Positions 1 to 64,000 of a stretch of DNA of 64,000 bases are shown one piece after another; positions within the stretch are counted from its first letter, which is position 1; the number at the start of each line of letters is the position of its first letter. The stretch is from assembly GCF_000971215.1 (NCBI RefSeq), contig NZ_BBMA01000002.1, positions 479,111-543,110 of the forward strand, written 5' to 3'. This stretch comes from Demequina silvatica. GTDB taxonomy: Bacteria; Actinomycetota; Actinomycetes; Actinomycetales; Demequinaceae. Made by a program: the position numbers and the translations under genes. Under the pieces are notes generated by a model. That model was given only the letters and a program-made list of their open reading frames with translations, did no database searches and had not been told where the DNA came from.

Positions 1-341
1 CCCCCACCCCCAGCCCCTCCGCCACCGAGACCGTGGACGTCTCGACCGGCGACGTCGCCGTGGTGATCTCGCGCGCGGCCGTCAGGAAGGGCACGTTCGA
101 GGTGGGCGGCTACGTCGACGGCGTCACCGAGGACGGCGGCACCTGCACCGTCACCATGGCCACCGACGGCCGCGAGGTGGTCCTCGAGGGGCCCGGTCTC
201 ATGAACGCGACCACCACCAGCTGCGGCGCCGAGCTCTCCATCCCGGCGTCCAAGGTGGCCGGCACGTGGAGCGTGACGCTCACGTACCGCTCCGCCGCGC
301 ACGAGGGCACGTCCGCCCCGACGAAGGTGACGATCCCATGA
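1..341 (+). CDS. C-terminal end of a secreted or surface protein (partial)
   Basis: The frame is open from the left edge (first full codon at position 3) and ends at the TGA at 339-341. It begins with a Pro/Ser/Thr-rich stretch that looks like an extracellular linker, followed by about 100 residues with the alternating beta-strand pattern of an Ig-like or adhesin domain and two cysteines that could pair. The start lies outside the window, so the protein's main function cannot be read. Its stop overlaps the next start as ATGA, so it is probably translationally coupled to the LGFP-repeat protein and works with it at the cell surface. No family is recognised with confidence. Confidence 0.6.
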   Translation, partial: PTPSPSATETVDVSTGDVAVVISRAAVRKGTFEVGGYVDGVTEDGGTCTVTMATDGREVVLEGPGLMNATTTSCGAELSIPASKVAGTWSVTLTYRSAAHEGTSAPTKVTIP

Positions 342-3076
342 CGGCGATGCCCCGCACCCTGCGCCGCGCGCTCCTGCTCGCCGCCGCGACCCTCGCCGGC
401 GCGGTCGCGTTCACCCTGGGCTCCACCGGCGACGCGAAGGCCGCCGACGGCAGCGACTTCGACCCCGGCATGATCATCGCCGACTCGCTGTTCTTCGACG
501 GCGACGCGATGACCATCAGCGAGATCCAGGGCTTCCTCAACGGCAAGGTCGCCACCTGCCAGTCGGGGTACACCTGCCTGAAGAACTACAAGCAGACCAC
601 CACCGACATCCCCGCGGACGCGTTCTGCAAGGGCTACACGGGCGCCAAGAACCAGTCCGCGGCCACCATGATCCGCAAGGTCGGCAAGTCCTGCGGCGTC
701 TCCCAGAAGGTGCTGCTGGTGCTGATCCAGAAGGAGCAGGGCCTGGTGACCCACACCTGGCCGTCGCAGTACCGCTACGACAAGCTCACGGGCTACGCGT
801 GCCCCGACACGGACTCCTGCAACCCGGCCTACGCGGGCTTCATGAAGCAGCTCTACTACGGCGCGCGCCAGTACAAGGTCTACGCGGCGTACCCGGGCTC
901 CTACAACTACCGCTTCGGCGAGACCAACCGCATCTACTACGCGCCGCCCGTCAAGGAGAACGGCAGCTGGGTCTACAAGTGCGGCTCGGTCAGCGTGTAC
1001 ATCGAGAACCAGGCCACCGCCGGCCTGTACAACTACACGCCCTACGTGCCCAACAGGGCGGCGCTGGACAACCTGTACGGCACCGGCGACTCGTGCTCGG
1101 CATACGGCAATCGCAACTTCTGGCGCCTCTACACCGACTGGTTCGGCTCCACCAAGATCGACCCCAAGGTCGCGATCGCCAAGGAGCGCAAGGCGCAGGG
1201 CGGCGCGGACGGCTGGCTGGGCGCCGCGGTGGGCCCCGTGCGCTACGTCGCCGCGACCGGCGCGTACTACCGCGAGTTCGAGGGCAGCGTCATCGCCTGG
1301 ACGCCCGAGCACGGCGCGCAGACCGTGGGCAAGCTGTTCATCGACAAGTTCCGCAAGCTCGGCGGCGTCGGCACGGTGGGCCTGCCCACCGACGGCGTGG
1401 TGCGGCTGAGCGCCAACGGCGGCGGCCGGTACCAGGAGTTCACCGCCGGCACCCTGCTGCGCACCCTCAAGGGCACGCACGAGGTCGACGGCGGGATGCT
1501 CTCCTACTACTGGGGGCTGGGCGGCCCCAAGTCGGACCTGGGCTGGCCCACCGGCGCCAAGACCAAGCACGACGGCCCGTACTGGACCCAGGAGTTCACG
1601 GGCGGCCGCGTCTACTCGAACATCGCGACGCTCGCGTACGTGGGCGAAGAGTTCCTCGACGAGTACGTCGCCTCCGGCGAGCTCGACGGCACGCTCGGCT
1701 GGCCCACCTCGGACGTGGTCAAGGTCTCCGCCAACGGCGGCGGAAGCTACCAGACGTGGGCGAGCGCGACCCTGTACGCCTCGCAGGCCGGCGCCTTCAA
1801 GGTGTCGAGCGGCATGCTCACCTACTACACCGGCCTGGGCGGACCCACCTCCGACCTCGGCTGGCCCACGGACGTCAAGCGCAACCCGGAGTCCGGCCTG
1901 TTCCTCCAGGACTTCACCGGCGGCCGCGTCTACTCCGACGCCTCCACGCTGCGGTACATCGGCGACGAGTTCCTCGACCTCTACCTCGACGGCGGCGGCC
2001 TGGGCGGCCCGCTCGGCTGGCCGACCACCGACGTGGTCAAGGTCGCCGCCAACGGCGGCGGCACCCGGCAGGAGTTCGGCGGCACCGTCATGTACGCCTC
2101 CCCCGCGGGCGCGTACGCGCTGACGGACGATGCGCTGGCCGGGTACCTCGCCGAGGGCGGGCCGGGCGGGGCGCTGGGATGGCCGGCGGGCGAGGCGGAG
2201 ACCCTCACCGTGGGCGGCGGCGGCACGGTGCTGCCGTTCACCAAGGGCTCGATCTACGAACGCGCCGCAGGCACGTTCGTGGTGCGCGGCGCCATGCACG
2301 GCTTCTACGTCACGCTGGGCGGCCCCGCCTCGGCGCTTGGGTGGCCCACGTCGGACAAGCAGTTCCACTCCGGCCCGTACTGGACGCAGGACTTCGTGGG
2401 CGGCGTGCTGTACTCCGACCTCACCCACCTGGGCTACGTGCCCGCCTCGACGCTCGACGCGTACGAGGCCGCGGGCGGGCCGTCGGGCCTGCTCGGCTGG
2501 CCCACCGGCAAGCCCACCAGCTACACGGCGGGCGGCGGCGGCATCTCGGTGCCGTTCTCCGGCGGCGTGCTCTACCAGTCCTCCCACGGCACGCAGCCGG
2601 TGCGCGGAGCGATGCTCACCGAGTACGTGTCGATGGGCGGCCCCGCGTCGACGCTCGGCTGGCCCACCGGGGACAAGGTCAAGCATGCCGGCCCGTACTG
2701 GACGCAGGACTTCACGGGCGGCCGCCTGTACTCGGACTCGAGCCACCTCGGCTACGTCGCGGCCGCGCTGCTCGACACCTACGAGCGATACGGCGAGGTG
2801 GGCGGCAAGCTCGGCTGGCCCACCGGCGACGTGAAGAAGCGCAAGTTCGGCACGCAGCAGTCGTTCCAGAAGGGCGACCTGTTCGTGTCCTCCGCCGGCG
2901 GCTTCGCGGTGGACGGGCGCATGCGCAACTACTACGCGAGCATCGGCGGGCCCGCGTCGAAGCTAGGGTGGCCGGCGGGCGAGAAGGTGTGGAAGCCGGG
3001 CCCGGTGTGGACGCAGAGGTTCACCGGCGGCGTCATGCGGTCCAACGGCTCGAAGGTCACGCACACGCTCAGGTGA
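338..3076 (+). CDS. Secreted LGFP-repeat cell-wall protein
   Basis: A 912-residue exported protein. Residues 1 to about 34 form a signal peptide with twin arginines, an Ala/Leu-rich core and an AKA cleavage site. Next comes a domain of about 260 residues with several cysteines, of a type common in secreted actinobacterial proteins and possibly hydrolase-like (it has a KEQG segment). From about residue 280 to the end there are about eleven LGFP-type repeats of some 55 residues, each marked by an L-G-W-P-T/A motif (e.g. LGWPTGD). LGFP repeats are found on actinobacterial wall proteins and are thought to anchor or bind the envelope. The start overlaps the upstream stop by ATGA. The gene is convergent with the glycan locus, with a hairpin terminator between them. 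Confidence 0.85.
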   Translation: MTAMPRTLRRALLLAAATLAGAVAFTLGSTGDAKAADGSDFDPGMIIADSLFFDGDAMTISEIQGFLNGKVATCQSGYTCLKNYKQTTTDIPADAFCKGYTGAKNQSAATMIRKVGKSCGVSQKVLLVLIQKEQGLVTHTWPSQYRYDKLTGYACPDTDSCNPAYAGFMKQLYYGARQYKVYAAYPGSYNYRFGETNRIYYAPPVKENGSWVYKCGSVSVYIENQATAGLYNYTPYVPNRAALDNLYGTGDSCSAYGNRNFWRLYTDWFGSTKIDPKVAIAKERKAQGGADGWLGAAVGPVRYVAATGAYYREFEGSVIAWTPEHGAQTVGKLFIDKFRKLGGVGTVGLPTDGVVRLSANGGGRYQEFTAGTLLRTLKGTHEVDGGMLSYYWGLGGPKSDLGWPTGAKTKHDGPYWTQEFTGGRVYSNIATLAYVGEEFLDEYVASGELDGTLGWPTSDVVKVSANGGGSYQTWASATLYASQAGAFKVSSGMLTYYTGLGGPTSDLGWPTDVKRNPESGLFLQDFTGGRVYSDASTLRYIGDEFLDLYLDGGGLGGPLGWPTTDVVKVAANGGGTRQEFGGTVMYASPAGAYALTDDALAGYLAEGGPGGALGWPAGEAETLTVGGGGTVLPFTKGSIYERAAGTFVVRGAMHGFYVTLGGPASALGWPTSDKQFHSGPYWTQDFVGGVLYSDLTHLGYVPASTLDAYEAAGGPSGLLGWPTGKPTSYTAGGGGISVPFSGGVLYQSSHGTQPVRGAMLTEYVSMGGPASTLGWPTGDKVKHAGPYWTQDFTGGRLYSDSSHLGYVAAALLDTYERYGEVGGKLGWPTGDVKKRKFGTQQSFQKGDLFVSSAGGFAVDGRMRNYYASIGGPASKLGWPAGEKVWKPGPVWTQRFTGGVMRSNGSKVTHTLR

Positions 3077-3080
3077 CGCG

Positions 3081-3117
3081 TCCCGCGTGGCGCGCCCTGC
3101 TCGGGCGCGCCGCGCGG
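3081..3117. terminator. Bidirectional hairpin terminator between convergent genes
   Basis: Arms of 16 nt at 3081-3096 and 3102-3117 pair with a single G-T mismatch around a 5-nt loop. The hairpin begins 4 nt after the stop of the LGFP-repeat gene and ends 1 nt before the stop of the convergent sulfotransferase gene. It could serve both transcripts. There is no U-tract, as is usual in GC-rich actinobacteria. Confidence 0.7.
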
Positions 3118-3118
3118 G

Positions 3119-4417
3119 TCAGCGGTACTCGTCGCGCAGCTTCTCGGCGGTGTCGGTGAACCGCTCGCCCGGGTGCGCCTCGATCCACTGCTCGAGCAGC
3201 CGCACGGCGGCGGGCTTGGCCTTGAGGCGTGCCAGCTGCCGGGCGATCGCGATGGTCGCGCCGCCGTCCCGCGGGGTGACCCGTGCGGCCTGCAGCGCGA
3301 GGTCGCGCGCCTCGTCGAAGCGGAAGCGCCGGCGTGCGAGCCGAGACTCGGCGAGCAGGCGGCGGGCCCGCTCGACCAGCATGACGTCGCGGATGCGGAA
3401 GTAGGCGTCGCCGCCCAGCTCGACCATGTCCTGCCGGGTCACCTTGGTGGGGCGCTCGGCCTCGTCGGGCGCACGGAACAGCGTCTCCGTGTCGGGGAGG
3501 TACGCGCGGCGCAGCTCCTCGTTGTCGGCGTCGAACTGCCGCTGGAAGGCGACCGCCTTGCGGCCGTCGACGCGGAACTTGTCCCCCTGATCGCGGCGCA
3601 GGCCGTCCATGAGCCACGGCTTGCGCGAGGCCTCGCGGGGCTCGCCGACCGAGGGCGCCTGGACGTTGTTGAGCAGCCGCGTGAACTCGAGCGAGCGGGC
3701 GCTGCGCATCGACGCGTTGAGCGTCTTGATGAACGCGAAGCCCTCCTCGGGAAGGCCGGCGCGCGCGTGGAAGTCGCGCACCACGTCGCCCTCGGGGAAC
3801 GCTCGCGGGTCGAACACCACGGGCTCGACGGTGCCCGGCCCGAACGCCTGCTCGTAGCCGCGGATCAGCTCGAGGTAGTCGTAGTAGTGGCGGTTCCTGT
3901 CCGTGAGCTTCGGGAACACGCGGCTCGGGATCGCGTTGCCGCGCCCGATCCGGTAGTTGTAGATGCTCTTCGCGAGGTCGTGCTGGGGGCGCAGGTAGCC
4001 GATCACGTGGACCTCGTCCGCGTAGCGGTGCACGAAGTCGGCGAGCGCCTGCTTGGACTCCTGCGTGGCGAAGCGCGAGTGGAACTGCTCCGCCGTCAGC
4101 ACCAGCGTGTGCGTGTCGGGGTACTGCGCGATCTCCTGCTCGAAGAGCTCCGGCACCTTGGTGCGGGCCTCCTCGAGCGTGCAGCCGAGGCTGCGGAGCG
4201 CGCCCTGCGCGAACGGGTCGGTCTCGGGGTCCACCGACTGCAGGATCGCGGACAGCCGGGCGTGGATCTCCCTGCCCAGGCTGCGCGGCACCAGGACGCC
4301 CTGAGCGCGCAGCGCGCGCCGGTTGTGCGCCAGCGCGCCCTGGATGGTGGTGGAGCCGGTGCGCTCGGTGCCGATGTGCACGATCGCGCGCCGGAAGCGT
4401 CGCTGCTCGCCGGTCAT
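3119..4417 (-). CDS. Sulfotransferase family protein (glycan locus, copy 1)
   Basis: A 432-residue cytoplasmic protein. Residues 14-26 carry HIGTERTGSTTIQ, the 5'-phosphosulfate-binding loop of PAPS-dependent sulfotransferases (the K of the usual PKTGT form is R). Further on there are the expected helical and strand segments and a SRxxxF-like region. The last 100 residues are Arg/Ala-rich and helical, resembling a TPR tail. It is the last gene of the minus-strand glycan operon, 15 nt after the POLYSIA-like gene. The likely role, inferred from family and context, is sulfation of the exported polymer or its precursor. The acceptor cannot be deduced. The start is the only ATG giving the complete loop. 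Confidence 0.75.
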   Translation of the reverse strand: MTGEQRRFRRAIVHIGTERTGSTTIQGALAHNRRALRAQGVLVPRSLGREIHARLSAILQSVDPETDPFAQGALRSLGCTLEEARTKVPELFEQEIAQYPDTHTLVLTAEQFHSRFATQESKQALADFVHRYADEVHVIGYLRPQHDLAKSIYNYRIGRGNAIPSRVFPKLTDRNRHYYDYLELIRGYEQAFGPGTVEPVVFDPRAFPEGDVVRDFHARAGLPEEGFAFIKTLNASMRSARSLEFTRLLNNVQAPSVGEPREASRKPWLMDGLRRDQGDKFRVDGRKAVAFQRQFDADNEELRRAYLPDTETLFRAPDEAERPTKVTRQDMVELGGDAYFRIRDVMLVERARRLLAESRLARRRFRFDEARDLALQAARVTPRDGGATIAIARQLARLKAKPAAVRLLEQWIEAHPGERFTDTAEKLRDEYR

Positions 4418-4432
4418 GACGTCATACCCCGC

Positions 4433-5800
4433 TCACTTGCCGCCCGCGGCGCGGGCGACCTTCCTGGCCCGCGCCTTCGCGACCGACGCGCTCTTACGCA
4501 GGTCGCCCGCCGCATCGTGCCAGCCCACCTTGCGCGCGGCCCGCGACAGCTGCGTCGGCAGGCCGGTGCCGCCGGGCAGGTCGAGGGCGCCCAGGCGCCC
4601 GCCCGCGAAGTAGCGCTCGCGCTCCTCCTCGTCGAGCCCGCCGATGAAGTCGACGGCGTCCTCGCGCAGGTGCCCGGCGATGATGGGCTGCATGCAGTAG
4701 CCCACCGCGTTGATGAGGCGCTGCAGGTCCTCGACGGCAGCGTACGGGCTGTCGGGGCGCGTCATGGCGTCGACCACGGTGACGGGCACGCGGTTGCTGT
4801 TCTCGTACGGGTCGAGGCGCTTCGCGAGGCGCTTGTTGCCGATCGAGTCGACGGGGATGCCGAACAGCGCGGCCGCGGACGGGATGGCGGTGGAGAAGCC
4901 GGCGACCACCGCGACGCAGTTCGCGCGGGCCATGAACGCCTCGGCGGGGGTCGCGGACTCGTAGACCACGAAGTCCACGCCCTTCTTGGCCGCGGCCTCC
5001 GCGAGCTGCGCGGTGAGCATGGGCGGCGCGGACGGGTGCGGCTTGAAGACGATGCGCTCGCCGCCCATCGCGACGGCACGGTTGACCATCCGGATGAGCG
5101 TGTCCCGCTCCTCCTTGCGCGACATGAGGCCCAGCTCCGAGAGGTACTGGCCGAGCACCAGGCCGGTGGGGCGGGTGTCCGCGAGCAGCTCGGCGAGCTG
5201 CGGGTCGTCGCACGCGTCGGCGACCTCCTCGAACAGCCGGCGCACGTGGTCGGTGGTGACGGGCGCGAGCCCGATGCCCTGCTCCGAGAACAGCACCGGC
5301 TGCACGCCCGGCAGCACGTCCTGGTAGATCAGGGTGGTGAGGCGGCTGGTGATGCTGAACGGGATCTTCATGCGGATCGGGCTGAAGCTCATGAGGCCGT
5401 CGCCGATCACGGTGATGGGACCGCCGTCGAAGATCATCGCGAGGGAGGTCGACGGCGGCACCTGCAGGTTCTGCAGGTACAGCTCGACCTCGCCGTCGCC
5501 GAGCTCCCAGTAGGAGCGCAGCAGGCGCCGCCACATGGGCATCTCGATCCAGCGCGGGCTCCACGCCTGCGGGAGGTAGGGCGAGGTGAGCGGGTTGAGC
5601 TCGATCACGCGGTCGAAGCGCGAGATGACGGGCTTCATCTCCTCGAGCTCGTAGAACGGGGTGACGATCTCGGGGACGGGGGCGCCCACGTGGACCACCA
5701 GGATGCGCTCGCCGCGTCCCTCGGGGACCAGGCCCGCGTCGATCGCGGCGGCGGCGGTGACCGCGCCGTACGCGGTCGCGATGGAGAACAGCTGGGGCAT
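4433..5800 (-). CDS. Polysialyltransferase-like (POLYSIA family) glycosyltransferase
   Basis: A 455-residue protein starting MPQLFSIATAYG. It resembles the alpha-2,8-polysialyltransferase (POLYSIA) family of GT-B enzymes: a short N-terminal strand for nucleotide-sugar binding, a central VFKPHPSAPP segment (the HP motif of sialyl- and CDP-glycerol-type transferases at about residue 270) and a later AGFSTAIPSAAALFG segment, matching the conserved S/T-S-rich motif before the last Rossmann helix. The C-terminus is Lys/Arg-rich, compatible with membrane association. The start codon shares one nucleotide with the upstream stop (TGATG). With NeuA and NeuB homologues in the same operon, the inferred job is polymerising or adding nonulosonic acid residues. 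Confidence 0.7.
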   Translation of the reverse strand: MPQLFSIATAYGAVTAAAAIDAGLVPEGRGERILVVHVGAPVPEIVTPFYELEEMKPVISRFDRVIELNPLTSPYLPQAWSPRWIEMPMWRRLLRSYWELGDGEVELYLQNLQVPPSTSLAMIFDGGPITVIGDGLMSFSPIRMKIPFSITSRLTTLIYQDVLPGVQPVLFSEQGIGLAPVTTDHVRRLFEEVADACDDPQLAELLADTRPTGLVLGQYLSELGLMSRKEERDTLIRMVNRAVAMGGERIVFKPHPSAPPMLTAQLAEAAAKKGVDFVVYESATPAEAFMARANCVAVVAGFSTAIPSAAALFGIPVDSIGNKRLAKRLDPYENSNRVPVTVVDAMTRPDSPYAAVEDLQRLINAVGYCMQPIIAGHLREDAVDFIGGLDEEERERYFAGGRLGALDLPGGTGLPTQLSRAARKVGWHDAAGDLRKSASVAKARARKVARAAGGK

Positions 5801-6786
5801 CAGGAGGCGCTCCTCGTGCGAGCGGTGCGCGTGTAGCGCGCGAGCGTGAGGCGCCGGCGGCCCGGGCCGCGGTGCAGGGCGTCCCGCACCACGTCCTGCG
5901 GCAGCGCGGCGATGAGGTCCGCGACGCCGGCCTTGAGCCGCTCGCGGTCCTCCGTCGACATGCGGCGGCGGCGGCGCAGGTGGTGCGCCGAGACGGCGAG
6001 CGTGGTGGCGGTGAGCTTCGCCATGAAGCGGTCCGCCTCCGGGTCCGCCTCGACCACCTGGCGCGTCATGTCGAACGAGCGGATGAAGTCGAGCTGGCGC
6101 GAGTCGAAGATCTGCGTCAGCGAGGTGCTGACCTCGCGGCGGTACAGCAGCGAGGGGGCGTCCACCACCGCGAAGGACTCCGCGTTGAGGTGGAGGTTCC
6201 AGATCCACGGGCGGTCCTCCGCCGTGAACAGGCCCTCGGGGAAGGCCAGCATGCCGCGGTCGTGCAGGCGGCGGTGGAACAGGCCGGCCCACGCGTACGG
6301 GTAGTCGACCATGGTGGTCTCCCGCGCCGGCAGGATCGCCTCACGCGGGCTGACGGCACGACCGCGCCACGGGAAGGGCGCCCGCACATGCGAGCGCGCT
6401 CCCGCGGCGACGGTCGTGTGATCCGTCCGGATGAAGTCGACGTCGAGACGGTCGGCGGCGTCGATGAGCGTCTGGAGGCGCCACGGCTCCATCCAGTCGT
6501 CACCGTCGATGAAGGCGACGTAGTCGCCCTCGGCATGCTCGAGGCCCATGTTGCGGGCGCTCGCGAGGCCCACCGCCGTCGGGTTCTCGATCACCTCGAG
6601 GTGCGAGAACGCCCCGTCGAAGTGACGGATGACCTCGGCGGTGCCGTCCGTCGAGCCGTCGCTGATCGCCACGACCTTGAGGTCTCCCGGCTCGCGCACC
6701 TGCCGCAGCAGGCTCTTGAGCGTCGTGCCGACGTACCCTTCGCCATCCTTGACCGGCAGGATGACGGTGATGCGCGGTTGTGCCAC
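5800..6786 (-). CDS. Family 2 glycosyltransferase
   Basis: A 328-residue GT-A fold enzyme. The N-terminus has the ITVILPVKDGEGYV strand-loop that opens GT2 domains, DGSTDGT at residues 43-49 for the nucleotide, and FIDGDDW with the metal-binding Asp motif at about 93-98. The second half is helical and Arg-rich and probably sets the acceptor. No membrane segments are seen, so it acts in the cytoplasm on lipid-linked or soluble intermediates of the glycan. It lies 63 nt after neuB and is coupled by TGATG to the POLYSIA-like gene. The sugar donor cannot be inferred. Confidence 0.85.
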   Translation of the reverse strand: MAQPRITVILPVKDGEGYVGTTLKSLLRQVREPGDLKVVAISDGSTDGTAEVIRHFDGAFSHLEVIENPTAVGLASARNMGLEHAEGDYVAFIDGDDWMEPWRLQTLIDAADRLDVDFIRTDHTTVAAGARSHVRAPFPWRGRAVSPREAILPARETTMVDYPYAWAGLFHRRLHDRGMLAFPEGLFTAEDRPWIWNLHLNAESFAVVDAPSLLYRREVSTSLTQIFDSRQLDFIRSFDMTRQVVEADPEADRFMAKLTATTLAVSAHHLRRRRRMSTEDRERLKAGVADLIAALPQDVVRDALHRGPGRRRLTLARYTRTARTRSAS

Positions 6787-6849
6787 GTGTGACTTAGCCC
6801 TCTCAGGTGTGACGCGCGACGGCGTCGTGCTCGAACGTGCCGACCGGTC

Positions 6850-7725
6850 CTAGCCGTCGACGCGACGGAGCTTGGACAGCGGGGCGAGCTCGCCGGGGAA
6901 GACCTTCTTGACGCCGTCGCCCAGGGCCTCCTCGATGATGCGGATGTCGCGGCACAGCGAGATGAAGCCCTTGGGCTCCAGCGACGCGGCGTGGTCCGAA
7001 CCCCACATGGTGCGGTCGAGCGTGATGTGACGCTCCACCGCGACGGCGCCGAGGGCGACCGCGGCGATCGAGATCTGCAGGCCCGGCTCGTGACCCGAGT
7101 AGCCCACCGGCACGCCGTAGCGGTCCTTGAGGGTCTGGATCATGCGGAGGTTGGCCTCCTCCGGGGGCAGCGGGTAGGTCGAGGTGGCGTGGAGGATGAT
7201 GAGCTTGTCCTTGCCCAGCGTCTCCACCGCGGTGTCGATCTGCTCGATGGTCGACATGCCGGTCGACAGGATGACGGGCTTGCCGGTCTCCTTGATCTTG
7301 CGCAGCATGCCCAGGTCCGTCACGGACGCCGAGGCGATCTTGTAGGCGACCGTGTCCATCGACTCGAGGAAGTCGACGCTCGGCTCGTCCCACGGGGAGG
7401 CGTACCAGACGACGCCCTTCTCCTTGCAGTACGCGTCGATCTCCGCGTACTCGGCCTGCTCGAACTCGACCTTGTAGCGGTACTCGAGGTACGTCATCGT
7501 GCCCCAGGGCGTCTCGCGCGGGGTCGACTTCATGTGCTCCGGCGTCGCGATGTCCGGCGTGCGCTTCTGGAACTTGACCGCCTGCGCGCCCGCCTCGACA
7601 GCGACGTCGATGAGCTTCTTCGCGTTCTCGACCGAACCGTTGTGGTTCAGGCCGATCTCGGCGATCACATAGGTCGGGTGACCGTCACCGACGAGAATGT
7701 CGCCGATCCGCACCGCATCCGTCAT
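6850..7725 (-). CDS. neuB: NeuB-type nonulosonic acid synthase lacking a SAF domain
   Basis: A 291-residue TIM-barrel synthase. Enzymes of this family condense phosphoenolpyruvate with a six-carbon sugar (ManNAc, mannose or a 6-phosphate) to make a nonulosonic acid. Visible landmarks are IAEIGLNHNGS (21-31), KFQKR (51-55), YASPWDEPSVDFLE, ILSTGMST, a GYSGHEPG segment and the terminal ERHITLDRTMWGSDHAASLEP motif, so the catalytic barrel is complete. Classical NeuB proteins carry about 60 more residues, the SAF antifreeze-like domain; here the protein ends right after the barrel. The GAGGAAC ribosome site 5-6 nt before the ATG supports the start. It is the key evidence that the locus makes a sialic-acid-like sugar. 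Confidence 0.88.
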   Translation of the reverse strand: MTDAVRIGDILVGDGHPTYVIAEIGLNHNGSVENAKKLIDVAVEAGAQAVKFQKRTPDIATPEHMKSTPRETPWGTMTYLEYRYKVEFEQAEYAEIDAYCKEKGVVWYASPWDEPSVDFLESMDTVAYKIASASVTDLGMLRKIKETGKPVILSTGMSTIEQIDTAVETLGKDKLIILHATSTYPLPPEEANLRMIQTLKDRYGVPVGYSGHEPGLQISIAAVALGAVAVERHITLDRTMWGSDHAASLEPKGFISLCRDIRIIEEALGDGVKKVFPGELAPLSKLRRVDG

Positions 7726-7927
7726 GACTGTTCCTCATTCCTGCGTCCGTCATGTCCGGACGCCATAGCTTGGGCGCGTCAAATGCCGTCGCCAGCATCT
7801 CACATTCGCGGGCGCGTAACCGCCTCGCGGGCCTCCGCGACGCCGTCCCGCCTGGTGCGGCCGAGTCGCGTGGTTCGTGCCAATTCAACCATTCTTCCCT
7901 GAGAGCGGCGCCACCGCGGCAGGAGCG

Positions 7928-10066
7928 TCAGCCGCGGGCGCCGAGCGTCAGCGCCACCGTGGCCGCGTCCTTCGCGCGCGCGTCGCCGAGCCAGCCGAGC
8001 TCCACGCCGGGGTCGAACCGCCTTCCGCGGCCCATCGCGACGGACAGCGCGCCCAGGCAGGCCTCGGCGGCGTGGTCGATCGCGAGCGCGTCGCCGGCCG
8101 CGGCCGGCAGGGCGTGCGGCTCGGCATCCTCCTGTGCCTCCCACGCGCGCAGCAACGGCGCCGCATCGGGGATCAGGGAGCCGATGCGGCGGGCGGCCGC
8201 GTGCCTGGCCTTGCGGTGCCTCGCGAGCACGGATGGGTCGATGACCAGGGACGACGCCTCGAACGGGCGTGCGCGGCGCAGCCCGGACGTCGCGCCCACG
8301 AGCATGACGGCGGCGATCCCGCTCGCCTCCGCGCGCCGGCCGTGCCACGTGCGCTCCGCGGCGGCCACCACCGCGGACTCCGCCCCGGTGAGGCGGCGCA
8401 GCATGCGCGGCGCGGCCGCGACCGCGACGCCCGCCACCTGAGGGTGACCGGCGATGAGCTCGACCGTGTCGGCCAGCTGCGCCGGGGAGGGCAGCGCGCC
8501 CCACCGGCCCCACGAGTCGGGCGCGGTCGCCCAGCCGGACCAGGCGGCGAAGCCGGAGGCGCCGCCGAGCACCAGGGCCCGCTCCCACGCGGCGGAGATC
8601 TCGTCCGGGAGGTCGGGCAACTCGATGGTCACGGTGACAGGGCGGTCGAGCGCGTCGAGCGCGCTCTTCACCTCGTCGCCCGACCAGGATCCGGGCCAGC
8701 CCACCGCCACCAGGCCGCCGTCGGCGTCCTCGGCGGCCGCCAGCGGCGCCACGCCCCCGCGACGGGACGCGGGCCGGTCGGTCTCGCGCGCGAGCTCCGC
8801 GTGGAGGGCGCGCTCCGCGAGCAGGTGCGCCTGCGCGGGGCGCACCCCGGCGGCGAGCGCGGCCGCGCCGGCGTCGGCTCCGGCGAGCACCCGCAGCGTC
8901 GGGCTCGCTCCGGCCGCGACCGCGGGGACCGTGTCGAGGGCGCGCGCGTGGGGCGCGGACGCAAGCAGCCGGGCCGGCACGTCGCGCTTGACGCCGTGGA
9001 AGCCCACTCCGGCGGAGACGGCGCGCGCCGCGATGCCGGCGAGTCCCACGCCCACCACCTCGGCGGACGCGGTGCGCGTGGTGACCGGCACGTTGCCGCG
9101 GGGCGCTGGCCGGCGGGCGTACTCGTCGAGGTCGCCGATCACGCGGACGCCGGCGGCGCGGGCCTCGCGCACGCCGCGCGCGGCGACCTCGACGGCCGTG
9201 TCCAGCCACGCGTCCGGGAGCGCGAGGGTGCCCTCCTCGGGCGCGGGGGTGCGGACCCGCTGGAGCCCGCCGATCAGGCCGCCGCGCACCGCGGGGCGGT
9301 ACAGCGCGGCCGGCCAGCGGTGCGGCTCGAGCCCGGCGTTGACGGCGCGCAGCAGCTCGACCTCCTCGAGCGACAGCCCGCGGTTCGCCTGGAACGCGTT
9401 GATGCGCTGCGGCTGGAGCGTGCCCTCGGGCACGTCGAGCAGCGCCTCGAACGAGCGGTAGACGCGGTCGGGGTGCTCGCGGTCGAGCACCACCACGGTG
9501 ATGCGGTCGGGGTCGACGATGGTCGACCAGCGCTCGGCGAGCTCGCCCAGGTCGTGCCGCGGCCAGAAGTTCGGGGTGGTGACGCTGCCCGGCTCGCCCG
9601 TGAACACGTCCTCGAGCCACGCGTCGAAGGACACCGTGCGGCGCTCCTTGACGTACTGCTGCCATATCGAGGGCAGCATCGACACGAAGTTGCGCACGGT
9701 GAGCACGATCCGCACGTCCGCGCCCAGGTCGTCGACCAGGCGGCGGATGCGGGCGGGGGTGGCGGCGGCCAGGTGCTCCGCGCTGATGAAGGCGCGCTTG
9801 CCCGAGGCGTGGACGTCGGCGACGAACTCCTCCCAGCGCCGCTCGGCTGCGGGGCTCGCGACGTCGGCGCGCTTCATGGTCCACAGGAACGCGGTCTCGT
9901 CGCTGTGGTGCGCCGCGTTGCCGGGGTACACCACGCCCTGCTCGGAGAGCCGCTCCCGCGCGGCGGCGGCGGCCACCTGGATCGCGGTGGTCGCGGACTT
10001 GTGCATGCCGATGTGGATCACGTGGCGTCCGGAGGGGGTCCGGCCGTCCAGGGAGTCCGGGGTCAT
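7928..10066 (-). CDS. Sulfotransferase family protein with long C-terminal extension (copy 2)
   Basis: A 712-residue protein whose first 330 residues are sulfotransferase-like: HIGMHKSATTAIQ at 18-30 as the PAPS loop, then FISAEHL and a VLTVRNFVSMLPSIWQQ segment matching the 3'-phosphate-binding region, and an NRGLSLEEVELLRAVNAGL helix shared with the other copies. The remaining 350 or so residues are Ala-rich with no domain I recognise, including a GWPGSWSGDEV segment. The frame stays open far upstream of the real start; I chose the ATG with AAGGAG 7 nt ahead of it. It follows the DUF6716-like gene by 14 nt. Inferred role: transfer of sulfate to the locus glycan. Confidence 0.7.
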   Translation of the reverse strand: MTPDSLDGRTPSGRHVIHIGMHKSATTAIQVAAAAARERLSEQGVVYPGNAAHHSDETAFLWTMKRADVASPAAERRWEEFVADVHASGKRAFISAEHLAAATPARIRRLVDDLGADVRIVLTVRNFVSMLPSIWQQYVKERRTVSFDAWLEDVFTGEPGSVTTPNFWPRHDLGELAERWSTIVDPDRITVVVLDREHPDRVYRSFEALLDVPEGTLQPQRINAFQANRGLSLEEVELLRAVNAGLEPHRWPAALYRPAVRGGLIGGLQRVRTPAPEEGTLALPDAWLDTAVEVAARGVREARAAGVRVIGDLDEYARRPAPRGNVPVTTRTASAEVVGVGLAGIAARAVSAGVGFHGVKRDVPARLLASAPHARALDTVPAVAAGASPTLRVLAGADAGAAALAAGVRPAQAHLLAERALHAELARETDRPASRRGGVAPLAAAEDADGGLVAVGWPGSWSGDEVKSALDALDRPVTVTIELPDLPDEISAAWERALVLGGASGFAAWSGWATAPDSWGRWGALPSPAQLADTVELIAGHPQVAGVAVAAAPRMLRRLTGAESAVVAAAERTWHGRRAEASGIAAVMLVGATSGLRRARPFEASSLVIDPSVLARHRKARHAAARRIGSLIPDAAPLLRAWEAQEDAEPHALPAAAGDALAIDHAAEACLGALSVAMGRGRRFDPGVELGWLGDARAKDAATVALTLGARG

Positions 10067-10080
10067 GGCGTCTCCTTCGC

Positions 10081-11286
10081 TCACTTCCGGCGCCCCCGCA
10101 CTGTCGATTCGAGCCACCGTACCAGCGGGCGTGCGAGCCGCATCAGGCGGCCGGTGAGGCTGGTGTCCGCGTCGCCGAGCGCGACGGCGCGACGGAACAT
10201 GCGCCTGCGCAGCTGCAGCGGGGATGCGAGCCGGTCGGGCAGCGGCGCCGGGTCGCCCGGCTCCATGCCGCGCGCGACCTCGACCCAGTCGTCGTCGCCG
10301 TGGAAGTAGTTGGCCGCCAGCCAGTCGGGGTCGGGCGCACGGAAGCGCCGTGCCTCGAGGTCCGCGAGCCCGCCGAACAGGCCCGACCCCTCGAACACCG
10401 CGTTGATGACGTCGGCGCTCACGCCGAACTCGTCGAGGACCAGGGTGGGCACCCCGGCGGCGATCGCTTCGAGCGCGGCGGTCGAGCTCACCGTCACGAA
10501 CCCCTCGCAGTCGCCCAGGTACGCGCGCAGCGGGCCCTGCGCGAACACCAGGTTCCCGGGCAGGTCCATCCCCTCGGCCAGCGCGTCGTACGGCGCGGCC
10601 TCCTTGTGGGTCTGCGCCTCGCCGGCGACGCCGCGCAGCTTGACCACCACGTCGAGCTCGGGGTGCGCCGCCGCGAGGGCGCCGAGCGACGCGAGCAGGC
10701 GGCGGCGGTCCTCCAGCGCGGCCGGCACCAGGGCCTGCGGCGCGAAGACGATGCGGGGGCGGGGCGAGCGGCCCACCTCCTGGTCCTCGATGAGCGAGGC
10801 GAGACCCACCGCGCGGAGGCGTCCCTGCGGCAGCGTCTCCGCGACGGCGTCGCGCTCCCGCTCGGAGTGGACCACCATGAGGTCGCAGGCGGCGCGCAGG
10901 CGCAGCCCCAGCTCGGTGGGCGGGTACCAGATGCCGGGGATGCCGGCCGCGACCACGGTCGCGGCGCGACGCCCGCCGAGCCGCTCGAGCAGCAGCAGCT
11001 CGATGAGCGGGCCGCGGCATGCGAGCAGCAGCAGCGCGGGGGGCGTCAACCGCAGCCGCGACACCAGCGCGTCCATCCCGATGATCGCGGGCGCCGCGGA
11101 CAGCCGGCCGTCGACGGCCGCGTCCATCTGCGCGGCGCTCGGGGTGACGGCGTTGCGGACCACCAGCAGCTCGACGTCGTACGTTTCGCGCAGGTCCTCG
11201 GCACGCCGCACGGCCCACTTCAGGTACGAGTCGGAGTCCGCGACCACCAGGGCGCGCGGACGGGGGGCGGGCGTGGGCTCAGCCAC
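10081..11286 (-). CDS. Putative GT-B glycosyltransferase (DUF6716-like)
   Basis: A 401-residue protein resembling the actinobacterial DUF6716 'putative glycosyltransferase' group. The N-terminus has an ALVVADSDSYLKWA strand-loop. The second half has an IVFAPQALVP strand and a FVTVSSTAALEAIAAGVPTLVLDEFG segment, which is the classic GT-B nucleotide-sugar site (S-S-T-A...E-A...G-x-P) also seen in CDP-glycerol and sialic acid transferases. The C-terminal 50 residues are basic. It overlaps the NeuA-HAD fusion gene by 8 nt, so it is tightly coupled to production of the activated sugar. The assignment is by fold pattern, and the donor is inferred to be CMP-nonulosonate. Confidence 0.6.
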   Translation of the reverse strand: MAEPTPAPRPRALVVADSDSYLKWAVRRAEDLRETYDVELLVVRNAVTPSAAQMDAAVDGRLSAAPAIIGMDALVSRLRLTPPALLLLACRGPLIELLLLERLGGRRAATVVAAGIPGIWYPPTELGLRLRAACDLMVVHSERERDAVAETLPQGRLRAVGLASLIEDQEVGRSPRPRIVFAPQALVPAALEDRRRLLASLGALAAAHPELDVVVKLRGVAGEAQTHKEAAPYDALAEGMDLPGNLVFAQGPLRAYLGDCEGFVTVSSTAALEAIAAGVPTLVLDEFGVSADVINAVFEGSGLFGGLADLEARRFRAPDPDWLAANYFHGDDDWVEVARGMEPGDPAPLPDRLASPLQLRRRMFRRAVALGDADTSLTGRLMRLARPLVRWLESTVRGRRK

Positions 11287-12427
11287 GGGCCGCGAGGATC
11301 GCCTCGGCGAGCTCGCGCACCGCTCCGCGCCCGCCGGGCCGCGTGAGGACCACGCGCGCGACCGCGGCGGCGCGCGGGTGCGCGTCCGCGGGCACCACGG
11401 CCCAGCCGACGGCCTCGAGGCAGGGCAGGTCGGGCAGGTCGTTGCCCACGTACGCCACGCGGTCGAGCGGCACGCCCTTCTCCGCGCACCAGCGCTCGAG
11501 GTAGGGCAGCTTGTCCTCGACGTCGTGCGAGACCTCGATGCCTAGCTTGCGCGCCCGCGCCGCGACCACGGGGTTCTCCTCGCGCGACAGGATCAGCATC
11601 GGCAGCCCCGCCTTGCGCAGCATCGCGATCCCCATGCCGTCGGAGCGGCTCACGGTCACCGACTCGACGCCGTTCTGGTCCACGGTCGCGGTGTCCTCGG
11701 TGTGGACGCCGTCGAAGTCCATCACCAGCGCGTCGACGTCCACCGGGGCGGGCGCGTCGAGCAGGGAGGCGAGGGCGCGCGCGGAGGCGAGCTCGTGCGC
11801 ATCGTCGATCTCGATGCCGGTGGCGGCGGAGACCTCCGCGATGCCCACGCGGCCGAAGAAGCGGAAGCCGGACTCGCGGAAGCCCGCGACGTCCATCACG
11901 TAGAAGGCGCCGGTCTCCTGGTAGTGCGGCTCGCGGTCCTGGCGGCGCGGTCGGAACGAGTGGTCGTGGTTGACGCCGGTGGCGCCCGACTCCCCCTGCT
12001 GCCACAGGAACGCGTAGGTCTCGAACGCGGAGAACATCGAGTCGTGCTCGCCCGCGAGCACGGAGGCCACGGCGCCGTCGAGCGCGGCGGGGTCCATGAA
12101 CGGCGACGTCGCCTGGAGGAACGCGAGCGCCTGCGGCTCGATGCCGCGCACGGCGAGCGCGTCGAGACCGTGCAGCAGCGCCGCCTCGGAGGTCGCGAGG
12201 TCGCCCGCGATCTCGGCGGGACGGTCGATCACGTCGCCGCCGGCGGCCCGCGCGGCGGCCGCGATCTCCGCATCGTCCGTGGACACGAACACGCCGTCGA
12301 TCGACGGCGCGGCCAGCGCCGCCCTCACGGCGCGCGCGACGAGCGGCACGCCGCCCACCCGCGCGACGTTCTTCCCTGGCACGCCCTTGGACCCGCCGCG
12401 GGCGGGGATGATGGCGACGGCACGCAT
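11279..12427 (-). CDS. CMP-nonulosonate synthetase fused to a KDO8P-type HAD phosphatase
   Basis: A 382-residue two-domain protein. Residues 1-228 are a NeuA-type cytidylyltransferase: IIPARGGSKGVPGKN at 6-20, FVSTDD at 47-52 and LQATSPF at 104-110. Residues 229-382 are a C0-type HAD phosphatase like KDO8P phosphatase or Kdn-9-P phosphatase: nucleophile motif DFDGVHT at 237-243, LSREE near 280-284, and YVGNDLPDLP at 327-336. The fusion suggests the pathway goes through a nonulosonate 9-phosphate that is dephosphorylated and activated by one polypeptide. The start is 1 nt after the upstream stop, and the end overlaps the next gene by 8 nt. The gene that makes the six-carbon precursor is not in the window. 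Confidence 0.88.
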   Translation of the reverse strand: MRAVAIIPARGGSKGVPGKNVARVGGVPLVARAVRAALAAPSIDGVFVSTDDAEIAAAARAAGGDVIDRPAEIAGDLATSEAALLHGLDALAVRGIEPQALAFLQATSPFMDPAALDGAVASVLAGEHDSMFSAFETYAFLWQQGESGATGVNHDHSFRPRRQDREPHYQETGAFYVMDVAGFRESGFRFFGRVGIAEVSAATGIEIDDAHELASARALASLLDAPAPVDVDALVMDFDGVHTEDTATVDQNGVESVTVSRSDGMGIAMLRKAGLPMLILSREENPVVAARARKLGIEVSHDVEDKLPYLERWCAEKGVPLDRVAYVGNDLPDLPCLEAVGWAVVPADAHPRAAAVARVVLTRPGGRGAVRELAEAILAARG

Positions 12428-12428
12428 G

Positions 12429-13397
12429 TCAGTCCTCCTCGGATTCGGCCTCGTCGGCCCGCGCGAGGTACGCGAGCGTCTCACGGAACGTCTGGTCGGC
12501 GCGGGGGGTCCACCACTCGTCGTGGACCGCGGTGACGGTCATGACGGTGCCCACGGGGAGCACGCGTGCGAGCGTGGCGCCCGTGCTCGACGGCAGCGAG
12601 TGGACCTGGGCGACGCCGCGGGCGCTGCCGAGCACGATCTCGGCGGGCAGCCCCGGCTCGACCACCGCGAGCCCGGCGGCGCGGAGCCGGTCGAGCGCGG
12701 CCGGGTCCTCGCGCCGGTGCGGCAGATAGGTCGCGTCCGCGCCGTGCGCGGCGGCCCAGGCCTCGTACCGGGCGGCGTCGACGTAGCCGTCGACGGCGAG
12801 CGCGGAGCCCAGCACCACCACGGACCGCAGGTCCACGGGCGGCTGCGCGTCGAGGGAGCGCAGCCACGCGTAGCGGTTGGGGACGATGCGGGCGCCGGGT
12901 ACCGCGGGCATGCGCGGGTGGTCGGCGTAGGCGGTGACCAGGGTGATGCGTCCCGCGCGGGCGGCGGCCCGCAGCCGGGAGCCGGTGAGGCTGCCCAGGG
13001 TCCGCTGCACCGCGGACTCGCGCTGGCCCATCCGGGAGAAGCGCTCGATGCCGGCGAGGACGGCGGCGAGGTGCAGCGCGGCGGAGCCGTCGTCGACCAC
13101 CACGAGGTCGCGCGTGCCGGTCGCGGTCACCACGGCGCGGAACTGCCCCGAGAACGCGTCGCCGACCAGCCTGCGGGAGGCGTCCCTGAAGCGCGGGTCG
13201 GTGGCGGAGGCGGCCTCCGCGAGCGTCACGCCCGCGGGCAGGTAAGGCTCGAGCCACCGGGAGGTGTCCTCGAGCTGGGCGACGCCGCGCCGCAGCAGGA
13301 TGAGGGTGGCCTCATCGAGGCCGGCCGCCGCCTCGACAGCGTTGATGAGCTGGAGGGGCGACTCGACCCAGCCGATGCGCGGGTCGGCGACGGTCAC
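12429..13397 (-). CDS. Putative sialyltransferase-like protein of the glycan locus
   Basis: A 322-residue protein starting at a GTG that overlaps the exporter ATPase stop as GTGA. It opens with RIGWVESPLQLINAVEA; the S-P-L-Q-L motif close to the N-terminus resembles bacterial sialyltransferase families of the GT-B type (GT52 and polysialyltransferase groups). A later VVLGSALAVDGYVD segment and an HRRED segment fit the second Rossmann half. The frame extends 24 codons upstream but without a better start. Placed between the exporter and the CMP-sugar synthetase, it most likely transfers the activated nonulosonic acid. I recognise the pattern, not a proven member, so the call is tentative. Confidence 0.5.
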   Translation of the reverse strand: MTVADPRIGWVESPLQLINAVEAAAGLDEATLILLRRGVAQLEDTSRWLEPYLPAGVTLAEAASATDPRFRDASRRLVGDAFSGQFRAVVTATGTRDLVVVDDGSAALHLAAVLAGIERFSRMGQRESAVQRTLGSLTGSRLRAAARAGRITLVTAYADHPRMPAVPGARIVPNRYAWLRSLDAQPPVDLRSVVVLGSALAVDGYVDAARYEAWAAAHGADATYLPHRREDPAALDRLRAAGLAVVEPGLPAEIVLGSARGVAQVHSLPSSTGATLARVLPVGTVMTVTAVHDEWWTPRADQTFRETLAYLARADEAESEED

Positions 13398-14128
13398 TGC
13401 GACTTCTTGTAGGCGCGGACGACCTCCTTGGGGTCGCCGTCCGCCTTGAGCGTGCCGTGGTCGATCCACAGCACGCGCGTGCAGGTGTCCATGATCGAGC
13501 GCATCGAGTGGCTCACCAGGAACACGGTTCCCGCCTGCTCACGCAGCTCGCGGATGCGCTGCTCGCTCTTGGCGCGGAAGTCCTTGTCGCCCACCGCGAG
13601 GGCCTCGTCGACCAGCAGGATCTGGTGGTCGCGCGAGATCGCGATGGAGAAGCGCAGGCGCGCCGCCATGCCGGACGAGTACGCCTTCATGGGCATGTCG
13701 ATGAACTCGCGGATGCCGGAGAACTCGATGATCCCCTCGCGGCGCTGCTCGACCTCCTCGGGGGTCATGCCGAGCGCGAGGCCGCCGAGCATGACGTTCT
13801 TCTCGCCGGTGAGGTCGCTGATGAGCGCGGCGTTGACGCCGAGCAGGGCCGGGCGCGACACGGAGTACACGGCACCCTTGACCGGCTGCTGCAGGCCGGC
13901 GATCGCGCGCATCAGCGTCGACTTGCCGGAGCCGTTGTGGCCGATCACGCCGATCGACTCGCCCTCGTAGGCGGCGAAGGACACGCCCTTGAGCGCCTTC
14001 ACGATGCGCACGCCGCGCTGGCGCTGCATGAGCGAGCGACGGTCGGACGCGGCCTTGCCGGAGGCGAACGTCTTGTACTGCACGTGGATGTCGTCCACCA
14101 CGATGGTGGGCTTGCGGGGCTCAGTCAC
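13394..14128 (-). CDS. ABC polysaccharide exporter, ATP-binding subunit (TagH/KpsT/Wzt type)
   Basis: A 244-residue ATPase. The Walker A motif GHNGSGKST is at 63-71, the signature is the degenerate YSSGM typical of polysaccharide and teichoic acid exporters instead of LSGGQ, and Walker B is ILLVDEALAVGD. An N-terminal stretch of about 45 residues rich in Arg/Lys precedes the first strand, as in TagH-type proteins. There is no carbohydrate-binding C-terminal domain, so the length is the short KpsT form. It overlaps the permease gene by 8 nt and the downstream transferase by GTGA. It powers export of the assembled glycan across the membrane. Confidence 0.92.
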   Translation of the reverse strand: MTEPRKPTIVVDDIHVQYKTFASGKAASDRRSLMQRQRGVRIVKALKGVSFAAYEGESIGVIGHNGSGKSTLMRAIAGLQQPVKGAVYSVSRPALLGVNAALISDLTGEKNVMLGGLALGMTPEEVEQRREGIIEFSGIREFIDMPMKAYSSGMAARLRFSIAISRDHQILLVDEALAVGDKDFRAKSEQRIRELREQAGTVFLVSHSMRSIMDTCTRVLWIDHGTLKADGDPKEVVRAYKKSQ

Positions 14129-14984
14129 GGCCGTAGCGCTCCTCGGCGGTCCAGAAGAAGAAGACGCCCGCGATCAGGGTGACGACGGAGGCGATCGCGG
14201 CGATGACCGCGAGCTGCGTCATGTCCGTCTCGGAGCCCATGAACGCCCAGCGCACCAGCTCCACGAAGTCGTGGATGGGGTTGAGGCGCGCCGCCGTAAG
14301 CATCCAGTGGGGCTGGTCCGCGAGCACCTGCTCGAGCGAGTAGAAGATACCCGTGGTGTAGAAGATCAGGCGCGTGATGACCGGGATGACCTCGGTGACG
14401 TCGCGCACGTGCACCGTGAGGCGGGCCGCGATGAGCGCGACGCCCAGGTTGAACATGGTCATGAACGCGAGGATCACGGGCACCAGCAGCCAGGTCCACA
14501 TGGGGAACTCGCCGAAGCCGATGAGGATGAACACCAGGACCGCCATCATCGGCACGAGCTCGTAGAGGTTGCGCAGCACGGCGGCCACGGGCAGCAGCAT
14601 GCGCGGGAAGCTGAGGCTGCGCACCAGGGACGTGTTGCCGGTGATGGACCGGGCGCCCTGGGCGAAGGACTTGCTGAAGAACGTGAAGATGAAGAAGCCC
14701 GTCACCAGGAACGGGATGAAGTTGATGCCCTCGCGGGTGTCCTTGGGCAGGATCACGCCGAAGATGAGGCCGTACACGGCGGCCTGGAGCAGCGGGCTCA
14801 GCACCACCCAGAAGAGGCCCAGGCGGTTCTGGTTGAGGCTGCCCTCGATGCGGTACTGCGCGAGCCGCACCGCGAAGTGACGGCGCTGCCACATCTCCTT
14901 GAGATACGTGGGCAGCGCCTGTCGCGCGCCAACGCGCGGCAGGCCCGCCTCCCGCGCGAGCGCGGCGTAGTCGATCTCGGTCAC
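14121..14984 (-). CDS. ABC polysaccharide exporter, permease subunit (TagG/KpsM/Wzm type)
   Basis: A 287-residue membrane protein of the ABC-2 exporter family with about six hydrophobic segments, including LLQAAVYGLIFGVILP, VTGFFIFTFFSKSF, and a last helix near the C-terminus (VIAAIASVVTLIAGVFFFWTA; hydrophobic run split here for length). The 'FFIFTFFSKS' and 'NPIHDFVELVRWAFMG' segments are family hallmarks. It partners the ATPase that overlaps it by 8 nt. Together they form the exporter for the locus product, placing the pathway in the ABC-dependent class rather than the Wzy-dependent one. Confidence 0.9.
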   Translation of the reverse strand: MTEIDYAALAREAGLPRVGARQALPTYLKEMWQRRHFAVRLAQYRIEGSLNQNRLGLFWVVLSPLLQAAVYGLIFGVILPKDTREGINFIPFLVTGFFIFTFFSKSFAQGARSITGNTSLVRSLSFPRMLLPVAAVLRNLYELVPMMAVLVFILIGFGEFPMWTWLLVPVILAFMTMFNLGVALIAARLTVHVRDVTEVIPVITRLIFYTTGIFYSLEQVLADQPHWMLTAARLNPIHDFVELVRWAFMGSETDMTQLAVIAAIASVVTLIAGVFFFWTAEERYGRD

Positions 14985-15006
14985 ACGTCTCCTCGGGGTG
15001 AATGCC

Positions 15007-16032
15007 TCAACGTCCTGCGAAGGCGTTGTGCCCCCTGCTGGGAATGAGGATACCGAACAGGCATCCGGCGCCCCAAGACAGGTGCATGGTCGGGAGCACG
15101 CCGAGCAGGCGCAGGCGCACGCCCGGCGGGACGTCCGCCCGGAGCGCGGTGAGCAGCACCCACGCCGGGTAGACGACGAACGGCAGCGCGCCCACGATCG
15201 CGAGCACGGCGCCGACGGTGCCGCCCGCCACCGCGCCGGCGACCAGCAGGGCCGCGCCGATCACGAGCCCCACCAGCAGCGCCGGCGGGACGTAGTAGCG
15301 CAGCGGGACACGGCCCGCGAGGCGGCGGATGATCTCCCCGCGCCAGCGGCCGGACGCGTGGAACTGCTTCGCGAGGGCTTTAACGGAGGAGCGCGGCCGG
15401 TAGACCACGTCGAGCGCGGGCTCGAACCACACCAGCCCGCCGCGCGCGATGAGCCGGCGGTTGAGGTCCCAGTCCTCGCCGCGCGACAGCGACTCGTCGA
15501 AGCCGCCGATCGCGAGCACCGCCGCGCGGTCGAACACGCCCAGGTAGGCGGACTCGGCCGGGCCGGCCTCGCCGCCCGTGTGGTAGACGGCGCCGCCCAG
15601 CCCGCCAGGCGAGTTGTAGCCCCAGGCGACGGCCTGCTCGTACGGGGTGCGCCCCTCGGCGTGCATGCGGCCGCCCAGGTTGACGGCCCCCGCGGCGCGC
15701 AGCGAGCGCACTGCCGTCGCGGCGTAGCCCGCGGGCAGCACCGAGTGCGCGTCGACGCGGACCACCACGGGGAAGCGCGCCTCCGCGATGCCGATGTTCA
15801 TGGACTGCGAGATCGCGTTGCGCGGGTTGCGCAGCACCCGGATCTCGGCGTGGAGCTCGGCGAGGCCCGCGACCACCTCGTCGGTGCGGTCGGTGGAGGC
15901 GCCCAGCACCAGCAGGATCTCGCGCTGGTCGAGACCGTCCTGGGCGAGGATGCTGTGGACGGCGGCGGCGACGTACCCCTCCTCGTTGAGGACGGGCATG
16001 ATGAAGCTCACCCGGATCGCGTCGGCGTTCAC
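15007..16032 (-). CDS. Membrane-associated family 2 glycosyltransferase
   Basis: A 341-residue GT2 protein starting at a GTG that overlaps the upstream stop as GTGA. SFIMPVLNEEGYV opens the GT-A domain, GASTDRT at 44-50 replaces the common DGSTD, and VVRVDAHS near residue 90 supplies the metal-binding Asp. FDESLSRGEDWDLNRRL is the conserved ED motif. The C-terminal third contains two or three hydrophobic helices around YVPPALLVGLVIGAALL and VLAIVGALPFVVYP, so it is anchored in the membrane. Proteins of this form often start or extend lipid-linked glycans (e.g. succinoglycan-type transferases). Here it would build the polymer core. Confidence 0.85.
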   Translation of the reverse strand: MNADAIRVSFIMPVLNEEGYVAAAVHSILAQDGLDQREILLVLGASTDRTDEVVAGLAELHAEIRVLRNPRNAISQSMNIGIAEARFPVVVRVDAHSVLPAGYAATAVRSLRAAGAVNLGGRMHAEGRTPYEQAVAWGYNSPGGLGGAVYHTGGEAGPAESAYLGVFDRAAVLAIGGFDESLSRGEDWDLNRRLIARGGLVWFEPALDVVYRPRSSVKALAKQFHASGRWRGEIIRRLAGRVPLRYYVPPALLVGLVIGAALLVAGAVAGGTVGAVLAIVGALPFVVYPAWVLLTALRADVPPGVRLRLLGVLPTMHLSWGAGCLFGILIPSRGHNAFAGR

Positions 16033-16679
16033 GTGTTCCTTCCTACGGGCAGCAGGCGGCGGATCAGCGCACCCGTGCTCAGCGAGTCGAGGCTCGGCCC
16101 CGTGCGGTCGCGCTCGCGCGGGTCGCACAGGAGCGGCGTGCCGTCCGGATCCTCGAAGGCGAGGCCGTGGCCCAGCAGGACCGAGACGGCGCCGGCGACC
16201 GCCGCCTGAGCGGTCGCGGCATCAAGCATCTCATCCGTCCGCGGCTCGCCGGGCGTCGCGTACAGGGCGTGCAGCACGCCGCCGCGCACCACGGACCGGC
16301 GCACGTCGGCCGGGGTGGGGGTGCCGTCGAGTCCGCGGTCGATCGCGGCGAGCAGCCGGAGCTCGCCGGCGGTGAGGGGTCGCGGCTCGGCGACGGGGGT
16401 CCCGGCCGCGGCACCCAGGCCGCCGGCGGAGGGGCGGACGATGCGCGCGTCGGGTCCCGCGGCACGCACCAGTCTGCGGGCGCGCACCCAGGCGCGGGCG
16501 GTCGCGATCGCGAGCGACGGGACGCGCTCGCCGGCGGCCATCGCGTCCTGGCGGTCGAGCACGGCCGCGAGGCGCGGCGGGCGCAGGATCACCAGCTGCG
16601 GCCCGGGCGTCCGCATCGCGTGCGCGGCGGCCAGCGCGCGCCGGTCAGCGCGGCACAGCGTGACCGCGGCGCGCCTCAT
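16029..16679 (-). CDS. Short protein resembling only the C-terminal part of the sulfotransferases
   Basis: A 216-residue protein coupled by ATGA to the upstream sulfotransferase and by GTGA to the downstream GT2. It has no PAPS-binding loop. Residues from about 120 on, with LTAGELRLLAAIDRGL and RRSVVRGGVLHAL, resemble by eye LSLEEVELLRAVNAGL and YRPAVRGGLIGGL of the large sulfotransferase at 7928-10066. It may be a degenerate or split paralogue, or an accessory subunit. The N-terminal 80 residues are not recognised. Function unknown. Confidence 0.6.
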   Translation of the reverse strand: MRRAAVTLCRADRRALAAAHAMRTPGPQLVILRPPRLAAVLDRQDAMAAGERVPSLAIATARAWVRARRLVRAAGPDARIVRPSAGGLGAAAGTPVAEPRPLTAGELRLLAAIDRGLDGTPTPADVRRSVVRGGVLHALYATPGEPRTDEMLDAATAQAAVAGAVSVLLGHGLAFEDPDGTPLLCDPRERDRTGPSLDSLSTGALIRRLLPVGRNT

Positions 16680-17872
16680 CGCGCCACCGTCCGGCGCGCA
16701 CGGCGGCGCAGCTCGCCGAGCGCCGCGCGCGGCGACGGAGCGGACGGGGCCGCGCCCTTGGGGTGCGGCGCGAGGCGCGCGCCGGTGAAGTTCACGCCCT
16801 CGCCCAGCGCCGCGGACGTCGCGCCCAGCACCGCGAGCGCGGCCAGCTCCGGGTCGATCGCGGCGTGAGGGGCGGGGAGCGTCTCCGGGGCGGAGGCGGA
16901 CGGCGCGCCCAGGGCGGCGAGGTCGCCGATCACGTCGACGCCCAGCTCGCCGAGCGCGCGTGCCGCGGCGGCGCCCTCCTGCGCGAGGCGCGCGGCGACG
17001 GCGGCGGATGCCACCACGGATCCCTCGGCGGGGTCGGGCCGCCGGTCGCGCAGCACGGCGCTCACGGCGCCGTTGCGCATGACGCGGTAGTAGTGGCGCG
17101 GGTTGACCGCGGCGGCGCCGGCGCGTGCGCGGGCGTTGACGCCCTGCGCGAGCTCGGCCTCCGCGCGCGACAGGCCCCTGTTGCTCAGCAGCGGGTCGCG
17201 CGGCGCGGACGCGAGCGTGCCGGGCGTGAGCCCGAGCAGCCCCTCGAACGCGTCGAACAGCAGCTCCGGGCGGCGCTTGTCGAGCACCACCACGTGGACG
17301 CGGTCGGCGCCCACCAGGTCGGCCCAGACGCGGGCGATCGCGGGCAGGTCGTAGGCGCGCCAGAACCCCAGGGTGGCGGTCTCGGGGCCCTGGACCCCGT
17401 CGCGCGCCGCCAGCACGCGGTCGAGCCACGCGCCGAAGGTCTGGTCGCCGGCGTCCTTCACCCACTGCTGCCACGCGGAGGCGAACAGCGACACGTAGTC
17501 GCGCGCCGTGATGGCCACGTGGAGGTCCGGGCCCAGCTCCTCGAGGAACCGCGCCGCGACGGCGGGGGTGGCCTGCACCATCTGCTCGTAGCTGAGGAAG
17601 CCCACCGCCTCGGGGTGCTCGCGGCGCTCACGCGCGACGCGGTCCCAGCGGGCACGACCGCCGGCGGCGAACACCGCGGTCGAGCGGCCCATGAGCGCGT
17701 TGGCGGCGGTGCCGTGGTTGAGCGAGACGCCCGGGTAGCAGACGCCCTGCGCGAGCAGCTCGGTCCGCAGCTGCGAGGCGGCGGCCTGGACGGCCGTGGT
17801 GCCGGTCTTGGGCAGCCCGATGTGCAGCAGCGTCGCTCCTGGTCGCAGAGCCTTCACGCCGGCCACGCTCAT
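16676..17872 (-). CDS. Sulfotransferase family protein (copy 3)
   Basis: A 398-residue protein with LHIGLPKTGTTAVQ at 16-29, the best-conserved PAPS loop of the three copies, followed by FLSYEQM, an ITARDYVSLFASAWQQW segment and NRGLSRAEAELAQGVNA. Those blocks match the copy at 7928-10066 one for one, so the two are paralogues. It is the first gene of the long minus-strand operon. I start it at the ATG with GGAG a few bases upstream; another in-frame ATG exists at 17920 but without a ribosome site. Probable role: sulfation of the cell-surface glycan in the cytoplasm before export. Confidence 0.78.
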   Translation of the reverse strand: MSVAGVKALRPGATLLHIGLPKTGTTAVQAAASQLRTELLAQGVCYPGVSLNHGTAANALMGRSTAVFAAGGRARWDRVARERREHPEAVGFLSYEQMVQATPAVAARFLEELGPDLHVAITARDYVSLFASAWQQWVKDAGDQTFGAWLDRVLAARDGVQGPETATLGFWRAYDLPAIARVWADLVGADRVHVVVLDKRRPELLFDAFEGLLGLTPGTLASAPRDPLLSNRGLSRAEAELAQGVNARARAGAAAVNPRHYYRVMRNGAVSAVLRDRRPDPAEGSVVASAAVAARLAQEGAAAARALGELGVDVIGDLAALGAPSASAPETLPAPHAAIDPELAALAVLGATSAALGEGVNFTGARLAPHPKGAAPSAPSPRAALGELRRRARRTVAR

Positions 17873-18039
17873 GGGCTCCGCGCCGCCTTCCCTGGGAAAC
17901 GAGTGGATGAACCTCAGCATGGTAAGTGACGGCCGCGTGCCCGCCGACCGGGCCTCGGTCCGGGGTCGCGAGCCGGCCCGCCGTGGGAGAATCGGGCGAC
18001 CGTGAGCCCGATGGGGCGCACACGCGAGCTGGAGGGCCC

Positions 18040-19959
18040 ATGACCGACGGATTCACCCGAGCCTGGCGCGCCGCGCGCCGCGTGACTCGTGCGGGGTCCT
18101 CGGAACCCACCCCCGCGCCTGCGCCCGAACCGGCGCCCGAGCCGCCCGCCGCATCGTCCCCCGCGCCCGCGCCGAAGCCCGCCCCGTTCAGCGCGCTCGA
18201 GGTCGAGCGCGTGCGCGCGGCCGGCGGGCCGTTCCCCGGGTCGGTGCGCCAGTCGGAGAACCCCGAGGACCTCGCGTCGCTGCTGGCCGGCACGTACGAG
18301 TACGCGCGCCTGGGCGACGTGGGTGAGGAGGGGCCGCCGCCCGCGGACCTGGTGTTCGCGGCCGTCTGCAACGACAAGTACGCGCCCGGCCTCGAGGCGC
18401 TGCTGCTCAGCCTGCTGCGCCAGTACCCCGGCCTCGACAACCGGTTCCTGGTGTTCCACGACCAGGGCCTGTCCGCGTTCACCCGGCGGCGGCTCACCAC
18501 GCTGTACCCGCGCCTCGAGTTCCTCGACCGTGACCCCGACGTCTACGACGTCACCATGGCGGACCACTACAACCACCGGAAGATCGGCCACCTGGGCTAC
18601 CTCACGCTCGAGGCGCTCACCATCGCCGAGCCGTCCTGGATCGTGGTGCTCGACACCGACCTGCTGGTGCTCGGCGACATCTCCGCGCTGTGGCGCGGCG
18701 ACTCCATCAAGGCGGTGCCGGACATCGGGCACCGGCCGTACTCGATCCAGGCGGCGGCGACCGGCCGTCCCGTGATCAACAGCGGCATGCTGTCGCTGCC
18801 GCGCTCCGAGCGCGGACCCGAGGCGCGCGAGCGCATGGAGCGGGTGCTCGCGTCCGTCGACGCGACCTCGGACCCCGCGCTGGACATGTTCGCGGACCAG
18901 AAGTTCTGGAACCTCTACCTCGCCGAGCGCGAGGTCGAGCTGCTGCCGCAGACGTACAACATGAACAAGATGACGCTGGAGACGGACTACCCGGAGGAGG
19001 TGGGCGCCGTCCGGATCCTCCACCTCACCGGCCCCAAGCCCTGGTACGGGTTCCTGTCCGACGACCTTCTCGAGGCGGAGGACCGCCAGCGCTACCGCCG
19101 CGCGTCCAACCGCTTCAAGATGTCCTTCGCGCTGTGGACGCAGCAGTACGTGTCCGCGATCACCGCGGCCAGGACACGGCAGTTCCGCGCCGAGGAGGGC
19201 GCGACCCTCGAGGCGCTGCACGGGCGGGCGGAGGGGCGGCCCGTGGTGCTGATCGGCAACGGGCCGTCGCTGCGCGACACGGACATGACCGCGTTCGAGG
19301 GTTACGAGTCGGTCGCGTTCAACTGGTTCGTCAACCACGAGGACTTCGACGCCATCCGGCCGGACCACCTGGTGCTGCCGTCCCACATGCTCTTTGGCGG
19401 ATGGCACACCACCGCGCCGGAGCTGCCGCGGGAGTACCTGGACGCGCTCACCCGGCACGAGCACCGTCCCGTGCTGTGGACGTCCTTCTACTTCAAGCCC
19501 TACCTCGAGTCGCTCGAGGAGCTGCGCGGCTACGAGATCCGCTACTTCCTGTTCGAGAAGCCGTTCAAGCGCAGGATCGCGAAGACCGGCTGGGCGCCGC
19601 TGGACCTGCTCGCGCCGCTGGTGGACTCCAACACCGGCGTGCTCACCGCGGGCGTGCCGATGGCGCTGCACATGGGAGCCTCGCGGATCGTGCTCGTGGG
19701 CTGCGACTCGAACTACACGAGCGCCGCGGGCAGCTACTTCTACGAGTCGGACCAGCACGCGTCCAAGACCACCCGCCCGTCGCAGCTCATCGCGACGTGG
19801 GAGCAGGGCGGCGAGGGCCCGCTGGGCTACGCCGTGGTGCGGCGCGAGCTGGACCGGCGCGGGGTGCCGTTCCTCGACGCGACCGTGGGCGGCAGCCTCG
19901 ACATGCTCGAGCGCATCACTGTCGAGGAGGCGCGGGCGCTGGGCGTCACCGCGAGCTGA
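18040..19959 (+). CDS. GT8 glycosyltransferase fused to an MptE-like (DUF115) domain
   Basis: A 639-residue protein with a GGAGG site 4 nt before the ATG. After a Pro/Ala-rich linker (about 20-60) comes a GT8-type GT-A domain: FAAVCNDKYAPGLEALLLSL, then VVLDTDLLVLGDI with the DxD metal motif, INSGML, and ILHLTGPKPW with the terminal H-x-x-G-x-x-K-P-W motif, all GT8 hallmarks. From about residue 390 a second Rossmann-like domain begins with VVLIGNGPSLRDTD, the nucleotide loop of the MptE-like/DUF115 family linked to motility-protein and nonulosonate glycans, and ends with VLVGCDSNYTS. It is transcribed divergently from the sulfotransferase operon and belongs to the same glycan locus. Confidence 0.75.
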   Translation: MTDGFTRAWRAARRVTRAGSSEPTPAPAPEPAPEPPAASSPAPAPKPAPFSALEVERVRAAGGPFPGSVRQSENPEDLASLLAGTYEYARLGDVGEEGPPPADLVFAAVCNDKYAPGLEALLLSLLRQYPGLDNRFLVFHDQGLSAFTRRRLTTLYPRLEFLDRDPDVYDVTMADHYNHRKIGHLGYLTLEALTIAEPSWIVVLDTDLLVLGDISALWRGDSIKAVPDIGHRPYSIQAAATGRPVINSGMLSLPRSERGPEARERMERVLASVDATSDPALDMFADQKFWNLYLAEREVELLPQTYNMNKMTLETDYPEEVGAVRILHLTGPKPWYGFLSDDLLEAEDRQRYRRASNRFKMSFALWTQQYVSAITAARTRQFRAEEGATLEALHGRAEGRPVVLIGNGPSLRDTDMTAFEGYESVAFNWFVNHEDFDAIRPDHLVLPSHMLFGGWHTTAPELPREYLDALTRHEHRPVLWTSFYFKPYLESLEELRGYEIRYFLFEKPFKRRIAKTGWAPLDLLAPLVDSNTGVLTAGVPMALHMGASRIVLVGCDSNYTSAAGSYFYESDQHASKTTRPSQLIATWEQGGEGPLGYAVVRRELDRRGVPFLDATVGGSLDMLERITVEEARALGVTAS

Positions 19960-19974
19960 CCTCGGCTGGCCGGC

Positions 19975-22086
19975 CTAGCCGACCTCGGCCGCGCCGCTCA
20001 GGCCCATGCGCTGCGCCAGGTAGGGCGCGAGCGACTCGGCGTACGTCGCGGTGAGGTGGTGGCCGTCGCGGTAGAGCATCGCGTGACCCACCACCGGGTC
20101 GCACGCGTCGGCGGTGCAGAACAGGTCGCTGAGGTCCGCGAGCGCGACCCGCCCGCCCGCGGCGCGCGCGGCGTCGGCGAGCGGGTCGGGAAGCAGCGCG
20201 TCGCCAGCGGGCAGCCCGCACGCGGTCGCACCGGCGGCGGCCTCGGCGGAGGGCAGGGCGGCGACGCAGTCGACCACGTCCGGGCGGGGACGCGGCGCGT
20301 CGCGGATCGCGTCGATCCGAGTGACGGAGTCCGGGACCCGCTCCCACGCCGCGATGTAGCCCGCCTCTCCGATGGCGAGCGACGTGGAGCCGGGCGCCGG
20401 GACGAACTCGTTGCGCGAGGAGCCCGACGTGATGATCCGGGTGATCTCCGGGTGCTCGCCAAGGTAGCGGTGCACGGCGGCGTTCCAGCGGTCGCAGCTG
20501 TCCGCCATGGCGGGCTCGGACGCGCGCGTCGCGTCGGCGAAGGGGCAGGACTCCTTCGCGATCTCGAGCAGGTGCCAGCCCTGCTCCTGGGCGACGAGCC
20601 GCACCGCGGGCAGCCAGTGCACCGTGTGGGAGTCGCCGATCACCGCGACGGTGGCGCGCGCCTCGCCGGGCGCGACGCCCGACTCGCACACGCGCACCGC
20701 GCCGGTGGTCTGGTCCTGCATGCAGGTGCGGACCCCGTCGTCGTGCGCGGTGAGGGCGGACGGGAGGAGCACGCCGTCGAGGCTCGGGTCCACGCAGTCG
20801 CCGCCGTGAGCGAGCGCGTCCGCGCCGAAGCAGCCGCCCTCCGTCACGGTCTGCTCCGCGGCGGCGTCGATGCGGGCGGCCTCGCGGCTCTCCCTGTGCG
20901 CCGCGCCGGTGATCGCGAACGCGAGCGCGACCACCGCACCCGAGGCCACCAGCGCGCCCGCGAGCGTCCACGCGGGCCGGCGCCCGGTGAGCGCGGTCGC
21001 GTGGCGGACGGGCTGCTCCACCCATCGGTAGGTGCCCTCCGCGAGCAGCACGGTGGCGGCGAGGATCGCGAGCAGCTCGAGCGTGCCGGGCGCGCGGCCC
21101 AGCGCGGCGCCCGCGAGGATCAGCAGCGGCCAGTGCCACAGGTATACGGAGTAGGACAGGTCGCCGAGCCGCTGCACCGGGCGCCGCCCGCCGGCGACCA
21201 TGGGCGACCACGGTCCGTCCGCGCGGGCCAGCAGGATCGCGAGCGCCCCGGCGACCGGGATGGCGGCGTGCCAGCCGGGGAACGGGGTGGACGGGGCGAA
21301 GGTGAACGTCGCCAGCAGGATGAGCGCGACGCCGGCCCATGCGAGCAGGCCGCGCGCCCGCGCGCCGAGCGTGAGCGCGGGGGCGAGCGCAGCGAGGCCG
21401 CCCACCGCGAACTCCCACGCGCGGGTGGGCGTGACGAAATAGGCGGCGGCGGGCAGGTCCGCGGTGAGATGCACCGACCACGCGAACGATGCGACGGTCG
21501 CCACCGCGGCCACGGCCACGAACCACGCGCGCGCCCGGCGCCTCGCCAGCAGCACCACCGCCACCACCAGCACCGGCCACACCAGGTAGAACTGCTCCTC
21601 GACGGACAGCGACCAGTAGTGCTGGACCGGGCTGGCTGCCGTGTCCGAGGCGAGGTAGTCGACCGCGTCGGACGCGAGCACCCAGTTCTCGACGTAGAAC
21701 GCGGACGCGGCGATCTCCTTCGCGGTGCCGGCCCAGCGGGTCGCGGGCTGGAACACCAGGGTCAGGGCCGCGGTGGTCGCGAGGACCAGCAGCGCCGCGG
21801 GCAGCAGGCGGCGCGCGCGGCGCGCCCAGAATTCCGCGAGCCTCACCCGGCCCGTGCGGTCGACCTCGCGCCACAGCAGCCCGGTGATGAGGAACCCGGA
21901 CACCACGAAGAACACGTCGACGCCCACGTAGCCGCCGGGCGCGGCCGCGGGCCACAGGTGGAAGGCGAGGACGCACGCGACCGCGAGGGCGCGCAGCGCC
22001 TGGATGTCGCGACGGTGGCCTCCGCGCGGGGGCGCGGTGCGCGGCGCGGCGGCGAGCCGGGCGAGGCTCAGCGCGGGCCGTCCCAC
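19975..22086 (-). CDS. OafA-type O-acyltransferase with C-terminal SGNH domain
   Basis: A 703-residue membrane protein. Residues 24 to about 400 form an acyltransferase-3 domain with about ten helices, starting RDIQALRALAVACVLAFHLWP (His in the first helix) and GYVGVDVFFVVSGFLITGLL, both diagnostic. The C-terminal 280 residues form an extracellular SGNH hydrolase-like domain with VIGDSHTVHWLPAV (catalytic Ser) and DGHHLTATYAESL (Asp/His pair). Such fusions O-acetylate cell-surface polysaccharides. It starts at a GTG overlapping the upstream aminotransferase stop by 19 nt. Lying beside the nonulosonate locus, it may O-acetylate the exported glycan, though peptidoglycan or other targets are possible. 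Confidence 0.85.
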   Translation of the reverse strand: MGRPALSLARLAAAPRTAPPRGGHRRDIQALRALAVACVLAFHLWPAAAPGGYVGVDVFFVVSGFLITGLLWREVDRTGRVRLAEFWARRARRLLPAALLVLATTAALTLVFQPATRWAGTAKEIAASAFYVENWVLASDAVDYLASDTAASPVQHYWSLSVEEQFYLVWPVLVVAVVLLARRRARAWFVAVAAVATVASFAWSVHLTADLPAAAYFVTPTRAWEFAVGGLAALAPALTLGARARGLLAWAGVALILLATFTFAPSTPFPGWHAAIPVAGALAILLARADGPWSPMVAGGRRPVQRLGDLSYSVYLWHWPLLILAGAALGRAPGTLELLAILAATVLLAEGTYRWVEQPVRHATALTGRRPAWTLAGALVASGAVVALAFAITGAAHRESREAARIDAAAEQTVTEGGCFGADALAHGGDCVDPSLDGVLLPSALTAHDDGVRTCMQDQTTGAVRVCESGVAPGEARATVAVIGDSHTVHWLPAVRLVAQEQGWHLLEIAKESCPFADATRASEPAMADSCDRWNAAVHRYLGEHPEITRIITSGSSRNEFVPAPGSTSLAIGEAGYIAAWERVPDSVTRIDAIRDAPRPRPDVVDCVAALPSAEAAAGATACGLPAGDALLPDPLADAARAAGGRVALADLSDLFCTADACDPVVGHAMLYRDGHHLTATYAESLAPYLAQRMGLSGAAEVG

Positions 22087-23165
22087 GTGGCGAGGCGCGC
22101 GAGCAGCGCGTCGTTCTCCTCGGGTGCGCCGATGGTGACGCGCACACCCTCGCCCGCGAACGGGCGGACCAGGATCGCGGGCTGCGGCTCCGCGAGGTGC
22201 GCGACCAGCGCGGCGGTCGCGTCACCCACGCCCAGCCACACGAAGTTGCCCTGCGAGTCCGGCACGCTCCACCCGTCCGCGCGCAGCGCGTCGAGCACGC
22301 GGCCGCGCTCGGCGACCACCAGCGCGGCGCGCTCGAGCAGCTCGTCGCGGGCGTCGAGCGACGCGATCGCGGCGGCCTGCGCGGGGCCGGAGACGGAGAA
22401 CGGGGTGACGCAGGCGCGCACGGGCGCGAGGAGCGCGGCGGGTCCCACGGCGTACCCGACGCGAAGGCCGGCCAGGCCGTACGCCTTCGAGAACGTGCGC
22501 AGCAGCACCAGGTTCGGGTAGCGGTCGAGCGAGGCGGGACCGTCCGCGACGGATGCGTCGCGCACGTACTCGAGGTAGGCCTCGTCGAGCACCACGAGCA
22601 CGTCGGAGCGGACGGCCGCCATGAACGCGTCGAGCTCCTCGTGGGTGAGGATCGGGCCGGTGGGGTTGTTCGGCGAGCACAGCATCACCACGCGCGTGCG
22701 CTCGGTCACGGCCGCGATCATCGCGGGCAGGTCGTGACGGGCCTCGGCGGTCAGCGGCACCATGACGGGCTCCGCGCCGGCGATGCGCGCGAGGATCGGG
22801 TACGCCTCGAAGCTGCGCCATGCGAACAGCACCTCGTCGCCCGGTCCCGTGTACGCCTGGAGGATGTGCGCCAGCACGGCGACCGAGCCGGCGCCCACCA
22901 CCACCTCGGACGCGTCGCGTCCCACGGCGTCCGCGATGCGCGCGGTCAGCTCGGTCGCGGCCATGTCGGGGTAGCGGGTCACGCCCGCGGCGGCAGCCTC
23001 GACCGCGGCGACCACCGACGGCAGCGGGCCGTGCGGGGTCTCGTTGGAGGACAGCTTGACCGGCGGCGGCGCGTCCGCGGCCCCGCGCGCGCCCGGCACG
23101 TAGGCAGGCAGGGCGGCCACGGCGGGCCGCGGCGCGGGCAGGGCGAGGGGGTGCGCGTCGGACAT
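22068..23165 (-). CDS. hisC: Histidinol-phosphate aminotransferase family protein
   Basis: A 365-residue fold-type I PLP enzyme. KLSSNETPHGPLP near the N-terminus, CSPNNPTGPILT, VVLDEAYLEYV and LRTFSKAYGLAGLRVGY with the Schiff-base Lys near residue 225 identify the HisC branch, which converts imidazole-acetol phosphate to histidinol phosphate or transaminates aromatic amino acids. No other his genes are nearby, so it may be the second, aromatic-type copy common in actinobacteria. A GTG two codons upstream of the chosen ATG is an equally possible start. It overlaps the acyltransferase gene by 19 nt. Confidence 0.85.
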   Translation of the reverse strand: MSDAHPLALPAPRPAVAALPAYVPGARGAADAPPPVKLSSNETPHGPLPSVVAAVEAAAAGVTRYPDMAATELTARIADAVGRDASEVVVGAGSVAVLAHILQAYTGPGDEVLFAWRSFEAYPILARIAGAEPVMVPLTAEARHDLPAMIAAVTERTRVVMLCSPNNPTGPILTHEELDAFMAAVRSDVLVVLDEAYLEYVRDASVADGPASLDRYPNLVLLRTFSKAYGLAGLRVGYAVGPAALLAPVRACVTPFSVSGPAQAAAIASLDARDELLERAALVVAERGRVLDALRADGWSVPDSQGNFVWLGVGDATAALVAHLAEPQPAILVRPFAGEGVRVTIGAPEENDALLARLATWDGPR

Positions 23166-23200
23166 GCGCACCAGGATGTCACCCCTGGACGGCCCCGTGG

Positions 23201-23206
23201 AACAAT
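23201..23206 (+). promoter_or_regulatory. -10 element of a leaderless promoter (holin-like gene)
   Basis: AACAAT within GTGGAACAATG lies 7 nt before the ATG at 23214. The same block with nearly the same spacing precedes purB (25222-25227), which argues for a promoter rather than chance. An ATG formed inside the block (23205) is in frame but would overlap the -10. Confidence 0.5.
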
Positions 23207-23213
23207 GACCGCC

Positions 23214-23603
23214 ATGCGCTTCGTCCTCATCTCCGGGATCTCCGCCGTCGCCGTCTGGCTCGTCACGCTCCTCCCGCTGGGGGTCGAGGTCGAGGGGGGC
23301 GACGGGGGCACGTGGGCCCGCATCGGCGTCTTCCTGCTGGTGGGCGCGGTGATGGCGGCGGCGAACATGCTGATCAAGCCGCTGGTCGACATCCTGTCGC
23401 TGCCCATCAAGATCCTCACCCTGGGCCTGTTCGCCCTGGTGACGGCCTGGTTCATGCTGTGGCTGACGGCGTGGCTCACCACGCTGGTGCCGTGGGCGGA
23501 GCTCACCATCGGCGACTTCTGGGAGACCCTGTTGGCCGCGCTGATCATCAGCCTCATCACGGCGATCCTCACCGCCGTGATCCCCGGGGCCGCGAAGCGC
23601 TGA
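23214..23603 (+). CDS. Holin-like four-helix membrane protein (Phage_holin_4_2 type)
   Basis: A 129-residue protein made almost entirely of four hydrophobic helices: FVLISGISAVAVWLVTLLP, IGVFLLVGAVMAAANMLI, ILTLGLFALVTAWFMLWLTA and LLAALIISLITAILTAVIP. This is the pattern of the Phage_holin_4_2 / YvlD-type membrane family, widespread on bacterial chromosomes and usually not linked to phage. No phage genes are nearby. The 'NMLIKPLVDILSLPIKILTLG' region is the conserved loop of the family (split at P/D for emphasis). Function is unknown beyond a membrane location. An in-frame ATG at 23205 would add three residues. Confidence 0.75.
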   Translation: MRFVLISGISAVAVWLVTLLPLGVEVEGGDGGTWARIGVFLLVGAVMAAANMLIKPLVDILSLPIKILTLGLFALVTAWFMLWLTAWLTTLVPWAELTIGDFWETLLAALIISLITAILTAVIPGAAKR

Positions 23604-23606
23604 CGC

Positions 23607-24899
23607 TCATCCCGTCACCGGCGCGTACGCGGTGACGGTGGACCGGCCGCCCGCGAGCAGCGGGCGCGCCTGGGCGAGCCAAGCCCGGGTGGAGTCCGAG
23701 ACCCCCTCGTCGACCAGGCGCGCGGTCGCCGCGTAGCCGTCGATGCCGTGCGCCTGCGCGACGGTACGCGAGCCGTCCGGGGCGTCGGCCTGCTCCGAGC
23801 GGCGGCGGTCGTGCGACACCGTGACGCGGTTCGCCCGGTCGGGGTTGGCGCGGCCGTCGAGGCCGGGCACCAGGTCGCGCGTGTTCTCGAGGTGCAGCGC
23901 CGGCACCGTCGCGGGCAGCGCGATGCGGCCCGTGGGCGACCCGGCGGTCACCACCCTCACGTCGCCGAACCGCTGCGCGAGCGCGCCCGCCACCACCGTC
24001 GCGACCATGCCTCCCTGGCTGTGGCCCGCGAGCAGCACCTGGTCCTCGGGCCGGATCCCGTGCGCGACGATCGCGTCCGTCACGGCCCGCGCGGCGTCCG
24101 ACCACGCCCCCAGCACCGACGTGAGGTTGGACTTCATGTCCGCGGGGTTGCCCGACGTCACCCACCAGTCCTCCGTGCCGGGCACGTAGACCAGGTGCCG
24201 GGTGCCCGTGGGGCCGCGCACCGTCTCGATCGCGACCCTGCCGCCGCCCTCCGCCTGCAGCCACGCGAGCCGCCCCATCACCTGCGCCACCGAGTCCGGC
24301 GCGCGCGCCGCCACCGGGTCGCCGGCGGTCACGGACCGGTAGGGCGGCTCGCCGGACTCCGCCTGGTGGAGCGCGACCGCGAGCGCCACGACCACCTCGC
24401 CGTAGTGGTCGCCCAGCAGGCCCGCCGCGGCAGAGGCCTCGTCCCGGCCCGCCCACCCGGTGGTGGGCGGCTGTCCCACTCCGCTCAGCCCGCCGAGCAG
24501 CGGCGACAGCCCCTGCATCGCGATCGCCGTGCGCGCGCCCCACCACACCGAGCCGAACCAGTCCGCGGTCGCCTCGCCCACGCGCCCCACGAGCGACACG
24601 CCCTGCCGGGCGGCGGCCTCCCCCTCGAGGTAGGCGGTGGCGGCGGCCCGCAGCGCGGCGGCGAGGGCGTCCAGTGCGTCGGCTTCGCGGGACGATGCGG
24701 CGGCCGCCTCCGCGAGGGCCGGCGAGGCGGGCGCGCGGTCGGGTGTCCAGGCGGCGACGTGCGCGGCGACGCCGAGCGCGCGGGCGGCGTCCGCGAGCTC
24801 CTGCGCTGCCCCCGCGAGCGCCCCGGCGGCGTGGTCGAGGTCCTCGAGCACCGCGCGCACGCCGCCGGCGCCGCCGTGCGACCAGATGGGCTCGGTCAT
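23607..24899 (-). CDS. Lipase-like alpha/beta hydrolase
   Basis: A 430-residue protein. The N-terminal 200 residues are Ala-rich and helical, like the WXG/LXG-type helical leader found before actinobacterial alpha/beta hydrolases. The C-terminal part carries HLVYVPGTEDWW and VLLAGHSQGGMVATVVAGAL, with the Ser nucleophile in GHSQG, followed by a VVTAGSPTG strand and a VTVSHDRRRSEQ segment that may hold the catalytic Asp and His. There is no clear signal peptide. It is coupled by ATGA to the small upstream gene, so the two likely work together. Substrate unknown. Confidence 0.7.
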   Translation of the reverse strand: MTEPIWSHGGAGGVRAVLEDLDHAAGALAGAAQELADAARALGVAAHVAAWTPDRAPASPALAEAAAASSREADALDALAAALRAAATAYLEGEAAARQGVSLVGRVGEATADWFGSVWWGARTAIAMQGLSPLLGGLSGVGQPPTTGWAGRDEASAAAGLLGDHYGEVVVALAVALHQAESGEPPYRSVTAGDPVAARAPDSVAQVMGRLAWLQAEGGGRVAIETVRGPTGTRHLVYVPGTEDWWVTSGNPADMKSNLTSVLGAWSDAARAVTDAIVAHGIRPEDQVLLAGHSQGGMVATVVAGALAQRFGDVRVVTAGSPTGRIALPATVPALHLENTRDLVPGLDGRANPDRANRVTVSHDRRRSEQADAPDGSRTVAQAHGIDGYAATARLVDEGVSDSTRAWLAQARPLLAGGRSTVTAYAPVTG

Positions 24900-25105
24900 C
24901 CGGCCGCCCACGGGGCCATCACGGGCACGGCGCCGTCCACCTGCGCGCGCAGCGCCGTCACCCGCAGCGCCGCCTCCTCGAGCCGGGCCGCGTACTCGCG
25001 GGCGTGGATCCCCTCCCAGCGCACGTCCCTGCCCGCCTCCAGGCGCAGAATCGCGGCGTCGCACGCAGACCGTGCCCGCTCCACCAGCCCCCCGACGTCA
25101 TCCAT
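24896..25105 (-). CDS. Small helical partner protein of the hydrolase
   Basis: A 69-residue protein overlapping the hydrolase start by ATGA. It is predicted to be two helices: DDVGGLVERARSACDAAILR and a second with YAARLEEAALRVTALRAQV, joined by a W-E-G segment (VRWEGIHA) recalling the WXG turn of the ESAT-6/WXG100 superfamily. An upstream in-frame start would add about 30 residues with poor coding character, so I chose the internal ATG. It may be a secretion chaperone or co-secreted partner; this is inference. Confidence 0.5.
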   Translation of the reverse strand: MDDVGGLVERARSACDAAILRLEAGRDVRWEGIHAREYAARLEEAALRVTALRAQVDGAVPVMAPWAAG

Positions 25106-25221
25106 GGGGCGACGGTAGGGTGCCCGCCCGACCCCGCGACAGGGCGAGGCGGCCGCCTGGGGATGGCGCGCATCGTCCCCGGGGCCGGGGACCACGGCCG
25201 GACCGCGCGGGCCGTGCGTGG

Positions 25222-25227
25222 AACAAT
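25222..25227 (+). promoter_or_regulatory. -10 element of a leaderless promoter (purB)
   Basis: AACAAT inside GTGGAACAATG sits 6 nt before the GTG start of purB, matching the arrangement upstream of the holin-like gene 2 kb away. The ATG created at 25226 reads only three codons before a TGA that overlaps the GTG, so it is not the start. Confidence 0.5.
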
Positions 25228-25233
25228 GTCCGC

Positions 25234-26643
25234 GTGAACTCCTGGACCTCCCTCGCCGCCCTCGAGCCCGCGATCGCGCTCGGCCCCCTCGACGGCCGCT
25301 ACCGCGGCGCCGTCGCCCCGCTGGTCGACCACCTGTCCGAGCCCGCGCTCAACCGCCTGCGCCTGCACGTCGAGGTCGAGTGGTTCATCCACCTGTGCGA
25401 GACCGCCGCCGTGCCCGGCACGCGCGCGCTCACCGCCGACGAGGTCGCGCTGCTGCGCGGCATCCCCGCGGGCTTCGACGCCGCCGGCATCGCCGAGCAC
25501 GCCGACATCGAGAAGGTCACGGTCCACGACGTCAAGGCCGTCGAGTACTACATCAAGCGCCGCCTCGAGGGCACGTCGCTCGAGCCGCTGAGCGAGCTGG
25601 TCCACTTCGCCTGCACCTCCGAGGACATCAACAACCTGTCCTACGCGCTCATGGTCAAGGGCGCCGTCCAGGACGTGTGGCTGCCCGCCGCGACCGCGCT
25701 GGTCGGCGACGTCGCGGACCTCGCGCGCGCCGCGAAGGCCACCCCGATGCTGTCGCGCACGCACGGCCAGACCGCGACGCCCACCACGCTGGGCAAGGAG
25801 TTCGCGGTGCTCGCCCACCGTCTGGGCCGCCAGCTGCGTCGCGTCGAGGGCCAGGAGTACCTGGGCAAGATCAACGGCGCGACCGGCACGTTCGGCGCGC
25901 ACACCGCGGCGGTGCCCGGCACCGACTGGGTGACCGTGTCGAGGACGTTTGTCGAGGGCCTGGGGCTCACGTGGAACCCGCTCACCACGCAGATCGAGAG
26001 CCACGACTGGCAGGCCGAGCTGTACGCCGACGTCGCCCGCTTCGGGCGCATCCTGCACAACCTCGCCACCGACGTGTGGACGTACGTGTCGCTCGGCTAC
26101 TTCGCGCAGGCCGCGGTCAAGGGCGCGATCGGGTCCTCCGCGATGCCGCACAAGATCAACCCCATCCGCTTCGAGAACGCCGAGGCCAACCTCGAGATCT
26201 CCGCGGCGCTGCTCGACACGCTCGGCGCGACGCTGGTGACCTCGCGGCTGCAGCGCGACCTCACGGACTCGAGCTCGCAGCGCAACATCGGCACCGCGTT
26301 CGGCCACTCGCTGCTCGCGATCGACAACGTGCGCCGCGGCCTCAAGGCCCTCACCGTCAACGAGGGCGCGCTGGCCGCGGACCTCGACTCGTCGTGGGAG
26401 GTGCTCGCGGAGCCCATCCAGTCGGCGATGCGCGCCGCCGCGATCGCGGGCGTGCCCGGCATGGAGAACCCGTACGAGCGCCTCAAGGACCTCACCCGCG
26501 GGCAGACCATCGACGCCGAGGCCATCCGGACGTTCGTGGGCGGCCTCGAGCTGCCCGCCGAGACCAAGGAGCGGCTCGCGGCGCTCACCCCCGGCACGTA
26601 CGTGGGCCTCGCCGAGCAGCTGGTGGACGGCTACCTGGCGTAG
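25234..26643 (+). CDS. purB: Adenylosuccinate lyase
   Basis: A 469-residue member of the fumarase/aspartase superfamily. It catalyses two steps of purine synthesis: release of fumarate from SAICAR and from adenylosuccinate. Landmarks are ALGPLDGRYRG at the N-terminus, FACTSEDINN, MLSRTHGQTATPTTLGKE with the catalytic His, and the family signature GSSAMPHKINPIRFENAE near residue 300. The length matches the long E. coli-like PurB form. It begins with GTG and has a leaderless-type promoter. No neighbouring purine genes are in the window. Confidence 0.95.
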   Translation: MNSWTSLAALEPAIALGPLDGRYRGAVAPLVDHLSEPALNRLRLHVEVEWFIHLCETAAVPGTRALTADEVALLRGIPAGFDAAGIAEHADIEKVTVHDVKAVEYYIKRRLEGTSLEPLSELVHFACTSEDINNLSYALMVKGAVQDVWLPAATALVGDVADLARAAKATPMLSRTHGQTATPTTLGKEFAVLAHRLGRQLRRVEGQEYLGKINGATGTFGAHTAAVPGTDWVTVSRTFVEGLGLTWNPLTTQIESHDWQAELYADVARFGRILHNLATDVWTYVSLGYFAQAAVKGAIGSSAMPHKINPIRFENAEANLEISAALLDTLGATLVTSRLQRDLTDSSSQRNIGTAFGHSLLAIDNVRRGLKALTVNEGALAADLDSSWEVLAEPIQSAMRAAAIAGVPGMENPYERLKDLTRGQTIDAEAIRTFVGGLELPAETKERLAALTPGTYVGLAEQLVDGYLA

Positions 26644-26691
26644 CCCCCGGGTTCGCTCGGCACGGTCCGCGCGGCGGCGCGCCGCAGCGAG

Positions 26692-26703
26692 GGGGACGAT
26701 GCG
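26692..26703 (-). repeat. Dispersed 12-mer motif GGGGACGATGCG (representative intergenic copy)
   Basis: One intergenic copy of a word recurring through the window. By eye, copies with at least ten matching bases begin at 12879, 18150, 24689, 25169, 26692, 28176, 29676, 40504, 41826, 50981, 52740, 56050, 57439 and 62696. Four are intergenic and one spans a start codon. The coding copies fall in different frames and on both strands, giving Asp-Asp-Ala, Ala-Ser-Ser, Arg-Ile-Val or Thr-Met-Arg, so selection or spread appears to act on the DNA. No established motif is recognised. Confidence 0.5.
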
Positions 26704-26771
26704 CGGGCCGGGCCCGCGTGTCGCCCGCCCGGCCGTGCGCAGCGAACCGGGGCGGGGTTGTCCCCAGGCTG

Positions 26772-26800
26772 TTGTCCGGTTCGCCCCGGATTGCTAGGTT
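26772..26800 (+). promoter_or_regulatory. Sigma70-type promoter
   Basis: TTGTCC at 26772-26777 and TAGGTT at 26795-26800, separated by 17 nt, lie 54 nt before the ATG of the secreted NPCBM-like protein. It is the best -35/-10 pair in this 210-nt intergenic region. Confidence 0.5.
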
Positions 26801-26853
26801 CGACCGGAGCGCCGCCGGGGCCCGCCCGGCCGCTCAGGCGATCCGGGGGGACG

Positions 26854-27684
26854 ATGGCCGACGCACGCACCGCACGCCGGGGCGCCCTGCGCGTCGCGTC
26901 CTGGGTGGCGCTGCTCACCGTCGCGCTGGCCGTGGGCCTCGCCGCGCCTCCGGCCGATGCGGCCGGACGGACGGCGGCCCGCGTCACCATCGACACGGTG
27001 CGGCCCGCGGGCGGCGGGCTGCTGGTCGCGGGCGAGCGGGCGGTGGTGCGGGGCACCGCGTCGGCGAACCTCGGCGGGGCGAGGCTCACGCTGCAGCGCC
27101 GGATCGACGGTGAGTGGGTCCGCTCCGGCACCTCGACCAGGGTCGGGCCACGCGGCGGCTTCAGGATCGCGTTCACCGCGCGCGGCATGGGCGCAACTCG
27201 ATACCGGGTGGTCGCCGACGGCACCGCGACCCGGGCGCCCGCACGGGACGCGAGCACCGTCACCGTGTGGCGGTGGATCTCGCTGGTCCCGCACCGCGTG
27301 GACTCGAGCCTGCGCGTGGGCCCGGCGACCGTGGGCGGCTGGCGCTACGCGCGCGTCCTGCACGCCGCGGGAACGGCGGGCGGGCCCGCGGACGTGGGCA
27401 CCATCGCGCTCGACGGCCGCTGCGACCGCGTCACCGCGGTGGTGGGCGTGACGGACCGATCCGCCCCCGCCTTCCTCACCGTGTTCGCCCTGTCGCTCGA
27501 CGGCGTTCCCCGGCTCCAGGGCGCCGCCGTCGGGACTGGCATGTCCGCGCTGGTCGCGCTCAAGACGGCCGGTGCCGACAGGCTCGGGCTCGAGGCCGAG
27601 TACCCCGCACTTCCTGGAGCCTCCGCCGGTCACGCCGTGTGGGCGCAGCCCCAGGGCCTCTGCCGCGCGTACCCGGGCAGGTGA
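26854..27684 (+). CDS. Secreted protein with Ig-like and NPCBM-like domains
   Basis: A 276-residue exported protein. A signal peptide with an RR pair and a hydrophobic core (WVALLTVALAVGLAAPPADA) ends at about residue 38. The next 85 residues resemble a bacterial Ig-like fold (LLVAGERAVVRGTASANLGG). The last 130 residues, with VGGWRYARVLHAAGTAG, a DGRCDRVTAVVGV strand and a terminal LCRAYPG, resemble the NPCBM carbohydrate-binding module, which binds galactose-type glycans at the ends of glycosidases. There is no catalytic domain. An earlier in-frame ATG (26758) would add 32 residues lacking signal character. Ligand unknown. Confidence 0.65.
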   Translation: MADARTARRGALRVASWVALLTVALAVGLAAPPADAAGRTAARVTIDTVRPAGGGLLVAGERAVVRGTASANLGGARLTLQRRIDGEWVRSGTSTRVGPRGGFRIAFTARGMGATRYRVVADGTATRAPARDASTVTVWRWISLVPHRVDSSLRVGPATVGGWRYARVLHAAGTAGGPADVGTIALDGRCDRVTAVVGVTDRSAPAFLTVFALSLDGVPRLQGAAVGTGMSALVALKTAGADRLGLEAEYPALPGASAGHAVWAQPQGLCRAYPGR

Positions 27685-27692
27685 AGCGCGCC

Positions 27693-28385
27693 TCAGCGCG
27701 CGGCCACCGCGACCTGGTCGCCCACCCGCATCACGCCGGGCACCGCGACCTCGCAGTACACCGCGATGCACGCGTCGCGGCGCTCCCCCAGCGGCTTGAG
27801 CCACCGCGTGGTGCCCTCGGCGCCGTTCTGCGCGAGGTCGATCACGCGGCAGCGCTCGTTGCGCTTGACCGCGCGCAGCACCACCTCACCGAGGCCCACT
27901 TCCGAGCCGATCCACGCCTCCTCCTCGAAGGGTTCGGAGGTCTCGACCACCACGTTGACGCGCAGCCGCCGCGGGTCCGCGTCCGCGCCCAGCTCCGCCC
28001 GGCACCAGTCGAGCGTCGCGGTTCCGACCACGGAGACGGGCCGCGAGTCGAAGAAGGTCCGCTCCCCCGGCGTCTCGGCCTTGACCGCGAGCGGCTCGCC
28101 CGTCGCGGCGCTCAGCTCGGCGTCGAGCTCGGGCGACCCCGCGACCCAGGCGCGGTCGCCGCGGGAGACCACCACCGCATCGTCCCCCAGGCGTGCCGTG
28201 TAGGCCATGACCCGCTCGAGCGGGCGCCAGCGGCTGCCGCGCTTGCCGGCCGCGAACAGCCCGCGCGCGTCGAGGACCGCGAGCGCGCGGTCGCCCGCCA
28301 GGCCCCGCGCGTCGACCTCGACGGACTGGAGGGTCTCGCCGCGCATGGCCTTGACGGGGTACCGGTCCAGGGAGACGATGCGCAC
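27693..28385 (-). CDS. MOSC domain protein
   Basis: A 230-residue protein with the MOSC N-terminal beta-barrel (IVSLDRYPVKAMRGETLQ, with the KxM/KS segment) and a C-terminal MOSC domain including VNVVVETSEPFEEEAW and RCRVIDLAQNG, where the Cys at 'RC' is the conserved ligand for the molybdenum cofactor or transferred sulfur. Relatives such as YiiM and mARC bind Moco and reduce N-hydroxylated compounds. No redox partner is nearby. It starts at a GTG and faces the NPCBM-like gene with 8 nt between the two stops. Confidence 0.85.
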   Translation of the reverse strand: MRIVSLDRYPVKAMRGETLQSVEVDARGLAGDRALAVLDARGLFAAGKRGSRWRPLERVMAYTARLGDDAVVVSRGDRAWVAGSPELDAELSAATGEPLAVKAETPGERTFFDSRPVSVVGTATLDWCRAELGADADPRRLRVNVVVETSEPFEEEAWIGSEVGLGEVVLRAVKRNERCRVIDLAQNGAEGTTRWLKPLGERRDACIAVYCEVAVPGVMRVGDQVAVAAR

Positions 28386-28468
28386 CCCGCCAGCGTAGGG
28401 CCGGTCGCCAAGCCATGTGCCAATGGGGGCAGGCGTCCGACGTTGCGGCCCCGGGGTCAGCCGATCCT

Positions 28469-28693
28469 CGGGCAGACCAGACCATCAACGGCCTGTACAA
28501 GGCCGAGCGCATCCCCACCCCGGTGTTCCACGGCCGCTACAAGGCCATCGCGAAAACCGAGTTCGCCACCGCCGGTTGGGTTGACTGGTACGACACCCGT
28601 AGGCTCCACTCGAGCCTGGGATACATCCCACCAGCCGAGCACGAGCAGGCTCACTCCGCCGCCCTCACCCGAGAGCCGCAACCCGCATGGGAG
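28469..28693 (+). pseudogene. IS3-family transposase (OrfB) C-terminal remnant
   Basis: The translated stretch has TINGLYKAE, then AGWVDWYDTRRLHSSLGYIPP and AEHEQAH. These are the last conserved blocks of the IS3-family integrase core, just after the third catalytic acidic residue. The DDE catalytic part, OrfA and the left end are missing, and the frame runs on without the native stop to 28798. No terminal inverted repeats are visible. It marks an old insertion at the edge of a lower-GC segment. Confidence 0.75.
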
Positions 28694-28754
28694 CGGCAGA
28701 AGAGCTGGGGCGCGTCACGTGTCCGCGGACGTGGGTCGTGCCCCGGACCACGTC

Positions 28755-29216
28755 TCACGTGGTTTCGCGCCCGAGGTACGGCGCGATCGCTTCCGTAAAC
28801 GTCGCTCCGGTCGAAAAGCGCTCACCGGCGATGTACAGCGCGCCGAGCTGCCCATCAACCTCGCCCATTTCGATGTCGCGCCACGTGAATCGCCGTACGT
28901 CCCTGATGCGGCGGAACCCTCCAATCACGCTTCGTGCCATAACGATGCGATCGGAGCTGAAACAGAATAAGAACTCCGGGGAATCCCGCAATGGTCGACT
29001 GGTCAAAAAGGTCGCCGCCGCCGTCTGCTGTCGCGCACGAACCTTCTGCCATTGGCGCATATCCGCAAAGTCACCGCGAACAACAGCTCCCGCACCGTCA
29101 AATCGGTGGCCTAATCGAAAACTCCAGAGGCATCCGGCGAGCCGCAGACCCCATGACACGCTCCCCGCAGAATTCGTCACAGAAGCCCTCCAGCATGATC
29201 TAGAACCTACATCCAT
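28755..29216 (-). CDS. Hypothetical protein, possible PH-like domain, in a lower-GC segment
   Basis: About 153 residues. The last 60 (FLFCFSSDRIVMARSVIGGF, then RRFTWRDIE and ALYIAGERFS) follow the strand order of small bacterial PH-like domains. The N-terminal half is less convincing and the start is uncertain; an internal ATG at 'MRQWQKV' would give about 100 residues. The base composition is visibly poorer in G+C than neighbouring genes and third positions are not strongly GC, which points to acquired DNA beside the IS remnant. Between 29217 and 29370 there is no clear gene, only short open stretches on either strand. Confidence 0.4.
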   Translation of the reverse strand: MDVGSRSCWRASVTNSAGSVSWGLRLAGCLWSFRLGHRFDGAGAVVRGDFADMRQWQKVRARQQTAAATFLTSRPLRDSPEFLFCFSSDRIVMARSVIGGFRRIRDVRRFTWRDIEMGEVDGQLGALYIAGERFSTGATFTEAIAPYLGRETT

Positions 29217-29361
29217 GCCGGTCCGGCGTCGGAGTAGGCATTGTGAAAATCTTCGTCGACGCGCACACCATAGCGACGAAATGCTTGCACAAGCGCAATA
29301 AAGCACAGAGTGTGAAGCACGCCATGGCTCCCGAGTTTTCGGCCCGGGAACCTCCGCTCGT

Positions 29362-29367
29362 TAGAGT
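29362..29367 (+). promoter_or_regulatory. -10 element before the CPBP protease gene
   Basis: TAGAGT lies 9 nt before the ATG and 3 nt before an in-frame GTG. Its place at the edge of the lower-GC segment is consistent with a near-leaderless transcript. Confidence 0.4.
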
Positions 29368-29376
29368 GGCGTGACG

Positions 29377-30189
29377 ATGGACATCGCAGCCCCCGCGCCC
29401 GCCGCACCCCCCGCCGAGATCACCCTCCCGTCGAAGGCGCGCATGCGCGCCGAGGTGTGGATAGTGCTCGGGCTGTCGCTCGGGCAGACCGCCGTGTACG
29501 CCGCGATCCGCCTCATCGAGCGCTACGTCGACACCACGCCCATCTCGGGCCAGACCACCACGCTCAACCCGAGCCGGTCCAGCATCGACTGGATCGACCT
29601 GATCCGCCAGGTCCTCGGGATCGGTTTCGCCCTGGTGCCCGTCGCCCTGGCGCTGTACCTGCTCAGCCAGCACGGCGCATCGTCCCGGGTCAGGCTCGGC
29701 CTGGTGGGACCCGCGCGCAGGTGGTGGGGCGACGTGGGCTGGGGCGCGATCCTCGCGGCGTGCATCGGGCTGCCGGGGCTCGCGCTGTACGCGATCTCGC
29801 GGGCGCTCGGGCAGACAGTCACCATCGACACGTCGGGCCTGCCGGACATGTGGTGGTCGGCCACCATCCTGCTGCTGTCCGCGGCCGCCGCGGGCGTGCT
29901 TGAGGAGTTCGTGGTGGTGGGCTTCGTGCTCACCAGGCTGCGGGATCTGGGGCGGTCGCCGTGGACCGCGATCATCCTCGCGGCGCTGCTGCGCGGCGCC
30001 TACCACCTGTATCAGGGCTGGCCCATGGCGCTCGGCAACGTGGTGATGGGCCTGGTGTTCGGTTGGGTGTACGTCCGCCGCGGGCGGCTGGCACCGCTGG
30101 TGCTGGCGCACTGGACGCTCGACGCGGTCGCGTTCATCGGGCCCGAGGTGGTGCCGCACGCGTGGCTCGAGTCGCTCGGGGTCGCGTGA
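29377..30189 (+). CDS. CPBP-family intramembrane metalloprotease
   Basis: A 270-residue membrane protein with about seven hydrophobic segments. It contains the CPBP (ABI/RCE1-like) motifs: VLEEFVVVGFVLTRL with the catalytic EE pair (the second motif residue R is replaced by V), RGAYHLYQG with the motif 2 His, and AHWTLDAVAF with the motif 3 His. Such proteins cleave prenylated proteins or peptides, or act in bacteriocin self-protection. No partner gene suggests the substrate. A GTG two codons upstream is an alternative start. Confidence 0.85.
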   Translation: MDIAAPAPAAPPAEITLPSKARMRAEVWIVLGLSLGQTAVYAAIRLIERYVDTTPISGQTTTLNPSRSSIDWIDLIRQVLGIGFALVPVALALYLLSQHGASSRVRLGLVGPARRWWGDVGWGAILAACIGLPGLALYAISRALGQTVTIDTSGLPDMWWSATILLLSAAAAGVLEEFVVVGFVLTRLRDLGRSPWTAIILAALLRGAYHLYQGWPMALGNVVMGLVFGWVYVRRGRLAPLVLAHWTLDAVAFIGPEVVPHAWLESLGVA

Positions 30190-30226
30190 CCCCTCCGCGG
30201 TCCCCCGGGTGGTGGGCGCGCGCCCG

Positions 30227-30232
30227 TAGACT
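30227..30232 (+). promoter_or_regulatory. -10 element of a leaderless promoter
   Basis: TAGACT followed by exactly 6 nt and then the ATG at 30239, with no ribosome site in between. The geometry matches the other leaderless candidates in the window. Confidence 0.55.
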
Positions 30233-30238
30233 CGCCGC

Positions 30239-32698
30239 ATGACCGCCGACGTCCCCGTGCCGCGCGAGGACGCGCCGACGGTCCGGATAGTCGACGAGCC
30301 CGAGACCCGCGTCCGCCGCTTCACGGACGTCATCGGCATCGCGGGCACCGCGATCGGCATCGTGGGCGTGCTGCTGCTGGGCGAGTTCGCGATCGGCACC
30401 ACCGAGGGCCTCACCCAGGACATCTCCTCGATCTCGCCGTTCCTGCAGCGGCTGCTGGTCGCGCCGGTCAACCTGTTCACCGCGATCCTCGCGATCGTGA
30501 TCCCCGCCGTGATCATCACGGACATGCTGGTCCGCCGCGAGCCGCGCCGCATCATCGAGGCGCTGGGCGCGGGCGTGCTGGGCGTGATCGTCACCCTGAT
30601 CGCGGCGCTCATGCTCTACGGCTGGGGCGGCGATGCGCTGCAGGCGAGCCTCACCCCCCGCGGCGCCGAGATGCTCCAGCTGCCCGCCTACGTGGGCGCC
30701 ATCAGCGCGCTCCTCACCGCCGCCGGGCGCCGGTCCACGCGCCGCAGCCTGTCGCTGTCGTGGAACATGCTGTGGTTCGGGCTCGCGATCGCCGTCATCT
30801 TCGGCGTGGTGACCATCCCGTCGGCGCTGCTCACCGTGCTGCTGGGCCGCCTCGCGGGCCTCGCGCTGCGCTACTGGCTGGGTTCCACGGCCGACCGCGC
30901 CTACGGCGACAGCCTGGTGGAGGGGTTGCGTCGCGCGGGCTTCCGCGCCCGGTCCCTGGTACGGGCCGACATCGGGCACGATGCGGTGCACCCCGAGCTC
31001 GACGCCGTCACCGACGCTCTGGCCAGGACGCGACAAGGGCGGGTCTACGCGATGACCACGGTCGAGGGGCACCACCTGCTGGTGGTCGCGCTCGACGGCG
31101 ATCAGCAGGCCGCCGGCTTCGTGTCGAAGATGTGGCGGTCGCTGCGCTTGCGCGGCATCGACACGCGTCCCGACGTGTCGCTGCGCCAGAGCGCGGAGGC
31201 CACCGCGCTGGTGTCGCACGCCGCGCGCGTGGCGGGGGTGCGCACGGGGCGCGTCCTGGGGATGGGCCAGATCCGCGACACCATGCTGCTGGTGTACCAG
31301 CGCCCGCCGGTGTCGCGGCCGCTCGCCGACGTGCCCGCCGAGGAGCTCACCGACGCCGTGCTCGACGCGCTGTGGACCGAGGTCGCGACCGCGCACCGCG
31401 CCGGCATCTCCCACCGCCAGCTCAACGCCGACACCATCCTGGTGGGCGACGACGTCGACGTAGACCCCGCCGTGTGGCTCACGTCCTGGGAGATGGGCGA
31501 GGCGGCCACCAGCACGTTCGCGCAGCGGATCGACGTGGCGCAGGTGCTCGCGCTGATCGCGGCGCGCGTCGGGGCGGAGCGGGCTGTGGAGTCGGCGTTC
31601 CGGGCGCTGGGTGCCGAGCCCGTCGAGCAGGCGGCGCCGCTGCTGCAGACCATCGCCCTGCCGCCGCACACCCGCGGGGAGCTCAAGGACAGCGAGCACG
31701 GCAAGGTCCTCGAGGCGGTGCGCGAGGCGATCCTCGAGCGGTCGCCCGAGGCGGAGGTCGCCAGCGAGAACATCGTGCGCTTCGGCGGCCGGACCGTCAT
31801 GACGATCGCGCTCGGCCTGGTGGCCGCGGTGGTGATCCTCGCGAGCTTCAACACCCAGCAGTTCATCGACGCGGTGCAGCAGGCGAACCCGTGGTGGCTG
31901 GTGGTCGGGTTCATGTGGGCGCTCCTGACCTTTGTCGGGGCTGCCCTCGCCCTGGTGGCCTTCAGCCCCGTGAAGGTGCCGTTCTCGAGGGTGCTGCTCA
32001 CCCAGGTGGCGGCCGCGTACATCTCGGTGGCGGTGCCGGCGGGCGTCGGGCCAGCCGCGCTGAACCTCCGGCTGCTCACCAAGCGCAAGGTGCCCACGCC
32101 GCTCGCGGTCGCCACCGTGGCGCTGGTGCAGGTGAGCTCCGTGGTGGTCACCGTGCTCGGCCTCGTGGGGCTGACGCTGGCGTCCGGGTCGCAGGGCGCG
32201 CTGGCGGCGCTGCCCTCGACGGCGGTGGTGATCGCGTTCGGCGTGGTGGTGCTGGTGATCGTGGCCGCACTGCTGGTGCCCGCGGTGCGCGGGTGGGCGA
32301 TGAAGCGGATCATGCCGATGCTGCGCCAGACCTGGCCGCGCCTCACCCAGGTGATGGGCCAGCCGTGGCGCCTCGCGCTAGGCATCGCGGGCAACCTGCT
32401 TCTCACTATCGGATTCGTGGGGGCGTTCCAGTCCTCGCTGCTGGCATTCAACCAGCATCTGGCCGTCATCGACGTCGCGGTGCTGTTCTTCGTGGGTAAC
32501 GCCGTGGGTGCCGCGGTGCCGACGCCTGGTGGCCTGGGCGCGGTCGAGATCGCGCTCACCACCGGTCTCACCGGTGCGGGGCTGCCCTACGCGGTGGCGC
32601 TTTCCGCGGTGCTGGTCTATCGCTTGCTTACCTACTGGCTGCGGATCCCCCTGGGGTACTTCGCCATGAAGTACCTGGAGCGCAAGGGCGAGCTGTAG
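30239..32698 (+). CDS. Flippase-like (LPG synthase transmembrane) protein with central pseudokinase domain
   Basis: An 819-residue membrane protein. The N-terminal 230 residues have about six helices. Residues from about 240 to 510 look like a protein-kinase fold with a degenerate active site: the HRD loop reads ISHRQLNADTILV and the DFG position reads WLTSWEMGEA, so catalysis is unlikely. The C-terminal 300 residues, with AAYISVAVPAGVGPAALNLR and VPTPGGLGAVEIALTTGL, form the lysylphosphatidylglycerol synthase transmembrane / YbhN flippase-like domain, which translocates or protects lipids. No aminoacyl-transferase domain is present, so it is not a full MprF. Role in envelope lipid handling is inferred. 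Confidence 0.75.
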   Translation: MTADVPVPREDAPTVRIVDEPETRVRRFTDVIGIAGTAIGIVGVLLLGEFAIGTTEGLTQDISSISPFLQRLLVAPVNLFTAILAIVIPAVIITDMLVRREPRRIIEALGAGVLGVIVTLIAALMLYGWGGDALQASLTPRGAEMLQLPAYVGAISALLTAAGRRSTRRSLSLSWNMLWFGLAIAVIFGVVTIPSALLTVLLGRLAGLALRYWLGSTADRAYGDSLVEGLRRAGFRARSLVRADIGHDAVHPELDAVTDALARTRQGRVYAMTTVEGHHLLVVALDGDQQAAGFVSKMWRSLRLRGIDTRPDVSLRQSAEATALVSHAARVAGVRTGRVLGMGQIRDTMLLVYQRPPVSRPLADVPAEELTDAVLDALWTEVATAHRAGISHRQLNADTILVGDDVDVDPAVWLTSWEMGEAATSTFAQRIDVAQVLALIAARVGAERAVESAFRALGAEPVEQAAPLLQTIALPPHTRGELKDSEHGKVLEAVREAILERSPEAEVASENIVRFGGRTVMTIALGLVAAVVILASFNTQQFIDAVQQANPWWLVVGFMWALLTFVGAALALVAFSPVKVPFSRVLLTQVAAAYISVAVPAGVGPAALNLRLLTKRKVPTPLAVATVALVQVSSVVVTVLGLVGLTLASGSQGALAALPSTAVVIAFGVVVLVIVAALLVPAVRGWAMKRIMPMLRQTWPRLTQVMGQPWRLALGIAGNLLLTIGFVGAFQSSLLAFNQHLAVIDVAVLFFVGNAVGAAVPTPGGLGAVEIALTTGLTGAGLPYAVALSAVLVYRLLTYWLRIPLGYFAMKYLERKGEL

Positions 32699-32956
32699 GT
32701 CTGTCGGTTGTCGCTCGACTTCGGCAATCGGACCCTGGGTGAGCAATCTTGCCTTTCTAGTGCGGCAATATCCAAGGTGCGCACTTTCGCACCGGGGCCG
32801 CCGTCGCATCACACCTCGCCTCACGTGCAAGGCCCGCAGACGTCAGCAGGCCGGGCGGGACCGCCCTCGTCGTGGGCATATCGGCGCGCCAGTCGGGCCA
32901 CGGCGAGGCTGCGATGACCCGACGATCGCGCGGCTGGCCGATGCGTCGGCCGGGCG

Positions 32957-33607
32957 TCAGGCGGTAGGCGTCCACCCCTGGGGGGTAGTGATGAGCAGGC
33001 GTGCGCCCGAGGCTGCGGGGTCGACGGCGATCGCGACGAGGGCCTTGGCGACGTTCGCGAACGGCAGCGTGGGAAGCCCCGGCACCTTGGCGACGGTCGC
33101 GAGCGGCTGGACCGCGGCCTCAGGCAGCGTCGGGGAGTCCTTGAGGTTCACCGGATACGTGATCGTGTAGTCCAGGCCCGAGGCGACCAGCTGTGCGTCG
33201 GCGGCGGCCTTGTCGGCGAAGAACCCCTTGAGCACGGTGCGGTAGAGGAGGCGTGCGAAGCCCGAGGCCTTCGGGGCGGTATCGCCCGCGCCGAACGCCG
33301 AGACGAGCACCACGCGCTGAACCGCGGCGGTGCGGACCGCGTCGATGATGCTCGGCAGCGCGCGCTGCATGAACGACGCGTCGCGCATGGAACCGGTGAT
33401 GGCCACGATCACCGCGTCCGCGCCCGCGGCCGCGGAGGCGAGCGCGGCGCTGTCCGAGGCGTCGCCTGCGGCCACGGTCAGGCCGGGGCGGGCCTCGACG
33501 GCCTCGGGCCGACGCACGTACGCGACGACCTCGTGCCCGGCGGCGAGCGCCTCGTCCACGGTGCGCGAGCCGACGTTTCCGGTTGCTCCGATGACGACGA
33601 TCTTCAT
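32957..33607 (-). CDS. NmrA-like NAD(P)-binding protein (atypical SDR)
   Basis: A 216-residue Rossmann protein starting MKIVVIGATGNVGSRTVDEA, with the GxxGxxG cofactor loop at 7-13. An ALASAAAGADAVIVAITG strand and a VVLVSAFGAGD segment follow. There is no canonical YxxxK pair in place, so it belongs to the atypical NmrA/azoreductase-like group that senses or reduces cofactors. It lies 62 nt downstream of a TetR gene on the same strand and is probably co-transcribed and TetR-controlled. The preceding 258 nt (32699-32956) hold no gene or clear signal. Confidence 0.8.
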   Translation of the reverse strand: MKIVVIGATGNVGSRTVDEALAAGHEVVAYVRRPEAVEARPGLTVAAGDASDSAALASAAAGADAVIVAITGSMRDASFMQRALPSIIDAVRTAAVQRVVLVSAFGAGDTAPKASGFARLLYRTVLKGFFADKAAADAQLVASGLDYTITYPVNLKDSPTLPEAAVQPLATVAKVPGLPTLPFANVAKALVAIAVDPAASGARLLITTPQGWTPTA

Positions 33608-33669
33608 GTGCTGTGCTCCTGGATCACTAGGTGGCGAGGGTTTGATGGGGCGGCTGATGCCGCGCGGGC

Positions 33670-34254
33670 TCAGTGCGCGGTGCTCGACTCGAGCACGCTC
33701 CGCCATGCGCTCATGCAGGCCTCGAGGGCCTGCTCGGTGCCAACACCCGCGTCGGCGGCGTGACGCGCGGTGAACTCCACGAAGGCGAGCCATGCGCCGA
33801 ACGACAGTCGACGCTCCGGCGTGTCGGGCGCTCCGGTCGCAGCGATGAGACGGTCGACCTGGACCACGTGGTTCGCGGCAGCGATGCGAGTCACCTCGGG
33901 CGAGCCGGCCTCATCGGCGGCATAGAGCTCCCGGATACCGCCGGAGCTCTCGGCGAAGTGGGCGAAGTACGTACGGAGCGCGCGCTCGATGTTCTCCTGC
34001 GGCGAGCGGGTCTCGTCCGGGGCGGTCGCGACGAGCAGCCGGTCCGCTTCGCGCTGCAGCACCGCCTCGAGCAGGCTCTGCTTGCCGGGGAAGTAGTGGT
34101 AGACGAGCGGACGGGTCACGCCCGCGTCGCGTGCGATCGCGCTCATGGAGGCACCCGCCACACCGTCGCGCGCGAAGTGGCGCGCGGCGACCGCCTCGAT
34201 CTGCTCGCGCCGCTGGTCGGGCGAGAGGCGCGGCGAAGGCGATCGGTTTGTCAC
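33670..34254 (-). CDS. TetR-family repressor (NmrA/DoxX unit)
   Basis: A 194-residue regulator starting at a GTG. The N-terminal helix-turn-helix is ASMSAIARDAGVTRPLVYHY (residues about 35-55), typical TetR. The C-terminal domain has the Arg/Ala-rich helices that bind a ligand. It is divergent from the DoxX-like gene and upstream of the NmrA-like gene, so it likely controls both. A palindrome overlaps its own start and -10, indicating autorepression. Ligand unknown. Confidence 0.88.
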   Translation of the reverse strand: MTNRSPSPRLSPDQRREQIEAVAARHFARDGVAGASMSAIARDAGVTRPLVYHYFPGKQSLLEAVLQREADRLLVATAPDETRSPQENIERALRTYFAHFAESSGGIRELYAADEAGSPEVTRIAAANHVVQVDRLIAATGAPDTPERRLSFGAWLAFVEFTARHAADAGVGTEQALEACMSAWRSVLESSTAH

Positions 34255-34262
34255 CTGACTAA
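34247..34262. promoter_or_regulatory. Candidate TetR operator over a leaderless promoter
   Basis: An imperfect palindrome with arms TTTGTCA and TGACTAA around CC covers the GTG start and touches the -10 TATATT of the TetR gene (minus strand, 34261-34266), which is exactly 6 nt before the GTG. A repressor bound here would block its own transcription. Confidence 0.45.
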
Positions 34263-34309
34263 TATACTTCCACTCACACGATCACGCGCACAGACCCCGG
34301 GGGAGGACC

Positions 34310-34813
34310 ATGACGACCGTCGCACCGGACACCTCGACGTCCCGCATCGCCTGGAGCACCGTTCAGCCGTGGCTGTCCACCGCGGTCCGCCTCGGCATGG
34401 CCGCCAGCCTCATCGCCGCAGCGATGCCCAAGCTGCTGGACATCCCGCAGTCGATCATCGCGGTGCGCGCCTACCGCATCCTCCCCGAGACCGTCGTGCC
34501 CCTCGTGGGCACCCTGCAGCCGTTCCTCGAGCTTCTCCTCGCGGCGTTCCTGGTCCCCGGGCTCTTCACCCGCGCCGCGGCCGTGATGTGGCTCGCGATG
34601 ATGGCCGCCTACACCACCGGCGTCATCTGGGCTTGGTCGCAAGGCCTCAGCATCGACTGCGGCTGCTTCGGCGGAGGCGGCGAGGTCGCAGAAGGCACCA
34701 CCAACTATCCCCTCCACCTGCTCGAACGCGCCGGCTTCATCGCTCTGGGCGCATTCCTCGTCGTGCTGCCCCGCTCGCGCCTGTCGCTCGACGGATGGAT
34801 GCGGGACGCATAG
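34310..34813 (+). CDS. DoxX/MauE-like membrane protein
   Basis: A 167-residue protein with four hydrophobic helices and the segment GLSIDCGCFGGGG, the conserved Cys-x-Cys loop of the MauE/DoxX-like group linked to disulfide handling. The helix LGMAASLIAAAMPKLLDI and the loop LPETVVPLVGTLQPFLELLL are also family-typical. It is divergent from the TetR gene and probably under its control. Together with the NmrA-like reductase it may form a redox stress unit; that is inference. Confidence 0.75.
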   Translation: MTTVAPDTSTSRIAWSTVQPWLSTAVRLGMAASLIAAAMPKLLDIPQSIIAVRAYRILPETVVPLVGTLQPFLELLLAAFLVPGLFTRAAAVMWLAMMAAYTTGVIWAWSQGLSIDCGCFGGGGEVAEGTTNYPLHLLERAGFIALGAFLVVLPRSRLSLDGWMRDA

Positions 34814-35146
34814 GAATTGCCGACGGCTCCCGCTATTCGCGACCGCACCACCGCACACGCACCTGATCGCGCCGCGCATTGCAGCGCCGACGCCTGCGCG
34901 GCGACCACAGCGGTCGGTGACCGGCAACCTCCGACAGTGACGAAAGAATCCCCATGTAGACCGCGGTGTCGAGGAATTGCCAAGATGTAGCGCACCCGTT
35001 CGTGCTTGCCGGTCGTCTCAGTTGTGCGGGCGCACATCGTGGCAACGTGCCAACTTAGGCACCTACCCGACAAGGTCCGATCCGCCCATCGGATCCCAGG
35101 GCACCGCGACCGATTCGCGCAGACGCGACGAGCACCGGGCGCCAGG
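34814..35146. other. Intergenic region with no recognised gene
   Basis: About 330 nt with lower coding character than its flanks. AGGAATTGCC occurs twice (34812-34821 and 34974-34983), a 10-nt direct repeat about 160 nt apart that could be the trace of an insertion. No hairpin, tRNA or convincing small ORF is seen. Confidence 0.4.
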
Positions 35147-35596
35147 TCAGCCGGGATCGCTCCGCGTGCGCGTCTGCGGCGTCGCGACCCTGCGCGCAGA
35201 GATCACCTCAGCGAGCCTGGCCCCCGTAGCCCACAGCAGCACTCCGACGAGGCCCCCGAGGATGTTGGTCCATGCATCGGTGACGCTTGGGGTGCCACCG
35301 AACGGGAATCGCTGGAGGGTCTCGAGGCACAGCGGGAAGGCCACCGCGGCAACAACCGCCCAGCGGCGCCGACCGGGACCCCACGCCCACGTCATGACGA
35401 TCGCCCATGCGGTGAACAGTGCGAAGTTGAGGAAGGCCAACGCGGCCCCGTAGTCGTCAAGCAGGTCGGCCCCGATCGCGTCAGGAAGGTCACCTAACCA
35501 GCACCACTCCCATGCGAGAGGGTCTCCGGTGGTCGGAAACCTGCGGCCGCTGCCCGGCCGCACCCCGAGGATGCTCACCGCGAGAGCGACCGTCAC
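35147..35596 (-). CDS. VanZ-like membrane protein, start uncertain
   Basis: About 149 residues from a GTG. FPLCLETLQRFPFGGTPSVTD and AWTNILGGLVGVLLWA (split here) are the family core: the E-x-x-Q...R.....D...N..G motif of VanZ. Upstream of the GTG the same frame stays open to the stop at 35753 and encodes a plausible membrane helix (VAWFALACGAVAGFFTWF), but contains no ATG, GTG or TTG. The gene may thus be a 5'-truncated remnant, or translation starts at the GTG and loses the first helix. The region 35597-35907 otherwise holds nothing recognisable. Confidence 0.6.
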   Translation of the reverse strand: MTVALAVSILGVRPGSGRRFPTTGDPLAWEWCWLGDLPDAIGADLLDDYGAALAFLNFALFTAWAIVMTWAWGPGRRRWAVVAAVAFPLCLETLQRFPFGGTPSVTDAWTNILGGLVGVLLWATGARLAEVISARRVATPQTRTRSDPG

Positions 35597-35907
35597 GCCG
35601 ACGGCGACCGAGGTCCGTCCCCGAGCGCGGGCGATCGGGAGCCCCGGGTCCGCGAAGCGGCGCTTCGACGCGAACCACGTAAAGAATCCGGCGACAGCAC
35701 CGCATGCGAGCGCGAACCAGGCGACGTCACCGACGTGTGTCGACCACCCATCTCACGAGCTCATCCCCCAGATCCCGCACCACGACGCCCGGCACCGAGC
35801 GCTGCCCCGTCAGATGGTGCGACCGTTGGAATGTAGCGCGGGCGCACCCCCGAGGCTGAGACCGCCGCAGCGAGCACGCTCCGCCGCGGGCGCCCGCTTC
35901 CGGAGCC

Positions 35908-36525
35908 CTACCCTTCGGGCAACGGGGTCGGGGCGATAAGCGCGGCTGTCCGCACGGGAACTGCGATCCGCTCGACGGCGCGCACCACCTCGGCGGCGTC
36001 GCGAGTCTCCGCGTCGAGCGCGCGGTGGATGGTGAGGCCCTCGATGAGCGCGTCGAGCTGCCGTGCGGTCTCGGGGTCGAAGTGCAGCTCGAGCGCGGCG
36101 CGGCTCCGTGCCATCCACGCGGAGGTGATGGTGCGGTACTCGGCCCGGCGTGCGGCGAGCGTGTACAGCTCATGCGTGAGCACCAGGTCGCGGGCGCTGC
36201 CGAACACGTCCTCGGTGATGATCGCGACCACGGCCGCCCGGGCCGAATCGTGGTCGGCGGCGTCCGACATGCGCCGCACGAACTGCTCGCTGCCGGTGAC
36301 GGCGAACCGCGTGAACGCCTCGTGCAGGAGATCGTCCATGCCAGCGAAGTAGTAGGTCATCGAGCCCAGCGGCACGCCTGCCGCCTCGGCGACCTTGCGA
36401 TGGCTCGTGCCGGCGACGCCGGCCTCCGCGATCACGTCGAGGCACGCGTCGATGATGCGGTCGCGCCGCTCGGGATCGTTGCGCCGACCCCGGCGCGTGC
36501 CCGGCACCGCCACGTCACTCGCCAT
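35908..36525 (-). CDS. TetR-family repressor (acetyltransferase/MFS unit)
   Basis: A 205-residue regulator with the helix-turn-helix SHRKVAEAAGVPLGSMTYYF near residues 45-65, of the kind found in TetR proteins controlling transporters. Its start overlaps the acetyltransferase stop by 11 nt, so it is co-transcribed from the acetyltransferase promoter, and the divergent MFS gene is its likely target. The effector is unknown. Confidence 0.85.
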   Translation of the reverse strand: MASDVAVPGTRRGRRNDPERRDRIIDACLDVIAEAGVAGTSHRKVAEAAGVPLGSMTYYFAGMDDLLHEAFTRFAVTGSEQFVRRMSDAADHDSARAAVVAIITEDVFGSARDLVLTHELYTLAARRAEYRTITSAWMARSRAALELHFDPETARQLDALIEGLTIHRALDAETRDAAEVVRAVERIAVPVRTAALIAPTPLPEG

Positions 36526-37111
36526 CGTGGTCGCCGATCGTGCGGATGACACGGGCGGGGTTGCCGACGGCGACCACGTTCGCGGGGATGTCCTTGGTGA
36601 CCACGGAGCCCGCACCGATCACGCTGTTCTCTCCGATGGAGACGCCCGGGCAGACGATCACTCCGCCACCGAGCCACACGTTGTCGCCGATGACGATGGG
36701 CTTCGCGGCCTCGAGCTTGTCGCGGCGCGGCTGCGGGTCGATGGGATGCGTCGGGGTGAGCAGCTGGACGTTCGGGCCGATCTGGCAGTCCTCCCCGATG
36801 GTGATCGTGGCGACGTCGAGCGCGCACAGGTTGTAGTTGATGAAGGTGCGCGCGCCGACGTGCAGGTTCTCGCCGTAGTCGACGAAGAGCGGTGCGTTGA
36901 TGTGCGCATCCTCCCCGAGCGTGCCGAGAAGGTCGCTCAACAGCCCTCGGGCGCCGGGATCGCCCGCGACGGTCGCCCGGTGGTAGGCGTCGACGAGCCT
37001 GACACCACGCTCGTGAAGCCGAGCGTTCTCGGGATCGTCGGCGATGTAGAGGTCGCCGTCAAGCATCCGCTGCCGGTTCGTGCGGGGGTCACCCGCGAAG
37101 TAATCCGCCAT
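36515..37111 (-). CDS. Maltose/galactoside O-acetyltransferase family protein
   Basis: A 198-residue left-handed beta-helix acetyltransferase. The N-terminal mac domain has GDPRTNRQRMLDGDLYIADD. The hexapeptide repeats include INYNLCALDVATITIGEDCQ, then LLTPTHPIDP with the catalytic His, and IVIGDNVWLGGGVIVCPGV. It transfers acetyl from acetyl-CoA to a sugar hydroxyl, often to detoxify non-metabolised sugars. A -10 TACGGT lies 6 nt before the ATG. In context it would acetylate a sugar that the divergent MFS protein exports or imports. Confidence 0.88.
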   Translation of the reverse strand: MADYFAGDPRTNRQRMLDGDLYIADDPENARLHERGVRLVDAYHRATVAGDPGARGLLSDLLGTLGEDAHINAPLFVDYGENLHVGARTFINYNLCALDVATITIGEDCQIGPNVQLLTPTHPIDPQPRRDKLEAAKPIVIGDNVWLGGGVIVCPGVSIGENSVIGAGSVVTKDIPANVVAVGNPARVIRTIGDHDGE

Positions 37112-37117
37112 CGCATC

Positions 37118-37163
37118 ACCGTAGCACCCGATGTGTACAGACGTACTCATTTGTGGGTACAGT
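37118..37163. promoter_or_regulatory. Divergent promoter region with candidate TetR operator
   Basis: The minus-strand -10 TACGGT (37118-37123) serves the acetyltransferase. The plus-strand TACAGT (37158-37163) can serve the MFS gene. Between them GTACAG occurs at 37135-37140 and 37157-37162, about two helical turns apart, and TGTAC/GTACA form inverted ends of a 28-nt element. A TetR dimer pair here could repress both directions. Confidence 0.4.
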
Positions 37164-37244
37164 GGCAACCGGCACGTCTCCTCGGCACGTCGCAACGGCC
37201 GGACCCGGCGTGCCTCACGTTCTCAAGGAAGCACCGCTCTCACC

Positions 37245-38483
37245 ATGTACGCCCTTCTGCTCTCGATCATCTACGTCGCGTTCGTCAGCCTCGGTCTTCC
37301 CGACTCGCTCATCGGCGCGGGCTGGCCCGTCATGCACGGTGATCTCGGTGTGCCGGTGGGCTTCGCGGGCATCCTGACGATGGTCGTCGCGGGCGGCACC
37401 ATCGTCTCGAGCCTGCTCTCCGAGCGGCTCACGCACCGGTTCGGCGCCGGGCTCGTCACCGCGGTCAGCGTGGGCATGACCGCGGCGGCGCTGATCGGAT
37501 TCTCCGTGTCGGGTGAGTTCTGGATGCTGTGCCTGTGGGCCATCCCCTACGGCCTCGGCGCCGGCGCGGTCGATGCCGCGCTCAACAACTATGTCGCGCT
37601 GCACTACGCCGCGAAGCACATGAACTGGCTCCACAGCTTCTGGGGCGTCGGCGCCTCGATCAGCCCCTTCATCATGAGCTACGCCCTCGGCGCGGGCCTC
37701 GGCTGGTCCGGCGCCTACCAGACGGTCGGCATCATCCAGGCGGCCCTGACGGTCCTGCTCTTCCTGAGCCTCACGCTGTGGACTCGCGTGAACTCTGCGG
37801 ACCCGCACGCCGATGACGACGCGAGCGCCACCGGCGAGGTGTCCGCGCGGAAGCACGTCCCCCTGCGCACCGCGCTGCGCATTCCCGGCGTGCCGCTCAT
37901 CCTCGGCGCGTTCTTCGCCTACTGCGCGGTCGAGTCCACCGCGATCCTGTGGGCCTCCACCTACCTGGTCACCGACCGTGGCGTGGACGCCGCGACCGCC
38001 GCCGCGTTCGCCTCGCTCTTCCTCCTGGGAATCACCGGCGGACGGTTCCTGGCCGGATTCGTCGCCGACCGCATCGGCGACCGCCTCCTCATCCGCGGCG
38101 GTTTCATCACCGTCGCGGTGGGCGTCGCGCTCATCGCGCTGCCGCTGCCCACCGACGTGTTCGCCCTGGCAGGCTTGGTTCTCGCCGGGCTCGGCAGCGC
38201 GCCCATCTACCCGGCGATCATCCATTCCACCCCGGTGAACTTCGGGCGCCGCAACTCGCAGGCGATCATCGGGATCCAGATGGCGGCCGCCTACACCGGC
38301 TCCACCCTGGCGCCGCCGCTGTTCGGCGCCCTGTCCTCCTGGGTCGGCTTGTGGACCTTCCCGCTCTTCCTCGCCGCCCTCGTGGCGTTGGGCCTGATCA
38401 TGTCCGAGCGCCTCAACCGCCGCATCGCCGCGTCACGGAGCGACGCCAACGTGACGTCGCCCGTGGCAGCGGACACGCCCTGA
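37245..38483 (+). CDS. MFS transporter (fucose permease-like)
   Basis: A 412-residue transporter with twelve predicted helices, opening YALLLSIIYVAFVSLGLPDS. The helix 1 motif 'GLPDSLIGAGWPVMHGDLG' and helix 4-5 'GAVDAALNNYVALHY' match the FucP/GlcP-like MFS group for sugars. It lacks an obvious long N-terminal tail when started at this ATG; an AAGGAAG site lies further upstream than usual. It is divergent from the acetyltransferase and TetR genes. Substrate is inferred to be a sugar. The 256 nt after it (38484-38739) contain no clear gene. Confidence 0.88.
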   Translation: MYALLLSIIYVAFVSLGLPDSLIGAGWPVMHGDLGVPVGFAGILTMVVAGGTIVSSLLSERLTHRFGAGLVTAVSVGMTAAALIGFSVSGEFWMLCLWAIPYGLGAGAVDAALNNYVALHYAAKHMNWLHSFWGVGASISPFIMSYALGAGLGWSGAYQTVGIIQAALTVLLFLSLTLWTRVNSADPHADDDASATGEVSARKHVPLRTALRIPGVPLILGAFFAYCAVESTAILWASTYLVTDRGVDAATAAAFASLFLLGITGGRFLAGFVADRIGDRLLIRGGFITVAVGVALIALPLPTDVFALAGLVLAGLGSAPIYPAIIHSTPVNFGRRNSQAIIGIQMAAAYTGSTLAPPLFGALSSWVGLWTFPLFLAALVALGLIMSERLNRRIAASRSDANVTSPVAADTP

Positions 38484-38739
38484 CAGCACGATCGCGCTAC
38501 AGCCTGAGCGACCCTGAGCGCCAAGAATCGGATCGGAACGACTCGCCCGAACTGTTCGTGCAGTTCGACAACGCACGGTTGCCATGGCCGACCATCGGAG
38601 TGAAATGCCGCTACCGCACCCTTGAGCTTCGCCGTGAGGGGTGCGACCGTCGCGTCGAACAAGTGAGGCGGAGCTCGGGCTCCACGCGCCGGCTCATCCA
38701 CGGCCCGACCGCACAGGGCTATTGACCTCGTCGCCTCAG

Positions 38740-39051
38740 TCAGGTGTCGACCCGGGCACGCCAGTAGCCCGGGCGTCTCCTCGCGTGTGCGACGGCGACT
38801 ACGGCCAGCACGTGGTCTCGGACAACGTAGACAACCCGATACGGGAATCCGTCGACGCCCTTCGCACGCACAGCAGGCACGCGATCCCAACCCCACCAGA
38901 TCGCCCACGCTTCCGGCGCTTGGACCGCGGCATCAACCGCCGAAAGGACGGCACCCTCGAACCGATCGCCAAGTCCAGCTTCGCGCTGCTCGTACCATTC
39001 GACGTCGGCGACAAACTCGGCGAGCGCCGCCGGGTGCCACTCGATCCTCAC
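38740..39051 (-). CDS. ParE/RelE-family toxin
   Basis: A 103-residue protein starting MRIEWHPAALAEFVADVEWYE, the standard ParE/RelE opening, with GFPYRVVYVVRDHVLAVVAVAHARRRP as its core (split into F-PYRVVYVV and VAVAHARRRP blocks). The RRRPGYW tail resembles RelE/ParE toxins that inhibit gyrase or ribosomes. It lies 3 nt after the antitoxin stop, so the pair is one operon with the antitoxin first. Confidence 0.88.
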   Translation of the reverse strand: MRIEWHPAALAEFVADVEWYEQREAGLGDRFEGAVLSAVDAAVQAPEAWAIWWGWDRVPAVRAKGVDGFPYRVVYVVRDHVLAVVAVAHARRRPGYWRARVDT

Positions 39052-39054
39052 GCG

Positions 39055-39312
39055 CTAGGCCTGCCGACGAGCCGCCTGACGCGCCGCGCGCCGATCCGCG
39101 AGATGCGTCCGGACCTCCTCGTGAGGGATGGTCACCACCTCGCCGTCGAGGATGCTGTCGAGGCGTGCGGCGATCTCTGCCGTCCACCGCTGGTCGAGCA
39201 ACTCCTGATCCTCCCGCTCGAGCGATTCGAGCAGCCGGAGAGCGACATCTTTGCGCACCGAGGGAGGCAGGTTCATGCCCGCCTCGTATAACTCCGATGC
39301 GCTCAGCGACAT
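39055..39312 (-). CDS. Antitoxin of the ParE-type module
   Basis: An 85-residue protein with SASELYEAGMNLPPSVRKDV and ALRLLESLE, followed by an acidic DQELLDQRWTAEIAARLDSI helix: the addiction-module / DUF of the RelB-ParD-like 'putative addiction module' family. The Arg/Ala-rich C-terminus would wrap the toxin. It is translated before the toxin with a 3-nt gap. Expected to neutralise the toxin and autoregulate the pair. Confidence 0.82.
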   Translation of the reverse strand: MSLSASELYEAGMNLPPSVRKDVALRLLESLEREDQELLDQRWTAEIAARLDSILDGEVVTIPHEEVRTHLADRRAARQAARRQA

Positions 39313-39451
39313 GCCATCAGTGTAGGCACCACCACCGACTCGCCTCGGGTGACCGATAGCAACGAAACCACGAGCACGACCGGGCGCGGTGCCGCTCGGA
39401 CCACGCGCGCCGGAGAGTTGGAGCAACAGCCCGGCCGTCGGACCCCGGGGT

Positions 39452-39457
39452 TAGTGT
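39452..39457 (+). promoter_or_regulatory. -10 element of a leaderless promoter
   Basis: TAGTGT followed by exactly 6 nt and the ATG at 39464, without a ribosome site, repeating the spacing seen at purB and the flippase-like gene. Confidence 0.5.
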
Positions 39458-39463
39458 GGCCGG

Positions 39464-40027
39464 ATGGTCGAGGTCATCCTGTTCCATCACGCCGGCGGTC
39501 TCACGGACGGAGTGCTCGCGTTCGCCTCCGCGCTGCGCGACGCCGGGCACACCGTGCACACGCCGGACCTGTTCGAGGGCCGCACCTTCGACGCCGTCGA
39601 TGACGGCGTCGCGTTCGCCCAGTCCCATCCACCGGGCACCATGGCGCGGCGCGCCGCGGAGGCCATCGCGGACCTCCCCGCCGACGTGGTCTATGGAGGG
39701 ATGTCGATGGGCACGGCGCGGGCGGCCGAGGCCGTGCTCGAGCGGCCGGGCGCGCGAGGCGCGTTCTTCCTCTACGGCGCGATCGCGCCATCGTGGTGGG
39801 ACGCCGAGTGGCCCGCCGGGGTGCCATCCCAGGCCCACGTGAACTCGAAGGACCCGTGGCGCGAGGTCGACGCCGAGGAGGAGTACGCCGCGGCGGTGCC
39901 GGACGGCGAGCTGTTCGTCTACGAGGGCAGCGGCCACCTGTTCGCCGAACCGGGGCACCCGGACCACGATCCGGACTCGGCCGCGATGGCGATCGACCGG
40001 GTGCTCGCCCTCCTCGCGGACCTGTAG
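39464..40027 (+). CDS. Dienelactone hydrolase-like protein
   Basis: A 187-residue alpha/beta hydrolase. It starts MVEVILFHHAGGLTDGV. The nucleophile elbow reads GGMSMGTA, with Ser where classical dienelactone hydrolases have Cys, and the C-terminal GSGHLFAEPGHPDHD supplies the His. An SKDPWREVDAEEE region would hold the Asp. Small DLH-family proteins of this size act on esters or lactones. Leaderless promoter upstream. No pathway partners nearby. Confidence 0.82.
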   Translation: MVEVILFHHAGGLTDGVLAFASALRDAGHTVHTPDLFEGRTFDAVDDGVAFAQSHPPGTMARRAAEAIADLPADVVYGGMSMGTARAAEAVLERPGARGAFFLYGAIAPSWWDAEWPAGVPSQAHVNSKDPWREVDAEEEYAAAVPDGELFVYEGSGHLFAEPGHPDHDPDSAAMAIDRVLALLADL

Positions 40028-40043
40028 CGCGCCCCGCGGACCC

Positions 40044-40508
40044 TCAGGACGGCCCGCACCAGTACTGACGGTCGGCGCTCGCGGTGTCGCCGGTGGAGAC
40101 ACCCGCGCCACCCCAGTAGACGGGGTTCATGAACGTCGGGGTCCCGCTGTCGCGCAGCACCATCGTCTCCGTGTCCGGCTCGACGCCGTCGACGTGGATC
40201 CGCACCACCTGCCCGGCGGCGTGGCTCGGGTCGCCGGCGTAGTCGACCACGCACACGATCTCCGGCGCGGCCGCGGGCGCGGGGCCGGCGGCGCCCAGCA
40301 GCGTCCCGCAGTTGCCCTGCGACGCCGCGAGCGCACACAGCTCGGCCTCGCTGCCCCGCGCGGAATGGAGCGCCGCGACCGCCTCCTCCAGCGCCGCGAG
40401 ATCGAACGGCTCGGGCTCGGCGCGCGACGCCTGCCACCAGAGCCCGCCAGCGACCGCGACCGCCGCCACCGCCCCAGCCGCGACGCCCACGCTCGGCGAC
40501 CAGCGCAT
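40044..40508 (-). CDS. Hypothetical secreted or membrane-anchored protein
   Basis: A 154-residue protein with an N-terminal hydrophobic segment (VGVAAGAVAAVAVAGGLWW) acting as a signal or anchor, then an Ala/Glu helix and a Cys-containing region with two or three likely disulfides (LCALAASQGNCG and IVCVVDYAG). The GTPTFMNPVYWGG and QYWCG segments near the end are not recognised. The ATG is embedded in the motif GGGGACGATGCG. A start 13 codons upstream is also possible. Function unknown. Confidence 0.55.
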   Translation of the reverse strand: MRWSPSVGVAAGAVAAVAVAGGLWWQASRAEPEPFDLAALEEAVAALHSARGSEAELCALAASQGNCGTLLGAAGPAPAAAPEIVCVVDYAGDPSHAAGQVVRIHVDGVEPDTETMVLRDSGTPTFMNPVYWGGAGVSTGDTASADRQYWCGPS

Positions 40509-40629
40509 CGTCCCCCCAGACCTCGCGCGCGCGAGCGCGCGAACCATCGCTCACATCCCTGGTAGATCGCGGCATCGCGATCTGCAGGCACACTACCGCG
40601 CACGGGCCGCCGCGGTCACGCGCGACGGC

Positions 40630-41250
40630 TCAGTACGCCATGTCCCCCGTCGCGGGCGGCTCGCCGGTGGGCCCGTACCGCAGCTGCACCGTGCCTGCCG
40701 ACCCGGTGACGGCCGGCTCGAGCAGCCGGAGCGCCGCGGGCGTGGCGCCGTCCGGGAACACCTTCTTCCCCTGCCCCAGCACCACCGGGTACACCCAGAG
40801 GTTCAGCACGTCGAAGAGCCCCTCTGTGAGCAGCGTCTGCACCAGGTCCACGCTCCCGATGACGTGCACGTCCGCGTGGCGCTCGCGCAGCGCGCGCACC
40901 TCAGGCACAAGATCGGCCCCCACACGCGAGGACCCGCGCCACGTCAGCGCGACCTCGCCGCGGCTCGCGACGTACTTGGGGACCTCAGCGAACCGGCGCC
41001 CGATCGCGCCGTCGCGGACCGACTCGTGCAGCGGCCAGTACGCCGCGAAGATCTCGTAGGTGCGCCGCCCGAGCAGAAGCGCGTCCATCGACGCGATGCC
41101 GGCCGTGACGCTCTCGCCCACCATCGCGTCCATGAGAGGCGCCTGCCACCCCCCGAAGGGGAAGCCGCTGGACGCGTCCTCGTCCGGTCCGCCCGGGGCC
41201 TGGCAGACCCCGTCGAGCGTGGTGAACAGGTCGATGCTGATCCGGCCCAT
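40630..41250 (-). CDS. RibD C-terminal / dihydrofolate reductase-like protein
   Basis: A 206-residue protein opening RISIDLFTTLDGVCQAPGGP and carrying MDALLLGRRTYEIFAAYWP, DVHVIGSVDLVQTLL and VYPVVLGQGKKVFPDG, all marks of the RibD C-terminal reductase-like family common in actinobacteria. It binds NADPH in a DHFR-like fold. No riboflavin genes are near, so it is a stand-alone member of unknown substrate. Confidence 0.88.
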   Translation of the reverse strand: MGRISIDLFTTLDGVCQAPGGPDEDASSGFPFGGWQAPLMDAMVGESVTAGIASMDALLLGRRTYEIFAAYWPLHESVRDGAIGRRFAEVPKYVASRGEVALTWRGSSRVGADLVPEVRALRERHADVHVIGSVDLVQTLLTEGLFDVLNLWVYPVVLGQGKKVFPDGATPAALRLLEPAVTGSAGTVQLRYGPTGEPPATGDMAY

Positions 41251-41313
41251 GACGGCTCCTTCGGCTCGGTGACGCGCACCCGCCTTCGAGCATAGGCACC
41301 GCGGCGCGTCACC

Positions 41314-41335
41314 CGCATGAGAGCTCTCTCATGCG
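41314..41335. promoter_or_regulatory. Perfect 22-nt palindrome, candidate operator
   Basis: Arms CGCATGAGAG and CTCTCATGCG are perfectly complementary around CT, in the 160-nt gap between the divergent RibD-like and small secreted-protein genes. Position and symmetry fit a dimeric regulator's operator. The half-site CGCATGAGAG also occurs at 46815, upstream of the aminotransferase gene. Confidence 0.45.
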
Positions 41336-41412
41336 CAGGCACGGGCCGCTCTCATCTCCCGCCGCGACCGTGGTCACGTCAACCCGCCACCCCATCACCC
41401 ACGGAGGAAGCC

Positions 41413-41820
41413 ATGACCACCACCGCCTCGACGCCGTCGCGTCGCCACTGCCGCACCGCCGCGATCACCGCCGGCGCTCTCATCGCGGGCTCGTTCACGC
41501 TGCTGGGCGCGACCCCGGCCTCCGCCGCGGACCGCGAGTTCCGCTACGCGGGTGCGGACGTCGAGTTCGACGTCGAGAAGGACGACGGCCGCTTCGAGGT
41601 CGACGTGGACGTGGACGATGCGCGGGACGGCCAGCGCTTCCGCGTGATCCTCTGGCACGACGGCAAGAAGTTCCACGACCGCATCCACCGCGCGGACGAC
41701 GACGGCGACTTCGACATCGACCGCGACCGCCCGAACACGGCCGGTACGGACACTTTTAAGCTGAAGATCAAGCGCGTCGGCGGCGACCACGCCGCAACCC
41801 GCACCATCCGCACCCGCTGA
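41413..41820 (+). CDS. Small secreted Asp/Arg-rich protein
   Basis: A 135-residue protein. The signal peptide has an RR-containing N-region, a hydrophobic core (AAITAGALIAGSFTLLGA) and ASA|AD cleavage at about residue 38. The mature 97 residues are very rich in Asp, Lys and Arg (VEFDVEKDDGRFEVDVDVDD) and appear all beta with repeated F-x-V/I strands. GGAGGAA 3-4 nt before the ATG marks the start. It may bind cations or the wall; no family is recognised. Confidence 0.7.
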   Translation: MTTTASTPSRRHCRTAAITAGALIAGSFTLLGATPASAADREFRYAGADVEFDVEKDDGRFEVDVDVDDARDGQRFRVILWHDGKKFHDRIHRADDDGDFDIDRDRPNTAGTDTFKLKIKRVGGDHAATRTIRTR

Positions 41821-41899
41821 ACCGGCGCATCGTCCCCCGGCGTGGGGAACGTGAGACGCGAAGGCCCGGTTCGCGGCGCGTACCGCCGCGGACCGGCGC
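41821..41899. repeat. Dispersed intergenic repeat with hairpin terminator, copy 1
   Basis: A segment of about 80 nt between convergent genes that is nearly the same as 50253-50334. It starts with the CGCATCGTCCCC word, has CGAAGGCCCGGTTCGCGG, and ends in a hairpin whose arms (41866-41876 and 41886-41896) pair with one G-T mismatch around a 9-nt loop. It probably acts as a bidirectional terminator. Confidence 0.65.
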
Positions 41900-41913
41900 C
41901 TTGCTCCGAAGAT

Positions 41914-42786
41914 TCAGCGACGTGCTCGCACGTCGAAGACGTCGCGAAGGCCGTCACCGAGGAAGTTCATGGCGAGCGTGACGCTCACCATCGCGATGCC
42001 GGGCGCGGCCGCGATCCACGGCTGGTAGAAGTTCTTCGCGCCTTCGGTGATCATGGCGCCCCACTCCGGCGACGGGGGGAGCGCGCCGAGACCGAGGAAG
42101 CTCAGCGAGGCGACGAGGAGCACGATCTGCCCCAGGTCCATGGTGGCGTTGACCATGATCGGGGTGACCGAGTGCGGCAGGATGTGCCGGAACAGCGTCC
42201 GCCATCTGCTTGATCCGATGGCCTTCGACGCTTCTACGTGCTCGCGCTCCTTGATCGACATGACCTGTCCACGCGTGAGGCGGGCGTAGATCGGCCACCA
42301 CACGGCCACGATCGCGAGCAGCGCGTTGGTGAGCCCCGGACCCAGTGCCGCGGCGACGGCCATCGCGAGCAGGATCGCGGGAAACGCCATCGTGATGTCG
42401 GCGACCCGCATGATGGTCGCGTCGACAACCCCGCCGAAGAAGCCGGCGATGGCACCCAGCAAGCACCCGATGATCAGCGAGGCGCCGATGGCGGCGACAG
42501 CGATCGGCAGCGACTCGCGCGCGCCGTACAGGGTGCGACTGAACACGTCGCGCCCAAGCGAGTCCGTCCCGAGCAGGTGCTGCGCGCTCGGCGCAGAGAG
42601 GCGGGCTCCGGTCTCGGCGAGCGGATCGAAGGGCGCGATCCAGGGCGCGGCGACCACCACGAAGAGCCAGGCCGCCAGCACCGCTCCTGCCACGAGGATC
42701 TGCGGGTTGAGCCATCCGCTATGGCGGATCCGGCGGGTGCGCGCGCCCACCGCGCGGAACAACGCCGTCTCGGCGATCGCGGTCAT
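41914..42786 (-). CDS. Peptide/opine-type ABC transporter permease (DppC/OppC)
   Basis: A 290-residue membrane protein. The N-terminal helix LVAGAVLAAWLFVVVAAPWI, the SAQHLLGTDSLGRDVFSR motif and an EHVEASKAIG EAA-loop, followed by ASLSFLGLGALPPSPEWGA, identify the OppC/DppC family. It pairs with the DppB-type permease, which it overlaps by ATGA. Function: import of peptides or related compounds bound by the lipoprotein at 43857-45485. Confidence 0.92.
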   Translation of the reverse strand: MTAIAETALFRAVGARTRRIRHSGWLNPQILVAGAVLAAWLFVVVAAPWIAPFDPLAETGARLSAPSAQHLLGTDSLGRDVFSRTLYGARESLPIAVAAIGASLIIGCLLGAIAGFFGGVVDATIMRVADITMAFPAILLAMAVAAALGPGLTNALLAIVAVWWPIYARLTRGQVMSIKEREHVEASKAIGSSRWRTLFRHILPHSVTPIMVNATMDLGQIVLLVASLSFLGLGALPPSPEWGAMITEGAKNFYQPWIAAAPGIAMVSVTLAMNFLGDGLRDVFDVRARR

Positions 42787-43796
42787 GACAGCCTCACTCT
42801 CGGGTCGATGGCGGGATACGCGATGTCGGTGACGAGGTTCGCTATCAGGAACACCGCGCCGCCAAGCAGGCAGACCGCGTTGATCGCCGGGTAGTCGAGG
42901 GATCGTGTGGCCTCGACTGCATACGATCCGATCCCATTCCAGGAGAAGATCGTCTCGACCAGGACGGCGCCCATCAGCATCGCTCCGAAGGCGAAGCCGA
43001 GGATCGTCACCACGGGCGTGAGCGAGTTGCGGAGCACGTGCCCCCGCATCAGCTGCGACTCGCTGACCCCCTTCGCGCGGATGGTGCGCACGTAGTCGGA
43101 ACCGAGCTCGTCGAGCATCGAGGCGCGGACGAGTCGGCTGATGGTGCCCATGAGGCCCCAACCCATGATGAACGCGGGCAGAAGCAGATGACCGAAGGCG
43201 TCCCAGAAGAGGGGCATGTCCCCCTGCAGTAGCGCATCGATCGTGTAGAAGCCGGTGACATCGGCCGGAGGGATCACCCGTGAGCTCAGCCGGCCCGGTC
43301 CAGGGAGGATCCCCAGCTGGGCGTAGAACACGAAGAGGAGCACAAGCCCGGTCCAGAAGATCGGCAATGACGAGCCGATGAGCGCGAAGACACGGCTCAC
43401 GTGGTCCGGCGCGCGGTTCTTCCTGCTCGCCGAGATCACGCCGAGGAGGATCCCGCCGATGGCCCCGATGATCAGGGCCATGAGCGTGAGCTCCAGAGTC
43501 GCGGGCAGCCTCTCCGCGATGTCCGACGACACCGGCATCTTGGTCTGGAACGAGGTGCCCAGATCGCCGGTCAACAGGTTCCCGATGTACGTGAGGTACT
43601 GGGTCGGCAGCGGCTGATCGAGGCCCCACTTCGCCTCCGCGGCGGCCACGATCTCCTCATTGCCGAGGTTGCGCTGTCCCACGATCGACGCGATGGGATC
43701 TGCCGGCAGCAGCCGTGAGATGACGAATGCGAGCGTGACGACGCCCAGCAGGAGCAGCGGCATGGACGCCACGCGCTTGAGGATGAAGCGGAACAT
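42783..43796 (-). CDS. Peptide/opine-type ABC transporter permease (DppB/OppB)
   Basis: A 337-residue membrane protein opening MFRFILKRVASMPLLLLGV, the DppB signature, with the LGLDQPLPTQYLTYI-like WGLDQPLP segment, a GDLGTSF motif and a DYVRTIRAKGVSE EAA-loop. Six hydrophobic segments. GGAG lies a few nt before the ATG. It is translated before the DppC-type partner and follows the binding-protein gene. Confidence 0.93.
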   Translation of the reverse strand: MFRFILKRVASMPLLLLGVVTLAFVISRLLPADPIASIVGQRNLGNEEIVAAAEAKWGLDQPLPTQYLTYIGNLLTGDLGTSFQTKMPVSSDIAERLPATLELTLMALIIGAIGGILLGVISASRKNRAPDHVSRVFALIGSSLPIFWTGLVLLFVFYAQLGILPGPGRLSSRVIPPADVTGFYTIDALLQGDMPLFWDAFGHLLLPAFIMGWGLMGTISRLVRASMLDELGSDYVRTIRAKGVSESQLMRGHVLRNSLTPVVTILGFAFGAMLMGAVLVETIFSWNGIGSYAVEATRSLDYPAINAVCLLGGAVFLIANLVTDIAYPAIDPRVRLS

Positions 43797-43856
43797 GATC
43801 TCCTCGCGCGTGGCGGGCCCCACGGAGGGACCCGCCACGCACTCGTGTAGTGGCCG

Positions 43857-45485
43857 TTACTCCTGAATGCCGAGGCCGGCGAGATCGAGGTTGCAGCAGG
43901 GGCTGTACTCGACTCCGGTCACGTCGCTCGCGTAGGCGAGCACGAGCTGCGGGTTGACGATCGGCAGGATGATGAGGTCGTCCGCCATCTCCTGACCGAG
44001 CGCGGTGTAGGTCGCGATGCGGTCCTCACCGGTCTCGGTGAGCGCCTGGGCGAGGCCATCCACCTCGGCCTGGTTGACCACCGCTCCGTCCACGCTCGCC
44101 GTCGCGCTCCAGGCGCCCGTGGGCACCATGCCGAAGTACTGGACGTACTGGCTGGAGTCCATGTGGTCGGGCGCGAAGTACACCGCCGTGATCGGGGAGC
44201 CGCCCGAGCCGAGCATCTCGGCCCACTGGGTGTACTCCATCGGGGTGAGCTCGAGCTCGATCCCGACCTCCGCGAGGTCCTGCTGGATCGCCTGCATCAT
44301 GACGTCGAAATCGACGCCGTACACCGCGAACTTGGGGTACGCGGAGCTGATCGTGAAGCCATCGGCGTAGCCGGCCTCGGCCAGCAGCTCCTTGGCCTGC
44401 TCGAGGTCCTGGGAGGGCAGCTCCTGGTCCTCGCTTCCCTCGAAGCCGTTCGGGATCGGGGAGCCCTGCGTCTTGCCGTAGCCCCCGACGGTCGTGTCGA
44501 TCACGCCGTCGTAGTCGATCGCCAGCTTGATGGCCTCGCGGACGCGCTCGTCCTCCAACGCCTCTCCACCGGCAGCTCCGGGGGCGAGCATCAGGTAGAC
44601 GAAGTTGTACGAGTCGACGACCTCGGTGGTCACTCCGGTGACGCCCTCGAGCTGGGCCAGCGCGTCGGGAGCGATCTGCATCGCGATGTCGACGTCGCCC
44701 TGCTGCAGCTGCTGCAGCTGCGAGCTGGAATCGGTGACCTCGTTGATGACCACCGAGGGGAAGGTGGGCTCATCGCCCCAGTAGTTCTCGTTGGCCGTCA
44801 GCTCGACCGACTGACCGGACTCGTAGCCTGCCAGCGTGTAGGGCCCGCTGCCCGCGGAGTTCTGGAGGAACCACTCCTCGGAGGCGTCCGCCGTCGCCGC
44901 GTCCTCGCCTGCCGTCGCGCCGTTCGCGACTGCGACCTCCTCGTTGACGATGCCGAGGTACGGGGCGGCACCGATCGCGAGGAACGCGGAGTTGGGATCC
45001 GCGAAGTTGACGGTGACCGTGTGCGCGTCGGGCGTCTCGATCGACTCGAGCCCGGCGAGGAGGAAGGAGGCGGAGCCCTGGAGGTTGACCATGCGCTCAT
45101 AGGTGAACTGCACGTCGCTGGCCTCGACCGGCGAGCCGTCGGAGAACACCGCGTCCGGGTCGAGCTCGAAGGTGAAGCTCGTCGCGTCATCGTTCACCGT
45201 CCACGACGTGGCGAGGCGAGGGACGATCGACGACGGGTCATCCGGGTCCACGGTGACCAGGGTCTCGTAGACCGCGCTGAAGATGATCTGACACGTGTCG
45301 CAGTACCCGCGCTGCGGATCGAGCGTGCTGACGTCCATCGCCCGGGCGATGACGAGCTGACGTGCTCCTTCTGCTGCGGACGTGGTCGCGGGACTACCGC
45401 AGGCGGACAACGCCGTGGCGAGGGCGGCAACCCCCACGATCGCACCCTTGGTGCGCGCGAGCTTTCCGAGGCGGGGACGGTTCAT
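43857..45485 (-). CDS. ABC transporter substrate-binding lipoprotein (SBP family 5)
   Basis: A 542-residue lipoprotein: signal peptide with lipobox LSAC, the acylated Cys at residue 29. The mature protein has the family 5 features: ARAMDVSTLDPQRGYCDTCQ, VYETLVTVDPDD, LATSWTVNDDATSFTFELDP and a VREAIKLAIDYDGVI core, as in DppA/OppA. It binds the transported solute outside the membrane. GAAGGAG lies before the ATG. It sits between the aminotransferase and the permeases in one operon. An amine- or amino-acid-containing ligand is likely from context only. Confidence 0.93.
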   Translation of the reverse strand: MNRPRLGKLARTKGAIVGVAALATALSACGSPATTSAAEGARQLVIARAMDVSTLDPQRGYCDTCQIIFSAVYETLVTVDPDDPSSIVPRLATSWTVNDDATSFTFELDPDAVFSDGSPVEASDVQFTYERMVNLQGSASFLLAGLESIETPDAHTVTVNFADPNSAFLAIGAAPYLGIVNEEVAVANGATAGEDAATADASEEWFLQNSAGSGPYTLAGYESGQSVELTANENYWGDEPTFPSVVINEVTDSSSQLQQLQQGDVDIAMQIAPDALAQLEGVTGVTTEVVDSYNFVYLMLAPGAAGGEALEDERVREAIKLAIDYDGVIDTTVGGYGKTQGSPIPNGFEGSEDQELPSQDLEQAKELLAEAGYADGFTISSAYPKFAVYGVDFDVMMQAIQQDLAEVGIELELTPMEYTQWAEMLGSGGSPITAVYFAPDHMDSSQYVQYFGMVPTGAWSATASVDGAVVNQAEVDGLAQALTETGEDRIATYTALGQEMADDLIILPIVNPQLVLAYASDVTGVEYSPCCNLDLAGLGIQE

Positions 45486-45536
45486 CGGGCGGAACTCCTT
45501 CTCATCTGGTGCTGCTGGGCTGGTGTGGAGGAAGGG

Positions 45537-46778
45537 TCAGAGGGTTGAGATCTCCGCGAACGCACCGTCGGTGCGCTCGAGGGCCTCGGCGATGTCCGCG
45601 TCCGTGTGCGCGGCAGAGAGGAACATGTTGTGCCAGGGGTGCATGATCACGCCGCGACGGATGGCGGCGTCCGTGAAAGCGAAAGCCGTCCTCAGTTCCG
45701 GGTCGTCGGCGAATCGGACGAAGGGCATCGTCTCGGGCCCGGTCTGCACGATCTCGAAGCCGTGCGCGGTGGCCTGGGTGTCGAGTCCCGCGCGGAACGC
45801 CTGCCCGGCCGCCGTCATGCGGGCGATGCCGTCGGTCTCGATGAGCTGACGGATGGTCGCGACGCCGGCGGCGTGCGCGACGCCACCCATCCAGAAGGAT
45901 CCGGTGACGTAGATCTCGCTCGCCGCCTGCCTGAGCGCGTCGATCCCGACCACGGCGGCGAGCGCGTACCCGTTGGCGATGCCCTTGCTGAAGGCGGTGA
46001 GGTCGGGCCGGACGCCGTACGGCTCCCAGGCGCCGGCGGCGTCCAGGCGGAACCCTGTGCGCACCTCGTCCAGGATCATCGCGGCGCCGGCACGGGTGGC
46101 GATGGCGCGAACGCCGCGCGCGAACTCAGGCGTCGCGAACTCCTGGTCGACGAGCCCGTCGTGCCGGAACGGCGGCACGATGATCGCGGCGAGGTCGCTC
46201 CCGGCCTCCGCAACTGCGGCTTCGAGGGACGCGAGGTCGTTGTAGTCGAACTCGATGATGTCGGCCCGGTCGGCCGCGGTGACACCGGCCGGCGCGGGGG
46301 TGAACCACGCGTTCGCGCCGTGATAGGCCTTACGCGCCTTGACGAGCTTGGACCGTCCGGTGGCCGCCCGCGCGGTCATCACGGCGATCGAGGTGGCGTC
46401 CGTACCGTTCTTCGCGAACATCGCCCACTCCGCGTGCGCGACCGTGCCCACGAGCAGCTCCGCCAGCTCGACGAAGTGACGCGTGGGGCCCGCCAGGGCA
46501 TCGCCGAGCGCCTGCTGCTCCGCGGCGGCCGCGTCGACCTTCGGATTTGCATATCCGATGAGCATGGGCCCGAAGGCGCACATGAAGTCGATGTACTCGT
46601 TCCCGTCCGCGTCCCAGACACGCGCTCCGTGGCCGCGGGAGTAGAACTGCGGGTAGCTCGGCGGCATCATCCGGAGCACCGACATGTGCCCGTACACGCC
46701 TCCGGGGACGACGGCGAGCGCGCGCTCGCGCAGCTCAGCATCGACCGTCTGCAGGCGGGTGGGGGTCGCGAGGGACAT
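45537..46778 (-). CDS. Class III aminotransferase (glutamate-1-semialdehyde aminomutase-like)
   Basis: A 413-residue PLP enzyme. VPGGVYGHMSVLRMM and FYSRGHGARVWDADGNEYID open the class III fold, MFAKNGTDATSIAVMTARAA binds the phosphate, LDEVRTGFRL carries the conserved Asp and TAFSKGIANGYALAAVVG the Schiff-base Lys near residue 263. The sequence is closest in style to GSA aminomutase, yet its place in a transport operon without haem genes argues for a catabolic role on an imported amino compound. First gene of the operon; AAGGAAG-type site upstream of the ATG. Confidence 0.88.
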   Translation of the reverse strand: MSLATPTRLQTVDAELRERALAVVPGGVYGHMSVLRMMPPSYPQFYSRGHGARVWDADGNEYIDFMCAFGPMLIGYANPKVDAAAAEQQALGDALAGPTRHFVELAELLVGTVAHAEWAMFAKNGTDATSIAVMTARAATGRSKLVKARKAYHGANAWFTPAPAGVTAADRADIIEFDYNDLASLEAAVAEAGSDLAAIIVPPFRHDGLVDQEFATPEFARGVRAIATRAGAAMILDEVRTGFRLDAAGAWEPYGVRPDLTAFSKGIANGYALAAVVGIDALRQAASEIYVTGSFWMGGVAHAAGVATIRQLIETDGIARMTAAGQAFRAGLDTQATAHGFEIVQTGPETMPFVRFADDPELRTAFAFTDAAIRRGVIMHPWHNMFLSAAHTDADIAEALERTDGAFAEISTL

Positions 46779-46827
46779 GGCCTTCCTTCCGAGATGGCGT
46801 ACGCGGAGGGCTCCGCATGAGAGAGTA

Positions 46828-46851
46828 TTTCGGACGGGTGTTCAAGATAAA
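46828..46851. promoter_or_regulatory. Candidate operator upstream of the aminotransferase operon
   Basis: TTTCGGACGGGTGTTCAAGA within an A/T-rich stretch matches, over the core GGACNNGYGTYCAA, the element upstream of the aldo/keto reductase gene (47573-47595). It is 50 nt ahead of the aminotransferase ATG, where a regulator would overlap the promoter. Confidence 0.5.
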
Positions 46852-46886
46852 TATCGATCCTGTTACACGCACGTAAAATTGGGCAG

Positions 46887-46911
46887 GCGTCCGACATACT
46901 TGGTCCGACGC
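46887..46911. promoter_or_regulatory. 25-nt imperfect palindrome upstream of the TetR gene
   Basis: Arms GCGTCCGAC (46887-46895) and GTCCGACGC (46903-46911) are complementary at 8 of 9 positions around a 7-nt centre. It lies 28 nt before the TetR start and may be its autoregulatory site. Confidence 0.4.
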
Positions 46912-46939
46912 ATGCCATTCAGAGACGAGGGGGCGGGCA

Positions 46940-47530
46940 GTGCCGAAGATCGTGGACCACGACCAGCGACGACGAGAGATCCTCGAGGCGGCCTGGAGGG
47001 TCATCGCTGAACAGGGGATCGGCGCGGCGACCGTGCGCGAGATCGCCAATGAGGCCGGCTGCTCGAACGGGATCCTGTCGCACTACTTCGCCAGCAAGGA
47101 CGAGATCCTCATCTCGGCCCACAAGCTCGCCTTCCATCGCGTATCGGAGCGAGCCGCGGCCGCCAACAACGGCACGAACGGCGCCGGAGCGCTTCGCCAA
47201 GCCCTGTACGAGGCCCTCCCCCTCGACAAGGAGCGCCACATCGAGGCGGTCATGGACGTGAGCTTCTGGTCCCAGGCGCTCGCCAACCCGCGGCTCAACG
47301 CCGTCCGCCGAGAGTCGGTCGCAGAGAGCCGGCTGTGGTGGCTGGCGATGCTCGAGGACGCGCGGTCGGCCGGCGAGCTGACTGCCGACGTGCCCGACGG
47401 CGTGCTTTGCGACGAGATCATGGCGCTCATCGACGGGGTCTCCGTCCAGGCGGTGATGTACCCCGAGGACATGACGCCGGAACGCCAGCGAACGATCGCC
47501 GACGGCTTCCTGGCTCACCTGGGGATCTGA
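46940..47530 (+). CDS. TetR-family regulator of the amino-compound cluster
   Basis: A 196-residue regulator starting at a GTG behind GAGGGGG. The helix-turn-helix is ATVREIANEAGCSNGILSHY (about residues 32-51). The rest resembles the BetI-like C-terminal domain, which senses small metabolites (choline-type in BetI). It is divergent from the aminotransferase operon and just upstream of the reductase gene, so it is the natural controller of both. Ligand unknown. Confidence 0.88.
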   Translation: MPKIVDHDQRRREILEAAWRVIAEQGIGAATVREIANEAGCSNGILSHYFASKDEILISAHKLAFHRVSERAAAANNGTNGAGALRQALYEALPLDKERHIEAVMDVSFWSQALANPRLNAVRRESVAESRLWWLAMLEDARSAGELTADVPDGVLCDEIMALIDGVSVQAVMYPEDMTPERQRTIADGFLAHLGI

Positions 47531-47572
47531 GCCGGCGCCCCTGTGCCTCTCCGGCGAGGTGTGATATTTCTT

Positions 47573-47595
47573 TTTAGGACACGCGTCCAATAAAA
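47573..47595. promoter_or_regulatory. Candidate operator upstream of the aldo/keto reductase
   Basis: GGACACGCGTCC at 47577-47588 is a near-perfect palindrome in an A/T-rich stretch, 24 nt before the reductase ATG. Its extended form matches the site upstream of the aminotransferase operon, suggesting one regulator for both. Confidence 0.5.
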
Positions 47596-47612
47596 GAAGG
47601 GGCCTGAGCCCG

Positions 47613-48473
47613 ATGAGCACCGACACCTTGTCCACGCACCCCTCCGACAGGCCGGCCGCCGGCCGCACCGCGGCGCTCGCGCGGCTCGGCATCCCCCAGC
47701 TCGGCCTCGGCGTCTTCGACATGGACCATGAGACCACCGCCACCGTGGTCGCCTCGGCCCTGGAGCTCGGCTACCGCTCGATCGACACCGCCGCGATCTA
47801 CGGGAACGAGGCTGCGGTCGGCGAGGGAATCCGGCGCGCCGCGATCCCTCGCGAGGAGCTGTTCGTCACTACGAAGCTGTGGATCGACGCGCACGGCGTC
47901 GAGGAGGCGCAGCGCGCGGCGGAGGACTCACTACGGCAACTCGGCCTCGACCAAGTCGACCTCTACCTGATCCACTGGCCCCACTCGGTGGCAGGCCGGC
48001 ATCGCGAGGCGTGGCTCGGCCTCGAGCGCGTGGCGGATCGAGGGCTCGCGTCGCGAATCGGCGTGTGCAACTTCAGCACCGCACAGCTGGACGACCTGAT
48101 CGCGCTGGGAGGTCGCGTCCCCACCGTCAATCAGATCGAGCTCCACCCCTTCCACACCCGGGCCGCCGAGATGCTCGAGGACGACCGTCGCGGGATCGTC
48201 ACCGAGTCGTGGTCGCCGCTCGCGCGAGGACGGGTGTTCTCCGATCCCCTCATCGCGCGGCTTGCCGAGCTCTACGGGGTGAGCGCCGCACAGATCGTGC
48301 TCCGCTGGCACGTCCAGCAGGGCTTGATGACCGTCCCTAAGAGCGCGAACCCCGCGCGCCTCGCGGAGAACCTCACGGTCTTCGACTTCGAGCTCGAACC
48401 CGCGCACATGGTCGAGATCAGCGCCCTCGATCGCGGCGAGTGCATCGAGCCTGACTACTACGCGCTCGGCTGA
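47613..48473 (+). CDS. Aldo/keto reductase
   Basis: A 286-residue TIM-barrel NADPH-dependent reductase with the full catalytic tetrad in place: YRSIDTAAIYGNE (Asp and Tyr), FVTTKLW (Lys) and YLIHWPHS (His). The AKR5-like IGVCNFSTAQLDDL and TVNQIELHPFHT blocks and the cofactor loop VPKSANPARLAENL are also present. It would reduce the aldehyde or keto product made by the aminotransferase to an alcohol, or act in reverse. Candidate shared operator upstream. Confidence 0.9.
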   Translation: MSTDTLSTHPSDRPAAGRTAALARLGIPQLGLGVFDMDHETTATVVASALELGYRSIDTAAIYGNEAAVGEGIRRAAIPREELFVTTKLWIDAHGVEEAQRAAEDSLRQLGLDQVDLYLIHWPHSVAGRHREAWLGLERVADRGLASRIGVCNFSTAQLDDLIALGGRVPTVNQIELHPFHTRAAEMLEDDRRGIVTESWSPLARGRVFSDPLIARLAELYGVSAAQIVLRWHVQQGLMTVPKSANPARLAENLTVFDFELEPAHMVEISALDRGECIEPDYYALG

Positions 48474-48563
48474 GCGCCGCAGGCGCACTCCCCGTCCCGC
48501 GAATTTACGTGGACTTAACAGGGTGGAGCGGCCCAGGAAACCCTCGCCGCTTATTTTGGTCAC

Positions 48564-50231
48564 ATGTCCGATAACATGACGGCTACCCCACGTGCGCACT
48601 CACCGAAGGACGCCGAGAACCCCACGCCTACCCTCACGGTCCGCAACCTGAAGGTCACCTTCCGCACCCAGGCGGGCGAGGTCACGGGAGTGCGCGACGC
48701 ATCCTTCGACCTGATGCCCGGTCGTACGCTGGCGGTCGTCGGCGAGTCGGGCTCGGGGAAGTCGACCATGGCGGGGGCGATCAACCGCCTCCTGGCATCG
48801 AACGCGACCATCGCCTCGGGCGAGATCCTTTTCGGAGGCCGCGACCTCACGACGCTGACCGACCGTGAGATGCGGGCGGTGCGCGGCGCAGGCATCGGCC
48901 TGGTACCCCAGGACCCGATGTCGAACCTCGACCCGACGCAGCGCATCGGACGCCAGATCACCGAGGTGCTGAAGGTCCACAACCTCGCCTCCGGCCGGGC
49001 GGCCGACGCCCGCGCGGTCGAGCTTCTCGAGATGGTCGGCATCCCCGAGCCGGCCCGTCGGTTCCGCCAGTACCCGCACGAGCTCTCGGGCGGGATGCGA
49101 CAGCGCGTGCTCATCGCCATGGGGCTCGCCTGCGAACCGCGGCTGCTCATCGCGGACGAGCCGACCTCGGCGCTCGACGTCACCGTCCAACGGCAGGTTC
49201 TCGACCAGATGGCCGACCTCACCGCCCGCATGGGCACCGCGGTGATCCTGATCACCCACGACCTGGGGCTCGCGGCGGAGCGCGCGGACGACGTGCTGGT
49301 GATGTTCCGCGGCGACATCGTCGAGCACGGGCCGGCCGCCGACATCCTGCGCAACCCCGAGCACGAGTACACGCGGCGCCTGCTGGACGCAGCACCGAGC
49401 ATCACCAGCCACCGCCCTGTCCGTCGCGCCCACGATGCGGATGCACCGGCACTCGTCGAGATCATCGACCTCGCCAAGGAGTACACGGTGCGCGACAGCG
49501 CGTGGGGGCGGAAGCGGGCGTTCCGCGCGGTAGACGGCTCCACTTTCAAGATTCGTCGCGGCCAGACCGTCGCCATCGTCGGCGAAAGCGGGTCCGGCAA
49601 GTCGACCACCGCCCGGATGGTGCTCGGCCTTGAGCGTCCTACGAGCGGAGTCATCGCGTACGACGGGCGCAACACCGCCGGGTTCACCGCTCAGCGACGC
49701 TTCGAGTTCACGCGCAAGGTCCAGCCCGTCTTCCAGAACCCATTCGCGTCCCTCGATTCCCGCTACACGATCGGCGCCACCATCGCCGAACCGCTGGTCG
49801 TGCATGGGGTCGGGACCAAGGACGACCAGGAGCGTCGGGTGAAGCAGCTCGCCGAGCAGGTCGCCCTGCCGGTCGAGCTTCTCGACCGGCACCCCCACGA
49901 GCTCTCCGGCGGACAGCGCCAGCGCGTCGCCATCGCGCGTGCGCTCGCGCTTCGGCCGGAGCTCGTGGTGCTCGACGAGGCCGTATCCGCCCTGGACGTC
50001 CTGGTCCAGGCGCAGATCCTCGAGCTCCTGGCTCGACTCCAGGACGAGCTCGACCTGAGCTATCTCTTCATCAGCCACGACCTCGCGGTCATCCGGCAGG
50101 TCAGCGACTATGTGCACGTCATGCAGAACGGTGTGATCGTCGAGAGCGGAACGCCGGAGGAGATCTTCGACTCGCCGAAGCACGAGTACACCCGCCAGCT
50201 GCTCGCGGCGATCCCTGCGGTCAGCGTCTAG
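48564..50231 (+). CDS. Peptide ABC transporter ATPase, fused DppD-DppF type
   Basis: A 555-residue protein with two complete ATPase halves. First: GESGSGKST, LSGGMRQR and LLIADEPTSALD. Second, from about residue 300: GESGSGKST, LSGGQRQR and LVVLDEAVSALD. Each half is the DppD or DppF type with the QDPMSNLDP and QNPFASLDSRY loops. It supplies both nucleotide-binding sites for the permeases at 41914-43796, although it is on the opposite strand 5 kb away. Start chosen at the first ATG; an ATG five codons on is possible. Confidence 0.92.
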   Translation: MSDNMTATPRAHSPKDAENPTPTLTVRNLKVTFRTQAGEVTGVRDASFDLMPGRTLAVVGESGSGKSTMAGAINRLLASNATIASGEILFGGRDLTTLTDREMRAVRGAGIGLVPQDPMSNLDPTQRIGRQITEVLKVHNLASGRAADARAVELLEMVGIPEPARRFRQYPHELSGGMRQRVLIAMGLACEPRLLIADEPTSALDVTVQRQVLDQMADLTARMGTAVILITHDLGLAAERADDVLVMFRGDIVEHGPAADILRNPEHEYTRRLLDAAPSITSHRPVRRAHDADAPALVEIIDLAKEYTVRDSAWGRKRAFRAVDGSTFKIRRGQTVAIVGESGSGKSTTARMVLGLERPTSGVIAYDGRNTAGFTAQRRFEFTRKVQPVFQNPFASLDSRYTIGATIAEPLVVHGVGTKDDQERRVKQLAEQVALPVELLDRHPHELSGGQRQRVAIARALALRPELVVLDEAVSALDVLVQAQILELLARLQDELDLSYLFISHDLAVIRQVSDYVHVMQNGVIVESGTPEEIFDSPKHEYTRQLLAAIPAVSV

Positions 50232-50252
50232 GAGCAGCGCGCGGCGCGACGA

Positions 50253-50334
50253 ACCGCCGCATCGACCCCCCGGCGCGGGGACGCGGACACACGAAGGCCC
50301 GGTCCGCGGCGCGTACCGCCGTGGACCGGGCCCC
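50253..50334. repeat. Dispersed intergenic repeat with hairpin terminator, copy 2
   Basis: Copy 2 of the element at 41821-41899. The hairpin arms are 14 nt each (50296-50309 and 50319-50332) with one G-T pair and the same CGCGTACCG loop. It separates the fused ATPase gene from the convergent AztD-like gene, acting as a bidirectional terminator. The initial word differs from the common motif by one base (CGCATCGACCCC). Confidence 0.65.
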
Positions 50335-50359
50335 GTGATTCCTCGGGCGAGGAAGCCTC

Positions 50360-51652
50360 CTAGCCGGTGACGCCCACGATCTCGCTGACCTCGACGCCCA
50401 CCTCGACGGACTTCCACACCTCGCCGCCGACGTAGTCGACGATGTGGATGGTGCCGGTGGCGGGCTCGGTCACGTAGGCCATGCCGGCGAGCACGGTGAG
50501 CGCCGGGTGCGCGGACTGCCACTCCTCGGGCACCTCCCACGGGTCGATCACCGGGATGCTCCGCACCACCTCGCCGGTCGCGGGGTCGATCACCCGCAGC
50601 GCGCCGTCCGTGCCGAGCACCAGGGCCTCGCCGTCGGCGCCCCGCGCGAGCCCGCGCCAGGTGTACGCCGCCTCCGCGCCGTCGAACGGGTCGACCACGT
50701 CGAGCGTCTCGGCCTCGGTGTCGATCAGCGTGACCCGCGTGAGGTCGATCCCGCCCTCGGGGTCCGTCTTGTAGTCGCCCAGCACCACGTCGGAGCCGTC
50801 CGTCGAGTACAGGTTGCCCGTGCGCCCGAACGCGTCCGGCGCGGCGAGCTTGTGGACGTGGTCGCCGTGGAACGCGAGCACGCCGTCCTCGCATCCCACC
50901 AGGTACATGTCCTCTCCCGCGGCGTTCTCGAACGCCGCCTCCCCGTGGACGCCCGGGCACCGGTCGCTCGAGGCGACCACCGCATCGTCCCCGTCGAGGA
51001 GCATCGCGCCGGACCGGCTCTCCTCGTCGCCGACCGTCACCAGAAGTGCGCCGTCCTCGCCCGCGACGGCGACGCCGTGGTGCGCCTCCGCCGCGGTCCA
51101 GGACCGCACCACGTCCAGGTGCCCCTCCTCGACCATGTGCTCCCAACCGTCCGCCTCGACCACGGTGACCTCGCCGGTGCCGTCGTCGAAGAATGCGGTG
51201 AGGCCGTCGTGGACCACCACGTGACCGGGCTGCCCGGCGGCGATCGTGAGGTCGGTGAGCGCCGGCTCCGCCGTGAAGTAGTGCGCGTGGTCGCCGTGCG
51301 CCTGGGTCCAGGTGCCGGCGTCGAGCATCCGGAAGCCGCCCGTGGTGGACAACGCGACGTGGCGCCCGTCCCCCGCGCCGTTGAGGCGGGTGAAGCCGTC
51401 GAGGGCGATGTCCGCCTCGACCTCGAGCGTGTTCGCGTCGAGGACCGTGAGGCCGCCGTCGTACGTGAGCACGATGCGCGGGGTGGCCGCCGCGCCCTCC
51501 GTCGCGGAGGCCTGGTGGTCGGGTTCGACCTCGAGCGCGTCGGCGCTCGCGTCGACCTGGGCGTCGCCCGTCGAGCAGGCGGCGAGCGAGAGGGTCAGCG
51601 CGGCGGCGCCCACGAGCGAGGCGGCGCGGGCGGTGCGGGATGTGCGAGTCAT
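50360..51652 (-). CDS. aztD: AztD-like zinc-binding lipoprotein
   Basis: A 430-residue lipoprotein with lipobox LAAC, Cys at residue 26. The mature part is built as a beta-propeller, with repeated blade patterns such as IVLTYDGGLTVLDANTLEVE and TLIDTEAETLDVVDPFDG. It has His-rich stretches (AHGDHAHYF, FHGDHVHKL) matching the periplasmic zinc metallochaperone AztD, which loads the zinc-binding AztC of an ABC importer. The aztABC genes are not in the window. A Zur-type box lies 80 nt upstream. Role: zinc acquisition under scarcity. Confidence 0.82.
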   Translation of the reverse strand: MTRTSRTARAASLVGAAALTLSLAACSTGDAQVDASADALEVEPDHQASATEGAAATPRIVLTYDGGLTVLDANTLEVEADIALDGFTRLNGAGDGRHVALSTTGGFRMLDAGTWTQAHGDHAHYFTAEPALTDLTIAAGQPGHVVVHDGLTAFFDDGTGEVTVVEADGWEHMVEEGHLDVVRSWTAAEAHHGVAVAGEDGALLVTVGDEESRSGAMLLDGDDAVVASSDRCPGVHGEAAFENAAGEDMYLVGCEDGVLAFHGDHVHKLAAPDAFGRTGNLYSTDGSDVVLGDYKTDPEGGIDLTRVTLIDTEAETLDVVDPFDGAEAAYTWRGLARGADGEALVLGTDGALRVIDPATGEVVRSIPVIDPWEVPEEWQSAHPALTVLAGMAYVTEPATGTIHIVDYVGGEVWKSVEVGVEVSEIVGVTG

Positions 51653-51733
51653 GGTGGTGCGGGCCGGTGCGGCCCCCTGCCTTCCTGGTCGATGCGTGCG
51701 CCCCGCGGGTCGGGGCGACCTCCGCACCGTACC

Positions 51734-51754
51734 TGATAACGAGAACGATTATCA
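51734..51754. promoter_or_regulatory. Zur-type operator
   Basis: TGATAACGAGAACGATTATC-A is a 21-nt near-palindrome with TGATAA/TTATCA ends, the form of Fur-family (Zur) boxes in actinobacteria. It lies upstream of the aztD-like gene and is A/T-richer than anything around it. Confidence 0.72.
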
Positions 51755-51801
51755 ATAAAGACCGCGGCGAGGCGGCGTGAGCCCGGCGCGCACCTAGCAT
51801 C

Positions 51802-51819
51802 TACTTCACAGGTAAAGTA
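51802..51819. promoter_or_regulatory. Candidate MarR autoregulatory operator
   Basis: TACTTCACAGGTAAAGTA is an 18-nt near-palindrome ending 5 nt before the MarR ATG. MarR proteins usually bind such sites overlapping their own promoter. Confidence 0.5.
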
Positions 51820-51824
51820 AATCC

Positions 51825-52280
51825 ATGGCACCGTCGCCCACCGACCCGTTGAGCCCCGCCGAGGACGCGCTGCTGCGCGAGCTCGCACGCGTCGCGCTCA
51901 CGCTCCCGCGCGTCTTCGCCGCCGCCCTGGGACCCGTCGCCGGGGTCTCGCTGTCCGAGTACCACGCGCTCATGCACCTCTCCGAGGCGCCCGACCACAC
52001 CCTGCGCATGAACGAGCTGGCCGCCCGCACCGGGTTGTCGCTCGGCGCGGTCACGCGCGTGATGCGGGCGCTCGAGGCCCAGGGACTGGCCGATCGCCGC
52101 CGTGCCGCCGCCGACGGCCGCGGGCAGGAGGCGTTCCTCACCGACGCGGGCGTCGCCCGCCTCGCCGGGGCGATCCCCGTGCACCGCGCGAGTGCGCGCC
52201 GCGAGATCTTCGACCGACTCGACCCCGCGGAGGTCGCGGTGCTCGCGAGCGCGCTGAGCCGGATCGGGGGTGGCGCGTGA
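51825..52280 (+). CDS. MarR-family regulator
   Basis: A 151-residue winged-helix regulator: LSEYHALMHLSEAPDHTLRM, the recognition region NELAARTGLSLGAVTRVMRA and the wing with DRRRAAADGRGQEAFLTDAG. It probably represses itself and the overlapping downstream gene by the palindrome just upstream. Ligand unknown. Confidence 0.9.
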   Translation: MAPSPTDPLSPAEDALLRELARVALTLPRVFAAALGPVAGVSLSEYHALMHLSEAPDHTLRMNELAARTGLSLGAVTRVMRALEAQGLADRRRAAADGRGQEAFLTDAGVARLAGAIPVHRASARREIFDRLDPAEVAVLASALSRIGGGA

Positions 52281-53248
52281 GCAATCCGTACGCGCAATCC
52301 GTGGAGTACACGCGCTTCGGTCCATGGATCGATCGGGTCACGGAAGACGGCGAGATCCCCCGCCTGTTCCGCGACCACCCGGTCGACCTCGCGGCCGCGC
52401 ACCTGGTCCTCAAGGTCCCGCGCAACATCCCGCGCCGCGACGCGACGCCGGACATGGACCTGTACGACCACCTGCTGATCGTCGACGGCACCGAGCTCAC
52501 CGTCCTCAGCCGCGACGGCCACGACGCCGACCGCCGCCGACCCGCTCCGCCTCGCGGGTTCGGCGTTGCGCGCATCCCGCTCGACAAGATCGTCGCCCTC
52601 GAGGACTCGGTCAACCTCCTCCATGGGCGCTATCGCATCCACACGAGGGACGGCGGCGGCATCGGCTTCGCGTTCAGCGGCTCCGCCCGCGCGAGCCTCG
52701 CTCTCCTCACCGACGCGCTCCGGAACGCCTTCTCCACCAGGGACGATGCGGCGGCCACCGGCCTCGCAGGACGCGCCTTGGCCGCGGCGACGGCCGGGCG
52801 GACCGCCGATCTTGGGCCGTTCGACGCCGCGGGCGACCTCGCCCTGACCGCGGACCTGCGGGACGTCACCCTCGCCCACCCGGCGGTCGCCGCGTGGGCC
52901 TGCCACACCCGACGGGTTCTGGTGCCGACGGGCGAGGGCGTGGCCGGCCTGCTCCGCCGCATGGGCCACGCGTGGTCGCCGGCGGTGCTGCAGGGCGCGA
53001 TCATCGGCGGCGATGGCGCCGCGCTCGAGGTGGTGGGACGTCACGAGCGGCTCACGCGCGGCAACGCTCCCGTCCATTCGGCATCGCGGCTGACCGTATC
53101 GCTGGCCGCGCTCGACTCGATCACGGTCACGGATCTCGCGGGCTATGCCGACGCGGCGGCCGTCACGCTCGCGTCAGGCGGCTGGTCGGCGGTCCTGCCC
53201 GTTCCCCGCGGCTCGGCGACGTTCGACCTGCTCGCCGCTGCGGCGTGA
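52277..53248 (+). CDS. Hypothetical protein co-transcribed with MarR regulator
   Basis: A 323-residue protein starting at a GTG overlapping the MarR stop (GTGA). No signal peptide or membrane helix. Segments such as VNLLHGRYRIHTRDGGGIGF and VTVSLAALDSITVTDLAGYA suggest two related halves of mixed beta strands, each with PH-like features (I/V-x-L-D-x-I). RNIPRRDA and HTRRVLVPTGEG are not recognised. The tight coupling points to regulation by the MarR protein. Function unknown. Confidence 0.6.
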   Translation: MSNPYAQSVEYTRFGPWIDRVTEDGEIPRLFRDHPVDLAAAHLVLKVPRNIPRRDATPDMDLYDHLLIVDGTELTVLSRDGHDADRRRPAPPRGFGVARIPLDKIVALEDSVNLLHGRYRIHTRDGGGIGFAFSGSARASLALLTDALRNAFSTRDDAAATGLAGRALAAATAGRTADLGPFDAAGDLALTADLRDVTLAHPAVAAWACHTRRVLVPTGEGVAGLLRRMGHAWSPAVLQGAIIGGDGAALEVVGRHERLTRGNAPVHSASRLTVSLAALDSITVTDLAGYADAAAVTLASGGWSAVLPVPRGSATFDLLAAAA

Positions 53249-53258
53249 CGCGGGACCC

Positions 53259-53288
53259 GGCGCGGCGGCGCTCCTCCGCCGCCGCGCC
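53259..53288. terminator. Bidirectional hairpin terminator
   Basis: Perfect 12-nt arms GGCGCGGCGGCG and CGCCGCCGCGCC around CTCCTC, in the 52-nt gap between the convergent MarR-partner gene and the GH35 gene. Confidence 0.75.
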
Positions 53289-53300
53289 GCACCCGGGGGT

Positions 53301-55076
53301 TCAGTACTCGGTGTGCCCCAGCAGCAGGTCGGGCGCGAAGCGCAGCACCGGTTCCACCGCGGTGTCGAGCTCGAGCACGGTGACGCGCGCGACCCCGTCC
53401 GCGACCAGCGGCGCCGGCACCGCCAGCGAGCGCTGCGGACCGCGGCGCCAGTAGCGGCCCAGGCACAGGCCGTTGACCCAGATGAGGCCCTTGCCCAGCC
53501 CGCCGCAGTCGATCACCAGGTTGCCAGCGGCGGGCACCGCGACGGTCGCGCGGTAGATCGCGGCGCCCGCCTCGAGCGTCGCGGGACCGCGCCCCGCCGC
53601 CCAGGCCTCGAGACCGTCGAGGTCGACCGGCGTGGACCTCCACCCGGTCACCGGCACCCCGTCGAGCGTCACCGGGCCCATCACGCCCTTGGGCTCCCCG
53701 ATCCGGGGGCCGTAGTTCACGCGCCCCTGGTCCTCGACCACGAGCGTGAGCTCGCCCTCGCCGCGAGGCAGGGTGATCGCCTCGTCGTGCGCGTCGCGCG
53801 CGAGCACCCCGACGGGCGCGCCGTCGAGCAGCACGTGCACGCGGTCGCGCACCTCGCCCAGGCGCAGGACGGCCGGCGCGGGGCCCCCGGTGAGAACAGC
53901 CCGCTTGACCAGCAGCCCCCGGTAGGCCCGCAGGTCCTCGAAGGTGGGCGCGGACTCGGAGGCGACCCAGCCGCCCCGCCCGTCCACGTACTCCCGCAAC
54001 GATCCCGCGTAGGCGAGCGGCGCATCGTCCGGCACCGCCACGCCGGCACCGGCATCCGCCAGATCGTCCGCGGAGGGCACCTCCGCGTAGCGGGCGATCA
54101 CCTCGCGGAAGGCCCAGAACTTCTCCGTGGGCCGGCCGAGCTCGTCGAGCGGGGAGTCGTAGTCGTAGGACGTGACGGTGGGCTGGTAGACGCCCTTGTC
54201 GTTCGCGCCGTTGGTGAGCGCGAAGTTGGTGCCGCCGTGGAACATGTAGATGTTGACCGAGGCGCCGGCCGCGAGCAGCGCGTCCAGGGCCTCCGCCGAC
54301 GCGGCCGCGGAGGTGGTGTGGTGGTGGGCGCCCCAGTGGTCGAACCAGCCGCACCAGAACTCCGAGCACATGAGCGGCCCGGTGGGCTGGTGCGCGCGCA
54401 GGGTGGCCAACCGCTCGGCGATGGCGCCGCCGAAGGACCCGGTCGCGTGCAGCTCGGGGATGTTGCCGCGCTCGAGCATCCCGTCGGCCGGCTGGTCGAC
54501 GGTGAGCAGCGGGACGGTTACCCCGGCGTCACGGAAGCGGGCGGTGAGCCAGCGTAGGTGCTCGGCGCGCTCGGCGGGCTCGACCACGTCGTACGCGCCG
54601 TACTCGTTCTCGACCTGCATGAGCACCACGGGTCCGCCGCGGTCGCCCTGCAGCGGCACCACCCGCGCCAGCACCTGGTCGAGGAACCGCCCCACGGCCG
54701 CGGTATAGCCCGCCTCGGTGGAGCGGATGCGCACGCCCTCGATGTCGAACAGCCAGCCCGGCAGCCCGCCGCCGTCCCATTCCGCGCAGATGTACGGCCC
54801 CGGCCGCACGATCGCGTGCATCCCCTCGGCCTGAACCTCGCGCAGGAACCGCTCGAGGTCCAGCCCGCCGTCGAAGCGCCAGTCGCCGGGGGCGGGCTCG
54901 TGCTCGTTCCACGGCACGTACGTCTCGATGGTGTTGAGGCCCATGAGCCGCGCCTTGCGGATGCGGTCGCGCCACAGGTCCGGGTGCACCCGGAAGTAGT
55001 GGAGAGCGCCCGACAGGACCCGGTGCGGGCGCCCGTCCAGCAGGAAGTCCTCGGGCCCGATCGCGAGCTCGGTCAT
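53301..55076 (-). CDS. Beta-galactosidase, GH35 family
   Basis: A 591-residue intracellular enzyme (no signal peptide). The (beta/alpha)8 domain covers residues 1-320: LSGALHYFRVHPDLWRDRI, NTIETYVPWNEHEP and RPGPYICAEWDGGGLPGW, with the acid/base Glu in VENEYGAY near 155 and the nucleophile Glu in CSEFWCGWFDHWG near 237. C-terminal beta domains follow (e.g. GLIWVNGLCLGRYWRRGPQR). It hydrolyses terminal beta-galactosides. GGAGAGG precedes the ATG. It is the last gene of the galactoside operon, after a strong intergenic hairpin. Confidence 0.92.
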   Translation of the reverse strand: MTELAIGPEDFLLDGRPHRVLSGALHYFRVHPDLWRDRIRKARLMGLNTIETYVPWNEHEPAPGDWRFDGGLDLERFLREVQAEGMHAIVRPGPYICAEWDGGGLPGWLFDIEGVRIRSTEAGYTAAVGRFLDQVLARVVPLQGDRGGPVVLMQVENEYGAYDVVEPAERAEHLRWLTARFRDAGVTVPLLTVDQPADGMLERGNIPELHATGSFGGAIAERLATLRAHQPTGPLMCSEFWCGWFDHWGAHHHTTSAAASAEALDALLAAGASVNIYMFHGGTNFALTNGANDKGVYQPTVTSYDYDSPLDELGRPTEKFWAFREVIARYAEVPSADDLADAGAGVAVPDDAPLAYAGSLREYVDGRGGWVASESAPTFEDLRAYRGLLVKRAVLTGGPAPAVLRLGEVRDRVHVLLDGAPVGVLARDAHDEAITLPRGEGELTLVVEDQGRVNYGPRIGEPKGVMGPVTLDGVPVTGWRSTPVDLDGLEAWAAGRGPATLEAGAAIYRATVAVPAAGNLVIDCGGLGKGLIWVNGLCLGRYWRRGPQRSLAVPAPLVADGVARVTVLELDTAVEPVLRFAPDLLLGHTEY

Positions 55077-55111
55077 GTGTGTGGTCCTCTCCGTCGACGG
55101 CACGGCCGTCC

Positions 55112-55150
55112 CGCGGCGCGCCGCCCCAAGGGGGGAGGCGGCGCGCCGCG
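55112..55150 (-). terminator. Intergenic hairpin between GH2 and GH35 genes
   Basis: Perfect 14-nt arms CGCGGCGCGCCGCC (55112-55125) and GGCGGCGCGCCGCG (55137-55150) around an 11-nt loop, 10 nt after the LacZ-type gene's stop. It may end or reduce transcription before the GH35 gene. Confidence 0.65.
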
Positions 55151-55160
55151 CCTCAGCACG

Positions 55161-58100
55161 TCAGCGCAGCACGCCCTGGAAGCCGAACGTGAAGCGCAGC
55201 TCCCCGGCCGGGACCCGGTACTCGGGGTGCGTCATGGCGCCCCAGGACTGGTCGCCGCCCGCGCCGCGCCGCATGAGCGCCGGGCGCAGGACGGTGCGGT
55301 GGATGGGCGGCAGCTCGTTGGCGTGCAGCGCGTTCTCGATCTCGAACGGCGTCCACGGCAGCGCGGACAGCTCCATGCCCTCGGCGCAGTCGAGACGGAT
55401 CCCGAAGCCCGCGTCGTCGAGCACCTCCGCCCACCGCACGCCGGTGTGGTTGCCGGACTCCTGCGGCCGCATGTAGGTGGTGAGCTGCGTGCGCACGTCG
55501 CCGTCCCACACGCCCAGCCGCGCGCCGCCCCGCCGGTCCACGTAGGACTCCGCGGGACCCTCGCCGTACCAGCGCAAGCGGTGGAGGTCCGCGTCGAGCG
55601 TGAACAGCATGCCGAACTCGGGCACGTCGGGCAGGCCCTCGCCCGGCCGCAGCGTCACCGTGGTCTCGACGCGGCCGTCGCCATCCACCACGTACGAGAC
55701 GTCCACCTCGCTCGGCGGCACCGTCGGCAGCTCGTACCCGAAGGTCACCTCGACGGCGTCCTCGTGGCGGGTCACCCGCGGCTTCTCGAAGCCCGCGCGC
55801 GGCTTGCGGTAGCGGCTCGCGAGCTGCCACTGCCCGTCGCGGAACGGCATCTGCCAGCCGCGCTCGTTGGACGTGGGCGCATGCCAGAAGTTCGGCATGG
55901 GCGGCTCGCGACGCAGCAGCTCGCGCCCGCCGTCGCTGGTGCGCCCGAACTTGTACGACATCAGCACGCCGTACAGCCGCGAGAACGTCACCGAGAAGTG
56001 CGGCCCGTGCACGCCGATGTTGTGCGTGCTCTCCACCACCCGCGGTGCGGGGGACGATGCGCGGGCGGGCTTCGCGCCCGCCGGCGCCTCGACCGTCAGG
56101 ACGGCCTGCTCCCACCCGACCGCGTAGCCGGCGGGCGCCCACGCGGTGGTGCGGCGCAGCCGGTACGCGACGTCGACGGTGTACTCGCCGGCCGCCTCGG
56201 GCACCGCGAACGGAAGCGCGTAGGCGACCGTCGCCTGGGGGGCGACGTCGATGTCGAGGGTCTCCTCGGCGAGGGTCACGCCCTCGCGGGCGAGCGTCAC
56301 CACGGCCTCGACGTCGCCGGTGCCGGTGAAGCGGCGGCGGCTGCGGATCTGGATCCCGTCGCGCGAGATCGCGGTCCGGAACGGCTGGTAGAGGTAGCGG
56401 ACCTCCTGGTACGCGGGGGTCGGGGTGCGGTCGGCGAACACGATGCCGTTGGCGCTGAACTCGCCGTCGTGCGGCGTCTCCTGGTGGTCGCCTCCATAGC
56501 CCTGGTAGGTGCGGCCGTAGCGGTCCGTCATGGGGAGCGTCTGGTCGACGAAGTCCCAGATGAAGCCTCCCTGGAACAGCGGCTCGCTCTCCGTGAGGTC
56601 CAGGTACTTGTCGACGGCGCCGAACGAGTTGCCCATCGAGTGGGCGTACTCGCACAGGATGAAGGGCTTGTCGCGGTGCTCCCTGAGGTGCGCCTCGACG
56701 TCCGCCGCCGGCGTGTACATCTGGCTGGTGATGTCGGTGGTCCGCGGGTACCGCGGGTCCCAGTGGACGCCCTCGTAATGCACGGGGCGCGTGGGGTCGG
56801 TGGCGCGGAACCAGTCGGAGACCTCGAGCAGCACGGAGCCGCCGAAGGACTCGTTGCCGAGCGACCAGATGATGACACTCGGGTGGTTCTTGTCGCGCTC
56901 GAGCATGCTCGCGGCGCGGTCCAGCAGCGCGGGCTTCCACTCCTGGCGGTCGCCCGGCAGGGCCTGCTCGACGGTCAGCTCGCCGTGGATGATCCGGTCC
57001 CACATGGCATGGGTCTCGAGGTTCATCTCGTCGATCACGTACAGCCCGTACCGGTCCGTGAGCTCGTAGAACGCGCTCGAGTTCGGGTAGTGGCTGGTAC
57101 GCACGGCGTTGCAGCCGGCGCGCTTGATGATCTGGAGGTCCGCCTCGATCTCGGCGGCGGTCATGACGCGGCCGCGCGGGCCGAACTCGTGACGGTTGAC
57201 GCCGTCGAACACCACGCGCTCGCCGTTGACCGTGATGATCGCGTCGCGGATCTCGACGCGACGCAGGCCCACCGGCTGGGGGATGACCTCGACGACCGCG
57301 CCGTCGGGGTCGAGCACCTCGAGCACCAGCTCGTACAGGTGGGGGTCCTCGGGGCTCCACAGGTGGGGCTCGTCGACCTGGATGGCGAGCCGCCCGTCCC
57401 CTGCGGGGGAGAGGTGACCCACCCCGACCAGGTGCGCGCGCATCGTCCCCTCGCCCACGAGCGCCACGTCCACGGCGACCTCGGCGCCGCCCAGGTCCTC
57501 CGCGACGGTGGTGTGGACGCGCAGGTCCTCGGCGTGGACCGCCGGCCGGCGGTAGAGCGTGACGTCGCGGAACAGGCCGTGGAAACGGAAGAAGTCCTGG
57601 TCCTCGAGCCACGAGGCCGCGGTCCACTTGAACACCTGTGCCGCGAGACGGTTGACGCCGTCACGCAGGTGCTCCGTGAGGTCGAACTCGGAGGGGGTGA
57701 AGGAGTCCGTGGCCCAGCCGACGTAGGCGCCGTTGAGCCACACCGCGATGCCGCTCTCGGCGCCGTGGAAGGTGACGGACAGGCTCTCGCCGTCCGCGAG
57801 CGCGGTGTCGAGGGTGAAGTCGCGCACGTAGCTCGCGACGGGGTTCCAGCGCGTGGGGACCTGGCCCGGCTCGAGGTCCTCGAGGCCGTCCCACGGGTAC
57901 TGGACGTTGACGTACTGCGGGCGGTCGAAGCCGTGCATCTGCAGGTGGCCGGGGACGGGGATGTCGTCCCAGCCCTCGACGTCCGCCGCGGGGTCCTGGA
58001 ACCCCGGCAGCGTCATGGCGAGGTTCTTCGCGTGGTGCACCTTCCACAGGCCGTTGAGGCTCTGCTCGAAGCTGCTGAGGCCGGTCGCCGCCTCCGCGCC

Positions 58101-58190
58101 GTCCACGAACCACCGGTGGTCGCTGTGGGCGACGCGCCGGTGCTCGTGGACGTACGTGGGGTCGGTGATCCGGGTGGGATCGAATGTCAC
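55161..58190 (-). CDS. lacZ: Beta-galactosidase, GH2 family (LacZ type)
   Basis: A 1009-residue enzyme, about the length of E. coli LacZ. The GH2 sugar-binding domain holds GFQDPAADVEGWDDIPVPGHL and YVNVQYPWDG. The Ig-like part has GIAVWLNGAYVGWATDSFTP. The catalytic barrel shows VNRHEFGPRGRVM, RTSHYPNSSAFYELTD, WSLGNESFGG with the acid/base Glu near 447, and FILCEYAHSMGNS with the nucleophile Glu near 513. The C-terminal small-chain-like domain includes WYGEGPAESYVDR and LPWTPFEIENA. GTG start overlaps the permease stop by GTGA. Hydrolyses lactose-like beta-galactosides imported by the ABC system. Confidence 0.95.
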   Translation of the reverse strand: MTFDPTRITDPTYVHEHRRVAHSDHRWFVDGAEAATGLSSFEQSLNGLWKVHHAKNLAMTLPGFQDPAADVEGWDDIPVPGHLQMHGFDRPQYVNVQYPWDGLEDLEPGQVPTRWNPVASYVRDFTLDTALADGESLSVTFHGAESGIAVWLNGAYVGWATDSFTPSEFDLTEHLRDGVNRLAAQVFKWTAASWLEDQDFFRFHGLFRDVTLYRRPAVHAEDLRVHTTVAEDLGGAEVAVDVALVGEGTMRAHLVGVGHLSPAGDGRLAIQVDEPHLWSPEDPHLYELVLEVLDPDGAVVEVIPQPVGLRRVEIRDAIITVNGERVVFDGVNRHEFGPRGRVMTAAEIEADLQIIKRAGCNAVRTSHYPNSSAFYELTDRYGLYVIDEMNLETHAMWDRIIHGELTVEQALPGDRQEWKPALLDRAASMLERDKNHPSVIIWSLGNESFGGSVLLEVSDWFRATDPTRPVHYEGVHWDPRYPRTTDITSQMYTPAADVEAHLREHRDKPFILCEYAHSMGNSFGAVDKYLDLTESEPLFQGGFIWDFVDQTLPMTDRYGRTYQGYGGDHQETPHDGEFSANGIVFADRTPTPAYQEVRYLYQPFRTAISRDGIQIRSRRRFTGTGDVEAVVTLAREGVTLAEETLDIDVAPQATVAYALPFAVPEAAGEYTVDVAYRLRRTTAWAPAGYAVGWEQAVLTVEAPAGAKPARASSPAPRVVESTHNIGVHGPHFSVTFSRLYGVLMSYKFGRTSDGGRELLRREPPMPNFWHAPTSNERGWQMPFRDGQWQLASRYRKPRAGFEKPRVTRHEDAVEVTFGYELPTVPPSEVDVSYVVDGDGRVETTVTLRPGEGLPDVPEFGMLFTLDADLHRLRWYGEGPAESYVDRRGGARLGVWDGDVRTQLTTYMRPQESGNHTGVRWAEVLDDAGFGIRLDCAEGMELSALPWTPFEIENALHANELPPIHRTVLRPALMRRGAGGDQSWGAMTHPEYRVPAGELRFTFGFQGVLR

Positions 58191-59005
58191 TTGACCACTC
58201 CGGTGAAGCCTGCGACGAAGGAGCGCTGCAGGACGAAGAAGATGACGATGGTGGGCAGGGAGGCGATGAGGACCGCGAGCATGAGCGCGCCGTAGTCGAT
58301 CACGTAGCCGCCCGTGAAGTTCGAGATCAGCATCGGCATGGTCTGGTAGTCGCTGTTGACCAGGATGACCTTGGGCCACAGGAAGTTGTTCCACGCCGCC
58401 ATGAAGGTGATGACCGCCGCCGCCGCGTAGGTGGGGCGCATGGTGGGCACGAACATCTTCCAGAAGATCGCGAGCTCCTTGAGGCCGTCCATGCGGGCCG
58501 CCTCGATGATCTCGTGCGGGAAGCTCCTCGCCGCCTGCCTGAACAGCAGGATGAGCAGCGGGGTCGCGATCACCGGGAGGACCACGGCGAAGGCCGAGTT
58601 CACCATGCCGAAGTCCGCGAACAGCTGGAACAGCGGGATCATGGTGGCCGCGAACGGGATCATCATCGCCAGCATGAGGACCCACATGAGGCGGTCCTTG
58701 TTGGGCGAGTGGTAGACCTCGAAGCCGTAGCCGGCGATCGAGCTGACCACCAGCGCGAGCACCGTGGTGAGCACCGCGTTGACCGTCGAGTGGTACATCG
58801 CGGAGCCCACGTCCTGGAACTCGGTGAGCGACTGCCAGTTGGCGATGAGGTTGGTGCCCGGGAGCATGCTCGAGCCGAGCACGTCCTGGCTGGTGTTGGT
58901 CGCGGACACCACCATGAAGTACAGGGGCCCGACCGACAGCAGCGCGACGATGCTGAGGAACGCGTACTTGGGAACCTCGCGGAGCTTGCTAGTCACGCTT
59001 GTCAC
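58187..59005 (-). CDS. Sugar ABC transporter permease (MalG type)
   Basis: A 272-residue membrane protein with about six helices and the EAA motif IIEAARMDGLKELAIFWKMF, plus MMIPFAATMIPLFQLFADFG, typical of the MalG family. The GTG start lies inside the upstream gene's end (17-nt overlap); a second GTG three codons later is possible. Works with the MalF-type subunit for oligosaccharide import. No ATPase gene is present, so it probably uses a shared MsmK-type ATPase elsewhere. Confidence 0.92.
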   Translation of the reverse strand: MTSVTSKLREVPKYAFLSIVALLSVGPLYFMVVSATNTSQDVLGSSMLPGTNLIANWQSLTEFQDVGSAMYHSTVNAVLTTVLALVVSSIAGYGFEVYHSPNKDRLMWVLMLAMMIPFAATMIPLFQLFADFGMVNSAFAVVLPVIATPLLILLFRQAARSFPHEIIEAARMDGLKELAIFWKMFVPTMRPTYAAAAVITFMAAWNNFLWPKVILVNSDYQTMPMLISNFTGGYVIDYGALMLAVLIASLPTIVIFFVLQRSFVAGFTGVVK

Positions 59006-59942
59006 CCACCTTCATCTGGATGGCGGCCAGGATCGCGACCATGACGAGGATCACGTAGGACAGGGCGGCGCCGTACCCGAAGTTCGGGTTGTTCACGAAC
59101 GACACCTCGTACAGGTAGTGCGACATCGTCATGGTGGTGTTGGCCGGTCCGCCGCGGGTCAGGTTGAACGACTCGTCGAACAGCTGCAGCGTTCCGTTGG
59201 TGGACATGATCACGGTGAGCAGGATCATCGGCTTGAGCTGGGGGACCGTCACGGAGAAGAACGTGCGGATGGGTCCCGCGCCGTCCATCTTGGCCGCCTC
59301 GAGCGTGGTCGGGTCGATGTTCTGCAGGCCCGCCAGGTAGAAGATCATGTTGTAGCCGGTCCAGCGCCACAGCAGGCCCAGGATGATCACCATGCGCGCG
59401 GTGTCGGTGTTGCCCAGCCAGTTGACGGGTCCGTCGATGAGGTTGAGCGCGAGGAGCCAGTCGTTGACCAGGCCGTCCGTCGCGAAGATGGTGCGGAACA
59501 CCAGCGAGTACGAGACCAGCGAGATCGCCGCCGGCAGGAAGATCGCGGTGCGCCAGAAGCCCTTGAACTTGAGGCGCGGGTTGTTGAGGATGTTCGCGAG
59601 GATCAGCGCCGTGACCAGCATGAGCGGCACCTGGATCGCGAGGTACAGCAGCGTGGTGCCGACCGTCATCTTGAAGATCTCGTCCTCAAGCATGCGCGTG
59701 TAGTTGAACCACAGCGGGTCGGCGAAGTCGAGCGCGGAGCCGCGGCCCGTCTTGAAGGACAGGATCAGCGCCTGGAACATCGGCCAGAACATCATGATGC
59801 CGATGAGGATCGCTGCCGGCAGCAGGAACGCCCAGCCGGTGAGGCTGCGGCGGCGGGCGGCCGGGGAGGGCTTGATCTTGGGGCCCTTGGACTTCTTCTT
59901 GGGGGCGCGGTCGGGGACCACCACCGGAGTCATCGTCGACAC
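58989..59942 (-). CDS. Sugar ABC transporter permease (MalF type)
   Basis: A 317-residue membrane protein with a basic N-terminus (PDRAPKKKSKGPKIKPSPAA), first helix WAFLLPAAILIGIMMFWPMF and the EAA motif DPTTLEAAKMDGAGPIRTFF. Six helices in all. It forms the membrane channel with the MalG-type partner that overlaps it. Confidence 0.92.
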   Translation of the reverse strand: MSTMTPVVVPDRAPKKKSKGPKIKPSPAARRRSLTGWAFLLPAAILIGIMMFWPMFQALILSFKTGRGSALDFADPLWFNYTRMLEDEIFKMTVGTTLLYLAIQVPLMLVTALILANILNNPRLKFKGFWRTAIFLPAAISLVSYSLVFRTIFATDGLVNDWLLALNLIDGPVNWLGNTDTARMVIILGLLWRWTGYNMIFYLAGLQNIDPTTLEAAKMDGAGPIRTFFSVTVPQLKPMILLTVIMSTNGTLQLFDESFNLTRGGPANTTMTMSHYLYEVSFVNNPNFGYGAALSYVILVMVAILAAIQMKVGDKRD

Positions 59943-59963
59943 GGTTCTCTCCCTGATTGGTGC

Positions 59964-59995
59964 GGGAGGGGGCCGGCCGGAACCGGCCCCCTCCC
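59964..59995 (-). terminator. Hairpin between binding-protein and permease genes
   Basis: Perfect 13-nt arms GGGAGGGGGCCGG and CCGGCCCCCTCCC around CCGGAA, 15 nt after the binding-protein stop. Such hairpins usually stabilise the upstream message or lower expression of the permeases, giving excess binding protein. Confidence 0.7.
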
Positions 59996-60009
59996 TATCC
60001 GAGATGGTG

Positions 60010-61323
60010 TCAGTTCATCGCGAACTCGACGGTGGACTGCGCCTCGCCGAGCGCCGTGGCCGCGTCGGCCCCGCCCATGATCTGAGTGATCGCGGCACCC
60101 ACCGCGTCACGCGCCTCGTAGTAGTAGGCGCCGGTGTTGTTGGACGGCACGCCCGCCGCGAAGGACAGGACATCCGCGTAGATGGCCTGGCCGCCGAAGA
60201 ACTCCTGCGGCTCGGCGTAGACCTCGGAGTCGCCGGCCGGGAGCCAGTTGGCCACCGCGCCCGCACCCGGGAGGATCGTGTCGTACAGCTCGGTGGAGCC
60301 GGCGAACGTCGCGGACAGGAAGTCCTCGGCGAGCGCCACGTCGGCGTTCGAGCTCACGGCCCACGAGGAGCCGCCGTTGGCGGAGAAGTGGGTCGCACCG
60401 TCGACGTCGACCGACGGCAGGTTGGTGACGCCCCACATGCCGGCCTGGTCCTCCGCGGTCTGGATGGAGCCGGAGATCCACACGCCGTTGATGGTGCTCG
60501 CGACGTTGCCGTTGACGATCGACGCGATGTACTCGTCCCACGAGTTGACCTCGAGGTAGATGCCCTTCTCGACCATCTCCGAGTACAGCTCGATCGAGGT
60601 CGAGAGCGCCTCGTTGTCGGTGATGGTGGGGTTGCCCTCGTCGTCGAAGAGGCTCTGGCCCGCCGACTGCAGCATCATGAGGATGGTGTCGGGCTCGCCG
60701 GCGATGCCGGACAGCATGGGCTTGCCGGTGGCCTCGAGGACCTGCTCGCCGAGGGCGATGTACTCGTCCCAGGTGATGTCGGTGAAGTCGTCCAGCGTGA
60801 GGCCGGCCTCCTCGAGGATGTCGGTGCGCATCGCGTTGATCGCGGTGCCCGCGTCGAACGGCACGCCGTAGTTGGCGCCGTCGATGGTCGAGTACGCGGT
60901 GACGCCCTCGGGGAACTCGTCGAACGCGACCGACGAGTCGGTGATGTCCGTGAAGAGGTCCGGGTAGTTGATGACGTTCTTCTGGAACGCGTTGTTCTGC
61001 ATGAGGAAGATGTCGGGCAGCTCCTCGAACTCCTGCGACTGCGCGAGGGTGGTGAGCTTGGTCTGCAGGTCCTCCCACGTCACCTCCTGGATGTCCAGGG
61101 TGAAGTCGGGGTGCTCCGCCTGGTAGACCTTCTCGGCCTCCTGGAGCGCGTAGATGTTGAACGCCGGGTCCCACGCCCACACGGTGAGCGAGTTGCCCAT
61201 GGGCTCGTCGCCGCCCGCGTCGCCGCTGGCGCCTTCGTTGCTGTCGCCGCCCGAGCAGGCCGCGAGGGTGAGTGCGAAAGTGGCCGTGGCCGCGAGGGCC
61301 ATTCCGGTCCGGAGCTTCTTCAT
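60010..61323 (-). CDS. Sugar ABC transporter substrate-binding lipoprotein
   Basis: A 437-residue family 1 binding protein: signal peptide with lipobox LAAC, acylated Cys at residue 23, then a Gly/Ser linker. SLTVWAWDPAFNIYALQEAE, FLMQNNAFQKNVINYPDLF and YGVPFDAGTAINAMRTDIL are typical of MalE/CycB-like proteins. AAGGATGG precedes the ATG. It is the first gene of the operon and captures the sugar for import; galacto-oligosaccharides are inferred from the downstream beta-galactosidases. Confidence 0.93.
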   Translation of the reverse strand: MKKLRTGMALAATATFALTLAACSGGDSNEGASGDAGGDEPMGNSLTVWAWDPAFNIYALQEAEKVYQAEHPDFTLDIQEVTWEDLQTKLTTLAQSQEFEELPDIFLMQNNAFQKNVINYPDLFTDITDSSVAFDEFPEGVTAYSTIDGANYGVPFDAGTAINAMRTDILEEAGLTLDDFTDITWDEYIALGEQVLEATGKPMLSGIAGEPDTILMMLQSAGQSLFDDEGNPTITDNEALSTSIELYSEMVEKGIYLEVNSWDEYIASIVNGNVASTINGVWISGSIQTAEDQAGMWGVTNLPSVDVDGATHFSANGGSSWAVSSNADVALAEDFLSATFAGSTELYDTILPGAGAVANWLPAGDSEVYAEPQEFFGGQAIYADVLSFAAGVPSNNTGAYYYEARDAVGAAITQIMGGADAATALGEAQSTVEFAMN

Positions 61324-61632
61324 TGAGGTCCATCCTTCTGTTCGGCACGCGCCCGGCGTACCGGGCGCACCACGTCGAACGCCCACCGGGTCAAACCGCC
61401 CCCTCGAGCACGGATCCGTCAACGCCGACGCCCCTCGATGAACCGACGTCGTTGCCGTTCCGCACTCCCCGATCAGGGGACTGTTTAGGTGAACATAGCA
61501 AGCGCATCGTCCAACGCCAACCATGAGTTTGTCACGATGCGGTAACGGCACTTTGTCCCGCCAACGGGCTCGTACGGGGCCATGGCGACGTCAACATTCC
61601 TTTCCGCGCGTGATGTAGTTACACTCCGGCGC
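61324..61632. promoter_or_regulatory. Divergent control region of galactoside operon and LacI gene
   Basis: About 310 nt without a gene. Upstream of the LacI gene TACACT (61619-61624 region) lies some 7-8 nt before the ATG, a leaderless-type promoter. Toward the binding-protein gene (minus strand) a TTGCTA ... TAAACA pair is a weak promoter candidate around 61480-61505. GTCAC...GTAAC half-sites near 61536-61552 could be a LacI operator, but the palindrome is poor. Confidence 0.4.
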
Positions 61633-62667
61633 ATGGCGGGCAATGGAGCGCGTGGGGTCCGGAAGACCGGACCGTCGATCGGTGATGTGGCGCGGCTGGC
61701 GGGCGTGTCGGCGCAGACGGTGTCGCGCGTGTCCACCGGCAGGGAGGTGGTCGCGCCGGACACCCGCGAGCGCGTGCTGCGCGCCATGGAGCAGCTCGGC
61801 TACTCGCCCAACCGTGCCGCCCGCGCGCTCCGCGACGGACGCTACGGATCGATCGGGCTGCTCGCCCACCGCTTCGACCGCACCGGCGAAGCGCTCACCA
61901 CCGACGCCGTGCTGCGCGCCGCCGAGGAGCAGGGCTACAGCGTGTCACTCATCACGGTCCACGACGCCGAGTCCGACAAGTGGGAGCCCGCCGCGCGGAG
62001 GCTCGCGGACCAGACCGTCGACGGGCTCATCATCATGCGCGCCGAGGGCGGGCCCGGCGACAGCTTCGCGATGCGGCCGAGCATGCCGGTCGCGGTCTCG
62101 GACTCGCGCCCGCACGGGCGGTTCCCGCGCGTGGCCAGCAACGAGTTCGGCAGCGCCAAGGACGCCGTGTGGCACCTGCTCGACCTGGGTCACCGCACGG
62201 TCCACCACCTGGGCGGGCCCGAGGGCTCGGAGCCCGCGCGCCTGCGCGCCGCCGGATGGAGGGCCGCCCTGCTCGAGGCCGGCATCGCGCCGCCCGCGCC
62301 GATCCTGGGCGACTGGACCGCGGACGCGGGCCACGCGCTGGGGCGGGCCCTCGCGGAGGACCCGGATGTCACCGCGGTGTTCTGCGCCAACGACGAGATG
62401 GCCCTGGGCCTGATCCTCGCGCTGCACGAGTCGGGCAAGCGGGTCCCGCGGGACGTCTCCGTGATCGGCTACGACGGCATCGCGCTCAGCCGCTTCTCCG
62501 TGCCGCCGCTCACCACCATCCAGCAGGACTTCCCGCGGATCGGCGCCGAGCTGGTGCGCATGGTGCTCAGCCAGATCGGCAAGCCGCGGCCCTTCGAGGT
62601 CGCCGACGTAGTGGTGCCGTCGGAGCTGGTGGTGAGGGGCACCACGGGGCCGCCGCCCGAACGCTGA
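61633..62667 (+). CDS. LacI-family regulator
   Basis: A 344-residue repressor. The helix-turn-helix is SIGDVARLAGVSAQTVSRVS with hinge EQLGYSPNRAARALR. The effector domain has SIGLLAHRFDRTGEALTT, AVFCANDEMALGLILAL and VSVIGYDGIALSRF. An in-frame ATG at 61582 would add 17 residues; I prefer 61633 for its spacing to the -10 and the normal family length. Divergent from the sugar operon, it surely controls it, released by a galactoside or galactose. Confidence 0.92.
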   Translation: MAGNGARGVRKTGPSIGDVARLAGVSAQTVSRVSTGREVVAPDTRERVLRAMEQLGYSPNRAARALRDGRYGSIGLLAHRFDRTGEALTTDAVLRAAEEQGYSVSLITVHDAESDKWEPAARRLADQTVDGLIIMRAEGGPGDSFAMRPSMPVAVSDSRPHGRFPRVASNEFGSAKDAVWHLLDLGHRTVHHLGGPEGSEPARLRAAGWRAALLEAGIAPPAPILGDWTADAGHALGRALAEDPDVTAVFCANDEMALGLILALHESGKRVPRDVSVIGYDGIALSRFSVPPLTTIQQDFPRIGAELVRMVLSQIGKPRPFEVADVVVPSELVVRGTTGPPPER

Positions 62668-62716
62668 GGCGAGCGCGGCGAGGCCCCCGACCCGAGCATC
62701 GTCCCTGGTAGGAAGC

Positions 62717-64000
62717 CTAGAGGTCGCGCGCCATGTCCGTGAAGTGGGCGTAGTCCTTACGGAACGCGACCTCGATGGTGTCGGTGGGTCCCGCGCGGTG
62801 CTTGGCGACGATGAAGTCCGCCTCGCCGGGCCGGTTCTCGCGGTCGTAGACGTCCTCGCGGTGGAGCAGGATGACGATGTCGGCGTCCTGCTCGATCGCG
62901 CCGGACTCACGCATGTCGGAGAGCATGGGCTTCTTGTCGCCGCGCTGCTCGGAGCCACGGTTGAGCTGCGAGATCGCGATGACGGGCGCCTCGACCTCCT
63001 TCGCGAGGAGCTTGAGGGCGCGGGAGAACTCGGAGACCTCCTGCTGGCGGGACTCGACCTTGCGGCCCGAGGACATGAGCTGGAGGTAGTCGACCACGAT
63101 CAGCTTGAGGTCGTGCTGCTGCTTGAGGCGGCGGCACTTGGCGCGGATCTCCATGAGCGACATGTTGGGGCTGTCGTCGATGAAGAGCGGGGCCTTCGCG
63201 ATGGACGCGGCGGTCTGCGCGAGCCGCTCCCAGTCGTTGGGACCCATGGGGCCCTTGGTCAGGCTCGACAGCTTGACGCTCGCCTCCGCGGAGAGCATGC
63301 GCTTGGTAATCTCCTCGCGGCTCATCTCGAGCGAGAAGATGACGGCGGTCTTGTTGTGCTTGATCGCGCAGCTGCGCGCGATGTCGAGGCCCAGCGTCGA
63401 CTTTCCGACCGCGGGTCGCGCCGCGATGACCACCATCTGGCCGGGCTGGAGGCCGCCCGTGAGGTCGTCGAGGTCGCGGAAGCCGGTGGGGACGCCGCGC
63501 AGCGAGCCGTCGCGGTTCGAGGCGGCGTCGACCTCCTCGAGGGTGCGCTCCATGACCTCGCCGATCGCGAGGTAGTCCTCGGAGTTGCGGCGCTCGGTCA
63601 CGGCGAAGATCTCGGAGGACGCGGCGTCGACGATCGCGTCGACCTCCGCACCCTCGCCGTCGTAGCCGAGGTTCGCGATGCGCGTGCCGGCCTCGACCAG
63701 CTTGCGCAGGATCGCCTGCTCGCGCACGATCCGCGCGTAGTACCCGGCAGAGGCCGCCGACGGGACCATCGCGATGAGCGTGTGCAGGTACTCGGCGCCG
63801 CCGATCCGCGACAGCTCGCCCTGGCGCTGGAGCTCCGCGCTCACGGTGAGCGCGTCCACGGGGTCGCCGGCGTTGTAGAGCTTCACGGCGACGTCGAAGA
63901 CCGTCTCATGGGCGGGCTTGTAGAAGTCGTCACCGCGGACGGCCTCGATGACGTCCGCCATGGCGTCCTTGGACAGCATCATGGCGCCCAGCACGCTCTG
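62717..64000 (-). CDS. dnaB: Replicative DNA helicase DnaB (5' part outside window)
   Basis: The last 428 codons of the gene; the frame runs off the right edge. The N-terminal helical domain (LGAMMLSKDAMADVIEAV, FYKPAHETVFDVAVKLY) is almost complete. The RecA-like domain has GVPTGFRDLDDLTGGLQPGQ, Walker A ARPAVGKST, Walker B-region LIVVDYLQLMSS and the EVEAPVIAISQLNRGSEQR loop with the Arg finger region. No intein is present at the usual Walker or H4 sites. It unwinds DNA at the fork. Convergent with the LacI gene; one dispersed motif copy lies in the gap. Confidence 0.96.
   Translation of the reverse strand, partial: QSVLGAMMLSKDAMADVIEAVRGDDFYKPAHETVFDVAVKLYNAGDPVDALTVSAELQRQGELSRIGGAEYLHTLIAMVPSAASAGYYARIVREQAILRKLVEAGTRIANLGYDGEGAEVDAIVDAASSEIFAVTERRNSEDYLAIGEVMERTLEEVDAASNRDGSLRGVPTGFRDLDDLTGGLQPGQMVVIAARPAVGKSTLGLDIARSCAIKHNKTAVIFSLEMSREEITKRMLSAEASVKLSSLTKGPMGPNDWERLAQTAASIAKAPLFIDDSPNMSLMEIRAKCRRLKQQHDLKLIVVDYLQLMSSGRKVESRQQEVSEFSRALKLLAKEVEAPVIAISQLNRGSEQRGDKKPMLSDMRESGAIEQDADIVILLHREDVYDRENRPGEADFIVAKHRAGPTDTIEVAFRKDYAHFTDMARDL

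Follow-up and report, generated by a model that had tools for sequence, protein, structure and literature searches.

A single gene in Demequina silvatica (contig NZ_BBMA01000002.1) encodes one polypeptide in which a NeuA-type cytidylyltransferase is joined to a C0 HAD phosphatase domain. The gene lies in the window, that is, the whole 64,000-nucleotide stretch of DNA analysed. Most probably (about three chances in four) the locus specifies a pathway from Man-6-P via Kdn-9-P and Kdn to CMP-Kdn, feeding an exported polymer, in which the last two steps would be performed by this one polypeptide. A NeuB lacking the SAF domain, encoded nearby, would condense mannose-6-phosphate and PEP to give Kdn-9-phosphate. 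The C-terminal HAD domain would then remove the 9-phosphate, with Asp237 as nucleophile, Asp239 as acid/base and Mg2+, and the N-terminal NeuA domain would convert free Kdn and CTP into CMP-Kdn. The Kdn might be placed in a glycan by the transferases of the locus (the DUF6716 protein, the PF07388 protein and the family encoded from position 12429) and exported via the ABC transporter (Table 1). We infer catalysis, substrate, order of the steps and polymer from the sequence.

The open reading frame lies on the minus strand and runs from an ATG at 12427 to a stop codon at 11279-11281 (382 aa), with AGGAGG a few bases 5′ of the ATG; its GC3 is 0.97, compared with a G+C content of 0.72 for the window. 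An AlphaFold2 model of the protein (mean pLDDT 92.7) was superposed with VIA-align: residues 1-225 matched NeuA structures, and residues 224-382 those of KdsC and Kdn-9-P phosphatases, in both cases with Z values of about 25-28. The HAD half (residues ~231-382) is of the cap-less (C0) type, and a NeuA domain followed by a C0 HAD domain is also the architecture of vertebrate CMP-sialic acid synthetase. The fusion is no assembly accident, since 69 fused proteins could be aligned across both domains: that of the window and those of 68 of the 80 fetched loci (locus L062, whose domains lie in different frames, was excluded from the fusion counts). Reading frame, Pfam, NCBIfam and PDB matches, model and alignment thus agree on the single NeuA plus C0-HAD polypeptide described in the earlier note.

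Table 1. Features of the locus; positions are those of the window.
Feature	Position	Strand	Remarks
Alpha-2,8-polysialyltransferase family (PF07388) protein	4433..5812	minus	91.1 bits; start not certain
Family 2 glycosyltransferase	5800..6786	minus	
SAF-less NeuB, predicted Kdn-9-P synthase	6850..7725	minus	291 aa; fingerprint Q53 K54 R55 R83 E87 S110 W112 G211 R232
DUF6716 putative glycosyltransferase	10081..11286	minus	Pfam DUF6716, 367.7 bits; 8-nt overlap with fused gene
Fused gene, predicted CMP-Kdn synthetase and Kdn-9-phosphate phosphatase	11279..12427	minus	382 aa; ATG start
C0 HAD phosphatase domain, residues 231-382	11282..11737	minus	D237, D239, S281, K306, D330/D333; specificity markers E283, R291, K294
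Linker, residues 209-230	11738..11803	minus	Length and sequence vary between domains across fusions
NeuA-type cytidylyltransferase domain, residues 1-208	11804..12427	minus	Pfam CTP_transf_3; best PDB sequence relative 9t4z (PpNeuA)
Family without database match	12429..13403	minus	1 nt from fused gene; start codon not certain
ABC transporter ATPase, polysaccharide-export type	13394..14128	minus	Best NCBIfam match teichoic acids export ATPase, 187.5 bits, below cut-off
ABC transporter permease	14121..14984	minus	Pfam ABC2_membrane, 57.4 bits; NCBIfam galactan export permease, 85.7 bits, below cut-off

Residues 4-175 of the fused protein belong to Pfam family CTP_transf_3 (2.8e-21; 76.8 bits against a gathering cut-off of 22.6), and its N-terminus carries ARGGSKG..KN, which we take to be the conserved motif of NeuA and the CMP-nonulosonate synthetases. 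Residues A9, R10, G12, S13, G15, K19, N20, Q105, R162, Q163, E206 and D208 were invariant in 39 fusions. When the PDB was searched by sequence, the best relative was PpNeuA (9t4z, entitled CMP-Kdn synthetase; 100.6 bits), mouse CMP-Neu5Ac synthetase scoring 94.9; by fold, the CMP-Neu5Ac synthetases 1eyr and 6ifd match the NeuA half equally well (Z within 1). PpNeuA is probably the enzyme of Prymnesium parvum, an alga with a Kdn-9-P synthetase for which the Man-6-P route to Kdn has been shown (PMC6200933). That paper describes its CMP-Kdn synthetase as 273 aa long, with a membrane segment at the C-terminus, and detected no phosphatase homologue.

In the HAD half, D237, D239, E283, R291, K294, K306, D330 and D333 are kept in all 69 aligned fusions, and position 281 is Ser in 68 of them and Thr in the other; the nucleophile Asp, second Asp, motif II Ser/Thr, motif III Lys and motif IV Asp of a BT1713-type mechanism are therefore complete in 69/69. 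In the HAD superfamily, the first Asp is the nucleophile and the second the acid/base, with Mg2+ as the metal. The earlier note had proposed comparing the substrate residues with the Bacteroides Kdn-9-P phosphatase BT1713, and in every fusion E283, R291 and K294 align with its Glu56, Arg64 and Lys67; the same three residues occur in the Streptomyces avermitilis HAD protein 3mmz. These positions are reportedly significant as Kdn-9-P phosphatase specificity residues (a finding ascribed to Lu, 2009), and PDB entries 4hgr and 4hgq are entitled as E56A/K67A and E56A mutants, respectively, of Kdn-9-P phosphohydrolase. Read by eye from five pairwise alignments (with BT1713, 3mmz and three KdsC-like entries), positions 56 and 67 are E and K in the fused HAD, and R/S in 3mn1, R/D in 4nav and A/Q in 3n1u.

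Overall similarity is less discriminating. The best PDB sequence match was 3mmz (170.8 bits; 54% identical, but a single-domain chain of 176 aa), with BT1713 (3e81) at 80.6 bits; the domain is 36% identical to BT1713, which does not exceed its identity to the KdsC-like entries (27-36%), and KdsC entries match it equally well by fold. The NCBIfam equivalog model for KDN-9-P phosphatase (NF058599) gave 94.9 bits, its cut-off being 180, so the domain is not filed under that family, only as working like it; the KdsC family model TIGR01670 gave 79.6 bits, also below its cut-off (106.95). The label 'KDO8P-type' given earlier describes the fold but not the specificity, two specificity positions carrying Kdn-9-P-type residues, and a simple Kdo-8-P phosphatase was rejected because the domain differs from the KdsC-like entries at positions 56 and 67. 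More broadly, the near-equal similarity to KdsC enzymes and to BT1713 would fit a domain acting on another sugar phosphate, whether Kdo-8-P or the 9-phosphate of some other nonulosonate, for instance a modified Kdn; we regard this as very improbable, as against it stand the two BT1713-like positions and the NeuB-type synthase that steadily accompanies the fusion.

The partner NeuB scores 282 bits with Pfam NeuB and has no Pfam match to a SAF domain (absence of SAF was judged by Pfam for this protein and by length in all other NeuBs); against TIGR03569 (N-acetylneuraminate synthase, including the SAF region) it reached 278.1 bits, under the cut-off of 399.65, covering model positions 1-270 of 329. 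Of the 71 genomes or records with a fusion (the window, the 68 loci, L113 and L114), 68 also have a NeuB with its fingerprint, QKR[RK]ESWGR. In 49 of the 71 the fingerprint NeuB lies inside the fetched stretch, a count that omits L028, L051 and L060, whose NeuB pieces matched to less than query position 240. For the other 22 fusions, 21 genomes were searched, later including those of L051 and L060 (that of L028 being the one left out), and 19 carry a fingerprint NeuB elsewhere; none was found in the genomes of L029 and L049. The fingerprint NeuB of L062 has an open frame running 74 residues past the barrel. QKRRESWGR sequences number 70, or 51 after dropping L086-L104, which repeat same-genus NeuBs; L081 duplicates the window.

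The fingerprint columns were picked on the first sequence set, with no characterised 9-phosphate synthase in the alignment. A fresh draw across the phylum, the window's own genome aside, yielded 15 genomes with a NeuB match above 60 bits (weaker ones are probably DAHP-synthase relatives), of which 13 gave a complete NeuB. The fusion adjoins all four fingerprint NeuBs of this draw, and a full fusion was present in none of the nine genomes with a SAF-length NeuB. Outside the 13 fall L128 (damaged frame) and L129 (at a contig edge, reading QKRKESW before being cut, beside a HAD-only frame); second NeuB matches in three genomes (G165, G185 and G103) were left out. In an unrooted NeuB tree the SAF-less groups lie apart from the SAF-length group (support 0.997, and 0.99 without the marker columns), so common descent may account for part of the linkage between fingerprint and fusion, and no convergence of the fingerprint in two families is claimed. 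SAF loss alone was ruled out as a marker: 6ncs, presumably a Leptospira protein, is a short chain (290 aa), yet its residue at the K54 position is Ala and SDH replaces SGH. The window's NeuB is predicted to use Man-6-P and PEP, the link with the fingerprint being correlative.

The earlier note had held that the fusion implies the 9-phosphate route. On the fusion alone this would be unsafe: the vertebrate enzyme is built in the same way, and in mouse its C-domain is reported to lack phosphatase activity in vitro (PMC8636478). The mouse C-domain (3ewi) aligns with the fused HAD at Z 25.1, though the latter has complete active-site residues, which argue for activity, and there is no special closeness between them in the sequence search (3ewi 73.7 bits; BT1713 80.6; 3mn1 81.3; 4nav 84.5). 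Were the bacterial HAD domain merely structural, serving oligomerisation as proposed for the vertebrate enzyme, the pathway would rely on another phosphatase or none; two loci (L070 and L071) where a fingerprint NeuB adjoins a NeuA without HAD agree with this, as does the shared domain order. Such a role is nevertheless highly unlikely, since under relaxed selection some of the catalytic and specificity residues should have been lost, whereas every aligned fusion retains them, even those with as little as 43% identity. A 9-phosphate route is likely because the HAD domain keeps its catalytic residues and the Glu56/Arg64/Lys67 markers, and because a NeuB of the fingerprint type travels with the fusion. 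The fused protein is also predicted to be a homotetramer, because the active sites of C0 HAD enzymes sit at subunit interfaces, as in the BT1713 and mouse structures.

As to the sugar, the suggestion that Kdn rather than Neu5Ac is made is favoured by the gene content of the window's own genome (99.97% complete), which has no Epimerase_2 match and no recognisable NanE (the sole weak match being TrpC) and does have a mannose-6-P isomerase homologue (PMI_typeI_cat, over its cut-off). Of 41 same-genus genomes, 19 carry the full-length fusion, and precisely these 19 also carry DUF6716 and the fingerprint NeuB (partial fusion matches in G018 and G007, and second ones in G022 and G035, were not counted), and no recognised UDP-GlcNAc 2-epimerase was found in these 19. 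Epimerase_2 was present in 0/20 NeuB-bearing and 7/21 NeuB-free genomes of the genus (Fisher p 0.0086, kinship ignored). One of the 19 (G034) has a strong NanE match (180 bits), and one of the four fingerprint genomes of the fresh draw (G168) has Epimerase_2; a match of 18.3 bits in G165, under the cut-off, was counted as absent.

A bifunctional enzyme acting on Neu5Ac would need ManNAc-6-P or ManNAc from an unrecognised source, which could be either DUF6716, were it a divergent UDP-GlcNAc 2-epimerase, or an AGE-family protein plus a kinase. A cryptic ManNAc source beside the fused gene is possible because the closest structural neighbours of the DUF6716 model are UDP-GlcNAc 2-epimerases (Foldseek 1.9e-11; VIA-align Z about 20), and the family shares the 19 genomes of the fusion. 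GT-B glycosyltransferases, however, also appear, in the lower part of its structural match lists; its profile showed no similarity to three same-genus epimerases (probability 0.1, E 0.57), and, compared by eye, its conserved acidic residues include no counterparts of the glutamates invariant in those epimerases. Such glutamates are catalytic in UDP-GlcNAc 2-epimerases. DUF6716 as an epimerase is accordingly disfavoured and kept as part of this alternative. AGE-family proteins are present in 41/41 same-genus genomes, but equally in the NeuB-free ones, and the two in the window's own genome match D-mannose isomerase (391 bits) and cellobiose epimerase (240 bits) far better than AGE (26 and 38.5 bits), although none of these scores reaches its curated cut-off. 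On balance a Neu5Ac product appears unlikely, and the 9-phosphate/Kdn interpretation of the fusion is supported by sequence comparison and comparative genomics.

If CMP-Kdn is the product, the DUF6716 protein is a candidate for the transferase using it; its profile has no match among PDB sequences at E <= 1. In the family encoded at 12429..13403, DDG and an H are invariant and a PSS motif is present; such motifs occur in bacterial sialyltransferases and suggest a sialyltransferase-like enzyme. The profile of this family gave chance-level matches only in the PDB and Pfam, and a weak one to the PF07388 family (E 0.057). The PF07388 protein, in whose family alignment H259, P260, S307 and T308 are invariant, is a candidate polymer-forming transferase.

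The three activities proposed here are those of the Bacteroides thetaiotaomicron Kdn pathway (Kdn-9-P synthase, the phosphatase BT1713 and CMP-Kdn synthetase), with which the HAD markers E56/R64/K67 are shared; there, however, they reside on separate proteins with three accessions, according to PMC6200933 (the BT1713 chain in the PDB has 164 aa), whereas here two would be combined in one polypeptide. An actinobacterial wall polymer containing Kdn is described in PMC11481543 and PMC13011467 for the teichulosonic acid region of Streptomyces (SCO4873-SCO4882). In Sinorhizobium meliloti, NeuB, the fusion and DUF6716 are consecutive genes on pSymB. Plasmid records of S. fredii also carry the NeuA-HAD fusion, and PMC9000132 and PMC7845648 report a Kdn-containing polysaccharide from this species, though in strains that may differ from those of the records. 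Among the openly licensed PMC papers listed, none was seen to report an assay of a bacterial NeuA-HAD fusion, though one may exist in print. NeuA-HAD fusions and Kdn pathways were already known; the combination described here is new.

Where public plasmid records annotate such genes, the names given are 'acylneuraminate cytidylyltransferase' or 'CMP-N-acetylneuraminic acid synthetase', and both point to ordinary sialic acid. Tentatively, and at somewhat less than even odds, a widespread bacterial module may exist, comprising a SAF-less Kdn-9-P synthase with a QKR / [RK]..E / S.W / SGH / ERH signature, a fused Kdn-9-P phosphatase/CMP-Kdn synthetase and, in DUF6716, a new family of glycosyltransferases that use CMP-Kdn. 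Many Actinomycetota and Alphaproteobacteria would use it to produce polymers of Kdn; sequence would then suffice to predict Kdn production, which would be far more common than the cases proven by chemistry indicate. If active, the bacterial fusion could be compared with the C-domain of vertebrate CMP-sialic acid synthetase, the role of which is still discussed (PMC8636478), and would supply a natural two-step biocatalyst. If the proposed pathway is correct, the fusion and its partner NeuB would provide a sequence test by which 9-phosphate/Kdn producers could be told from bacteria making other nonulosonic acids, and Kdn wall polymers would become predictable from genomes, helping to distinguish bacteria that build their surface polymers of Kdn from those using ordinary sialic acid.

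The boundaries that the earlier note gave for the fused gene proved exact: it is a single open reading frame whose product begins with a NeuA-type cytidylyltransferase (Pfam CTP_transf_3, 76.8 bits; cut-off 22.6) and ends, over its final ∼150 residues, with a cap-less HAD phosphatase (NCBIfam profile search). The window is part of contig 16; the genome measures 2.9 Mb and is 99.97% complete. Demequina records hold the nearest fused proteins (88–94% identity). In a PDB search, the best solved sequence relative of the first half was 9t4z (PpNeuA, titled CMP-Kdn synthetase; 100.6 bits) and that of the second half 3mmz (titled HAD hydrolase, Streptomyces avermitilis; 170.8 bits). Structural alignment of the AlphaFold2 model (mean pLDDT 92.7) gave Z 25–28 with both fold families; on fold alone, CMP-Neu5Ac synthetases tie for the NeuA half, as KdsC enzymes do for the HAD half.

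Features of the locus (window positions)
Feature	Coordinates	Strand	Remarks
LGFP-repeat protein	266-3076	plus	11 LGFP repeat matches; close to one locus end
Three proteins with a HIGxxxxxTT-like start (by eye)	3119-4417, ~7928-10048, 16676-17920	minus	Sulfotransfer_4: sub-cut-off matches in the last two, no match in 3119-4417
Partner NeuB	6850-7725		NeuB barrel (Pfam), 291 aa
DUF6716 protein	10081-11286	minus	8-nt overlap with fused gene
Fused NeuA-HAD gene	11279-12427	minus	ATG 12427, stop 11279; single 382-aa product
Family without Pfam or PDB match	12429-13403	minus	1 nt from fused gene
Two-part protein	17926-19959	plus	Glyco_transf_8-like N-terminal and MptE-like C-terminal parts, both under cut-off
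Acyltransferase	19975-22086	minus	Acyl_transf_3 + SGNH; close to other locus end

The earlier note took the fusion to imply the 9-phosphate route. The architecture alone proves nothing, since this layout is shared by the vertebrate CMP-sialic acid synthetase, whose C-domain, in mouse, reportedly lacks phosphatase activity; that domain is described only from vertebrates and some bacteria (both points from PMC8636478). The reading itself was supported by the HAD residues and by the linkage to NeuB. In an alignment of 69 fusions (the window's and those of 68 loci), D237, D239, K306, D330 and D333 were kept in all, while position 281 was Ser in 68 and Thr in one. E283, R291 and K294 were also kept in 69/69, and by-eye reading of five PDB alignments pairs them with the BT1713 residues E56, R64 and K67. 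BT1713 (PDB 3e81) is the Kdn-9-P phosphatase of Bacteroides, and the proposed comparison with this enzyme thus gave a match at all three positions. The same residues are found in 3mmz, while those at 56 and 67 are R/S in 3mn1, R/D in 4nav and A/Q in 3n1u, all KdsC-like entries. Lu et al. (2009) reportedly found E56 and K67 to matter, in agreement with PDB entries whose titles list an E56A and an E56A/K67A mutant. The HAD domain is therefore likened to BT1713, as which it is predicted to work, rather than filed in the NCBIfam Kdn-9-P phosphatase model, because the fusion missed the cut-off of that model (94.9 bits versus 180) and the overall identity of the HAD half does not set BT1713 apart from KdsC entries.

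The partner NeuB covers only positions 1–270 of the 329 of the N-acetylneuraminate synthase model, and a Pfam search found no SAF match in it. Comparison of the NeuBs of the fetched loci yielded a nine-position fingerprint (Q53, K54, R55, R83, E87, S110, W112, G211 and R232 in window numbering), which reads QKRRESWGR in fusion-linked NeuBs (exception L114, K for R83); across the same positions, NeuBs long enough for SAF open with Q and one of T, S, I, H or L, and most close with FDK. The window NeuB was only 33–36% identical to four NeuBs of a second fusion-linked group and 37–38% to three SAF-length ones. Among 71 fusions (the window, 68 loci, and Sinorhizobium meliloti and Nonomuraea records), 49 had a fingerprint NeuB within the fetched stretch (two of them also a SAF-length NeuB), five a SAF-length NeuB alone, and 17 no NeuB. 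Searches of the genomes of 21 of the 22 remaining loci (L028 left out) found a fingerprint NeuB elsewhere in 19, including all five SAF-only loci, and none in those of L029 and L049, for a total of 68/71. Since the fingerprint columns had been picked on this first set, 149 genomes were freshly drawn across the phylum; 15, the window's own aside, had a NeuB match >60 bits, and 13 of these provided a complete NeuB. The four fingerprint NeuBs (L118, L119, L121 and L124; Lys at position 83 in L119) were all short and all adjoined a full fusion; a full fusion occurred in 0/9 genomes with a SAF-length NeuB. Epimerase_2 was over cut-off in 1/4 fingerprint genomes and 7/9 SAF-length ones. In an unrooted NeuB tree the SAF-length group stands apart from the SAF-less ones (support 0.99), so common descent may account for part of the fingerprint.

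A third NeuB kind of the window's genus (L013:19869-21137, minus strand; L105; L107) is short past the barrel within long open frames (423–534 aa), reads QKRRESLSK, and turns up both in fusion-bearing genomes (L013, G022) and in one that lacks the fusion (G007). In Phycisphaerales and Acidimicrobiaceae MAGs (L070:9836-11662 and L071:9623-11573) a fingerprint NeuB adjoins a HAD-less NeuA; no HAD relatives were found in these loci at E 1e-5. In Demequina litorisediminis (L062:9914-12183) the NeuA and HAD domains lie in different frames, either a split gene or an assembly error, and the NeuB frame extends 74 residues beyond the barrel.

The 9-phosphate route requires a 6-phosphorylated sugar, Man-6-P for Kdn or ManNAc-6-P for Neu5Ac (PMC6200933, PMC7845648). 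Among 41 genomes of one genus, the window's own and 40 others, NeuB was present in 20 and Epimerase_2 in seven, with no overlap (Fisher p 0.0086, kinship ignored). The full-length fusion and DUF6716 occurred in exactly the same 19; the 20th NeuB-bearing genome, G007, has another SAF-less type. One of the 19, G034, gave a strong NanE match (180 bits). The only NanE-like match in the window's genome was TrpC (19.9 bits, under cut-off), and its two AGE-family proteins scored 391 bits as mannose isomerase versus 26 as AGE, and 240 as cellobiose epimerase versus 38.5, all below curated cut-offs. A mannose-6-phosphate isomerase domain was over the Pfam cut-off (80.1 bits), and the best NCBIfam names concur, below cut-off for the piece searched. 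Because the searches for a ManNAc source came out this way, and this isomerase domain is present, Kdn, which the earlier note had raised as possible in place of Neu5Ac, is favoured, though not proven.

The main rival is that DUF6716, with relatives in 57/70 fused loci (some incomplete), might make ManNAc, in which case the sugar could be Neu5Ac. Its predicted fold (mean pLDDT 90.7) is indeed nearest UDP-GlcNAc 2-epimerases in structure searches, with GT-B glycosyltransferases lower; however, profile comparison with three same-genus epimerases showed no relation, and by eye its conserved residues have no counterparts of the invariant epimerase glutamates, which we take to be catalytic. We take DUF6716 for a candidate glycosyltransferase, in line with its Pfam description.

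The fused gene is surrounded by family 2 glycosyltransferases, a PF07388 polysialyltransferase-type protein and a polysaccharide-export-type ABC transporter. The 12429-13403 family has relatives in 23/70 fused loci, actinobacterial throughout; its invariant D105 D106 G107 and H230, and its PSS motif, presumably resemble bacterial sialyltransferase motifs, and it matched PF07388 weakly (E 0.057; HP and S/T regions aligned). With the HIGxxxxxTT-like proteins nearby, the polymer might be sulfated. On S. meliloti pSymB, NeuB, the fusion and DUF6716 are consecutive genes. A Kdn-containing polysaccharide has been reported in S. fredii (PMC9000132, PMC7845648) and Kdn wall polymers in Streptomyces (PMC11481543); prokaryotic Kdn is described as mostly an internal polysaccharide residue, mostly in environmental bacteria (PMC7845648). 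Because of these neighbours, gene order and reported polymers, an exported Kdn-containing polymer is the likeliest product.

The earlier interpretation is thus supported by tests beyond sequence reading alone. The NeuA-HAD layout and Kdn pathways were already known, separately; no published assay of a bacterial NeuA-HAD fusion was found in the openly licensed literature, partly covered for some searches. What is new is a bacterial fusion predicted to hold an intact active site of a Kdn-type phosphatase and linked to an identifiable type of synthase.
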